NCBI GenBank assembly: GCA_029204225.1
Contig: CM055098.1
Location: 9,279,746-9,343,745 of the forward strand
Origin: Diphasiastrum complanatum
Lineage: Eukaryota; Streptophyta; Lycopodiopsida; Lycopodiales; Lycopodiaceae
Length of the DNA stretch: 64,000 bases
Reading direction: 5' to 3'
Shown here: positions 1-64,000 of the stretch, one piece after another
Layout: the number at the start of each line of letters is the position of its first letter
Numbering within the stretch: position 1 is the first letter of the stretch
Translations under genes and position numbers: made by a program
The notes under the pieces: model-generated
Told to the model about the DNA's origin: nothing
Databases searched by the model: none
Seen by the model: the letters and a program-made list of their open reading frames with translations, nothing else

Positions 1-744
1 TGATCTAAATCTTGTGTAGATTGGATCTTAGCATCTAGTATTGATTCTAGAACTCAAAGTGAGTCAAATACATTGGAGATTGGTGTTGTGTGACTTCATT
101 TGCAGGTGTTTAGGTGTCTAAAACCAGAGGCAAAGTTGAATTCAATTCACATTACCAAGATAGCAAGTTTTGCTTGCTCCAAGCATTGATTTCTAAGCGA
201 GTTTTGGAGGTGATTTCATAGAGGAGGCTTTTTAGCATTCAAGGAGAGGGAAGATCAGAGTTTTGGGGACTCTTCAAGGCTGTTCTAAGGTATAGTAGGC
301 ACCTCCTAAAGTGATTTAGGTTCAGTCCAACCATTGCTTGACTTATGCACCAAATTAGATCAATTTTTCATCAATTTTGATCATTTTTTGCTTGTGATTG
401 GATAGTAGATTGTGTTGCATCCTCATTAAGTTCCATTTAGATCTTTTACAAGTGATTTTGGAAGTATATTAGGTTGCTGAAATTCACTCTTGATCAGATC
501 ATTTGGAAGCTTTAATGTTATTTATAGAAAGAGGGGCAATTCTACTAGTATTGTCTACTTCAATCAAGCAAGTGCATTGTTTCTAGTATTCTATGATTTG
601 ATTTTGTTAGAGATCATTCTTAGATCTTTATAGGAAGTCTATTACTGATCTTTTCAGGTCCCTAAGAAGTGGGATAAGGTAGACCTTCAATCAAATTAAT
701 AGAAGTAACCTTCATTTGTGTCAAGTCCTTGATTAGGAGACTAG
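1..744 (+). other. Untranslated leader upstream of copia-A gag-pol
   Basis: No convincing ORF lies here. The stretch directly precedes the gag start codon of copia-A and is probably its untranslated leader, possibly with LTR sequence. I could not match it by eye to the candidate 3' LTR after position 4639 and found no clear tRNA-type primer-binding site. The true 5' LTR may therefore lie left of the window or have diverged. Confidence 0.4.
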
Positions 745-3700
745 ATGGCATTTATAAATGCATATCTTTTGGATACTAATGAAAGGCTCAACAAAACTAA
801 CTATTCCATATGGAAAGTTAGAATGGAATCCATCATGATCATGCAAGATCTGATGGAAATTGTAAATGGTAAGGAGGGTGAACCTATTCATCCTCAAGAA
901 AAAGCCAAATACATCAAGAGGTGCAATGTTGCACTACATTGCATAAAAATGAATGTTGCAAATGAACTCTTAAGAGAGGTAGGAGATTGCACTTCAGCTC
1001 AAGATGCTTGGGAGACTTTGCAAAAGGTCTATGCATCCAAGAACCAAACTAGAATGTTAGCTTTGAAGAATCAAATCTATAGAAGCTATCAAAAGAAAGG
1101 AGAGAGTGCACATACTTTTGTCCTAAGAGTAAAGGAATTGAACAAAGAGCTAGCCTTTATAGGTGACCCTATCAAGGATGAAGAGCTTGTTCAACTCATA
1201 TTGAATGGACTAAGCTTTGAATTTGACAATTTGGTTCAGGGATATGCAATTATGGGTAAGCTACCCATACTTGAAGAACTCCAAGGCACACTCATGGCCG
1301 AGGAATCAAGAAGGAGCCAAATGCAAGAGAGGATGGATAGGCTTTCCATCCAAGGTGGAGATGACCAAGCTCTCTTCACCAAAGGCAAAGGCAAGTCCAA
1401 AGGCAAAGGATCAACATTCAAGAAGTCTACAAAGCTTGGGGATCAAGAAGGACCCTCAAAGGCATCTCCATCAACCACCAAAGTCAAGAAGGACAAATCA
1501 AAGGTGAAGTGCTACTATTGTAGCAAGATGGGGCATTATGCCTCGGAATGCTTCAAGAGGAAGCAAGATCAAAGCCAAGCCAACATGAGCAAAGAGGAGG
1601 AGGAGGAGAGTTCACATGAGGACTCTCTCATGATGTCCATATTTTCTTCAACAAGCTTCAAAGGAGAAGATCCTTGGTGGATTGACTCGGGTGCTAGTTC
1701 ACACATGACTAGTAAAAGGGAGTTTTTCTCTTCTCTCTTATCTTATGATGGACCTATAAAGTCTATCTATACAGCAAATGATGAAGCTTGTAAGATTGAA
1801 GGAGTTGGTAGCATTCCCCTTTGCTTAGGATCTTCCAAAAAGATCAACATAGAAGGTGTTTTGTACATTCCTACAATAACAAAGAATCTACTAAGTGTTG
1901 GCCAAATGGTAGACAATGGTTTCAATGTTGACTTTGCTTCAAATGAATGTTTCATCAAGAAGAAGGGTAAGATAGTGGCTAAGGGCACTAGACTTGGCAA
2001 ACTTTATAAGTTGGATGCATTTGTGGATACTAATGTTGTCATGTTGCCCGAGAAGAGCAAGATATCTACCTTTAATTTATGGCACAAAAGACTTGGACAT
2101 GTCAACTTGGGTTCCATGGAGGCTATGATCAAGGAGGAGTATGCTTTAGGCCTACCAAGGTCTATTGGGAAGGAAGACAAGATTTGTGAAGCTTGTGCCT
2201 TATCCAAGGCATATAAGAAGGTGTTTCCTAACTCCATCACAAAGTCATCTCATCCTCTTGAACTCATACACTCAGATGTGCACATTGCTAGCACCAAATC
2301 TAATGGAGGTTCATCCATGTTTTTAACCTTCATTGATGACTACTCAAGATATTGTTGGGTGTTCTTACTTTCCTTCAAGTCTCAAGTATTTGATACTTTT
2401 GTAAAGTTCAAGTCGTTTGTGGGAAAACATCATAATCATAGCATCAAGATTCTTAGAAGTGACAATGGTGGAGAATTCATCTCCAATGAGTTCAAGGCCT
2501 TTTGTGAGGAGGAAGGGATCAAGAAAGAGACTTCTTGTCCTTACACTCCTCAACAAAATGGAGTTGCTGAAAGAAGGAATAGAACATTATGTGAATGTTC
2601 TAAGGCTTTAAGATTAGATGCTTGTTTGCCCAAATCCTTTTGGGGTGAGTCTCTTGTATGTGCAAACTACTTGATGAATAGGGTGTCTTGCAAAGCAATT
2701 GAAGGCAAAACTCCTTATGAGATGTTGTATGGAAAGAAACCCAATTTTAATTACTTGAAAGTTTTTGGGTGTATATGTTATGTGCATGTGCCATTGGAAA
2801 CAAGAACCAAGGAGGATCCATCTTCCACAAGAGGGATCATGCTTGGATATGCAAGCTCAAGCAAAGGCTACAAAGTCTATCTCCCATCCTTGAACAAATT
2901 TGTTGTTTCAAGGGATGTCATCTTTGATGAAAATCATATGCATATGCTTGAAGAAGGCTCAAGTGCTCCAACAATCAAGAAGAAGATGGCCGAGGAGCAA
3001 GATCTTGGTTTTGAGGAGGAGCTCATGGAGGAGCAAGCACCAAACCCACCTATCACACCAAGGAGATCTTCAAGGGCAAAAGTGGAGCCATCAAGGCTCA
3101 CATATCAAGGCAAAGGACAACAAGTTGAGGGTATGTCATCCACTTCTTATGCTTTATCTAGTTTTGAAGAACCATCTAATGTTGAAGATGCATTGAACTC
3201 CAAAGAATGGTATAAAGCTATGTTGGATGAGTATGATGCTTTGATTGAGAATGAAACTTGGTTGCTTGTTGAGAGACCTCAAATGAATGTAATAGGATGC
3301 AAGTGGGTCTTCAAGCTTAAGTTGAATGCAAATGGGAGTGTTAACAAACATAAAGCAAGATTAGTTGCAAAAGGTTATGCTCAAGAGAGAGGGATAGACT
3401 ATGAGAAAACTTTTGCACCCGTGGCCAAGATGGTCACAATAAGGCTAATCATTGCACTTGCATCACATTCTGGATGGATTCTATGTCAAATGGATGTCTC
3501 TAATGCTTTCTTGAATGGTTTTTTGGAAGAGGATATCTATATGGAGCAGCCACAAGGGTTCATCAAGCATGTAATGGAGAACAAAGTATGCCATCTCCAA
3601 AGAAGCATCTATGGCTTGAAGCAAGCCTCGAGATCTTGGAATTCGAGACTACATTGCTATCTTATTTCACTTTCTTTTGTTCAAAGTGAATATGATCCCA

Positions 3701-4624
3701 CTCTTTACATTAAGTTTGATGATGTTGGTATTGTACTTTTACTCATTTATGTAGATGACATCATCATTAGTGGAAATAGTGTTGATGGTATTGAAAAAAT
3801 CAAGATAGATCTATCCTTAGAGTTCAAGATGGTAGATCTAGGGTGTCTTCACTTCATCTTAGGCATAGAAGTACTTAGAGGGTCTGATTTTATCTTTATA
3901 AGTCAAGTAAACTATGCTCAAAGTCTTTTGAAGAAGTTTAAGATGGAAGTATGCAAAAGTTTTGACACACCAATGGAGCAAGATGTAAAAGTGCCAAATG
4001 AAGATGATGAAAGATCCTTCATGGACATCACTTTGTTTAGGCAACTTATAGGTTCCTTAAAAGGCTAAGAGGATTCTAAGATACATCTCGGGTACATTGG
4101 ATTTTGGGATTCTATATAGAGGAGATGTGATTAACCTTCATGCATTTAGTGATTCAGATTTTGCGGGGGACAAGAGGGATAGGAAATCAACAAGTTCCTA
4201 TTCAACTTTCATAGGAGAAGGTGTGGTTTCATGGCTTTCAAAAAATCAAGAAACTATATCTCTATCTTCAACCGAGGCCGAGTACAAAGCTTTGACAACC
4301 ACTACAAAGGAGGTACTTTGGATCAAGAGATTATTGGTGGAGCTAAAGATCATGGATTCAGAGGAGGCACCAATCATCTACAGTGACAATATATTAGCCC
4401 AACACCTTGCATCTAACCCAATCTTCCATGCAAGATCTACGCACATTGAGATATGCCATCACTTTGTGAGAGAAATGGTGCAAGCCAAGGAGATTGCTTT
4501 GGAGCATGTTCCAAGCAATGAATGTGTAGCTGATCTACTTACTAAACCACTTCAAAAGACACCTTTTATGAAGTTTAGATCATCACTTGGAGTGATTAGT
4601 AAAGCAATGATTGAACCAAGCTAG
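745..4624 (+). pseudogene. Ty1/copia retrotransposon gag-pol (copia-A), broken near the RT/RNase H junction
   Basis: This is a single-ORF copia polyprotein of 1107 codons, then a shifted 175-codon tail. Order seen: gag (LNKTNYSIWKVRMESI near residue 15); a CCHC knuckle (CYYCSKMGHYASEC, about 257); aspartic protease (WWIDSGASSHMT, about 312); the integrase HHCC region (LWHKRLGHVN) with catalytic stretches TFIDDYSRY and ILRSDNGGEF; and reverse transcriptase with CKWVFKLK and LIYVDDIIISG. After IGSL the frame ends at about 4068. The tail resumes with RILRYISGTLDFG and RNase H motifs (DSDFAGD, LSSTEAEYKAL). Against the fragment at 38.6-39.5 kb, a segment of roughly 40-50 codons around TRPDLSY is missing at this junction. 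That implies a small deletion plus frameshift. The rest of the frame is intact, so the element is comparatively young. It is probably inactive because RNase H is detached. Confidence 0.95.
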
Positions 4625-4630
4625 ATAGTG

Positions 4631-5380
4631 AGGAGGAGTGTTAAAAATTCACAATTCTAGCTTGACTAATTTTGGTCATATGACTTGTAAATAGTTAGAT
4701 GGTCATGATGTGGCTTGTCACACGTGCCAAATAGCATAGGATTTCATTCATAAGGATGTTCTCAAGTAGACCTAAGTGTTAGAACCTTTGGAATGAGTCC
4801 AAATTATGCTTAGATACAAGGGAGAAAAAATAGGAGCTATTTTTGGTAATTTTTGCATTGTTGAGGGATCTCCAAGATTCCAACCCTAACTTGGTAGGGA
4901 TGAAAGATCCACCAAAATTAGCATTAGGGATAGGTTTAGGGCTACTCATACCTGCCCAAAACCGTGATGGATCATGTATATATAGGTGATGATATCTCAC
5001 CAAAATCAATCAAGCAATTTCATGTTTTTTCTCTCATAATGGTGCAATTGCTCTCTATGTTCATAATTGTTTGAGTACTTGTGATTACTAATGATTATAG
5101 GATTGAATGTAGGTCTAGTGTACAGTACTCAGACTATGGGAGGCCGTACTTTCACACGTGTGAAGCCTTCTTCAAGGATTTGGGTCATTTAGTGAGGTTC
5201 AAGCATAGATTTTTGATGGATTTTGATGGTTCAACTTGTGCTAATCTTATGAAATCATAATCTATTGTTTCCCTCATCATTTCAAGTGTTTTAGGATACT
5301 TATTTGCTGTAATTTTTACAATAACCTCTTGTGCCATAGAATATCTATCGACTCTTGAGTTTGATTTGCTTGTTCGACTC
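4631..5380 (+). repeat. Polypurine tract and candidate 3' LTR of copia-A
   Basis: A purine run AGGAGGAG at 4631-4638 directly follows the pol stop. It is followed by TGTTAAAAATTC, a plausible LTR start with the usual TG. A TATATATA stretch lies near 4975 and could be the LTR promoter. The 3' boundary is not defined: minus-strand copia protease coding resumes at about 5385, so the LTR ends at or before that point. No second LTR copy is available in the window for comparison. Confidence 0.5.
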
Positions 5381-5384
5381 GAGT

Positions 5385-7160
5385 TTGAATGCTCAAGTGA
5401 TACAAATTACCATCTCTGTTACCTTTAGCAACTAGGTTATCAAAATCTTCATCGAACAATTTACAAGAGTCCCTTGTGAAGGTTACTGACATTCCTATGT
5501 CAACTATGTTTGCTATGGATAGAAGATATTTTTCAAGAGTAGGAACATAGAGAACTTCCTCCAGTTTCTTGTCACCCTGATTCGTGTCTAACCATAGTAC
5601 ACCAATTCCATCAACTACATGCTCAGTCGAACCATCTCCAAGTATAATGAATCTCTAATAATTCGTCTTCTTATACTCAGACAAAATTTGTTTCGAGAAA
5701 ACAAAATGTGAGGTTGATCTCGAATTAAGTACTACTTGTCGAATTTTCAAATTTGATGAACAACATAGATCAGCACAAACATATGTTGCTAAATTTCTTG
5801 TCGTCCTGTCTTCTGCTGCTCTGGAGCATTCTGCTTTGTCTTCGACAAAATTTGAATCTGAAGGTCCGCTTTGATTCTGTTCTTTCTTCTTCCTGGAATT
5901 TTGATAACAGTCTATTGCGCATGACCCCATTTATGATAATGAATACAATCAATCTTTGGATTCACCCAACACTTGTCTTCAGTATGACCTGAACTTTTGC
6001 ATCTATTGCAAAATTTTCTATCACCAGAATCTCCTTGTTGTTTTCCGGATTGTCGATCATTTTGTCTGAACGATTTTCATTCTTCTTAAATGACTCCCTC
6101 TTAGACTTAAACTTCTTCAAAGATTTATTCTTCTGAGTAAATAGAGCTTTTTTAGAATCACCATTATCGTCATAGAGTTCGTGAGATTCTACTTCCTCTT
6201 TGACTCCATCTATCGTCTTTTGAAGTGTCATAGACGAATCTTTTGCCAGTAACACATAAGCATTGAAAGCGTGCAAAGTAAAAAAAAACATCTTAACAAA
6301 GGGCCATTTTGAGTTCTAATATCCCCTAATGTATCATACAATATTGGAAAGCTTGAAAATAGTGTCATTACTACGTCTTGATCGTCTATGACATGTTCGA
6401 CAATGGCCATTTGCTATAACAGGTTCTTGAACTGGTTGATGTGATTTTGTAGGGAATTCTTGTTTGAGTTTTTCTTCATCACCTTTCAAGAATGATGGTT
6501 CATGGTATATCGACAGTGGAGCTTCCTCACACAGAATGAAAATAGAATGAGACTTATCTGTCTCCTTTACAAGTACATTCACAAAACCTTCTTCCTCATC
6601 CTCATCTGGTTGATCAACAAGCAATCTTTCTTGAACTTTGAATTGTGAGTCTCTCCCCTGTCAGGCTTCTCAGCTAAATGAATAAAAAACTCCAAAAGCT
6701 TCTCAAAAGGATCGCTTTTTTAGACAAAGCCTTGTAAAACAAGAAAAATATGAGTAGCGACCTATGCTGAGCATAGGTTGTGTTCGGGTCCTTAGTAACA
6801 ACTTATGCTCAACATAGGAAGCCGGCGGGATCATCTTGAGGGAGAAGAATTTTTTCCTGAGATGTAACTTGGAAGCTACATCGCGCACTTCATACAAGGT
6901 GCTCAAGATGTCCCAGACTTCCTTGGTGGGCCGATTTGTGTGTCTGAGATGTTGAGGATGATCAGCGCAAAGGCCTTGTTATCCTTTAGCTTCCATTGGG
7001 AGATTGAAGTGTTGTATGCTTTGGGTCTTGTCTCTGCACTTATGACAACATCATACAATTCCTTAGCCATTAGTACAGTTTTTATCTTAAATTCTCATAG
7101 ATGGTAATTAGACCCATCAATTTTGTCCACGATAGAATTGAGTCTCCCTTGGGAATCCAT
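5385..7160 (-). pseudogene. Decayed copia gag-protease fragment, minus strand
   Basis: Reading leftward from the ATG at 7158-7160, a gag N-terminus is recognisable (SIVDKIDGSNYHL), followed by WKLKDNKAFALIILN and LSTLYEVRDVASKLHLRKKF, all typical of copia gag. Further on lie a degraded protease site (VVLNSRSTSHF, where intact relatives have VILDSGATSHF) and the downstream stretch LGDGSTEHVVDGIG with EEVLYVPTLEKYLLS. Many stops and frameshifts break it. The catalytic DSG of the protease has become NSR. Integrase and RT are absent. It is related to copia-B (about 15-16 kb) but clearly more diverged. Confidence 0.8.
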
Positions 7161-7289
7161 GTGGAATTTAGTCTTGGTGATAGTGGTTATTATCAGTGAC
7201 TTAAGAGTGAAAATCTAATGCGATTTACGAAACAAGAATACTATTATTCTATCGAATAATAGAACCAAGTCTAATTCCACTAGATACTT

Positions 7290-8023
7290 GCAGCATTCAT
7301 TCTTCCAATGGCCCTTTTGCCACAAACGAAGCACATATCATTCTTTTTGGTCTTACTAGATGATCCTTCATCCTCTTGAGCCTTGGCATACTATTGCTTC
7401 AATTTTTTCTTGTCTTTTTCGTTGTCTTGCTTTTGGCGTACGTGATCATCAATATTTTGGTGTCGAGTCTTGAACCTTTCTCTTCTTTGCTCCTCCTGCA
7501 TCAAGATTCCTATGAGCTCATCAAAGGTTGGAAATTTTTCCCTTGATGCTATTCCACACACAAACATTTGATATAACTTTTCAATGCCACACAATGCATT
7601 GTGCACCAGCACATCAATGAAATCCAGTTCGTCTCTCATTGTCTTGATTCTAGTCATGTAGGTCTGAATGTGCTCTCCTTTTCCATTCGAGCACTATTTA
7701 TCTTTGACTTCAAAAACATGATTCTAAATGGATTTGATGTCTCAAACTAGTCTTTCAATAAATCCCAAGCATTTCTTGACATGACTACATCAATAATGTG
7801 TGTAATGATGTTGACAACTTATTGAAGATCATCGCTCTTCTTGGCTTCTTGTCGAACACTTTGATGTTTGCTTCATTTGGTGGTCTCATCTCATCCCCTA
7901 TGACAATGTCCCACAGTCTCTTTCAATTATGATATTTTTCAGCTTGAATTTCCATACCACATAGTTGGAAATGCCATCCAATTTGCTAGTTGCACTTAAA
8001 CTAGATTCTTCCATGTTTGCCAT
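7290..8023 (-). pseudogene. Second decayed copia gag fragment, minus strand
   Basis: The ATG at 8021-8023 opens a gag-like frame with SKLDGISNYVVWKFKLK near the start. This matches the L-x-G-x-NY-x2-W signature of copia gag. A later block (residues beginning MTRIKTMRDELDF, with FPTFDELIGILMQEEQRR) matches the conserved end of the gag domain. A zinc knuckle (CFVCGK, then in a shifted frame GHWKNECC) lies near 7300-7350. Stops and frameshifts are frequent. It abuts the preceding fragment head to tail but begins a separate gag, so it comes from another element. Confidence 0.75.
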
Positions 8024-8407
8024 CTCAAACTGTCTAAAAATGCAACTATAGGGTTAAATGGGTATTTTGGTAGAATGTCGATGTCAGAAGCTCAATTTGA
8101 TGATCTGCTAAAATTTCTTACTAGGCTTCCTCACTGCTTAGGTGTCAACTCCACAACCAAATTCTCCTTGAAATTGGAAATGCCTCTGCATACACACTTC
8201 CTAAAAGGGACAAAATGACTTCTAGCATCTATTGAGCAGTTTCTCTACAATAATCATTCTGTTTAGATACCATACTTGTAGGTACAGTCTAGGCGCCCTT
8301 TTTTTTGGAGTTGTAGCCCTTCATTTGGTCCAAAACCAACTTAAAACAAGGAAAATAGGGCTTTTTAAAATTTTGAACTATTTTTTTACATTAAAGAAAC
8401 TCTCTCC
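8024..8407. other. Intergenic stretch between copia debris and transposon copy A
   Basis: I see no coding potential here. No copy of the CATTAGAGG-type terminal inverted repeat was found by eye, so the downstream end of transposon copy A is truncated or undetectable. Confidence 0.4.
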
Positions 8408-9603
8408 TTAACAACATTCAGGGCCTTGGACTCCTTTCAAACTAAAATTTCTTGATGAGATTGAAGGATGGTTTGCTTGTTTATCCACTTTTAAAGATAT
8501 TATGTGCACGCTCCAATGTTTGCTGCCAACAAGCAATGAATGACTAGAATCTATAAGAGTCTCCAAAAAACAAATCTTACAAAAAGAAATGATCTTACTT
8601 TGCACAATATGGAATGATGAATATTGATGCCTCCTTGCTTGTGTGCCTGAAGGCTTTCTTCTCTTTATGCAACAGATGTCCAAAAATTGGAGATACAACA
8701 CAAATCTCCTTGGTGACTGTATATGTGTATTTATGTACATAATATACACACTCGGCTTCAACGACTATATCTGAGATATATATGGGAGGTCTTCTCCTTT
8801 AGCTCCTTATAATGCTGGTCTTTGATATGCATTTTAAAATTAATATCATCTATACAAAACAAAAACTCTCCTTCGAGATCATCTATTTTTTTGGCTGTGT
8901 ACATATCAAAATCAATGTATCTTTTAGAATCAAGGAATTTGTTCTTTGAATCATTGGGGAGTCTGATATACAATCATGTCCACCACTGTATTTAGATCCT
9001 CTGCATGTTGAGAAGGAGAACTTGCGATTTAAAGATTAGGGATTACGGGAGGGCTCTCAACCCATATTATTGCTGAGGTAGTTGCCACATCTCTTTTAAT
9101 GGGAGGAGGCGAGGGTGAAGAGATGGGAGACATAGGCTTGGGTTTTGCCCGCTTGGGCTATGCTTGCTTTCTCTCTTTTTGGGGTGGGACCCCTTTCAAG
9201 AGGAACTTGCCTCTATGTGAAGCCCGACTTAAAAATGTTGTCATAGGTGTTCCGAAGCCTCATGACACAAAGCATGTCTTTGGGCATCAACATCACCCTC
9301 TTGGCATGTATAACACCCTCTAGAAGTCCTTGTATGCAGTATGGAGTGCCCCCAAAGCAGTGATATTCCACCTCACTACATAGGGCAAATGAGTAGTCAT
9401 ATCCTGCGTGACCTAGGCCTCACAACTCGATAGAAAGCTACTTTCAAGATTAGAAGCTTGGTGCTCCTTTGTAACACCCTAATGTCCCTCAACCATGGAC
9501 GACGAGGTCTTCCGCATCTTTGCGGAAGAACGGGTTCAATCTGTAGACGGCGAGATGGTTCAACAAAGGTAGTCATTCTAGCAGTTTGCTTCATCCGAGC
9601 CAT
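8408..9603 (-). pseudogene. Histone H3-like domain fused to Ulp1-type protease, copy A (broken)
   Basis: The start MARMKQTARMTTF is strikingly close to the H3 tail start ARTKQTAR. Next comes the H3 alphaN/alpha1 region (LRDIRVLQRSTKLLILKVAF). A frameshift near 9400 moves the alpha2 region (RWNITALGALHTAYKDF) to another frame. A small deletion then removes the FEDxxLC loop, and VIHAKRVMLMPKDM follows. A linker starting FKSGFT continues into a block (FLDSKRYIDFDMY, about 8973-8758) shared with the outer copy. A C48 protease His motif (KHWSVHIISLK) sits near 8500. The Asp and Cys parts are missing or unreadable. Alignment with the copies at 22.8 and 30.1 kb supports one gene. It is clearly non-functional. 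Confidence 0.8.
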
Positions 9604-10360
9604 TTAGGCTAGATATCTCTACCATTCAAGGGAGGGTTGCTATGGCAATGAGTGATAGACAGGTTCACGTGATGGCAATACTGGGAGGTAAAGACAGATA
9701 TCTCTACGATGAGATGATAGTGCTATAGTAGCAGAGAAAGATGGGTTCTTTCATGTGATGCCGATACTGGTCAGAGTGAGGCTGATATCGCTACGACGCG
9801 AGAAAGGAGCAGAGTCAAGGACGAGAGGAGGGTCCTCGCGTGATGGCGATATCGGGTCTACAAGTACTTTGGTAGCATTTTAGGAAGAAACCAAAATCGA
9901 ACGAAAACCTAAAAAATTGTGGGAAATGGACTTATATAGGTGAAAAAAATTTACACGTGCGACACATGGCTGAATCAAAAACTGACATGTGGACTCGCAC
10001 GTGTGGACTCACACATGTAGACACATGGCTAAATGGCAAATCGACGTGTATTCTCACACGTGTGGACTCACATGTGTGGACTCACACATGTCGACTTGCA
10101 TGTGTGGACGGTTACATTATGCGTGTGAGATCTGATCAGTTGTTAGATCACCGTGTGTATAGCTTGAATTTGATAGGTTTTAACTATATAAATGTGGTTC
10201 ATCTGAACAGAGATCATATTCTCCGACCTTATATAAACAGTATTATGATAGTCTGAATGAGTCTATGTTGATAATGGATAATCTATGATTCATTCATTTT
10301 CATGACCTAGTACTTGCCCAACCACCAAAGCAAGCTCACAACCGTTGATTCACAAAAATA
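9604..10360. promoter_or_regulatory. Divergent promoter region of copy A with CACGTG-type repeats
   Basis: This region lies between the diverging H3-Ulp1 gene (-) and ORF2 (+). Repeated ACACGTG(T/C) and near-matches (CACACATGT, CACATGTGTGG) cluster at about 9953-10110. ATATCGC-type motifs occur near 9788 and 9850 beside the H3 start. The corresponding regions of the outer and inner copies show the same two motif classes. CACGTG is the plant G-box bound by bHLH/bZIP factors; the regulatory role here is inferred. Confidence 0.55.
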
Positions 10361-11300
10361 TTGAGTTTAAACGTGTGGTCCATTGTGACCAGCACCACCA
10401 ATCATGTTGCTTTGTGTAGGAGGGCTTGGATTTTGTTTTTTTATCTCTCTGCTCTTGTTCTTGAAGAGACAAGAACTTCGAGGTTAAGGATTGAGGTTGC
10501 CTCATCATCCGCTGATTCTGTGATATCAGAATCAACTATTGTTGATGAAGTCTTGGGTGCTAACGAAGAGGCAAGATTGGCAGCAATGTACGACCTAGCC
10601 CAGTCTCGTGCATTGTCCATTTCATCCTTATCTGATTTGGTCCATGGATCCAAATGACAAAAGCAAGACTATTCTCGATTTGCCAGTGTATCACATGGAT
10701 AGTGTCACATACATCTCCTTGAATGATATTATAGATGTTCTTGATCTGAGGGAGGATGAAATATTATCAATTATATCTAATTTCATCATAGAATTCTTGG
10801 ACTTTATAGATCTCGAGGATGATGATCTATGTGCTTCTATCGATTACAAAGACGGAGACAATACTGAAGCCCTACAGTCAATCATGTCTGAAAGCAGGGC
10901 ATACCTATCCCATTATTTGAAGAGCTTTGTAAATAAAAATATTTGTATTCATCATAGTAAATTTTCTTTGGATGTTGTAACAATAATAATGGCAATTAAA
11001 GCATCATGACATTTCTCGAACAAACATAAATATCCTCAGAATACATATAAAATTATTTTTGCAAAGAGAGACATTGTTATAAAAGTATTTGGCTATGTAG
11101 TTGAGAAAGTTCCTAAAAGGTCATCCTCTTTAGCTGTTTTCTCTAGATACATAGACTTGAGCAAAAGAAGATCTATTGATTTTCTAGATCCATATGATAG
11201 AATTTTTTTTTTCATGACCACACAACAAAGCCGATCATTAAAGATAAAGAGAAAAAATGATTTTGTCGTGCACTGTACTTGAAATGATGCCATATAATAC
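10361..11300 (+). pseudogene. Transposon ORF2, unknown acidic protein, copy A (broken)
   Basis: The frame from 10361 (FYLSALVLEETR, TIVDEVLGANEEARLAAMYD) and the overlapping frame 10608-11009 (ILDLPVYHMDSV, FLDFIDLEDDDLCASIDY) match the outer-copy ORF2 at 21971-20440 segment by segment. The end (HYLKSFVNKNICIHHSKF, then IIMAIKA and, shifted, IIFAKRDIV) matches its last exon. I recognise no known domain. Conserved traits are a central acidic cluster (LEDDD) and a basic, hydrophobic C-terminal block. Frameshifts break it. The N-terminal third seen in the other copies is not visible here. Confidence 0.65.
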
Positions 11301-11361
11301 ATGTACTCTTTTTGTCTGATATATCACTATTAATTGAGTCTTGCATCAATATTATTTTCAT

Positions 11362-12877
11362 CTATAAAGTTGCACGCCATTCTGAATTTTTGATAATTTG
11401 TTGATCTAGTTTTGTATCGAATTTGAACACATCTGTAGAACCATTGAAATAGCTGGATGATGTAACTATTTTTTTGAGATGTTCCACTGTGTTGTGTATT
11501 TTGATGAAATTTTCGCTCGGGCTTGCCAATGCGATTTTTCCATTCCTTGTGAAGACCAGATACTTAGACTGCCGTAAGCTTTTGCAATAAATGATGCATG
11601 ATGTCATGAAATGTGCTACAATATTAGAGATACAAGTATTGTCATATTAATCACTTTAAATTTAGTATATGTGCAATGAAATTATAATTCTAAGAGTTAC
11701 ATTGAAAAGTGATTATCATATAATGCGTCTTTAACTACATCCACAAACTCAATTGTTGATTTCTCAATTAGTACGACATTATTCTCAAACAGTTTATCTT
11801 TTTTGAGCAATTTGACCATGTTGTCAAGACTTCAACTTTTTTAATCCTTGTTGTTCCTTTTTCTTCAAAATCCTTTGTGGCATTGAGTACATATGTCGAA
11901 CTTGAGTAATGGATTTTGGTCGGTTTTTCGGAATGATTTGATAAGAAACGATGAGCTTTGGATCCTCCTATGCTTGGTTTGCATGGGATGTTTCCCGTCT
12001 TTCACGAAAGCTTATAGTCCTTATGTATTTTAACATGTTCTTTATGAAGACTCACTTTTGATATAACTTTCTCCAATCGAGCTATTGCTATTTTGGCTAA
12101 TGACTCCGGCTTATTATTCCATGCAAACCAAATATGAAGGTATATCAATTTTTCTATAATTCTTACCTCTCCATGTAGTGTACAAATGTAAACATTTTTT
12201 AGTGGAATCGGTAACACTGGTTTCCAGTTCGGATCTTCTATATCCCTTGAAACTCTCATGCTCTTCGACATGTCTTGTGTAGTTTTCATGCAATAGAGGC
12301 ATGGATGTTTTGAATTTGCTCCATGTGAGACTCTCCGAGTTTATTGTATTGCTTAATGCTCCATTCATGAGCGTAACACTAATCCTTTTTAGCTTTTGTC
12401 CCTTTATTACTTCTGATTCATCTAACTTGAGAACTAATATCAATTTTTCAACACTTTCATTTGTGATTCCATAAAGCTTTACAATAAATCGCAGTAAACG
12501 ATTCAAATCCACAAACACATTGTTGGTGGAATCATATGACAAAGTGCCATGTTTTGAGTTATAAATTTCATTGATATGGTAAGGAATACCAATGATGTTT
12601 TGCAAACCCATGTTTAAGACATCCCTCTTTGATAATTTAAATTATTGTGTTATATGCATCCCTACTAATACTAGAATAATCACATGTTTCTTGTATCCAT
12701 TTTTGGTCAATAATCTTGCCGACTTTGCCCATAAGGGCCTCTGCAATCTTGGACTTGATTGGAGAATATTGTTGATTTCCTAGTAGACTCATCGTTAACT
12801 TGGCTGTAAGTACTGCACTCAAAGACTTTCCAATCATGTCCTTGTCTTTCAGATTTTGATGGGTGACTAAAGTTGAT
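11362..12877 (-). pseudogene. DDE-like transposase, copy A (internally deleted)
   Basis: Reading leftward, an intron acceptor (TTTTTTGCAG) ends at 12878. The exon then gives NLKDKDMIGKSLSAVLTAKL and QETCDYSSISRDAY, then NNVFVDLNRLLRFIVKLYG and the first acidic motif LVLKLDESEVIKGQK. After TINSE the sequence jumps to the HPCLYCMK region in another frame. The exon with the second acidic motif (GDLK in the other copies) is deleted, so it cannot be active. The middle block PNWKPVLPIPLKNVYICTLH follows. The C-terminal block (11607-11362) is frameshifted but aligns with the SQGMEKSHWQ region of the other copies. Confidence 0.75.
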
Positions 12878-13887
12878 CTGCAAAAAAAAATAAGTAAACA
12901 AAATCATTTGTTCATTATTGTTAATAAAAAAATTTGTAAAATTTATTTGAGCTACATTTTAAGCACTTAAAAATTGATGAAGGAAACTTAAATTCATACA
13001 TAAATGTTCCAAGTACAGAGATATGTTACAAATTGGATTATTGAAATATACTTAATCATAATTAGATCCAGCTGAGTCGTCTTTGTCTTGGCCATTGACG
13101 TCGCAATCAGACTCATGTGAATGCGATGCATGGGATTGTGAATGTGATATCTGCATCCAATGAATATGATTTAGTTATCTGAGAAATGTGATGAGAGTGA
13201 AAGTCAGACCACATGAATGTAGTGAAGTTAAAGTACATCTTGAAGCCATCAATACTCAGATCTAGAATATCCATCCGAATCAAGACACAAGGAAGACTTG
13301 AAGTTTGTGAAGAGAGAATTCCCCGAAAAGTAGCGTCAATTAGTGCAAGAAATAAATTCAAATAAATGAGTTAAGGGTCTAGGGTAGAACAAAAAAAGTG
13401 ATTCTTTGCATTCAACCATAGTTGAATATATTACAGGACACCACAATAATCACACGTCAACCACAATAATTACACTTTATAATAGATAGATTAAACATTT
13501 CTACATGGTTTTAGGGCCAAATACATTTCAATTATATGACTAGTCAAGATTCAAGATTAATAAAAAACTAGCTGCATCGAAAGATGGCTGACAAATGTAC
13601 GAATAAAAATGATAGATGTAAAAACATGTACACAGTGTTTGTAAACATGGAAAGGCTAGCTATAGAGCCAAAACACTAGCTAGACCTATCATATTCCTCC
13701 TCATCATTTTTGCCTTGTGGAGCTTGTTTTGCTTGCATGCGCAAGACACATGAATTAGTCTTCCGAACAATCGTATGAGAGTGGGAGAGAATAGCAAGTT
13801 TAAAGAAGATAAAATGGATTTGATATATACCTGAGGAGCAGGAGCAGCTTCCAAGTTTATACGCACATCTTGCCTAAAGAAACGAAA
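12878..13887. other. Stretch without recognisable gene between copy A and copia-B
   Basis: It starts with intron-like sequence of the copy A transposase and continues as AT-rich DNA. Short open frames at 13113-13361 and 13660-13896 match nothing I know. The last 11 bases before the copia-B LTR (AAGAAACGAAA) also precede the 3' LTR at 37638. This may be chance or reflect a recombined flank. Confidence 0.35.
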
Positions 13888-14911
13888 TGTTTCCAACTAC
13901 AAAGCCTTGTTAGCTTTCAGCCCTCAGCCTGACAAAGATGTTTGCGAACTCAAAAATTTGGAGACACGAAACACGAAGAGTTTCGTGAACACGAAAGTCA
14001 AAGGAGACGAAGACGAACGATTCGCGAACACTGAAGTCAAAGACGAAGACGAACGGTTCGCGAACACGAAAGATCTACGAACGAGATTCCTTTGCAGTCC
14101 AGTACGAGAGAAAAGGCATATGAGCAAAATGAAACCCGTTTTTCCCTCATGCTCCAAAGAGTACCAACTAAGATCACGCAAGTACCCAGAAGTACAGAGA
14201 TCTGATCTGATGGCATGACATCAGCAGATACTTCCTAGGTCGTGGCTAATCTGCCACTCTTGTAACTCCCTAACTAGTTGCTTAATCACTCTAATCTTAG
14301 ATTTACATAGAGAGACCATGCTTACTGGATGATTCTTGACATATAGATCAACAGAATACACATAGTATAATAGCGAAATAGTCTGATGCTAGTAAGCAAT
14401 CAAGACAAAAAATATAGAATACTTGTCCGCCTGCGTGCGAAGACAATTCTGTCTAGGATCAGAAGATCCAACTGTCCGCTAGTAAAGCAAGACGATTACT
14501 CATGGGAGAACCGTGTTTCTCTCATGCCAATGCACTGCATGGATATGCATGCAGTGCTTAAGAAATCAGAGAAAAGAAATCAATAGATGATATTGTAGCC
14601 TTCGTGCACATATCAATTTGTGTTGTGTCTGATCTTGAATGCAAATATTTTTGTTGTTAATCGCGTGTCTGAGTTTCTTCTTGTTCATTTTGAATTCCGC
14701 AATTTGGTTCAAACTATGTTGAATGTTGTATTAATTTTATGAACGTAGATCAGTAGTGACTGACTACAATCTGGAGGACTGTAGGAGTGATTCAGTTGGC
14801 AGTGTCCAATGATCGCATCTGAACTCCATCCGAGATGAAGAGAGTCATGCTTGATTCGCCTTCGCGAAAGTTTCGAAAATCCGACAAATTCACCAATCAT
14901 CATTCTCAACA
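13888..14911 (+). repeat. 5' LTR of copia-B
   Basis: It begins TGTTTCCAACTACAAAGCC and ends CTCAACA just before the primer-binding site. The beginning matches the 3' LTR at 37638, the LTR at 40209 and the inverted one ending at 50954. The LTR holds short internal direct repeats built on ACGAAACACGAAGAGTTTCG and AACACGAAAGTCAA (about 13960-14070), whose number differs among copies. In all copies the pol frame runs on into the LTR. Confidence 0.85.
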
Positions 14912-14912
14912 A

Positions 14913-14924
14913 TGGCATCAGAGC
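14913..14924 (+). other. copia-B primer-binding site
   Basis: TGGCATCAGAGC lies immediately after the LTR end. It is one base off the initiator-methionine tRNA complement TGGTATCAGAGC that plant copia elements usually use, and which occurs exactly at 46995-47006. Confidence 0.8.
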
Positions 14925-15027
14925 TGGTCATCCTGTCAAACTCTGACATAGTCGAGAAGCTATCAGATCCAGGAGGCCAAGCATTCAAACAATCAACCAT
15001 CAACAAGGAAACAGACTTCAAGAAACA

Positions 15028-17421
15028 ATGGCTTCAATCAGCAGCATGCAGAGCAAGATCTGCACGATACTTGATTCTTCAGGATCTAACTTTCTAGCCT
15101 GGAAAGTTAAGACATTTTTGATACTCAAGGGTGAAGGACTCTTCCCCTGGGTGGATGGCACAGAAGAAATGCCTACAACAACATGCAAGGAGCTACGCGA
15201 ATGGAGGGAGAAAAACGACAAGGCAGTAGCCTTGCTATAATCTTCCATCGAAGATAGCCTCACACTTGACCTGGTTGCACTCTTCAAGGCTAAAGAGATG
15301 TGGGATGCATTGCTCACCAGATTTCAAATGAAATCAAGAAGTCAGATCATGATGCTGGAAGATCAGCTGACAAATTTGCAGTGGGATGGAAAGACCTCAC
15401 CTCTTTTGTGAGAAAGATGAGGGATCTGTTTCTATCACTACGTAACTCTGGAGTAGAGAATGCAGTGTAAGCTGAGAAGCAGCTCACATACTTGTTGACA
15501 GCCTTACCCAGATCTTTCCAGACGACACGAATCCTACTCGCGAAAGATCCTACCATGAACCTCGAAAAAGTGATATCGAGATTCGAGAGGAAGTCGAGGC
15601 CAGAGAACACCTTGATCACAAGGATGGTTCTGACCAGGCCCTCTACGACAACAAAGAAAAATCAAAGAAGCAATTTAAGCCGAAGAGGGAGTCCAATTAG
15701 GGACAGGATCGTGACCAGCAAGCAGAGGGAACAAGCAAGGGCAATTGGAAGACCAAAGAGAGGTCAAAACAACAAGGTGCAGACAAGAAGTCTTGTGTGA
15801 GATGCAGAAGAGACGGGTCAATCCCAAGATTGAGTGTATCCATTGCACAAGGGTCACGCAGCCATGGATTGCCGCCAGAACCCAAGGAATAAATTAGCAC
15901 AGAACAGACAAGAGAACAACAATAGTTTGTCCTATGACGAGGAGCTCGAGAGCTCAAAGATGAGCAAAAAAAGAACGAACATAAGTTGTTCGACCACCTA
16001 CATCTGTGAAGATGTGTGTGCAAAATCAACGTTTGACACACATGAGGTGATCCTAGATTCAGGAGCCACCTCACACTTCATGACATCAAGATGGTTAATG
16101 TCTGATTTCAGAAGTGCAGATCCTTCAAGATTCATAGTTCTTGGAGATGGATCTAAACATCAAGTGAACGACATTGGTTCATTATGGCTCAACACCAACG
16201 GTAGAGACAGACGACTCGAAGACGTTCTGTTTGTGCCTACTTTGCAATAAGACTTGCTCTCTGTAGCAAGAATAGCAGATGCAGGGATGCGTGTGACGTT
16301 TTCTAATGAAGCATGCAACGTGATTGACGTCAGTACCAGTACTCTCATCGCTCAAGATAGAAGGAGAGGGAATCTGTACCATCTGAAGGTACGCCTACCT
16401 ACAAATCAAGTGCATCAGACTCATGACGACTCGCCAGACACTCTGTGGCACAAAAGACTCTGCCACATGAACTCAATGGCACTTTACCATGCAAGCCATC
16501 ATGGAGCGATAATAGGGGTCAACATCTCGAATGCAACCAGTTCGACCACCTGTGATGCGTGTCAAGATGTCACGCACACCATTCATCAAAGACTCCTACA
16601 GAACGACAAAGATTTTGGAGCTAGTGCACTCTGACATTTGTGGACCATTCAACGTGATCTCAGTAGGAGGTTCAAAGTATTACATAACCTTCATTGATGA
16701 TTATAGCAAATTTGCCATAGTGTATTTCACTCAAAATAAATCTGAAGCACTTGATAAATTCACAGAATATGTAAATTGGACAGAAAGATGCACATGCAGC
16801 AAAGTGAAGCAAATAAGAACAGATCGAGGTGGCAAATATATCTCGAATCGCTTCACTGACTTCTGCAATGATCGTGGCATCATTCACAGAAGAACTGCAG
16901 CCTACACATCGCAACACAATGGTGTTGCTGAACGAAAAAATAGGACCCTAATGGAAACAACCAAATGCATGATGGCCTACTCGAAGGCTCCAAGGGCACT
17001 ATGGGCTGAAGCAATAGCTACAGCTGCATACATCTAGAACATGACAGGTAAGTCTGGTGTTCCTCCCACGACACCACATGAGCTATGGTGGGGTAGAAAG
17101 CCCAACCTGTCTCACATCGACATCTTTGGCTGTGCAGCTTATGCACATATACCTGATAAGCTTCGTAAGAAGCTTGATGAGAAAGCCGAGTAGGGATTTC
17201 TGGTAGGTTATGACAACAATTTGTCATACTATAGAATCTACATGCTAGACATGAACACTATGAAAATAGTGAGAGATGTCAGATTTGATAAGAGCAGGAC
17301 AATGGCCAATGACGATCCTGTCAGCTACGAAGTTCTGGAGAGACAATACTATGACCTACCACCAGTGACAGAGGGAGCAGCAGACGAACACGAAAACGAA
17401 ATTTTTTGAGTCGTCTCCCAT
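15028..17421 (+). pseudogene. copia-B gag, protease and integrase (5' portion of pol)
   Basis: The gag start is MASISSMQSKICTILDSSG with SNFLAWKVKTFLILKG. A premature TAA closes it at about 15238 and the rest of gag runs in shifted frames. A degraded knuckle (CIHC, then shifted KGHAAMDC) lies at about 15834-15880. The protease motif VILDSGATSHFMTSRW is at about 16050. Integrase shows LWHKRLCHMNS, TFIDDYSKFAIVYF, IRTDRGGKYISNRF and SQHNGVAERKNRT. Several stops occur (16250, 17037, about 17193). The frame ends at 17409, 12 bases before the DNA-transposon terminus. The structure is complete but the gene is dead. Confidence 0.9.
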
Positions 17422-17475
17422 CATTAGAGGAGTTACAAACATCAAAAGGGCCGTCTAAGAAATGCCACATAGGAC
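17422..17475 (+). repeat. Left terminal inverted repeat, outer transposon
   Basis: The start CATTAGAGGAGTTACAAACA, then ATCAAAAGGGCC, matches the inner left end at 24454. It also matches the reverse complements of the right ends at 33777 and 35853. The two left ends share a further block (AATGCCA and TAGGA) that the right ends lack. Confidence 0.85.
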
Positions 17476-17736
17476 AAAAAAAAACGTCAAATTTTAAAAC
17501 TCTGACAGACTTTCAGATCCATTTTAGCTTACCTTACTCGTAATGTGTAGTTAACATGACACGATTATGATGCATGCGACTACAACTTCAAGAACCTATG
17601 ACGCTCATTAACTAACTTTTTCAAATTTGAAAATGAGATTGTGTCCCTCGTTTTAACTAGCGAGAGAATAAACATAGAATCTCAGGTATGCCATGGATGA
17701 AGAATATTGTCTATTTTCTTTTTGGTCTGTCAGCTG

Positions 17737-20358
17737 ATGTTTACGGAGATGTCTCAGTTTCATCTACACATTGTTCTCCCTGTCGAGAATGCTCCAATAG
17801 CTAAAAGAGGAGTAGTGAAAGAATCCACAGTTTCTCCACTTGATATGATCACTCACAGAATCAACCAAAGAAAGAATTATGATTTGTGGATTGATGGAAG
17901 TTTGTATCCATTAGATCCGAGCTCGATGCAAGCTCCACAATTTCAATCCATCACACAATTAGTAAAGTTTTTGTGTGACGGAGAAAATGGTTTACTGGGT
18001 TATTGTGAAAGATTGACGACTTATGGTGTTGCAAACTTGCTAAAGAAAATACAGAGTTTAGAATGTATGTTAAATGGTTTGCTTGCTGACTATAGAGAAA
18101 AAGAGACCGCATTATTACAAACAAAAGAAGATAATGCACATTTACATAATATTATGTTAAATTTGAATGCAAGTAGTGATCAATTCTGAGAAGTTGTTCA
18201 GACATTATGTATATCAAATGACCAGTTAAAAGAAGAAACTCGCATACTAGATAAGAAATTAAAAAGAAACAAGCGAAAAGAATTCTGAAAGACATTGATG
18301 AGCTTTCACTAAATGGAGGCCAACGGAGAAAAAATATTCAAGCATTTAAGTAAGGATTTGATTTGAATAAGTTTTATTTTAGTTTTGTGAAGTAGCATGA
18401 CATTTATTATGTGTCCTATTTGGGTTTCTTGATTTTCATAATCATTTGCAGATCAGCATTGGTTGCAAATGAGCATCTGAAGGACAATGACCTGATCGAA
18501 AAATCACTGAGTTCGGTATTGACAACCAAGTCCACAAAGTCTTTATTGGACAATAATCGATATTCTCGAATCAAGTCCAAGGTCACTGAGGCTTTGATGA
18601 ACGAGGTCGGTAAGGTTATCGACTGTACGTTAATTCAGGGAGCATGTGATTTCTCAAGTATTAGCAGGGAGGCATATGCCAGTATATTTAAAATTATTAA
18701 AGAGGCTTTTGGACAAAATTTCCCATTCCTCGCCCTTTTTAGATAAGATTGGAGAGAGATGTATTGAATAAGGGTATGCAAAATGTCATTGGAATCCCTT
18801 TTCACATCAATGAGATTTACAATTCAAAGTCTGGCAATTTGTCATATAATTCTACCAACAACATATTTGTGGATTTGAATCATTTATTGAGATTTATAGT
18901 GAAATTCTATAATTTTACAAGTGTTAGTATGAGCAAACTTATTCTGGTGGTCAAGCTAGATGAATCGGAAGTTATAAAAGGACAAAAGTTGGAAAGAGTA
19001 AGTATTACTCTCATGAATGGAGCATTGAGCAATGCAACAAACTCAAGGGATCTCAACTTCAGTGTGCAATCAGAAAACAACATATGGTGGCTAGCATGTT
19101 TTCAGGTAAAAAATGGCTGTTATTCATGTGCAATTTTTTTTGGTGATTGTTTTGAATGCATAAAAACTTGTTATTCCATATGTTGAACAGGTTATCAAGG
19201 AGGATCACGATGTTCTTTCCTAGATTTTTAGCAGAACAAGTTATCCAGATATCATAAAGGATCATATGATGGCAAAGTACTTTGTGTTCCTGAAAGAGGT
19301 GAATGTATGGTGGAATGGCACTTAGCTGGAGACTTGAAGTCATTGAAATGTATGTTCAATGTATCTCATGGAGCAAATTTGAAACATCCATGTCTATATT
19401 GTATGAAATTATCAAATGACATTTCAAGGAACACAAAGAGATATTGAAGATCCTAACTGGAAACCAGTACTACCAATCCCTTTACAAAATGTGCATATTT
19501 GCACACTTCATGGAGAGGTGAGGATCATAGAGAAATTAATATATCTTCATATCTTGTTTGCATGGAATACTAAGCCAGAGTCAGCATCAAAACAAGCAAT
19601 CGCTCGATTAGAGGAAGTGTTGTCAAAAGCAGGCCTTCATAAAGGCCATGTTAAAATACAAAAAGATGAAAAGCTTTCGGGAAAAACAGGAAACGTACCC
19701 AATAAACCTAGCATAGGAGGAGTCAAAGCTTGTCAATTTTTATCAAATCATTCTAAAGAGTCGTCTAAGATCCAATACTCAGTTTGGAAAGATGTTATTT
19801 CTGCAACAGAAGACTTTGAAGATAAAGGAACAACAAGGGTAAAGAAGGTTGAAGTATGAAAAAAGCTCGATAATATGATTGAAGTGCTTAGAAAAGACAC
19901 AATTTCATATGCAGATGCACTCCTATTGGAGAAAACAACAATAGAGTTTGTAGATGCAGTTCGGGTGGCTTGGGGCTCAGATTACATCACCCACTACATG
20001 GTAAGATACATTTGAACAGTGTCTTACAATTTCATAATTTTAGTATAACTTGCTTGATAGATTCTAACCAATGCATAAATCTTTGATATTGCAGCACATA
20101 CTAAGGCATCATGCATCATTTTTTGCAAAAAAGTATGGCAGTTTGAGTTTGTGGTCCTCACAAGGAATGGAGAAATCACATTGGCAGGCAAGAGCAGCAT
20201 TTCATCGAAATACACAACATGGTGGAACATCCTCAAAAAATAGTTACATCATTCAGCTATTCCAATGGTTTTATAGACGAGTTCAAGTTCGATACACAAC
20301 AAGATCAACTGAATATCAAAGATGCAAAAAAGCATGTAAATTTATAAGCCAAAATTAG
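17737..20358 (+). pseudogene. DDE-like transposase with introns, outer copy (broken)
   Basis: Exon 1 (about 17737-18340) encodes FHLHIVLP, DLWIDGSLYPLDP and a coiled-coil-like stretch (LLGYCERLTTYGV). It is broken by TGA at 18187 and 18286. Exon 2, after an acceptor near 18451, gives SALVANEHLKDND and DFSSISREAYASIFK, then a frameshift near 18720, then NNIFVDLNHLLRFIVKFY, the first acidic motif LDESEVIKGQ, and a donor after WWLACFQ at about 19105. Exon 3 has an early TAG, then in shifted frames HLAGDLKSLKCMFNVSHGA and HPCLYCMK, then PNWKPVLPIPLQNVHICTLH and LSGKTGNVPNKPSIGG. Exon 4 (from about 20095) has LSLWSSQGMEKSHWQARAAF. The acidic residues in KLDES, AGDLK and QGMEK are the likely DDE triad. 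This is inference from conservation. Confidence 0.8.
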
Positions 20359-20439
20359 ATTGATGGCATTCAATAAAGATTAAACGCATGTGATCAAAAA
20401 TTCTCAAATTTCACATACATTAACTGGAAAATAGTACAA

Positions 20440-21971
20440 TCATTTTTTTTCATCGTCTCTAAGGACAATTTTTGCTGTGTGGTCATGAAGGAACTTTTTC
20501 CTATCATATGGATCCAAAAATCGAGTGGATCGCCTTTTGCTCAGATCTATATATCCTGATAGAATTGCCAGAGTAGATGATCTCATAGGAACATTTTTTG
20601 GCACGTAATTGAACACTTTAAGAGCAACATCTCTTTTGACAAAAATGATTCTATATGTATTTTTTGGATATTTATGCCCTTGGGCAAAATAAGATAGGGC
20701 CTTGATGGCCATGATTAAGGTTCTTGCATTCACAAAAAACCTTTCATGAAGAATACAAATTTCATTATTTACAAAATGTTTCAAATAATGAGCCAATGAG
20801 GCATCCTTTTGTCTCCCGCCTTGTCTCTCTCTCAATCCTCCATGCCTGCTAGCAAAGGCATCAACTTCAACGATATCTTACAACACATAATCAAGTGTTA
20901 GTCAAACTAACAGATCAATCATCAATTACACGTTAAATAGTAAATGATTTTGTGAGAAGGTGTACTTACCAAATCTTCCTCGTCAGCTTGGATCATAGTA
21001 GTAGCTTCTAGATTGTGACCAGCAATAATGGTGAATTGCTGGCCAGCTGGAATAGTATATATGAGAGGTGGCGGATACTTTTTCTGAAAAGCCAAAAACT
21101 CCTCCTCACTTAGCATATTAGCCTCATATGTCCTGCTCTCAGATAGCATCCTTTGAAGGGCATCTGTGCCACTTGCCCATTCTACCTAGTCCTCATAGTC
21201 GATACCATCTATGAGGTCGTCATCATCAAAGTCAATAAAATCATTAAATTCAGAAATCATTCTTGACATAAGAGATAATATCGCATCTTCTTTGAGATCC
21301 ATTACGTCTCCGATGTCGCTAATGGACAAGAATGCAATATCGTCCATATGGTACACAGGGAGGTCCATCAGGGTTCTACTCTGGTCAATCTCGTTCACGG
21401 TAGATAAGGGAGAGATAGACAAAGAACGAGCCTTGGCAGGATCATATTGTTGTGCTTGTCTGGCCTCCTCTACATCTCCTAAAACCTCATCAGTAATGGA
21501 AACCTCTGAAGCCACACGAGTGGTAGGGGCAGACAAACCAATCATGGACAACCCAGAAGATTCTGCCTTGTTAGGGATAAGAGCAGATAAGAAAAACATG
21601 AAGGCCATACCCTCCTGAGCGAAGCGACATACTCGATTGTGTTCCTCACAGGGTATGACACGTTTAAACAGATCAATAAGTTTGGTAAACTTACGATCAT
21701 GCCTTTGTTTGGCACTAGGCTGAGCATGAGTCAAATCTGTGAAATGCACAAATCTCAGGCCGTCCATCAGAAGGGTACCTTGTTGCAAGCACTCATAAAA
21801 ATCCTTGTATAGTTTAGGAAAAACTTCCCTGTGCTCAATAACAAATCTCTCTATGTCAGACTGCAAATCGAAATAGGACAAAAAATGGGCCTGTTTGTCG
21901 CTAACCTCAGCATCAACAAGGAAAGAACTAAGAGCTCTATAATAGGTCAAACTAACAGAAGAGGAGGCCAT
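20440..21971 (-). pseudogene. Transposon ORF2, unknown acidic protein, outer copy (nearly intact)
   Basis: The start is MASSSVSLTYYRALSSF at 21971. The first 261 codons are open and include FTDLTHAQPSAKQRHDRKF, EEHNRVCRFAQEGMAF and the acidic end FDDDDLIDGIDYED. One in-frame TAG follows (about 21186-21188). The frame then reopens (QRMLSESRTYEANMLSEEEF) to a donor after IQADEEDL near 20970. A last exon to 20440 gives DASLAHYLKHFVNNEICIL and LIMAIKALSYFAQGHKYPKN. It ends with DDEKK and a stop. I recognise no family. It diverges from the H3-Ulp1 gene across an 845-bp promoter. It is the best-preserved gene of the outer copy and a good source for remote-homology searching. Confidence 0.75.
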
Positions 21972-22816
21972 ATCGATATGAGGCGCCGGTTACCAAGGGG
22001 ACATAAACGGTGTGATCGTGGGCGCATGATGGCGATATGCACTGTGCACAATTCTGAATATCAGAACCACACGCCAGGGAAGTAGTGCAACTATGGAACT
22101 GTCTATTTGGCGCGTGGTAGCGATATTGTATGTACTGATTTTGGAGCATGTCGGTTTCCTGGACTCAATATGCGAAACTGAATTCCGAAAACGACACTCA
22201 TATATATAGTCTAATACAGAGCATCTGAATCGTATACGTGTTTCTATAACATGCGATCAAAATTGCCACATGTGTGAAAACGACGGCCAAATCATTTGCA
22301 TGACATGTGTACACTTTGGATCTTGACCCATGTCCTTGCACGTGCATGCCAACTGTACGATCGTACGAGCCAGTCATCCCATGACGTGTGTGTGGCCCAG
22401 ATATTGACACGTGTCCTCGCACGTGCATGCCAACCGTATGATCGTACGAACCGCTGATGTCTTGACACGTGAAAGCTCCGTGTGATGACACGTGTGACCA
22501 CACGTGTGGGGAGTGGAGGTGGTCACATCACACGTGTGAATATGATGGGACGTTCTACATGTATAAAAGGATCTTTTCGACTCATATTTTGGTTTTGGAT
22601 TTCTTCGTTCCCTAGCTCTCCTCAGCTTTCTCCGTTCACTTCTGCTTTGCTATACGCATGTCGCTACCATGCACCGAGAGACTCACATACGAACACAGCT
22701 TCCCCCTCCGTGTGTCGTGGAGATACGCCATCTGCCATATCGCCATCATGCGCCTCCCCTGTTGGATATGCACTTTTCTTTCTCATTGGCGTGTCATATT
22801 GATACCTTAGCTTGAA
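21972..22816. promoter_or_regulatory. Divergent promoter of outer copy: ACACGTGT array between mirrored ATATCGC motifs
   Basis: The region lies between ORF2 (-) and H3-Ulp1 (+). At about 22320-22545 it holds repeated ACACGTG(T) palindromes (such as GACACGTGT, CACACGTGTG). A perfect 19-bp inverted repeat GGCGCATGATGGCGATATG (22021-22039) and its complement (22736-22754) flank them, each beside one start codon. A related pair (GGCGCGTGGTAGCGATAT near 22111; ATGTCGCTACCATGC near 22657) is similarly mirrored. A TATAAAAGG box is at about 22562. The layout suggests a two-sided promoter for the two genes. Confidence 0.65.
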
Positions 22817-24453
22817 ATGGCCCATACCAAGCAAACATCATGCCTTACCACATTTTCCCAGCCTCCTCGCCCTCTTGTACAAAGGGTAGTGGGCATTGGT
22901 AGGAGAGTAGGTCGGCCCATAAGACCATGGTTAAGGGATATCAGAAAACTTCAGAGGACAACAAATCTTCTGATTCCCCTTGCTCCTTTCTACAGGTTTG
23001 TGAGATTAGTGACAAGGTCAATCTCACATGATGTTCGTTGGAACATAACAGCCCTGGAAGCCCTCCATACTGCCTATGAAGACTTTCAAGTCAAATTCTT
23101 TGAGGACTCCACGCTTTGCACAGTGCACGCTAAGAGAGTTACCCTCATGCCTCAGGACATGCATCTTGTCATGAGGCTGAGGAGTACATACGATCAGGTC
23201 TTTAAGAGTGGCTTCACCTCTAGGCCACCACCTATAGAGAGAGGGCCTGTTCCTCAACGATGAAGGAGAAAGTAGACCAAGCCCACCAGGCCTGCTAGGC
23301 AAAGGGTGGTACTCAGCGAATCACCATCTTCCCCTCACATCTCTCGTCCTTTGGTTGGACCATCACACCATTCTGTAGTGCGTTCTTCTCCTTCCACCAC
23401 CCCTATCTATTCAAGTAGTTCCTCTTCCATTCCCTCCATTCCATCCCACAATAACGAAGATATAACCTCTACTGTAGATAAAATAATATCGGATCTAGAT
23501 ATAAGTTTAATAGGTGATTTTTATAAGGATCTTTGTGTAAGATTTCTTGTTGATCCCAAAGATTCATTTTTGGATTCTGAGAGGTATATGGTTTTTGATG
23601 AGTATGTTGTCAAAGAGATTGATAAGCTAGGAGGTCAATTTTCTTTTTGTCTAAGCTCAATTAATTATGTAAATTACATAAATAAAGACTTATGTGATGT
23701 CGTAAAGGAGAAGACAGCAGATATATCAGATCCAGTTGTGGAGGCTGGTTTGATGTATTTTGTAAATAGATGTAAATGCGATGATACTAAGGACATTGGA
23801 GTTGTGCTATCCTTTTTTGCACACAGCCTTCATAGTCCAACTAAGGCGACGAAGTATCTTCTCCATACAACCTCGGAGACCAAAGTCTTTATTATTCCAT
23901 ACTGTCAGAAGTAAGTGATTACATAGAATATATTCAAGTAATATTTTTAATAGGTATTGTAATTCCTTTAGTTTAACTAATTATCTCTTGTTTGTAGTAA
24001 GCATTGGAGTATGCATATAGTCTCCCTTAGGGAAGATTTAGATGAGATCATTAATCCCATCTATTTAAAGATGGATTCCTTGAAGTCTACCCATGCTGAA
24101 ATGGACGTGATGTACGGCAGAATGTTGCCATTTTTGCCAAGGCTGGATGGGGCCACTATAAATAGCCACCTGGAGATTGTTGATGTAGAAGTAAGTATTT
24201 CTCATCAAGTATCTGATAGGTAATTTGTTTTTCTCAGAGTGCACAACTAACCTATTATATGTTTTGTGATTAAAGTCAGCTCAGCAAGATGATGGACATA
24301 GCTATGAATGGTTTTCCATCCGCAATGTACAGGACTTCTTAGAGTGGTACATCATGCAATCCGGGGCTCCAGATATATGAAAGATAAATAGACTAGTGAA
24401 TGGCCTAACTAAGTTATTTTCGATTTGGTTTTTGATAAGTCAATCGACTCGGT
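22817..24453 (+). pseudogene. Histone H3-like domain fused to Ulp1/C48 protease, outer copy (split by inner transposon)
   Basis: The start MAHTKQTSCLTTF resembles the H3 tail (ARTKQTAR). The fold follows in H3 order: LRDIRKLQRTTNLLIPLAPF (39-58), RWNITALEALHTAYEDF, FFEDSTLCTVHAKRVTLMPQ and a C-terminal LVMRLRSTYD. The tail is about ten residues shorter than in H3 and lacks ARKS motifs. Loop 1 has canonical H3 length, unlike the usual CENH3. Two stops in the linker (23261-23263 and about 23276) interrupt an otherwise continuous frame into the second domain. That domain has introns with donors at 23911 and 24191 and acceptors at about 23997 and 24275. It carries the protease motifs NKHWSMHIVSL (His), YLKMDSL (Asp) and SAQQDDGHSYEWF, where the catalytic Cys is replaced by Tyr. 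The inner transposon interrupts the next intron; the last exon is at about 33795-33963. Confidence 0.85.
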
Positions 24454-24510
24454 CATTAGAGGAATTCTCAATATCAAAAAGACCCTTTAAGGAATGCCAT
24501 GTAGGATATA
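24454..24510 (+). repeat. Left terminal inverted repeat, inner transposon
   Basis: CATTAGAGGAATTCTCAATA followed by TCAAAAAGACCCTTTAAGG. It pairs with the right end at 33777 and shares an AATGCCATGTAGGA extension with the outer left end. Confidence 0.9.
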
Positions 24511-24979
24511 CAAAAATATCAAAATAAATAAAACAATATTGTTTATTTGCTTGCCCACACCACTCCCAAGGCCTCCCCAACTCCCAATGATATAACCACA
24601 GTGTCTATAGTCACAGTTAAGAACTGTTAACAGTTCGCAGTATAACTTGACTAAACTCAAAAATATTCCCTCCATTGGTTACAAAAAGGGCAATATTTTC
24701 ACTGGATCTAGAATATGACCGCCATCCCCAAATTCGAATCAGGAAAAATTGCAAAATGTCTACATATGCATTCCTTCCACGAGAATGGAAATATAAGCGC
24801 CAACTACCTATTGAAATGAAAAAATGAGCGGCATTTTTAAATTTGAATCAAGCATACAAGCATGGAGATTGGATTGATCGTACATAGTATATAATATAAT
24901 CAAAGATGAGTATTTTGTTTTGCTTCATAGAATCTGGTCATAGTACTTTGATGCAACTGATTACTCTATTATTTTTTTT
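24511..24979. other. 5' non-coding region of inner transposon
   Basis: AT-rich sequence lies between the left TIR and the transposase start. No gene is seen. A promoter for the transposase is expected here but no specific element could be pinned down. Confidence 0.4.
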
Positions 24980-24982
24980 ATG

Positions 24983-27630
24983 ATGACATTATATCATCTA
25001 CATGTGGATATCCCTGTTGATTTGGCACCTTTGTAGAGAAGAGGAGGCAAAGGAGTTCAAATATTTGCTGAAGATCGTTCTCGTTACAGGGCAGAAGGAA
25101 AGAAAAATGTGGATTTGTGGACAGATGGAACATTATATCCACAAGATCCAAGCACTTTGACACATCCCACATTCTCTTCAATAACTCATTTAGTTACATG
25201 GATATGCAAAGGGCATAGTGGATTACTAGGATATTGTGAAAGATTGCAAAACCATGGAAAACAACTTTATATGAATAAAGTTCACTTTTTAGAAGGTGAG
25301 TTAATTCGGATATCCTCTTATTGTCAGAATAGAGATTGTCATCTCCAAAAGACGTTAGAAGAAAATGAAAACTTAAAAAAAATAATGAATCATTACAGAA
25401 GATAGCAATCAATATCAAATCAGAACTAGAGCAAATGCAATCAGTCTTACAGTCTATTCGTATTGAAAACTTACAATTACTGAAGGATGTGGATTTGGTG
25501 AAGAAGAAGGCTGAAAGTAAGAAGCGAAAGCAACAAAGTTGCAAGGATATTCAAACGCTTTCAAAAGGAGGTTATCGAAATAGAAGGATCTGTGCATTCA
25601 AGTAAGCATATTCTAAATTTTGTAAGTTTTTCAATGACATTTGGATTTAATTTCAGCTATGGTGATATTCTGTCAACTATCTGTTTTTTTTGCAGATCTG
25701 CATTAGTAGCTCCTTGGAATATTAAAGACAATGCTTCACTAGGAATGTCATTGGGCACAACATTGACTTGCAAATCCACTGAGCGTCTCATGATGAACAA
25801 TAGAATTTCAAATGTAAAGTGTAAAATAGCAGAGTCTTTGATGGTGGACATTCAAAATATTTTAGATAAGACTATAGTTCAGAGTGCTTGTGATTTTGCA
25901 GGTATTAGTAGGGAAGCATATGCAAAAATATTTAAACTAATTAGAGAAGCTTTTAAGCAAGTTCAAATTAGAAAAGTCCCAATCCCTAGGACATATCACT
26001 TGAAGAAAGAGAGGGACACATTAAACATAGGTATGCATAAGAACACTGGAACTCCATTTCATATTGAGGAGGTGTATGAAACTGATGGAAGATCGATATT
26101 CTATAATTCATCAAACAATTTATTTGTTGATCTAAATTACTTGCTGAGATACATCGTTACATTCTATGATATAACCTATGGAAAGGTGAATGGCAAAATA
26201 ATCGTAGTACTTAAGTTAGATGAGTCAAAAATTTGAAAGGGCAGAAGATGGAAAGGGTTGGTATAGCTCTCATGAATGGTGCTCTATCCCAAACAGAGAA
26301 CCAAGAAGATTTCAAATTCAGTGTCTAGTCAGAAAATGATATATGGTGGTTGGCAGCGTTTCAAGTAACTAGCCTCATTATTACATTACATTCTTTGAAT
26401 AGTATTAATACATTGTAAACTAAGTATGATTAATTCTTTGGACAGGTGCTAAAAGAGAATCATGATATATTATCATGGATATTCTCAAGGACATCTTATT
26501 CTAGGATCATCAAGGACCATATGGATGGAGGACTTCTCAATGTTCCAGGAGTTGGAGACTTCAATGTTGAATGGCACTTAGCAGGTGATTTAAAAACATT
26601 GAAATGTATGTATAATGTCTCTCACGGTGCTACATCAAAACACCCTTGTTTGTACTGCATGAAAATGGCAAAAGATGTAACTAGGAGTACATGAATTACT
26701 AGAGAATATGCAGATCCAAACTGGAAGCCTGTGCTGCCTATCCCCTTAAAAAATGTGCATGTTTGCACTCTTCATACAAAAGTTAGACTAATAGAAAAGA
26801 TCATTTATCTTCATATAGTTTTTGCTTGGAATACTAAGCCAGCATTATTAGCAAAGGAAGCTATCTCTCTATTAGAAGATGTTTTATCAAAAGCAGGACT
26901 CTATAAAGGACATGTCAAAATTCAAAAAGATGAAAAGCTTTCAGGAAAGAATGGGAACATGCCAACTAAGCCAAGCATAGGAGGAGCAAAAGCACGTCAT
27001 TTTCTATCAAATCATACTGGTAAGCCTTCTAATATTCAACACTCAATCTGGACAGATATTATTGCTGCCACTCAGGACTTCGAGAAAGATGGCAAAACCA
27101 GAGTACTAAAAGTTGATGTATGGAAAAAGCTTGATAGTATGATTGCTATTTTAAGAGAAGAAAAATACTCTGATATTGATAAGAAAGCTGTCCAAAGGAC
27201 TTGTGTCGAGTTTGTTAATGCAATATCAAAAGCATGGGGAGAAGATCACATCACTCATTACATGGTTAGTATAAAATTTTCAAAATGCTTTCAAATTTTC
27301 ATATATATTTAGATCCAAACATAAGACTAACATTATGATTTTGACATATGCAGCACATACTAAGAGATCATACAACATTTTTTACAAATACATATGGAAG
27401 CTTGAGTGTATGGTCATCACAAGGGATGGAGAAGTCACATTGGCAAGCACGAGCAGCATTTCATCAAAATACACACATGGAGGAACCAATGAAAAATGAA
27501 ACTACATTTGTCAATTGTTTCAGTGGTTCTACCGCAGAGTTCAGATTCGACATATAACAAAGTCCACACAATACAACAAGTTTAGAAAAGCATGCAATTC
27601 ATACAGGAAGAGAAAATTAGATGATTGTTG
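24983..27630 (+). pseudogene. DDE-like transposase with introns, inner copy (broken)
   Basis: Exon 1 runs from about 24983 (MTLYHLHVDIPVDLAPL) to about 25602, with VDLWTDGTLYPQDPSTL and LLGYCERLQNHGKQLYMNK, then a Lys-rich coiled coil. It has a TAG near 25034 and a frameshift in an A-run near 25380. Exon 2 (about 25697-26364) has SALVAPWNIKDN, DFAGISREAYAKIFKLIREA, LFVDLNYLLRYIVTFYD and the acidic motif VLKLDES. A one-base frameshift near 26233 and a TAG near 26324 follow. Exon 3 (about 26447-27264) has VEWHLAGDLKTLKCMYNVSH, HPCLYCMK (a CxxC zinc-type motif), a TGA at 26692, then PNWKPVLPIPLKNVHVCTLH. Exon 4 (from 27354) has LSVWSSQGMEKSHWQARAAF and then a frameshift. The DDE assignment (LDES, GDLK, QGMEK) rests on conservation. 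Similar GD-x-K and P-C-x2-C blocks occur in several eukaryotic cut-and-paste transposase groups. Confidence 0.8.
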
Positions 27631-27757
27631 AGTAGAAGATCATCATTCCTGAGTAGAAGATCATCATGACATGTTCAGAATTGCTTTGCAAATTCATTGA
27701 ACAAGAGAGGAGCAATACCCAATGTAAATGTATTGACTGTATTATACAAAGTGTCAA

Positions 27758-29268
27758 CTATTCATCATCAGATCTTGTATCAGATTCTATGGTAGTATTG
27801 CCATGAAGAAATTCTCTGCTAGCGTATGCATCTAATAGATGTGCATTATCCTTATTTCCACTAAGCTCAATATAAGTGGAATACAATGAATAATGGGAGC
27901 TCCTTAAAGGAACATTCCCATCAGTAAAGCCTAAAATGTTCAAAACATAAGATCTTTTGACAAAAATGATCTTATTTGTCTTAACAAATTTATGTCCTCC
28001 TAGATAAAATGATAAAGCTTTAACTGCCATTATAAGACTCTCCCCAATTGGGCTCAGCTTAGAATGAGCAATACAGATTTCACTCTTCAAGAAATGTCGA
28101 AGATAGTGGCCCAGTCCACTGTCCCTCTGGAACGAGGATGCGTGTTGTCTGAAACCACCTCGTCTCGCAGCAAAATCATCTATTATGAGAGCATCTTGCA
28201 ATAGGAAATATGTTAGCAAAAACACATTCAGTGATTGAAAACATTCAAATGCAAGGAAGATTAAACACTTACACATTCTTCATCATCAGCAGCAACCAGA
28301 TCAGGATGATCAATATAATGACCACGTACTGAAGAAAAATCATCAATAAAATGCATTAATGATGGACGAGGGAATCCCATCTGGGATTGAAATGCCGTGA
28401 ATTCTTCATCGGATGGTCTGCGTCGCCCATCCTCAGCTATATTTGATAAAGTCTTATTTAGGCATTCTGCACCGGTCATAAGACTCTCCTCATCATCAAA
28501 ATCAATACCAGCAACAAGGTCATCTGTCTCAAAATCTACAAAGTCGAAGAATTCGAAAATTGTGCCGGATAATAAACATAGAACCTTGTCCTCACGATAG
28601 TCAAAAAATTTACATAAATTAGCAGTAGTAAACATCATCATTAATATAATATACAGGCAAATTGAAAAGACATTTCGAATCCTCCATAGATTTGGATTCA
28701 TCATCAGATATATTTTGGCCAATGAAAGAATCCCGGAGAACATCAGTATTTAAATCAATGAAGTCACTTTCTTTATCCAGATGTCGATAAGAAAGTGACT
28801 GATATCCTTAATAGCTGACTGAATAGAGGAGGGTGCAAAAGGAGGGTCAGCAACAGGAACTTCATCATCATCTGGGATCTGAACTAAAAGAAAAAGTACG
28901 AAACCACTCTGATACTCAACCAATCGACATTTCTTGTTGCAATACGGACACATAGAACTACTTTTGAAAAGATCAAACAATTTGGTGAACATTCTATCCA
29001 GTCTATGTCTAAAAGCTGGGAAGAAATGAACAAGATCAGTATAATGCATGTACTGGAGTTGACCTATGGAGAAAACAGGCTTGCTAAGTATATCTCTGAA
29101 TCTGACATAATGTTCATAAATTACGTCAGAATTTGGTTGTGCAGTTCTGAAAATATGTAGATATCGCCTGAATAGGCTGTGGAAGTAGTCCAGATTTTCA
29201 ATAATCCCAAATTCACTCAGAAATGAACTCAAGCCTGATTCTTGTGAGGATGATGAGGAAGAGGCCAT
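27758..29268 (-). pseudogene. Transposon ORF2, unknown acidic protein, inner copy (broken)
   Basis: The start is MASSSSSSQESGLSSFLSEF at 29268, parallel to MASSSVSLTYYRALSSF in the outer copy. FRHRLDRMFTKLFDLF, CPYCNKKCRLVEYQSGF (a possible CxxC pair) and VLFLLVQIPDDDE follow. After a frameshift near 28790 comes LFNLPVYYIND, then FEFFDFVDFETDDLVAGIDF and a donor near 28270. The last exon (about 28200-27758) gives LGHYLRHFLKSEICIAHSK and IIFVKRSYVLNILGF. Its order, introns and acidic centre match the outer ORF2. Function is unknown. The conserved C-terminal block (LIMAVKALSFYLGGHKFVKT) would be the best search seed. Confidence 0.7.
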
Positions 29269-30097
29269 GGCAGTAGCGTGAATATCACACTTGTGTGCGC
29301 GGGAGAACTGAACCAAAACAAACTATCAAAATGGCGCAGAAGATGGATATGTACGGTAGACATATATAGAATATCGCACTTGTGCACGAGTAGGTATACT
29401 TGCAAGCAAACGGACAGCAATGAGCGCGCACAAAGGTGATATGTCGCGAATTTTGAGAACGCAAAAGGTAAAAAATTATTCGATTTCCATGCCATTTATA
29501 CTAAATTTTTGCATGTGTGGTCAATGGACTTATGACACGTGTCTACTTTCAATTCGACAATAGGCGCAAGCACGTGTGAGATGACACCTGCACACGTGTG
29601 AAATGACACCTGAACACGTGTCGCATGTTCATTCGATTGCTCATAAACACGAGTCGCGCTCGCATTCGATCGTACAAATCCCACACGTGTAATGTGACAG
29701 GGTGACATGTGTCGCTCGCTCATGTGTCTGTACAACTCCCACACGTGTGACTGGACGTTCTTTCGCACGTGCGAACCTCGATATAAAATCACAAATCTCG
29801 ATGAATTTTTTTCACTTTTTTTTTTCCGCATATCGCATTTGTGCGTGCCCTTCACAATCGAAATTCCTCCTACTGCCTTCCATGTGCATAGGTCCGATAC
29901 GTCTGCCTACATGTCACCCCATATTGCACTTGTGCGCCTTTCCTCAAATCTAATCATTCTCTCTGATATTCGGCTCACATAGGTCTGATATACCGTACAT
30001 TCTGTCCGTACATAGCGGTCCTCTACGAGTTCTTTATCATCCCTTCCTTCTCATTCTAACCTTTACGCACAAGTCTGCTATCACATAGTTCACATCC
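29269..30097. promoter_or_regulatory. Divergent promoter of inner copy: ACACGTGT array and ATATCGC(A/C)-type motifs
   Basis: At about 29535-29770, at least eight ACACGTGT-like palindromes occur (for example GACACGTGT, GCACACGTGTG, AACACGTGTCG, CACACGTGTAA). Flanking them on both sides are ATATCGCACTTGTGC-type motifs near 29283, 29372, 29829 and 29921. The array sits between ORF2 (-) and H3-Ulp1 (+), as in the other two copies. The motif classes are conserved, but positions and exact sequences are not. This suggests function rather than simple descent. Confidence 0.65.
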
Positions 30098-31925
30098 ATG
30101 GATAGGAGAAAGCAGACAAGGAGAGACTTCTTCTCTCCTGGCTCATCCTCATCTCCTGCAGTTGCCATCACACCACCTGCTAGACCTAGAACGTGCAACC
30201 GCAACAGGTGACTCTCTGAGATACGCAAGTATCAGAGGTCAACAGCTCTGTTGATCCCAAGAGCTCCATTCTACTGTGTTGTCCGAAACGTAACAAGAAA
30301 TGATCTCGGACAGCACGTTAGATTCACACAGAGTGCTCTTCAGTGCCTTCAGGAGGCTACTGAAGATTATATTAGTCTTTTTTTTAGGATTTTTTTTTGG
30401 TTGCCATACATACCAAGAGGGTTACCATAATGCCCAAGGATTTTCAGCTTCTAATGAGAATGAGGGATAGGTACTGTAGGTTACATGTATCTCAGCCTGC
30501 TGCTCCTAGACCAACTCCTGTAGATAGGACTCATCTTCCTACGAAGCGTCCTAGGAAGCAGACAGCCCCCAAGCGTGCTCCTAAGAAAGTGAAGCCTATC
30601 CCAGAATCCATTGTAGATAATGCTGCTGTTGATAATGTTGTAAATATAGCTACCTTTGTTTTGGATACTCCTATAATTGCTGTAGATACTACACATCCAC
30701 CTTCTCCTCCTCCTCCCAGTTCCTATACATATATAGATTCAGATGATTATCTTAAATTTGAGAAAGACATATCGAATGCTATAGATACAATTGATACTCC
30801 TTTTTGTTTTAGACTAGAAGAACTTGATTTTAGTATTAATTTTAGAGTTCTAGATTGTCTGGATCTCAAAGACAGACGGGGTTCTATCAGTGATCCTGTG
30901 ATAGAGTCCGGGCTGACACTCTTGCAATTTGACATTGCAAGAGATTCATCAAACGAGTTGCTGGTGCTGAGTAACTTTCTGCTCCAGGCCTTCAAGGAGA
31001 ATAATGACACATTGTCACAGTGTCTGACAAGTGGATTCACACCAGCAACAAAGTATCTGGTCATTTCTTATCATACCAAGTAGGATATATTAAGTGCTTC
31101 TTCCTGTTTTATGCATTAACATTGACATTTTTAATTTAAATAGTTCTCAGAATTGTCGCTAAAGTACTTTTAATCTTATTTTGCAGTGACCACTGGAGTT
31201 TAAACCTGATCTCTATTAAGAGATTTGTAAATAATATTATTAAATGTTCTTGTGTCAAGATGAATTTGGCGAGAAATACGCATAAGGATGTAGATATATT
31301 CATTCCATATCTAAGTAAATATATTCCTACAGACGTTCCCCATTCCGTGGACTGGCAGATCGTCAGCTTGGAGGTAAACTCTGTCTTTCTTAATAACATT
31401 TTGAAATCAATATTCTAATGAGATATTTTCAATCTAATTCGTTCCGTTTCATAATTGATTTCTTGTGTGCTGAATTATTTTGCAGTCACCCCAGCAAAAT
31501 GATTCATTCAACTGTGGGTGGTACACATTGTACAATGCCAACTTGTTTTTTGAGTGGTTCATCCTTCAACAAGATGTTGATATTTCTAAGATAATAGACT
31601 CTGTTTATTCTTATTTTGGAATCATGATTAGTTTTCTATTTTGGTGATGTTATTGGCCATTACTAATACATGAATGTTCTATTTTGCACTTTACACTTCC
31701 TGAGTACACATCAAGCCAAATGTACAGATTTAGACAAGAAATTATCCTGAGTATACTGGCTAGGGCAAGGCTTCAGCCTCCCGTTATTGACTTCATAGAA
31801 AAATATACATTGATATATCAAATGCTGCTCCAGTTTATGAATTTGGGAGCACAAAATACATGTATAGATGCCCAACTTGGGCTTTCATTTATTGAAGGAA
31901 AGGGTGTATACACAGATTTTTACTA
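30098..31925 (+). pseudogene. Histone H3-like domain fused to Ulp1/C48 protease, inner copy (broken)
   Basis: The start is MDRRKQTRRDFF at 30098. After one TGA (about 30209) come LSEIRKYQRSTALLIPRAPF, close to the H3 alphaN/alpha1 sequence, and RFTQSALQCLQEATEDY, matching H3 alpha2. A frameshift in a T-run near 30380 leads to LVAIHTKRVTIMPKDFQLLM, almost the H3 loop2/alpha3. The linker (PTKRPRKQTAPKRAPKKVK) is strongly basic. The protease domain follows in spliced exons: exon end at 31079, exons 31187-31373 and from 31486. It has NDHWSLNLISI (His), VKMNLARNT where the outer copy has KMDSL (catalytic Asp replaced by Asn), and SPQQNDSFNCGWYTLYNA (Gln and Cys retained). The last exon (about 31690-31925) has YRFRQEIILSILARA. 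The acceptor before it reads TTGCAC instead of the outer copy's TTGCAG. Confidence 0.85.
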
Positions 31926-32068
31926 AAGTTTATTTGAAACTATTGTTCTCCCACAATGGTGATTGTTGTAGGTAGATCTTTACAGCACGTTATCAGCTCC
32001 TGTCTTTTTTGCATCTGTGACATGGCAAATATTAGTGAATGTGCAATTGTAAATGATGACATTTTCTA

Positions 32069-33312
32069 TTATTTTGTTCTATTTTGAAATGGCAATAAAC
32101 ATAAAGTACTTACGAGTCTTCCGTTGATGATAAATCTGAAATATGTTGGTAGATTGGTTTGTAATAGCATGAGCTCTGTTATGATAAAATCAAGTTTCCA
32201 GTGCTCTTCCACCTCAACCATAGTCAAATATTTCTCATTGTAGATAATGCTTATCTCCATTCGGTTTGTGTGACCATTTAGTTCAAAGTCTTGATCCAGT
32301 GGTAGCCATGTACCTTCAATTTTCTTGTATCTCTGGTAGCTAAATGTGAGACTGAGCATTTGCTTTTCGATATGATAACGAAAGATCATTGAGGACTTTT
32401 TAATCCTGCATTCTATGTCATTATTTGTTTTACTATCCCAGTCTTGATCCATGAGATCTGACAAAGTCTCATCTGATAAATCCTTGCAAACAAATAAAGT
32501 TGGTGTCCTACAAACACTAGCACTCGAGAAAAAATCAACAAATGTATGCAATGAGATAAACCAACTTAGGTGAACAATTTTTGAGCATGTGCTTATCTTC
32601 ATAGCATTTTTAATATCAATGAGTACCTTGCATCTCAAGGATTCAGAAACAATGCTATCAGGAGTAGGCCACTCATCACTTTGAAAACTAGGCAATGGAA
32701 TTGCTTCGATCTTGCCAAAACCTCCATCTGTTTGTCGCATATATAAAGATTCATAAAAATAGATACCACAATCTGCAAGTTCCTTTGGACTTCTTCCTCT
32801 GTATTGTAGCTTTCCAACATCAGAGTGAATCACGTCTTATATTCTTGCAAGTGATTGTGCGGGATCCCATTCACTTATGCATGATGGATATAAATCTGAA
32901 AGAAAAAAACAATGTTGAAGCATTTAAATCATAATCTGAAGAGCATCAATAAAGGAAATCACCTATGATTGCTATACAGTGCATATGTTTTGATATACTT
33001 ACAATTACATTTTTTATGATCATTAGGATTGATATCATGTACTTTGATTTTTGAATGCATATATACATGTTGCACTAAGACTTCTGATATCGATTGACCT
33101 CCCGAGGTAGTCTTAAACTCCAAAATTTTTGCTTTCCAATAAGATTTGTAAGTCATTTTTGCTCTTTTCTTTTGTCGAAAATTGCCCTTTGATGATGGAT
33201 GCAGCAATACCCATGAGTTCTTCGTATATTTTGTTGTCTTTCAGTTATCAGCTTCATCTTTCTCATTGTAAAGAATCACAGAATCGATTGTAGATCTGGG
33301 TCTCCTCGCCAT
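32069..33312 (-). pseudogene. Transposon ORF4, unknown protein, inner copy
   Basis: Exon 1 starts at 33312 (MARRPRSTIDSVILYNEKDE), has an early frame break near 33242, and then LHPSSKGNFRQKKRAKMTYK and SISEVLVQHVYMHSKIKV. Exon 2 starts after an acceptor at about 32896 (DLYPSCISEWDP), has a TAA near 32840, then a 254-codon open stretch (KLQYRGRSPKELADCGIYFY, HLSWFISLHTFVDFF, RTPTLFVCKDLSDETLSDLM) ending at 32069. It aligns along its whole length with outer ORF4. I recognise no domain. The HPS-x-G-x-FRQKK-x-K segment suggests a basic, possibly nucleic-acid-binding N-terminus. It is convergent with H3-Ulp1. Confidence 0.7.
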
Positions 33313-33737
33313 TGCTATTTTCAAAGCTTGGGCGCCAAAAATCTCTCTGATATGTTACTTAATTTTAATTTTTCGTATCACATTTAATCTAATGTGAATG
33401 CCAACATAGTCACAGTTACTGCGTATACCATATTTTATGTAACTGTACATACTATATTCTATAACTGTAACTAGTATAGTTAGAAAATTTCATTATACTA
33501 ACCAGCATAGTAAAGTAAATTTAACTTGAGATATTGACGTCGGACAAATTAGCACGTGTCGGGCAGGAAGAAGAAACCAATGGGATACGTCCATGCTGCC
33601 TGGACACAAATTTCAAAGTTTTCTATATTGCATTTTTATTTTTTAGTTAATTTGAACTACGTTACGTAGATTTCAAATCTGTGCATTTTGATTGGGCCTG
33701 GTGACGGTCGAAACTAAAGAAAAAAAATAAAAGTATC

Positions 33738-33777
33738 TTTACAAAGGGTATTTTTGATATTGAGAACTCCTCTAATG
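33738..33777 (-). repeat. Right terminal inverted repeat, inner transposon
   Basis: Its reverse complement begins CATTAGAGGAGTTCTCAATA and continues TCAAAAATACCCTTTG, pairing with 24454 onward. Confidence 0.9.
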
Positions 33778-33963
33778 TCTTTTGGATTTGCAGTATAAAT
33801 GTCGATCATTTTCAATGAATGAGATATATGAGTTTCGTCAACAGATGCTGGTGAACTTATTATCTCATGCAACACCCAGTCCAACTATGGAAACGGGAGG
33901 CCAATCAAGTCCACAACTGACACTAGTTCAGGGTGGAGATAATCCATATTACTTTGAGCTGTA
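33778..33963 (+). pseudogene. Last exon of outer-copy H3-Ulp1 gene, cut off by the inner transposon
   Basis: After an intact acceptor (GGATTTGCAG, ending about 33793) the frame YKCRSFSMNEIYEFRQQMLV to LSHATPSPTMETGG matches the inner copy's last exon (SSQMYRFRQEIILSILARAR). It therefore continues the gene that begins at 22817, now separated from it by 9.3 kb of inner transposon. It ends DNPYYFEL and a stop. Confidence 0.8.
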
Positions 33964-34288
33964 AATAATAGATTAAATAGAGATATACATTTTTTATGTA
34001 ATGCCCTATGAATAATTATGGGCATATAGAAAGATAGAGACAATGGGGGAAAAGCATCCATTGTTAAATACAGGACACACATGTACATTCTTAGAAAATG
34101 AGAAATATATTGATATTTAAGAGAGCTTTTACAAATCTTGTATCATAATTGCTCTATTATCTGAACAATTCCACCCAAATCTTTGCATTTGATTTTTTCT
34201 TCATGTCTTTTACGTATCTGCACAAACATACATTAATCAGATTACAGTTAGTGATCTAAATATTGACAAAAAGGATAATAAATACAAA
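33964..34288. other. Non-coding spacer between convergent outer-copy genes
   Basis: AT-rich spacer between the 3' ends of H3-Ulp1 (+) and ORF4 (-). No gene seen; it probably holds both 3' ends. Confidence 0.4.
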
Positions 34289-35507
34289 TTAATATACAAA
34301 TTCATAGATTTCACATACCAATTTTCCATCCAATATAAAGCTGAAATATTCGGAGATATCTTGCTGTAAAAGTGTCAGTTCCGTTCTAATGTAGAATAAG
34401 ATCCAGTCTCGCTCAACCCCAATTGTAGTAAGTAAATCCCCATTTGCCATGATATCAATGCATATACGATCAGTGTGTCCAATGTTGTCTAGATCTTGAT
34501 CTAATGGGGCCCAAGTACCATTGTCTTCTTTCCATCTCCAATAATGAAACACCATACTAAGCATTTGCTTTTCTATACTGTATTTAAATGATATAGATGA
34601 ATGTTTGATTATACAAGAAATATCTGCAGTGGATCTTATATCCCAATCTTTGTCCATGAATTTGAATAAAAAATCATCAGATAGGTTTTTGCAAACAAAC
34701 AACGTGGGAGTTCGATGCACTTCCATGTTTGAAAAAGAGCTGTCAAACAATGACATTGGAACAAACCAGCTTAAGTGCACATTTCTTGATCCAGTACTAG
34801 CTTTGAGTGACTTTTGTACATCATTATATAGCTTGGAACGAAAACATTTTATTATATTGTCATTGACTGCAATCCACCACATGTTATCTTGAAAATTAGG
34901 TAGAGGTATACACTCTAGTTTTCCCATTTCTCCATTTGTGTCTGGAATATACATAGCATCATAAAAAAATATTCCATAATCTGCAAGTTCTTTTGCCATT
35001 CGTCCTCTGTATTGCAATTTGTCAATTTCTGAATGGATGACATCTATAATACCTTAAAGCGATGCCACAGGTTCCCATTCATGTATATTTGAAGGATATA
35101 GATCTGCAATACAAAATCATAATAAGCTCCGATTCATAAAAACGATTACGTTTTAAAAATGACAAGCAATCCAAAAAATTAAGGTATTTACAATTACACT
35201 TTCAAAAATCATGTGGATTTAAAGCCTCCACATTAAGTTCTGAATGCATATAAACATGTTGAATAAGCACCTCTGAAATGGTTTGTCCTCTTGGAGAAAC
35301 TTTGAAATCAATAATCCGCTCTTTCCAATAAGATCTATATGTATACTTGGCCTTTTTCTTTTGGCGAAAAGCCCCTCTCGTCGATGGATGCATCAGTACC
35401 CAAGAAGCCTTATGATATTCACAAGCAATCCATGTGCCATCGTCTTCCCTCTCATTATAAAAAATTGCAGAGCATATCAAGGATCTCAGTCTCCTTCTCA
35501 TCACCAT
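34289..35507 (-). pseudogene. Transposon ORF4, unknown protein, outer copy
   Basis: Exon 1 starts at 35507 (MVMRRRLRSLICSAIFYNER) and is open through LMHPSTRGAFRQKKKAKYTY and QTISEVLIQHVYMHSELNVE. Exon 2 begins at about 35103 (DLYPSNIHEWEP) with a stop near 35055. A 242-codon open stretch then has LQYRGRMAKELADYGIFFYD, NVHLSWFVPMSLFDSSF, RTPTLFVCKNLSDDFLFKFM and ERDWILFYIRTELTLLQQDI. It keeps length and order with inner ORF4 despite clear divergence. That indicates past coding selection. Function is unknown. Confidence 0.7.
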
Positions 35508-35813
35508 AGCTTGAAGAGTTCACGTTTGAACTCATCAATATGAGAGTCCAGAGTATAATAGGCGCCAAACCTATTTGTGAGTCCCAAGATAATTTTAACT
35601 TGAGATTAACCCAAGCAGTTTAGTCAACCAATCATCACGCATGCTAGCCAATAGTATGCTTTCAATCTACCGGACTGGAAATTTAAATTTGCCCAAACAT
35701 GAATTGTGTTTTTCGGGTCAAGCGAGTTATGTTACATAGAAGCCACATAGAAGCCACTATGTCAAGAACCGATTGGGCCACATGGACATAAACAACGAGG
35801 GAAAAAAAAACTT

Positions 35814-35853
35814 GTAACAAACGGCCCTTCTAAGTTTGAGAACTCCTGTAATG
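35814..35853 (-). repeat. Right terminal inverted repeat, outer transposon
   Basis: Its reverse complement begins CATTACAGGAGTTCTCAAAC and continues TTAGAAGGGCCG, pairing with 17422 onward. One base (C for G at position 6) differs from the other three ends. Confidence 0.85.
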
Positions 35854-37637
35854 TCGAGCGACGAATCTAACGAAGAAATATTCGAGAGGCAACCTGCCGC
35901 CGCAGTTCCTGTAAACCAAGATGGTTCTGGACCGAGCAGAGCAGACAAGGGCAAAGACATAGCTATTTCAGAAGGATCTCCTAGAAGGTTGACAAGACCA
36001 CAAAGCGCGCCAGCAAGATATGTGCCAGGCAGCTCAGCTTCCACATCAAAAGAATTTTGCGGATTCAGTGGCGAACCACAGACATTCGAGGAGGCGATTA
36101 AAAGTCCAGAAAAGGACAGATGGATCCAGGCCATGAATGAGGAGATGGAATCCATGAGGAAGAACTAGGTTTTGACGTTGGAGCCATTACCACATAAGCG
36201 CAAGACTGTCAAATGCAAATGGATTTTCAAACTCAAATATGGACTAGATGGAAACATCAGAAAATACAAGGCAAGGCTGGTAGCGAAGGGTTTCTCTCAG
36301 AGATACGGTATTGACTACTCTGAAACCTTTTCTCTTGCTGTCAAACATTCGTCCCTACGTCTGTTATTTGCATATGCAGTAGCTTATGACCTCAGGATCC
36401 ACATTGTGGATGAGAAGACAGCCTTCTTGCATGGCGAATTAGACGAAGAGGTCTACATGGATCAACCCCCAAGATATGTCTCGAATTCACTTCCTAACTA
36501 TGCATGCAAAATGCATAGAAGCATCTACGGTCTAAAACAATCAACCTGACAATGGTACAAGAAAAAAGATCAAGCCCTAAAATCATTAGAATTCAAGCCT
36601 ATGTTGGCTGATTCCAATGTATATGTCAGAGTTGTAGATGGGCAGATCATCATTGTGGTTGTGTATGTGGACGACACTCTGATACTTTGCAGGAGTGAGT
36701 AGCTAATAGTTGAAGTAAAGGCAGACATCTCGAAACATTTCGAGATAGTGAGTCTAGGAGAAGCCACGTGTTACCTAGGCTTGCAAATTGAAAGAGACTA
36801 TGAGGGTGGTAAGTATAAGATCCTAGAGGACTTTGGGATGCTGAATTGCAAAGGAGTGAACACTCCAATGCTCGCACGGACGGTGCTAACGAATGATGAC
36901 TATCCAAGGACTGAGAAAGAGAGAGAACAGATGCAGCTCACACCTTACAATAAGCTGATAGGATCACTTATGTACCTTGCAGACAACACACGTCCTGATA
37001 TTGCTTATGAAGTATTTAGGATGAGCCAATTCTGCACGAATCTAGGCTCGACACATTGGAAGATTGTGAAATGAATTTTGCAATATCTTCAATTAACAAG
37101 GGATTATGGCTTGTGTTGTTGTTGTGGTGCAAGTTTCAGGATATTTTCCTATAGCGATTCTAGCTGGGCATCTCTCAAGGACGACTGTAAAAGCGTCTCA
37201 AGAGGATGCACCATTGCATCAAGAGCAACAGTTTCCTAGGTCAACAAGAAGCAGACCATTGTGGCCTAGTCATCCTACGAAGCAGAGTACATAGCAGCAG
37301 CGAAGATGGCCAACGAAATAATTTGGCTAAAACAGCTCTTGGATGAATTGGGCGAAACAAGAAACGAGCCTCTGGTCTTGCAGATGGACAACACCTCTGC
37401 AATACACCTGACAAAAGATCTCATATTCCATTCCAAAATGAAGCACATTGCGATCAAGTACCACTTGATCAGGGATCTAATTGAAAAGAAGATGATGCAG
37501 ACCACCTTCATAGGAACGAAAGACATGGTTGCTGACATCTTCACAAAAGCCCTGGACAAAGGACTCTTTGGGAGACAAAGGAGCAGTCTTGGGATCGTAA
37601 AGCTATCATGCTTTGAGAGGGAACTGAAGAAACGAAA
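35854..37637 (+). pseudogene. copia-B reverse transcriptase and RNase H (3' portion of pol)
   Basis: Coding resumes right at the transposon end with SDESNEEIFERQPAAAVPVN. RT follows: CKWIFKLKYGLDGNIRKYKA, FSQRYGIDYSETFSLAVKHS, DEKTAFLHGELDEEVYMDQP and YVDDTLILCRSE. RNase H follows: WASLKDD, an SSYEAEYIAAAK block after a TAG, LQMDNTSAIHL and GTKDMVADIFTKALD. Stops at about 36168, 36549 and 37074 and frameshifts break it. The frame 37306-37770 crosses the LTR boundary. Comparison with the unsplit relative at 48.7-49.5 kb shows it is the continuation of 15028-17421. Confidence 0.9.
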
Positions 37638-38313
37638 TGTTTTCAACTACAAAGCCTTGTTAGCTTTTAGCCCTCAATCTGACGAAGATATTCGCGAACT
37701 CAAAAATCTAGAGACACGAAAGACGAAGAGTTTTGTGAACACAAAAGTCAAAGGAGACGAAGACGAATGATTCGCGAACACCAAAGTCAAAGGGGACGAA
37801 GACGAACAGCTCTCAAAAATGAAAGATCCATGAACAAGATTCCTTTGCGGTCCAATACGAGAGAAAAGGCATACGAACAAAACGAAACCCATTTTGCCCT
37901 CGCGCTCCAAAGAGTACCAGCTAAGATCACGCAAGTATCTAGAAGTACAGAGATCTGATCTGATGGCATGACATCAGCAGATATTTCCTAGGTCGTGGCT
38001 AACCTGACTAGTTGCTTAATCACTCTAATCTTAGATTTACATAGAGCGACCATGCTTACTGGATGATACTTGACATATAGATCAACAGAATACACATAGT
38101 GTAATAGCAAAATAGTCTGATGCTAGTAAGCAATCAAGACAAAAAATACAGAATACTTGTCCGCCTGCGTGCAAAGACAATTTTGTCTAGGATCAGAAGG
38201 TCCAACTGTCCGCTAGTAAAGCGACGATTACTCATGAGAGAACCGTGCTTCTCTCACACCAATGCATTGCGTGGATATGCACGCAGTGCTTAAGAAATCA
38301 GAGAAAAGAAATC
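37638..38313 (+). repeat. Truncated 3' LTR of copia-B
   Basis: It starts TGTTTTCAACTACAAAGCC and matches the first two-thirds of the LTR at 13888, including the TCGCGAAC-rich repeats and the GAGAGAACCGTG region. It stops at about 38313, where an inverted fragment of another LTR begins. Visible base differences from the 5' LTR imply an old insertion. Confidence 0.85.
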
Positions 38314-38550
38314 ACTTGCCAAACTAGAGTTAGGCCCAATATGGCACCCAGGACATGCCCCTGAGTATAGCATAATGAACTCAAAATCACGGTACAGGTT
38401 AATTTCCTCCTACGTGTGGCTACCCGGCTAACCCAAGTAGCCATCTACGGGATCAATGCCCGATCAATATATCCTAATGGGTCATGTCCCGAACACAACT
38501 GAATACAGCTTAACTGTACACTAATTACAGTATCACATTTAGAGCTTACA
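38313..38550 (-). repeat. Fragment of LTR family C, minus strand
   Basis: Its reverse complement begins TGTAAGCTCTAAATGTGATA and matches 46555-46820 over about 235 bp with small indels. The rest of the LTR is absent. It lies between the copia-B 3' LTR and a copia RT fragment. Confidence 0.8.
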
Positions 38551-39527
38551 TAAAAATCGTAAGTGGTGATAGCAATGAAGATATAGATGACATCAAGATG
38601 GCACTTAAAAGTAAGTTTGAGATACAAGATCTTGGAAAGCTTCACTATATCTTAGGAATAGAGATTGTTAGGACTTCTAATTCTACTTTCATCTGTCAAG
38701 AGAAGTATTCTAACTCTATTCTAAAAAGATTTCATATGGAAAATTGCAAAGTAGTTTCTACTCCTATGGAATCAAATGTAAAGCTATCTATAAGAGGTAA
38801 TGAAAGATCCTTCAAGGACATTACTCTCTATAGAAATCTCATAGGATCTCTTATTTGGTTAGCCATCACAAGACCTGATCTAAGCTATGTGGTTGGTAAA
38901 CTAAGTTAATTCATGCAAGATCCTAGTGAGGCTCATTGGAAGCTAGGAAAGAGAGTACTAAGATACCTCTCGGGATCTAGAGATTTTGGCATCTTGTATG
39001 AAGGATCTTCACCTAATCTTTGTGGTTTCTTAGATTCATATTTTGAAGGTGATCAAATGGATAGGAAGTCAACAAGTGCCTTTGCAATATATCTTGGAGA
39101 GGGAGCTATCTCATGGCTATCAAAGAAGCAACCTACTATCTCTCTATCTTCCACCGAGGCCGAGTACAAGGCATTGACAACATGCACCAGGGAGATGCTT
39201 TGGATAAAGAGGATGCTATTGGATCTTCACTTGTTTGATTCTAAGAAGACACCAATCATCTATTGTGACAACATTTCAGCCCAAAGCTTGGCAACCAATC
39301 CAGTTTTCCATGCTAGAAACAAGCACATTGAGATTGCTCATCACTTTGTGAAGGATCAAGTTATTGCCAAAGAGGTGGAGCTTCAACATGTCTCTTCATT
39401 GGAATGTGTGGCTGATATCTTCACCAAACCATTGGGAAAGGACCTGTATTATAAGCATAGATCTAATCTTGGAATGTGTTCAAGATCTATGTTAAAACTA
39501 GCATCCAATGTTGAAGAGGGAGTGTGA
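38551..39527 (+). pseudogene. copia RT C-terminus and RNase H fragment (copia-D)
   Basis: It opens inside RT (IVSGDSNEDIDDIKMALKSK, LGKLHYILGIEIV), then TPMESNVKLS, LIGSLIWLAITRPDLSYVVG, one stop (about 38907), RVLRYLSGSRDFGILYEGSS and RNase H (SWLSKKQPTISLSSTEAEYK, YCDNISAQSLATNPVFHARN). It is a close relative of copia-A and keeps the TRPDLSY segment that copia-A lost. The 5' portion is missing, replaced by the LTR-C fragment. Confidence 0.9.
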
Positions 39528-40132
39528 AAATTGTCAACATTTCCTAGCTAGTTTGAGACCTAAATTGGCAATTTTTGTACATAGTTTTGGATCTAACCTT
39601 TCACACATGTGAAAGAGCCTAGATACTTTTATTTTACAGGACCTTCGAAATGACACCAAAATCATGTTATTTGGACATATAGGCCAAAATTGGCTATTTT
39701 AGGCTACTGGTGTCCTAAAATTGGGTCCTAAGTTGTAGAGAGAGGAGAGAGAGTCATCTCTCTCACCTATATTAGGCTGAAATTAGTGGAGAACAGGTTG
39801 GAGAAACTTATTGTATTGTTGAGAGAGATCAATAGATCATTGTCACAGTTTCTTCCTCCATTGAGAGCATTGCTTTGTGTATTGTCTTCAAGCTTTTGTG
39901 TATGATGTTAAGAGGTTTCCAAAAGTGGTAGGCTATTGTTGCAGGGCTGGTATGCTGTTGTTTTTGGCTGCCATCAGTACCTTTTATTAGTTTCTTTTGT
40001 CTCTTGAATGTCTTGTCAAGTTCATGTGTATCAAAGGTAGCATTAGGATACTTTGCCATTTCTAGCTTTTGTAGCTTGTTGTGCAAAGATCTTAGCCAAG
40101 TATTTTGGGAGTTTGGATCCATTTAATATCCA
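39523..40132 (+). repeat. Candidate 3' LTR of copia-D
   Basis: TGTGAAAATTGTCAAC follows the purine run GAAGAGGGAG at the pol end, as in copia-A (GAGGAGGAG then TGTTAAAAATTC). The suggested end (TTAATATCCA) is set by where copia-B pol sequence begins at about 40136; no partner LTR confirms it. Confidence 0.5.
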
Positions 40133-40135
40133 CTT

Positions 40136-41298
40136 TTTTCACAAGGCAAAGGAGCAGTCTCGGGATCATAAAGCTACCATGCTTTGAGAGGGAGCTGAAG
40201 AAACAAAGTGTTTCTGAATACAAAGCCTTGCTAGCTTACGGCCCCTCGCTTGAGGAGCATGTTCGCAAATTCGAATATCTGAAGACACGAAACACTAAGA
40301 GTTTCGCAAACACGAAAGTCAACAAAGACGATAACGAACATGTTCACGAACTCGAACATCTGAAGACACGAAACATGAAGAGTTTCGTGAACACGAAAGT
40401 CAACGAAGACAAAGACCAACGGTTTGCAAACATGAACGATCCACGAACGAGATTCTCTTCCGGTCCTATACAAGAGAAAGGCGAATGAGGTAAACAAAAC
40501 CAACGGTGAAAACGAAACCCGTTCTGTCCTCATGCTCCAAGGAGTACCACCAGATATCATGCAAGTACCAGAAGTACAGGAGATCTGACCTGATGACATG
40601 ACGTCAGCAGATACTCCCTAGGTCGTGGCTAAACTGCCACTCTTGTAATTCTCTGGTTAGCTGTAAATGGTTAATCACTCTAATCTTAGATTTGCATAGA
40701 GAGACTGTACTTACTAAATAATACTTGACATATATCAATAGGATACACAGTGTGTAACTAAGCAAGAAAGAAGAACAAGAAGTAATCTGATGCTAGTAAG
40801 CAATCAAGACGAACACAGACAGAAGCTCCACCTACGTGCGAGAAGACAATTCTATCTAGGATCAGAAGATCCAATTGTCTGCTAGTAAAGCGAGACTACT
40901 ACTCGTGAGAGAGCCGTGCTTCTCTCACGCATTACTCGTGAGAGAACCGTGTTTTTCTCCCACACCAACACACTGTGTGGATTTGCATGCAGTGCTTGAA
41001 GAAAACAGTGGAAGATCAATATAGATGATTTTTTTTGTTGTGTCTGATCTCGAATGCAAATGTGTCTGCTGTTATTCATATGTCTGAGTTTTCTTGTTCA
41101 TTTGAATTTTGCACCTTGGTTAAAACTATGTTGAATGCTGCATTAATTTTATAAATGAAGATCAGCAGTGCCTGACTACATTTTGGAGGATTGTAGGAGC
41201 GATTCAGCTGGTAGTGTCCAACAATCACATCTGAACTCCATCCAAATCTCAAGAGAGTTGCGGTTGATTTGCCTTTGCGACTGTTTCGTTTCTCTTCA
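40136..41298 (+). repeat. copia-B pol tail plus LTR (about 40209-41298)
   Basis: The first 70 bases encode the end of copia-B pol (RQRSSLGIIKLPCFERELKK). The LTR then starts TGTTTCTGAATAC and ends CTCTTCA. It carries two rounds of the TRNxKSFxNTKVNxD repeat that other copies carry in different numbers. A TGGTATCA primer-site-like sequence follows at about 41300, then a similar TGGCATGCAGAGC near 41329. Having pol upstream and a primer site downstream is unusual and could mark a former tandem element. Confidence 0.75.
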
Positions 41299-41565
41299 GT
41301 GGTATCATAATATATCACACTCTTCAGTGGCATGCAGAGCATAATACACTCTTCACTATATTTTTACATAAATTTTTTAAAATTTGACAATTGATAATAA
41401 TCTAAGCATTCCTTCCAAATTTTCAATCAATTGATGTTCTATACCAAGAATGATGAAGTCAAAGACAAAGGGCACCAATATAACCAACTAACACTTGACA
41501 AGTAGTCCCATTGCATCTATAATAATAACAAATTGGATGCGGTACATCTAAAACATATACAAACT

Positions 41566-42055
41566 CAATGTAGTGCATCGTGTTTGTTGATCATTTTACA
41601 CACAAACGCGATGCACTACATCGAAATTGTGACCATTTCGATATATTGCATCGAGTTGGTGTTCAAACTTGATGCACTACATCGAAATGGTGAACCAACT
41701 TGATGTAGTGCATTGAGATGGACACACCCACTCAATGCACTATTGCATCGAGTTTGAACACCAACTCGATGAAGTGTATCAAAATGGATCACCACTGGCA
41801 TTGAGTTTGACATGCCAACTCGATGCACTACATCGAGTTGGTAGTCCATTTCGATGCACTACATCAAGTTGGTGTTCAAACTCGATGCAGGTTATCGAGT
41901 TGGTGTGTCAAACTCGATGCACTACATCGAGTTGGTGCACAATTTCGATGCAGTGCATCGAGTTGGTGTTACAAACTTGATGCACTACATTGAGTTGGTG
42001 TACAATTTCGATGCAGTGCATCGAGTTTGCATGTATTTTCGATGTATTGCATCGA
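41566..42055. repeat. Tandem array of short palindromes (CTCGATG-N5-CATCGAG type)
   Basis: About 490 bp consist of degenerate units of 20-30 bp alternating TCGATGCACTACATCGA with GTTGGTG(T/C)-type spacers. The core CTCGATGCACTACATCGAG is a dyad with a 5-base loop. Roughly a dozen or more units occur, some reading GCAGTGCATCGAG. It ends shortly before a DUF7869-type gene and may be that element's subterminal repeat region. Confidence 0.8.
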
Positions 42056-42183
42056 GATCCAATGTAGAGACTATTTAACCCTAAAAATGCAATTGCAAAA
42101 TTTTTTAATCCTAGTTTTTTTTTTATGGAAAAAGTCATAAATAGCTTTCCTAACATACTTGCTTGTCTTCATTTTGTGGAGTA

Positions 42184-44834
42184 ATAGCATAGAGGATGCA
42201 GAGGAGGATCTTTTGCCTACAGACGTGCTTGCGAAGTCACTTGAAGAGGACTCGTGGCAAGAGCGCTCTTCCTTCCAGAAAATGTCGTGCGCAAATGAGA
42301 AAGGGTGAGGCCTTTTATACTTTTACTCTTTCCAAATTTGGAAACTTGTCTTGTCAGCCTTGAAATGCTTAAAAAACTTTCCATTTTGGTCTCAACATAC
42401 ATAATATAGTTTTTTTACATTTTTTCTCTGGGTTTTTGTTCTGTCGATGTATAGAGACCTTGTCGAGAATTCATCATCTGAGGTGGGCCTCTCGTTTTCC
42501 TCATATGAAGGAGCGTCGGTGGTCGGTTTTAACAACATATCAGAAAACATATCAACAATTGACGATTCCAGCTCATCGTTTAACAATGTTTCAAGTTATG
42601 GCCGTAATGAGGATAATGAGATTTAAAAGATGGAGAACATTTTATTTTGATCTGAGTCCTAGTGGGCAAGACGTCTTTCTTTCCTCACAATTGATACCTT
42701 GTTTTGAAAAAACATTTGATTATAGTCTGGGGAATGATCTTGTTTGTAGAGGGGCATTTAAAATTGTCGTGAGACTCGGCAACTCTCGACTTGGAGAGGA
42801 TAAACTTTACAAAATTAATAAGTTTAGTCATATCCATCCATCTTCGAAGGTTGTGGGTGATGTTGCACAGCACACATTGTTATGGATGGAGAAATATTTT
42901 TGTCTTCATTGCGAGGTAATGCCAACCACCAGCAAATTTCACTCGCTGATAACTTTACTTGAATGGAAATTTTTTCACTATACAAAGAACATATGATTCA
43001 AAACAGTGATAGGTACATATCTTACTCATATTTCACAAAACTTTGGAAAAGAGATTTCAATAATGTTTCCAAAAAATGTTTGAATGGGAGTATGCAGTAC
43101 GTGTGTAGAGTTGAAAAGTAAGAGAAAAGCCTTAAGGGATCCGACAGAGATTGCGGCGGTGAAGTCAGCTTTGAATGATCATAGAGAGGAATAGGCAGCG
43201 GAACATCAAAAAATAATGCATCACAGTAAAAAATGCTTTGGGTCTCCAGAGAAGTATTTTGGCATTGTCATTGATGGGATGGATAAAAAAAAGACACAGT
43301 TGCCTCACTTTGCACGGCTACCAAAGGATATTCATGAAGAAAAGTTGATTCAAGCAGATTTGGTTGGTTGCTTGATATACATCCTCGAGTGTTTTTCACA
43401 TATCCTAACGTGTATAATGATCCCAACTTAACCATGACTATTACTCATCATTTTTTATCTTCATGGCGAGGATTGCTTCCGGTTGTTTTGTTTGTTCAGT
43501 TGGACAAGCAGCAAGAGAGAATAAGAATCAAATGGTCTTAGGTTATTTGAATATGCTTGTTGAGAAAGGTGTTTTCAGGAAAGTAAAAGTTAATTTTCTA
43601 TTGGTTAGTGGACACACACATGATCATATAGATCAAATGTTTAGCACTTTCTCTAAAAAGTTATCGCGTCGAGATGCATTTACACTTCCTATAATGATAT
43701 CCATCATAGAGGAAGCCTACACTCCTAAGCCGAGCATATTTCATCTCAAGGAGACCATTGACTTCAAGTAGTTCCTGAAGTCTTCAAGAGAACTATGTTT
43801 GGAAAAGTAAAATGACATTTGTTACTAGCACTGCTTTCTTATTAAACAAAGCAGTGCTGGTAAATTGTGTCAAAAACAATTGTCAACATGTAAACAACGG
43901 CTTTCGACAAATGGTTTGAAATACTTGATACATGTACCAGTTGTTCAAATGAAGTTTGCAAAGTAGATGCCTATGTTACTAGCCAAAGAAGTTAAAGATC
44001 CTGAAAAACAAACAAGACCTATTGATTATTGAAAGTGCATAGAAGAGCATAAAGTTCTAATCGAGAAGGCAAAAAAATATACGGGAGATTAGGATACTAA
44101 ATGGTGGGATACATTTCATGAGGAGCAAATGGTGATATTAAGTAATATTGAGGACGACAACTGGGAACTTCCATTTGACTTTGTGTGGCTTGTCCATCAA
44201 AGTAATACCGAAGCAAAGCAGGTACATATAACATAACATCATGAATATGTTAGAGAGACCAAAGAGATGTATCTTGGAGCAAGGCGGTCAACAAGTAGGA
44301 GGGACAGACTAGCCCAGATGTGGAAGGGTGACTTTGGTAGCTACATTGGCAACAGATGATCATCTCGGTCACCCCTTTTGGATTGAAAAAGTACTCACAC
44401 TTCATCGAGACGACATCACATCTAAGATTAAAGATATAACTGTGCATTCGTTTAAAATAGATCACATTGATCCATTCAAAGGGAGGTATAGGCTCGAGAT
44501 GGTCCGTATAGTGCATGGTAAGGGGAAGAAGAGAAAAACAAAGAATACTCCAAGATCTTCTTTATTGTCTTTAAAGGAGGTGGATATTTTAGTGTACGAC
44601 TTCATGCTCACCACAATAGGCCATTTGAGAAAGTCCACTATTGAAATCCTAAAGCAGAAAATTTCTATGACAAACGATGTGGGACCGTCCTCACGTACCA
44701 GAGGAAGCATGGAAAACGATGAAAATTATGACTTGCATTGTGAGGAATGCAATGAAATAGTACATAGTGAGGAAGAGGATGCCTCTTTCACCACTTCAAG
44801 ATCATCAACGCATATAACTACTGATAGTGACTAG
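42184..44834 (+). pseudogene. Decayed DUF7869-type (transposase-like) gene
   Basis: A possible first exon (SNSIEDAEEDLLPTDVLAKS) ends at a GGTGAGG donor near 42306. An acceptor near 42455 starts RDLVENSSSEVGLSFSSYEG. Later blocks are FCLHCEVMPTTSKFHSLITL, HSKKCFGSPEKYFGIVIDGM, DPNLTMTITHHFLSSWRGLL, then ARENKNQMVLGYLNMLVEKG and VNFLLVSGHTHDHIDQMFST. The last three are the signature I associate with DUF7869, a domain common in uncharacterised plant and animal transposon-like genes. A C-terminal block (GHPFWIEKVLTLHRDD, LTTIGHLRKSTIEILKQKI) ends at 44834. At least five frameshifts or stops break it. Confidence 0.7.
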
Positions 44835-45477
44835 CATTTGGAACTGTATGAGTCCAAAGAGTTTTGAACATCATGTGTGTCACGAAATATAAGTAATTGT
44901 TTAATTTGTTTGTCACTTTTATATCATAAGAGTATAAGCATTTTAAAAATGTGCTTCTTTTTTAAACTTGGAACTCTCTGAATGGAAATGTTCTTGCAAG
45001 TGGTCTTAGGTTTTGACAATTTGCGAGTAAATCGCTTGCGAGTTTAACGAGTTTCTTTTGTGTGTTGTTTCAAAATTTTCATAGCACGTGGTGTGCCAAG
45101 CAGCTTAAGCATTCTCCTATGTTGTCCTTGGCCCTTGGATCTTGCGCCTAGGAATGCTCAACCACATGGAATGCTCAATCACGTGCCCTATTTCCCTTGG
45201 TAGGGCCGACTTGAGAATGCAAATTTTTGGGGGTTCACCTTGCCTTGGGAGGAGTTAGCATTGCCTTGGGAGCAGTCACTAGGGCTTTGGGAGGAACTAA
45301 GTGAAGGAGCTTTTCCCATGGTCGGCCTCCGATCTTAAGAGCACAGACCATCCATTTAGAGACCATGTGAAAGGCCTATGATTTCAAGCATTTCCAAACC
45401 ATCGCTTTTCTTGATTTAAGAGTGCGATACAATCCCTATGTATTGTAGAATAGCTTGAACTAGATTACAGTTAGAAA
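44835..45477. other. Non-coding spacer
   Basis: No ORF or known repeat recognised. A tandem-like stretch at about 45170-45310 repeats CTTGGGAGGAG / CCTTGGGAGCAG phrases. Confidence 0.4.
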
Positions 45478-45725
45478 ACATGAACCAGTGTAACCCAACT
45501 GACCGAACCAATATAACCCAACTGACCTACCCCAACCGACCTATCCCAATTGATCTACCCAACCAACTGATCTGCCCCAATTGACCTAATTCAATTAACC
45601 TAACCTAACTAACCCAAACCATCTGATCTAACCTAACTGACCCAACCCAACTGACATAACCTAACTGACCAAACCCAACTAACTCCAACTGACCTATCTC
45701 AATCGACCTAATTCAACTAACGTAA
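45478..45725. repeat. Degenerate minisatellite, consensus near AACTGACCYAACCC
   Basis: The stretch is made almost entirely of CCCAACTGACC, CCTAACTGACC and CCAATTGATCT variants. Unit length is roughly 10-16 bp with much drift. The composition is telomere-reminiscent, but no CCCTAAA repeats are present. Confidence 0.75.
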
Positions 45726-45821
45726 TGTAACCTAAGGCATCGAAATTTGAAATCACCTTTCCAGATAGATACAAGTGAAAGAAATGGAAACAATTTATGA
45801 AAGGAAACTGGACTTACGTAA

Positions 45822-46550
45822 TTAACTATCTTTGCCAGCATATATCTGGTAAGAGGATACCATGGCAGTGTTCTCCTTACAAAGCTCAAGATCTCGCACT
45901 TTTTGAACCTGGGCCAACTCATCCTGTGTGAACTTACTTTGAAAGTAATTGGCATCACTCTCACTAAGTTTCCTCACAGAGTATAGCACGTCCTTTAGTT
46001 CTGTCTTTACTATAGCCTCTTCATTCAATATATAAGAGAAACATGAAACATGTTATCACATAAAAGGGGTTGAAAGGGCACTCACATATAGTTACGACTC
46101 TTGCAAGACAAAGCATATAAAAGTATCTCAATTATTGATTCGATTTAAGCATTCAATAGAGGCATCGAATTTGTTGCAGACACATTAATGAATGAAGCCC
46201 TTATTGACACGTGTTTATCTCTGTCAAAACGAAAATTCTCATTCACTTCTTCCATCCAGGCCTTTGCAAGTCCTATGGTTCCCGTCCCAGCATATAAACA
46301 TCTTGCCTGATAAGTTTGACCAATCTTCGTTTACTAACAACTCTTGCTCAAACAAGTCATTGACTTCACACCAGATGGATCCCATGAAGCTCTGATAGTA
46401 TCTTTTAACTTTATTGAAATACCACTCACACCATGTAGAGACAGCACAAGTGCGCCTTTTTCTTCCAAATATCTGTCTCCTCTGAAAGTGACCATTAAAA
46501 CTTTCTTGAGAGGACCTACAGTTAGAAATCAGAGTTAATCTGATATACAT
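45822..46550 (-). pseudogene. Broken gene with WDGNHR motif (possible ParB/sulfiredoxin-like fold)
   Basis: Reading leftward, 46550-46239 encodes TLISNCRSSQESFNGHFQRR, FMGSIWCEVNDLFEQELLV and GKMFICWDGNHRT. After a frameshift it continues AWMEEVNENFRFDRDKHVSI. A further frame, 46028-45822 (NEEAIVKTELKDVLYSVRKL, SDANYFQSKFTQDELAQVQK), is a plausible later exon on the same strand. The D-G-N-H-R motif followed by AW is reminiscent of ParB-like nuclease/sulfiredoxin-fold proteins; this is a family impression, not a domain hit. It could be a host pseudogene or mobile-element cargo. Confidence 0.4.
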
Positions 46551-46554
46551 TTCA

Positions 46555-46991
46555 TGTAAGCTCTAAATGTGATACTGTAATTAGTGTACAGTTAATTAGA
46601 ATGCTGTATTCAGTTGTGTTCGGGACGTGATCCATTAGGATATAATGATCGGGCACTGATCTCGTAGACGACTACTTGGGTTAGCCGAGTAGCCACATGT
46701 AGGAAGAAATTAGCCTGTATATTGATTTTGAGTTCATTATGCTATACTCAGAGGCATGTCCTGGGTTTGTCAGTATATGTGGCCATATTGGGCCTAACTC
46801 TAGTTTGGCAGGTGGTAGACCAGTTTAGTGACACCTGTTGAGCCCATGCAGTTTGGGGCTTTGCTATATGTACAATGTTTCTTCATAATAGACTTAACTT
46901 TTGCTATGCCATCTTTGAGAGCTTGTGAGGAGTGGCTATGGTGATTGTGTGATGTGATTTGCATACTGCACTAGATTCTATTGGAATCTCA
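46555..46991 (+). repeat. LTR of family C
   Basis: It starts TGTAAGCTCTAAATGTG and ends GGAATCTCA. The start is defined by the inverted partial copy ending at 38550, the end by a consensus primer-binding site three bases later. Length is about 437 bp. Confidence 0.8.
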
Positions 46992-46994
46992 ACC

Positions 46995-47006
46995 TGGTAT
47001 CAGAGC
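46995..47006 (+). other. Primer-binding site of LTR family C element
   Basis: TGGTATCAGAGC is the exact plant initiator-Met tRNA complement. A short leader and ATGGCTAGAGACAACAAGG (about 47129) follow, possibly the gag start, but coding breaks at the (AG)n array. Confidence 0.85.
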
Positions 47007-47273
47007 TATAGGGTGATGCAGGTATGCATGATTCGGTGGAGCTATTAGGATAGCGACTTTCACCAGAAGTAATAGCACTCAAAGCGTCTTAGGAGAGAGG
47101 ACTCCATACAAGGTATAGGCAGTTCGAATGGCTAGAGACAACAAGGGACCTTCGATCAGGAAAACGGCTGTGACGACCAGAACTTCTTCGGTACTCCGTC
47201 AATTATTGAGTGAAGCCATCAAGTCATGGATGTTGTGACATGCATGGCCATCAGTCTTATGGATGAAAGTTTT

Positions 47274-48421
<1,148 letters not shown>

Positions 48422-50530
48422 TTACACGTCAACATAGATCAAAAGCAAAGTGATGTCACCATTATTTTTCAATCTAAAGTAGAGAGAATGATCATACTCA
48501 CCCATGATGAAGTTTTGAGAGAGTAAGAAGGAATTGAGCTTAGCATACCAACTTCTTGGTGCTTGCTTAAGCCCATACAAGCTCTTTTGTAGGAAACACA
48601 CATGATTAGGCTCATCATGTGAAACATAGCCCTCAGGTTGCTCCATGTAGATTTCGTCTTCAAGATCACCATTCAAAAAAGCATTAGTAACATCCATTTG
48701 CCACATGTCCCAACCATAAAGAGTTGCAAGAGAGATAAGGGTTCAAATTGTTACCATCTTTGCCACGGGTGCAAAGGTCTCATCATAGTCAATGCCATAC
48801 TCTTGAGCATACCATTTTGCCACTAATCTTGCCTTGTACTTTTTGATTGATCCATCTTCTTTTGTCTTGATCTTGAAGATCCACTTACACCCAATTGCAT
48901 TCTTGCCTTCTAATTCACCATGCAAGAAGGCTGTCTTCTCGTCCACAATGTGGACCCTGAGGTCATAAGCTGCTGCATATGCGAACAACAGTCGTAGGGA
49001 CGAATGTTTGACGACAGGAGAGAAGGTTTCAGAATAGTCAATACCGTGTCTCTGAGAGAAATCCTTCTCTACCAGTCTTGTCTTGTATTTCGTCACACTC
49101 CCATCTGGTCCATATTTGAGTTTGAAAACCCATTTGCATTTAACAGTCTTGCGCTTATGAGGTAATGGCTCCAACATCCATACTTGGTTCTTCTTCATGG
49201 ACTCCATCTCTTCGTTCATGGCTTGGATCCATTTGTCCTTTTCTGGACCTTCAATTGTCTCCTCGAATGTCTGTGGTTCGCCACTGAACCCGCAGAATTC
49301 TTCTGATGTGAAAGCTGAGTTGCCTGGCACAAATCTTGCTGACACTCTTTGTGGTCTTGTCGACCTTCTGGGAGATCCTCCCAGAACAGCTATGCCTTTG
49401 CCCTTGTCTACTCTGCTCGGTTCGGAACCATCTTGGTTTACAAGAATTGCGACGGCAGGCTGCCTCTCGATTATTTCTTCGTCTGATTCATCATTCAAAT
49501 GGGAGACAACTCAGAAATCTTTGTTTTCGTGTTCATCCTCTACTCCCTCTGACATTGGTGGTAGGTCATAATATTGTCTTTTCAGAACTTCATAGGTAAC
49601 AGGGTCTTCGTTGGCCATTGTCCTGCTCTCGTCGAATTTGACATCCCTCACTGTTTTCACAGCGTTCGTGTCTGGCATGTAGATTCTGTAGTATGACGAA
49701 TTATTGTCATAACCTACCAGAAATCCTTGCTCGGCTTTCTCATCAAGCTTCTTGCAAAGCTTACCAAGAATATGTGCATATGCTGCACAGCCAAATATTC
49801 TGACCTGAGATAGGCTGGGCTTTCTACCCCACCATAGCTCATGTGGTGTCGTGTGAGGAACACCAGATTTACCTGTCCTGTTCTGGATGTATGTGGCTGT
49901 AGCTACTGCTTCAGCCCACAGTGACCTTGGAGCCTTTGAATAGGCCATCATGCATCTGGCTACTTCCATTAGGGTCCTGTTCTTTCGTTCAGCAATACCA
50001 TTGTGCTGCGGTGTGTAGGCTGTAGTTCTTCTGTGAATGATGCCATGATCATTGCAAAAGTCAATGAAGCGATTCAAGATATATTCGCCACCTCGATCTA
50101 TTCTGATTTGCTTCACCTTGCTGCTTGTGCATCTCTCAGTCCAATTCACATATTCTGTGAATTTATCGAGTGCTTCAGATTTATTCTGAATAAAATACAC
50201 TCTGGAAAACTTGATATAGTCATCAATGAAGGTTATATAATATTTTGAACCTCCTACTGAGATCACGTTGAATGGACCGCATATGTTAGAGTGCACCAGC
50301 TCTAGAATCTTTGTTGTTCTGTAGGAGTCTTTGACGAATGCTGTGCATGACATCTTGCCTTTCAAAGATGCATCATAGGTGGTCGAATTGGTTGCATTCG
50401 AGATGCTGACCCCTGTTATTGCTCTATGATGACTTGCCTGGTAGAGTGCCATTGAGTTCATGTGGCAGAGTCTTCTGTGTGAGTTGTCATGAGTCTGATG
50501 CACCTGATCTGCAAGTAGGCATACCTTTAG
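48422..50530 (-). pseudogene. Rearranged copia-B copy with chimeric reverse transcriptase
   Basis: Reading leftward from about 50530: integrase from VHQTHDNSHRRLCHMNS, TFIDDYIKFSRVYFIQNKSE, IRIDRGGEYILNRFIDF, QHNGIAERKNRT (frame 50503-49511). A single stop leads into the linker SHLNDESDEEIIERQPAVAI and RT (CKWVFKLKYGPDGSVTKYKT, DEKTAFLHGELE). There the frame passes without a break into a second RT start of another copia family (GCKWIFKIKTKEDGSIKKYK, YGIDYDETFAPVAKMVTI). This continues after a stop as WQMDVTNAFLNGDLEDEIYM, LYGLKQAPRSWYAKLNSF and LLLIYVD. So two RT finger/palm N-halves are fused head to tail. The integrase-RT linker here is the unsplit counterpart of the site hit by the outer DNA transposon. 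Confidence 0.85.
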
Positions 50531-50954
50531 ATAATATCATGACCTAGGGAGTATCTATTGATGTCATGCCATCAGGTCAGATCTCTGTACTTCTGGTACT
50601 TGCGTGATCTCTGTGGTACTCCCTGGAGCGTGAGGACAAACCAAGTTTCATTTCCATCGTTGGTTTCGTTTACCTCATTCGTCTTTCTTTCATATAGGAC
50701 CGCAAGGGAATCTCGTTCGTGGATCGTTTGTGTTCGCGAACCGTTGGTCTTCGTCTTTGTTGACTTTTGTGTTCACAAAACTCTTCGTGTTTCGTGTCTT
50801 CAGATGTTCGAGTTCACGAACATGTTCGTCATCGTCTTCGTTGACTTTCGTGTTCGAGAAACTCTTAGTGTTTTGTGTCTTCTGATGTTCGAGTTCGCAA
50901 ACATGCTTGTCAGGCGAGGGGCCGTAAGCTAGCAAGGCTTTGTATTCAGAAACA
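50531..50954 (-). repeat. Truncated copia-B LTR joined directly to integrase
   Basis: Reading leftward from 50954 (TGTTTCTGAATACA) it matches about the first 420 bp of the copia-B LTR, then jumps at about 50531 into mid-pol. The rest of the LTR, primer site, gag and protease are deleted. Confidence 0.85.
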
Positions 50955-51000
50955 CTTTGTTTCTTCACTGGCTATGATTTATGTAGTTAAAAAATTTTGA

Positions 51001-51480
51001 CATTATTTGATGGCCACACATTACCCAAGGCAGAACAACGAAAACTTATTCTAAAAGCTAGACCTTATTAGTTGATTGCCGGCCAGTTATATCAAAGAGG
51101 ACCAGATGGTATTCTTCCACACGAGGACACCCAGATTATTTCTACAATGCAATGCCTTGATGAATCCAAATCTCTACAATTATGCCATGAAGCACTGCAT
51201 AAACTCTGTGAAACACGCTTACTAGTTGTGCATGCATTGGCAGCTGAGAAAGAACGGCATAAAGCATGGCATGATCACTGATTGCACAGGAAAGATCTTC
51301 GATCCAGAGATCTGGTCCTCATGTATAAAACCAAGGCAATCAAGAGAAAGTTGAAGTTCACAAGCGAAGGCTCATTCTGAGTAAAGGAGATCCTCAACCA
51401 TATTGGAGCCGTGAACCTCGAGTAGTTAGATGGGACGCCATTCGACATGCTGCTAACTGTTGTGTTTCCATTCCTACACG
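51001..51480 (+). pseudogene. Ty3/gypsy pol C-terminal fragment
   Basis: The block LIAGQLYQRGPDGILPH matches the zinc-finger-proximal part of gypsy integrase (usual form LIxGxLYKRGxDGIL). It is followed, after a large deletion, by ETRLLVVHALAAEKERHKAW and LRSRDLVLMYKTKAIKRKLK, the usual gypsy integrase C-terminus. Stops are present. The catalytic core is missing. Confidence 0.75.
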
Positions 51481-54400
51481 CCTCGCTTAAATCATCGAGC
51501 TTCCGCTGCCGCTCATGCCCACTGTTTTTATAAAAGAAAGAAACTTTGATGATTATTTCTCCACGTTGGTATAGATATTTATAGCTTCCAAATGTCATTT
51601 GGCCAATTGCCATAAACTTGTCCTAAATGGTAACTTTTTGGTACTCATCAAAAAACATAGAAATTCTAGTCTAGATGCGATGTATGTAAACTAGCCAATT
51701 AGAATGGGTCCAAATCCGACCTCATCCACTGTACAAACACTACTTAGGCCCTTATTGACAAATATAAATCTATCTATAAGTTGAAATTTCATATTGGCCT
51801 CAAAATTGCCAAAAATAGATCAACTAAACTAGTTGAATGTTTCACACTTGGTTCTTTGTTGCTTGAATGTATTACATCACTCTTTTGAGTGCTTTCCAAT
51901 ATTGGATTCCTAGATTTGACATGAATTGAGAAAGTGTGCTAACTATATATGCCAAATTGGGTCTATGGTGCACACCGTCGCATACATCAAAGAGCCGATT
52001 AGTGAGTGGTATGGATAATTTTTCATGTCAGAAGGTGGACACATATCTTTACTGAGTTCAAGTTCTGGATCCATTTGGTCGATCAATTGGCTTTTATTCA
52101 AGCATTCCAAATTTCTTGTAAATAACCAGGTCTAGAACTATGTTGTGGAAATCTGAATAGAATAGTTGGTAATAGACAACTGGATCGAATGGGGTTTGAA
52201 CATTTGTAAGTACAATTAAAATTTCAACACATTGGACCTAGTGTCCGATTGAGCATATATCACTTTTTTTTAGTCTATTGACCATCCACCATGTCTCACT
52301 CATGCACCAGACCAAGTGACCCAGTGAGCATGTGATATGTGTCTTGTTGATTGGTCAACCCTTCCTACTTTTTAGGAGACTAGTCCAAGAGACTCTCATG
52401 GGACCCACTATCCCCTTAGCCATCTTATAATTAGTCACTATAATTGATATTTACATTGCGATTTACAGTCTCTATATTCCAGTGACTTAGCCATTTGCAA
52501 TCTAATAATTACAATTTCCAATTTATATTAGGTAGAGGAATTCTGAAAGTACTTGTGACAAGCGCTCAAATGATTAATTGAGAAAAAGGCCAACAAGAAA
52601 AAATGAGAGCAATCGAGCAAGCCACATTGCTTTCAATGTGAGATCTAGCCCAAGAAGAAACGGAAAGAACTCTAAGAAACCTTGAGGAGTTACCAAGTAG
52701 GATCACTCCTTTTATCCAATATTTTTCAAACCTAATAAACCACTAATTTCTATGGTGTGGAATTTCAAGTGAATGTGGCCAAAATCTACTATAAGACAAT
52801 GCTAACAACACACAATTACATTGAAAAGGCTTAATGTTGGCAAATTACATAGTGGATTTCCCCTATGTCCAAGGTGTTTGTGCCACTCAACGATGACAAC
52901 TCATACAATTATGAGAATTTGAATCATAAGATCTCTGAAGACCATGAATTTCATAAGCAACTAACCACTACCAGTCTCATGTAGTAGCAATGCCAAGGGA
53001 GTGGCACTCAAAATAGGAGAATGCTACTAAATTCTTGCAGCACAACTTGAGTCCAAGCCAATGCTAGTATTGACATAAATCAAATATACATATTGTAGAT
53101 AGATTGTACATAGATGATGTTAGGAAGTACGTTAAGGTGGAGTTGAATGCTTGAAGTAGAGGTAGATGCATTGTGAGGTTGTGAGATGTGGAAAAAGTAC
53201 CTAAATACAAGAAAAAGTGTTCTTAGTGCTTAAAACCTAATGGCTATGACTTGTAAAACACTCTATTATAGAGTGACAAGTCTTTGTGATCTACCTATGC
53301 TTTGATGAGCACGATATTGTGAAACTTTAGGCAACATTGTCATTTCATTATTAATTAATTATTTTTCTCTGTCATCACTTTATTTGTTATTTCCAAAGTT
53401 TCGTAGGCTATTTCGATTCCAATCTAACCTTTACTTTCGTTTTCAATCCAAAATCAAGTTTTTTTTTTATGCACTATTTTGATTGTCCATCCAAGATACC
53501 TATCTTCATACATAGTTCATTTCCAAACTAGCATTTATTATCATTCGCAATCCAAGGGCAAATTTATTTTCTTAGGTGCTACTTTGTTGTCCCATCAAAT
53601 AGCTATCATCATTTACTATTGCATTTCCTATCCAACACTTAGTTTCAATTAAATTCTAAAACAAGCCTATATTCTTGGTGGTATTTTAATCTCTCATCCA
53701 ATATCTATCTTTTGTTAAAACTTTACTAATGTAGTACAAATTGCTCTCTCAAACCTCATTGTTGTCTTTCTCCTAATTTATCTTCACTAATATATCTGAT
53801 TGTAGTTCATTGGTTGGCAACTATAGAGAATGAAATTGGGATTTCTATTGGAAATCCTGCTAGCCACCTTATTTATTTGGGAGAATGCATATCTCTCTTT
53901 TAGGTAGATTTGTATTACCATTCTATAGAATGTTCTTAAGATGTTTAATGAACAAGTTCGTAAAATTTTTGGCTTAGATATTGGTTGACGTATTATAGAA
54001 AAGATATGAGGCCAAAATGTGTTTGATGACAATAATTGTACAGCAAAATTTCAGGAAGCATTTTGAAATTAAATGATTGGAAAAATTTGAATCCTAGTAA
54101 TGTTTTATATTTGTGATTGATGACAAAAATTCCAAAGGAAAAGTTCGAATCCCAATAATGTTACATATATATGACCGATAACAAAAGAGGCGTGATGGGA
54201 GCTCTCAAAGAGTAGATGAATGGAGGAGTAGAGTCATGCATAAACTGAATAAAAAAATCTCAAAGGCCATTATATCTTGCAATGGCTAGTTGAGAGACAA
54301 TCTCTCGATTCAAAGTAAATGCTTCTAAGGAATCACATTTGATTATGAGTTTCATCCAATGATCCATAACATAGCAAAGATGATCTTGGCTTGTGGTCTC

Positions 54401-56480
54401 ATAGCCCACCAAGATCGAGTCGCCACATGTTTGTGTGAGGAATATCATAGAAGGTATGAAGGTTGCTCTTTGAGGACATGAAAGACTATTTGCCTTCTAA
54501 ATTTCTCTCTAGCTACCACTTGCTGAAGTTTGCCCTACTTCCACCTGCTAAGTTCTCCCAGTGGGGCCATGAAGACCTATAACTTCACCCATTTTGGATG
54601 AAGACTTTTCTTTCAAAGCTGATATGTTGATTGTTGTTTGCCTTTAAGGTTTGAAATGTAAATGTTGGACATAGTCAATAACTATCATATGTGTCATTTT
54701 TGTACAATCTAGTTGATTTGGGTTACAAAAAATTTAAGTTTCAAAGAGCTAACCTTTTACTTGAAGATAATAAAAATTTTAAAGTCTCGTCTTCATGAAG
54801 ATTTTTTCATGAACATTATGCTTTTAGATGAAGGTTGGTTGAGGGGCTTCTTTCCAAATTTCAATGTGCCCTCCTATTTCTATAGGCAATACTTGCCTTT
54901 CATCATTTTGGCCCAAAGATTCTTCTTGTCTCTCTAAGACATTACACATAGCTTGTGACCTAGTGTGTGATAGGTCACTCAACTTGTTGGACATATTCAC
55001 CATAGAGGCCAAGGGTGCTTTCACATCAATTGCATGAGAATAAACTAAATTCTTCACAATATACCAAGCATGTGGATATGAACTTTCTTCACAATATACC
55101 AAGCATGTGGAAAAATGTTAGTGGATGGATTTTGACTAGAGCTGCATAGCATGGGTGCCTTGCAATGTTTAGGGGTTAGCCATTTGAATTTAGTGGTACG
55201 GAGGAGGCTTGCTCCCATCCAACTATTGTGGGTGCTTGAGGGATGCACATAGCCCAAGATCATTAGATGAGGATCAACCCAAGGGCACTGTAGTGGGTGT
55301 TGTGTATAAGATTGTGCTTCAAGCTTCAATGCCATATCAAAGGGCGTCATACTTGGACTTTGTCTCCAAAGCTGTTTGGCAAATGCTAATTGGCATTTGA
55401 AAAAGACATAAACACACACACACACACACACGGGGGGCCTATCCTCATCAAAAGGAATGCATGTATAAGTGATTATGGATGCCATGGATGTCACGAATGC
55501 ATGCTACCATCCAAGGTGGAGTGTACTTGAGAGAATCCATGTGCATCTCTCAAGCACCCTCCAACCTTGGATGGTGATGGGCCCATGACTTCCTTGGCAA
55601 CACCCATGTTTGATGCTCATGCCTACAAGGGTGGTGATTGCTTGAGACTTGCAAGCACATGGCATCCATGGACCCACCACCCACCATCATCAAATGGCAT
55701 TTCTAGAGCACCCACCAACAAGATGAGCGTATTATGAATTGTGCTTAGAATATCACCTCACCCTTATCCCAGGTTTCCAACCACTTGGTTCAAACCCTCA
55801 GCCAAGGCCGATGCCTTGAGTCATGCAAACACACCATCTCTCAAGGCCTCTACCACTTGATGAAGCCATGAGCTACGCTGCCATATCAACCGGCCTATGC
55901 CCTCCCTAATGTTGGTGGACCCCTTGAGTGCCATGGCAAGCAAGAGAGTTGCCACACATCCCATGTATGTATGTACTCTTTGTGGGTTTCCAAGCACAAT
56001 ACTCCAAGTATGGTGGGTTTGTGGGTTTGCAAGCACCATACTCCAAGGATTTACTCTCTTTTTTTCGTCGGTTGTTTTTCCTCGAAGGCAGTGGGACGAC
56101 TGACTTGCGATCCAGATGCTTATTCCTCGTGTCGACTCCTCCTCCTCCTCCTCCTCCTCCACCAAAGCATCTCCCTTTGCTTGCTTACAGTGAGGTTTGA
56201 GGAGGTCTGGCATGCAGCACGCAGTTGGCTATGACAGTCAACGCTCACCACAATTCATCTGATCAACTCTCGTGCTCCTCAGTATCGATACATGTCAACC
56301 TGAATAGGTGGCAGTATGTTTGATACACCCTCTTTGCTCTTGAACTTCTGCACCAATTGCTGATCACAAAGACATCACGGTGCAACTTCACAAGGATATA
56401 TCACGATCATTCTTCAAACAGCACGGGTTTGTTCATATCATGCCTTAGATCAAACAACGATAGCTCAGTAGGAGAGTATC
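51481..56480. other. About 5 kb without recognisable genes
   Basis: AT-rich sequence with only short, incoherent ORFs. Minor structure: an (AC)n run at about 55415-55430; a local duplication of CACAATATACCAAGCATGTG at about 55056 and 55091; a second duplication (GTGGGTTT-CAAGCAC-ATACTCCAAG) near 55981-56045; and (CTC)n at about 56137-56161. Its 3' end probably holds the promoter of the LysM kinase gene, but I could not identify a TATA box or start site. Confidence 0.5.
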
Positions 56481-56656
56481 AAACGGGGAAAGATCAACAT
56501 AGTATAACTTAAAGGGAAGGTAGTGATTCTGCTGCTAAAGAAAGATGGACCAGGACCAAAGATAGAGAAGAGATTAGCTGCAGATGGAAGTAATTCATGC
56601 AGGCCTTTTGTGAGACATATCAACAGACATGTTTGCTTCAAAGAGCAGGAACAAGT

Positions 56657-63021
<6,365 letters not shown>

Positions 63022-64000
63022 GTGTGATTTAACCTCAAAGTCTCGAATTTTTCATGTAGCTGACATCTAGTTAAAGTGAAAATAATCAATCATTAGTTGA
63101 GATTGACATGTCGCTTTTGATCAATTGTGCAACTTAAATTACTTTCACCTTCTCTTACAATCACTAATGATGTCTTCCTCTTAGCAAATATGTACTATTA
63201 CATTAGACTATTTTTCATTAAATTCCTTATATGTGACTCTTATGATATTGTTGATAGCATGCTCTAGCTTGTCAACATGAAATATTTGAAGTTTCTTTAA
63301 TGCAATAATAAACTACATTTTGCATATCAATTGTGTAACCTATATATCAAGTTTTGGGCTACTGTAATCAATTTACTTATTTTTCTTTATCTACATGTGA
63401 TAAAAATTTGACCATAGATAAAGAATACCTATATGCATAAGTTATAGATCATGCACACCTGTTTAAAAAACTTAATTGACTAATAACTAGATACATTTAC
63501 TCTTATCTAGTTAAGTACTTTGACATATTTATTAGTATTTTTAAGTATTTTACTAGTTGCCTCAACTACTTGCGAGAACACAAGGCGAAAGAAACTAGCT
63601 CTTTGGCAATTTATTCTAGCCAGTGGATCATCAGAACGAATTCAAGCAAAATGTGTTTTAGAATTTTCTTGATGTCGTACAGATTGTGAAAGCCTATGAT
63701 TCCACAATGGTGCCATCCAAAAAGCAATTTCAGGCTAATCCTTTGATACTTAGACCAAAGAAAAGAAAGAAACAAGCTTGTGATAAAACTCATATTAAAC
63801 ATTTTGACGAGCTTGACCAAATGGCATCAAAAGGTAAACAAAAGATGCAGATGTTCCAAAAAGACTAAGGAGGTGAATCTTTGCTTTATTTGTAATAATC
63901 TTAGAAATGTTTTGACTTTCTAATGGGTGTAAAAAGAACTTGTAGCTTGGGTTCTTTAAGCATGAGCCAATATATCTTGGACATAAGGTCACCTTGAAAG
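63022..64000. other. Fourth intron or 3' flank of the LysM kinase gene
   Basis: It begins with a GTGTGA donor after GNLQDQ. No exon with the expected ATP-binding lysine stretch (VAIKRM-like) is visible up to the window end. A short frame at 63686-63868 (Lys-rich, SKKQFQANPLILRPKKRKKQ) matches nothing I know. Confidence 0.4.

Follow-up and report, generated by a model that had tools for sequence, protein, structure and literature searches.

Histone H3 domains in a diverse group of TIR transposons of Diphasiastrum complanatum, joined in most families to a predicted C48 protease

Structure of the Locus

The window, i.e., the whole stretch of 64,000 nucleotides analysed here (G000:C7:9279746-9343745, in a searched genome of 1.745 Gb), contains two related TIR transposons, one nested in the other. 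The outer one, E1 (family A), measures 9,108 bp in total and is split into a left part (17422..24453, +), which starts with the left TIR CATTAGAGGAGTTA and was delimited by alignments of copies and the TIR position, and a right part (33778..35853, +), which ends with the right TIR GAACTCCTGTAATG. Copia-like sequence resumes just beyond this end: E1 is itself nested in a copia-like element. The inner element, E2 (family B; 24454..33777, +), is 9,324 bp long with both TIRs, as recognized from the TIR pair and from the unfilled site in other copies, and is inserted in an intron of the H3 gene of E1. Homology between copies extends from about -5.4 kb to +3.7 kb relative to the ATG of the H3 gene. 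The element ends read CATTAGAGGAG...CTCCT(C/G)TAATG, with CATTAG..CTAATG and CATTAG..GTAATG, i.e., 5'-CA..TG-3' termini. The TIR pattern of E2 has 2,144 matches genome-wide at ≤2 mismatches (reversed control: 0).

The target site of E2 was compared with 16 other loci, in 11 of which both flanks are present and unfilled. The flank matches join directly in eight of these 11; in L013, L014 and L016, two to six mismatched bases replace an equal number of flank bases. A duplicated base occurs in none of the 11 unfilled loci, and the target-site duplication (TSD) of E2 is zero bp. E1, compared with one diverged copia copy, also shows zero duplicated bases; the flanks at L017 differ from each other.

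Both elements carry the same set of genes. E1 contains an ORF B region (18631..20360, +), ORF A (20440..21971, -), the H3 gene and ORF C (34289..35017, -), and E2 an ORF B region (25037..27623, +), ORF A (27758..29316, -), its own H3-C48 gene (30098..31924, +; ATG at 30098, 3' limit approximate) and ORF C (32069..33241, -). This order, ORF B(+), ORF A(-), H3-C48(+), ORF C(-), is that of families A and B. At a locus of family D (L072), relatives of ORF C (E = 4e-24 to ORF C of family A) and ORF A (E = 4e-10) flank the H3 gene, and a weak ORF B end (E = 0.012) comes after the latter, in the corresponding order; an ORF A piece of family A also matches a piece of another family D locus, L039 (E = 4e-13). 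ORF A and the H3 gene are divergent in the window copies of A, A2 and B and convergent in D (one locus).

The spacer between ORF A and the H3 gene of E1 (21972..22816) holds seven CACGTG sites, an 81-bp tandem repeat and a TATAAAA near 22562. The three ORF A-H3 spacers of the window together have 18 CACGTG in 2,503 bp, compared with eight in the remaining 61,497 bp. These arrays, at 9604-10480, 21972-22816 and 29317-30097, lie in three divergent elements, and two of them have tandem repeats. Near the 3' end of ORF B, a 127-bp stretch (20090-20216 in E1, 27349-27475 in E2) is 86% identical between the two elements, more than the other reported shared stretch (77%). Elsewhere in the window, an ORF at 56597-57370 is a candidate for the extracellular part of a LysM-type receptor, judged by what we take to be the pattern of such receptors, and a long GA microsatellite at 61700-62065 reads as an Arg-Glu repeat ORF.

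The H3-C48 Gene

The ORF at 22817-23263 (149 codons) matches the histone family PF00125 in a Pfam profile search (E = 4.6e-24, residues 33-122), and the PDB matches shown for it are chains of H3 and H3 variants, the best being H3.Y (E = 2.7e-23, residues 1-123). Other copies give comparable PF00125 values: 3.4e-20 for L010 (family A) and 2.3e-25 for L072 (family D). This ORF is, almost certainly, an H3 histone fold inside a DNA transposon. A preliminary description of the sequence had proposed such a domain, with an H3-like tail, and both this identity and its presence in many insertions are borne out. The limits given there are correct as coordinates, but the end is not a natural gene end: the H3-like tail and fold (22817..23260, +) run up to a premature TGA at 23261, followed by a TAG at 23273, and the 149-codon ORF is a nonsense-truncated copy. 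Beyond these stops, the same frame continues into a linker and protease exon.

In the family A locus L010, four exons with GT-AG introns encode a protein of 518 aa: H3 tail and fold, a basic linker and an Ulp1/C48 protease. The spliced protein matches PF02902 with 22.7 bits (gathering cut-off, 20.7; E = 1e-4), L010 being the only copy in which the full C48 region was scanned against Pfam. The sole PDB match of this region (E = 0.42) is an Ulp1-like SUMO protease; the domain is a predicted SUMO protease.

By comparison with L010, the gene of E1 consists of the exon 1 continuation (23261..23910, +, its 3' limit set by L010), with a basic, Ser/Pro linker and the first part of C48; exon 2 (23998..24190, +, from alignment to the L010 splice sites), with the putative catalytic-His stretch HWSMHI; exon 3 (24276..24383, +), which reads QQDDGHSYEW; and exon 4 (33794..33964, +), beyond E2. 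HWS and Gln..Cys are what we take to be the catalytic motifs of C48 proteases; they appear as HWS and QQDDGHSCGW in family A and as HWS and QQNDSFNCGW in family B, the two families in which the Cys exon was read. The window copy has SYEW in place of SCGW and has lost the catalytic Cys. With two nonsense codons, this changed Cys and the split by E2, the E1 copy of the gene is dead.

Besides the copy at 22817, tblastn finds two further H3 copies in the window, at the places (9.6 and 30.1 kb) already given in the preliminary description. Both are broken. The family A2 copy (8604..9603, -) has an H3-like part at 9603->9174 with the tail MARMKQTARMTTF, in three pieces separated by frame breaks and with a stop, then a remnant of the C48 region at 8973->8604. 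The gene of E2 has a stop at 30209, and its frame breaks near 30386; HWS and QQNDSFNCGW (exon 31486-31590) are retained.

Intact versions of the joined frame exist elsewhere. Exon 1 runs from H3 into the basic, Ser/Pro linker and further in L009, L010, L011, L013, L014 and L023, six loci selected for open frames among 16 loci of 9.5-9.9 kb; the linker and first C48 part are stop-free in all six, L023 having a stop in the tail. The C48 region is also found behind H3 in family A2 (the window copy, E = 3e-20), in family B (E = 2e-9 for E2, 6e-12 for L051) and in family C (L052, E = 8e-29), so the association of H3 with a C48 protease, noted earlier for the window, extends to four families. In family D, no C48 region was found in the 5.5 kb of L072 that were read. 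A family with the H3 gene and without C48 implies that the protease is not essential to the role of the H3 part. L072 has a Gln/Pro-rich low-complexity stretch of about 300 residues between H3 tail and fold (L072:1470-2789).

Families and Copy Number

Five families carry H3: A, A2, B, D and, from one copy (L052), C. At ≤3 mismatches, the family motifs match 173 (A), 362 (A2), 304 (B) and 196 (D) places, each with a reversed control of 0; the total of 1,035 includes array fragments and leaves family C outside the count. The best 150 of 6,829 candidates found with the window copy are 70-100% identical to it, and many contain stops. These elements carry H3 as a core gene and not as a stray capture. 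A host pseudogene present in one insertion, the outcome that would have spoken against the preliminary description, is ruled out by the genome-wide copies in A, A2, B and D. The stretch at 22817 encodes the N-terminal H3 part of an H3-Ulp1/C48 protein, whose gene belongs to a set (ORF B, ORF A, H3, ORF C) shared by many and diverse TIR transposons.

The Histone Tail and Selection on the Fold

In total, 42 tails were counted: 20 from A, seven from A2, six from B, one from C, four from D and four from an array of family A2 on C3; these are tails that lie within the retrieved sequence and, for A2, B, C and D, were matched by the tail scan. K4 is present in 41 of them, one B copy having R. K9 is absent in all 42: position 9 is L, I, M, D, E or P. 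No ARKS context, as at K9 and K27 of H3, occurs in the transposon tails read, in agreement with the earlier reading of a tail that keeps the K4 context and lacks the ARKS sites. In family C, the lysine comes one residue later, in ARPKS. The exact sequence MARTKQTAR is found in nine tails (A 3/20, A2 2/7, C3 array 1/4, D 3/4, B 0/6, C 0/1); the window copy starts with MAHTKQTSC. In family A, many of the deviations replace R2 by H or C, or R8 by C or H, the changes that would follow from CpG decay. Copies with an exact ARTKQTAR encode it with different codons: compared by eye, the codons after Met differ at 8/8 positions between L011 (A) and L073 (D), at 7/8 between L011 and L068 (A2) and at 4/8 between L068 and L073. 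Family D has an in-frame ATG four codons upstream, which could bury the tail.

Among 20 different copies of family A, chosen by protein similarity, which lowers the ratio, dN/dS takes the following values: fold, 0.22; residues 1-13, 0.62; residues 14-36, 1.41; linker, 0.77; and region after the linker, 0.71, this last region being inflated by the alignment of frameshifted rows. The corresponding values for the six open A copies are 0.22, 0.57, 1.86, 0.54 and 0.54, and those of pN/pS in the 20 copies with CpG columns masked are 0.21, 0.33, 3.13, 0.84 and 0.90. In the six open copies, the fold has a dN of 0.045, only slightly lower than the 0.052 of the linker and the 0.054 of the protease part, so the low ratio of the fold in family A rests much on its high dS, which is 0.20, compared with 0.06 for some 75 bp of intron 1 and 0.10 for the region behind the fold. 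Between families, in a run that included repeated loci (L004=L010, L007=L012, L008=L011) and frameshifted rows, dN is 0.25-0.53 in the fold, with saturated dS, and 0.66-0.93 after the linker, with dS >2 or saturated. Signs of constraint are seen in the fold and at the K4 end of the tail, while none of the tails read retains K9.

Relation to Host H3 and CENH3

Thirteen intact H3 genes of the canonical type were found in the host genome, 97-99% identical to what we take to be the Arabidopsis H3.1 sequence. Tyr41 is present in all 12 canonical host genes read; the Tyr/Phe41 difference of H3 was first found in ferns, according to the accessible part of PMC5809374. In the fold, the transposon sequences are 39-55% identical to host H3, and families A, B, C and D are 39-66% identical to each other. 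H113, D123 and R129, presumably the numbering of the H3-H3' contact residues, are kept in the aligned A, B, C and D sequences. Most copies carry a change at residue 63 of H3, and family A one at residue 122.

Likeness to plant CENH3 is mixed. Exceptions in single copies apart, a LIPxAPF-like stretch and a Trp preceding the LR(D/E)IR-like motif are common to all five families, and position 84 is W in A, A2 and C; LIPxAPF and W84 are what we take to be plant CENH3 traits. Families A, C and D have a loop 1 of canonical length; in B it is longer by one residue and in A2 by four. Unlike in plant CENH3, the tail is ARTKQTAR-like, as in H3. The preliminary description had concluded from a canonical loop 1 that the domain is not CENH3-like: the loop length holds for family A and fails for A2, the family of the 9.6-kb copy, and the general presence of LIPxAPF-type residues, single copies apart, speaks against the conclusion.

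A tree of the kind suggested there, with plant CENH3, joins A, A2, B and C with a support of 95/93 and all transposon sequences with 56/58. The transposon sequences and plant CENH3 are joined with 61/29, and the CENH3 rows themselves do not form one group. The transposon domain is not placed with CENH3, and these support values are compatible with a single origin or several and with descent from H3 or from CENH3. A search with a presumed Arabidopsis CENH3 sequence did not recover a host CENH3 among the 150 matches listed: the 13 canonical H3 genes came first, and all 14 matches read among the remaining 137 are transposon copies.

Comparison with Known Systems

None of the ORF A, B and C pieces tested matches a Pfam family above the cut-off, transposases included; the ORF B pieces have no PDB match either, one piece has none in NCBIfam, and PHROGs gave nothing useful. 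By eye, ORF B contains KLDE, (A/G)DLK (GDLK in E1), CxxC, HxxxxH and QGMEK, and its E1 copy is a candidate transposase. The Spy/PHIS transposons have no TSD, as here, but the Pfam PHIS DDE transposase has no match in the ORF A, B and C pieces. Fungal TET/JBP transposons and the CMCT transposase clade, as far as described in the accessible part of PMC12730594, offer another comparison: the former carry a chromatin-acting gene as well, and the clade has CA..TG termini and, between the second D and the E of the transposase, C(2)C and H(3-4)H, to which motifs seen by eye in ORF B bear a likeness. However, the TSD of the CMCT clade is 2-5 bp and not zero, and the fungal chromatin gene encodes a demethylating enzyme and not a histone (PMC12730594). 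No transposase profile matches here. We would read ORF B, on these motifs, as a putative CMCT-like transposase, although the zero TSD does not fit the clade.

Among the papers listed in searches of the open PMC literature, H3 inside DNA transposons was met only for fungal hAT elements (PMC6710886, accessible part; PMC3538342, as listed), and neither an H3-C48 fusion nor a plant case was found. The earlier statement that no plant transposon with an H3-fold protein has been described agrees with this, with the qualification that fungi offer a precedent for a DNA transposon that captured H3 (PMC6710886, accessible part); the core gene for an H3 variant in the present elements is unusual. From the same part of PMC6710886, hAT elements of the Dothideomycetes Pyrenophora tritici-repentis and Pseudocercospora fijiensis captured the host H3, with 8-bp TSDs, and the H3 copies of P. 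fijiensis were inactivated by RIP. As here, an H3 sequence was amplified to many copies, in an element of about 9.5 kb. The fungal H3 is the host's own and is not described there as fused, whereas here a deeply divergent lineage is followed by C48 in A, A2, B and C; the elements of this study also differ in their zero TSD, the lack of a hAT transposase match, the loss of K9 and the signs of constraint.

Histones borne by mobile elements are also known from viruses: bracovirus H4 and the H3-like protein of medusavirus, the latter 44% identical to H3, which falls within the range of the transposon families (PMC9145170, accessible part, where no C48 fusion of viral histones is mentioned). A viral origin of the present genes was tried and rejected: scans of viral_contigs with the H3 protein and a 205-aa piece of ORF B found no relative. 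VANC of VANDAL/MuDR is a sequence-specific DNA-binding protein that counters silencing. It is an element-encoded anti-silencing factor, like the one proposed below, but not a histone, and the anti-silencing role here is our inference. A Vandal regulator is mentioned in the accessible part of PMC12730594.

Possible Function

The best explanation of the whole, a core H3-C48 gene whose product is a chromatin-tethered anti-silencing factor, is favoured at somewhat less than even confidence, and its mechanistic half is slightly more tentative still. The roles put forward in the preliminary description are likewise proposals. The H3-like protein would pair with host H4 and become part of nucleosomes in or close to the element, or sit on them. 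The tail could be read or marked at K4 but would be unable to carry H3K9 methylation. The tethered protease may remove SUMO from local silencing factors, and the element would thereby keep its own chromatin open, comparable in purpose to VANC or to the TET/JBP genes of fungal transposons.

A rather unlikely alternative is targeting: the H3-like, perhaps CENH3-derived, domain would guide the transposition complex, or its insertion, to particular chromatin such as centromeres. LIPxAPF, the W84 of A, A2 and C and the long loop 1 of A2 point in this direction, as does the clustering of B-type TIRs. Of these TIRs, counted after GT, there are 67 in all and 60 on large contigs; 28 of the 60 have a neighbour of this kind at a distance of 1 Mb or less (mean for uniform placement, 4.3; 0/1,000 random sets reach 28), and the dense cluster at C1:65-67 Mb holds 27 of the 100 places listed, all 100 on C1. 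Yet, the sites of A, the B-TIRs and the presumed D sites are no closer to each other than in shift controls, in samples of 122 of the 150 H3-search places, 60 of the 67 B-TIRs and 45 presumed D places (small contigs dropped), the D places being assigned by an identity table and not each read; an earlier clustering run had used 114 places from such a table. Family A2 forms a dense array at C3:18.5-21.8 Mb, with 59 of the first 100 exact matches in a list that ends at C8, at megabase scale, in both orientations and with some pairs about 1,861 bp apart. The three pieces read there (L077, L078 and L079) contain four truncated H3-gene fragments that end just past the fold in a repeat context, two with a stop, with a pN/pS of 0.50 among the four; such fragments in a repeat array speak against targeted insertion, as does a tree that does not place the domain with CENH3. 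Targeting to a common centromere is not supported: the families do not share sites.

It is similarly improbable that the H3 fold has no part in host nucleosomes and serves the transposition complex of the element itself, as a module for dimerisation and DNA bending. The conserved fold with its H3-H3' contact residues would suit such an architectural part, and so would the several element proteins of no assigned family and the CACGTG arrays beside the H3 gene. This leaves unexplained the constraint on residues 1-13, seen with CpG masked, and the ARTKQTAR that A, A2 and D encode with different codons. A more doubtful reading is that the tail is a decoy, which titrates host readers or writers of H3 and is not stably incorporated; K4 kept and K9 replaced would fit, like the long low-complexity stretch after the tail in D, but a pure decoy would not need the fold, whose ratio in family A is lower than anywhere else in the protein. 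That the gene merely travels along, being a host H3 that was captured, as in fungal hAT (PMC6710886, accessible part), and does nothing for the element, is very improbable: despite this precedent and the many copies with stops, the divergence of A, B, C and D in the fold, their shared neighbour genes, the constraint on the fold and a tail spelled with changed codons are all at odds with it.

If the anti-silencing reading holds, the finding reaches beyond this locus. It is possible, at somewhat lower confidence than the mechanism itself, that a superfamily of land-plant transposons has long carried its own lineage of H3 among four core genes: nucleosome-competent, with K4 kept and K9 lost in every branch, joined to a SUMO protease in most, and writing silencing-resistant chromatin on itself. 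A parasite would then have evolved a histone variant tuned to the silencing code of its host and would show from the parasite side which residues of the H3 tail decide silencing; it would be the first known case of a transposon that uses a histone variant of its own against silencing. The single protein makes it testable whether loss of K9 together with tethered de-SUMOylation suffices for an active transposon, and the transposon H3 supplies a lineage of H3 that evolves outside the cell's own constraints.
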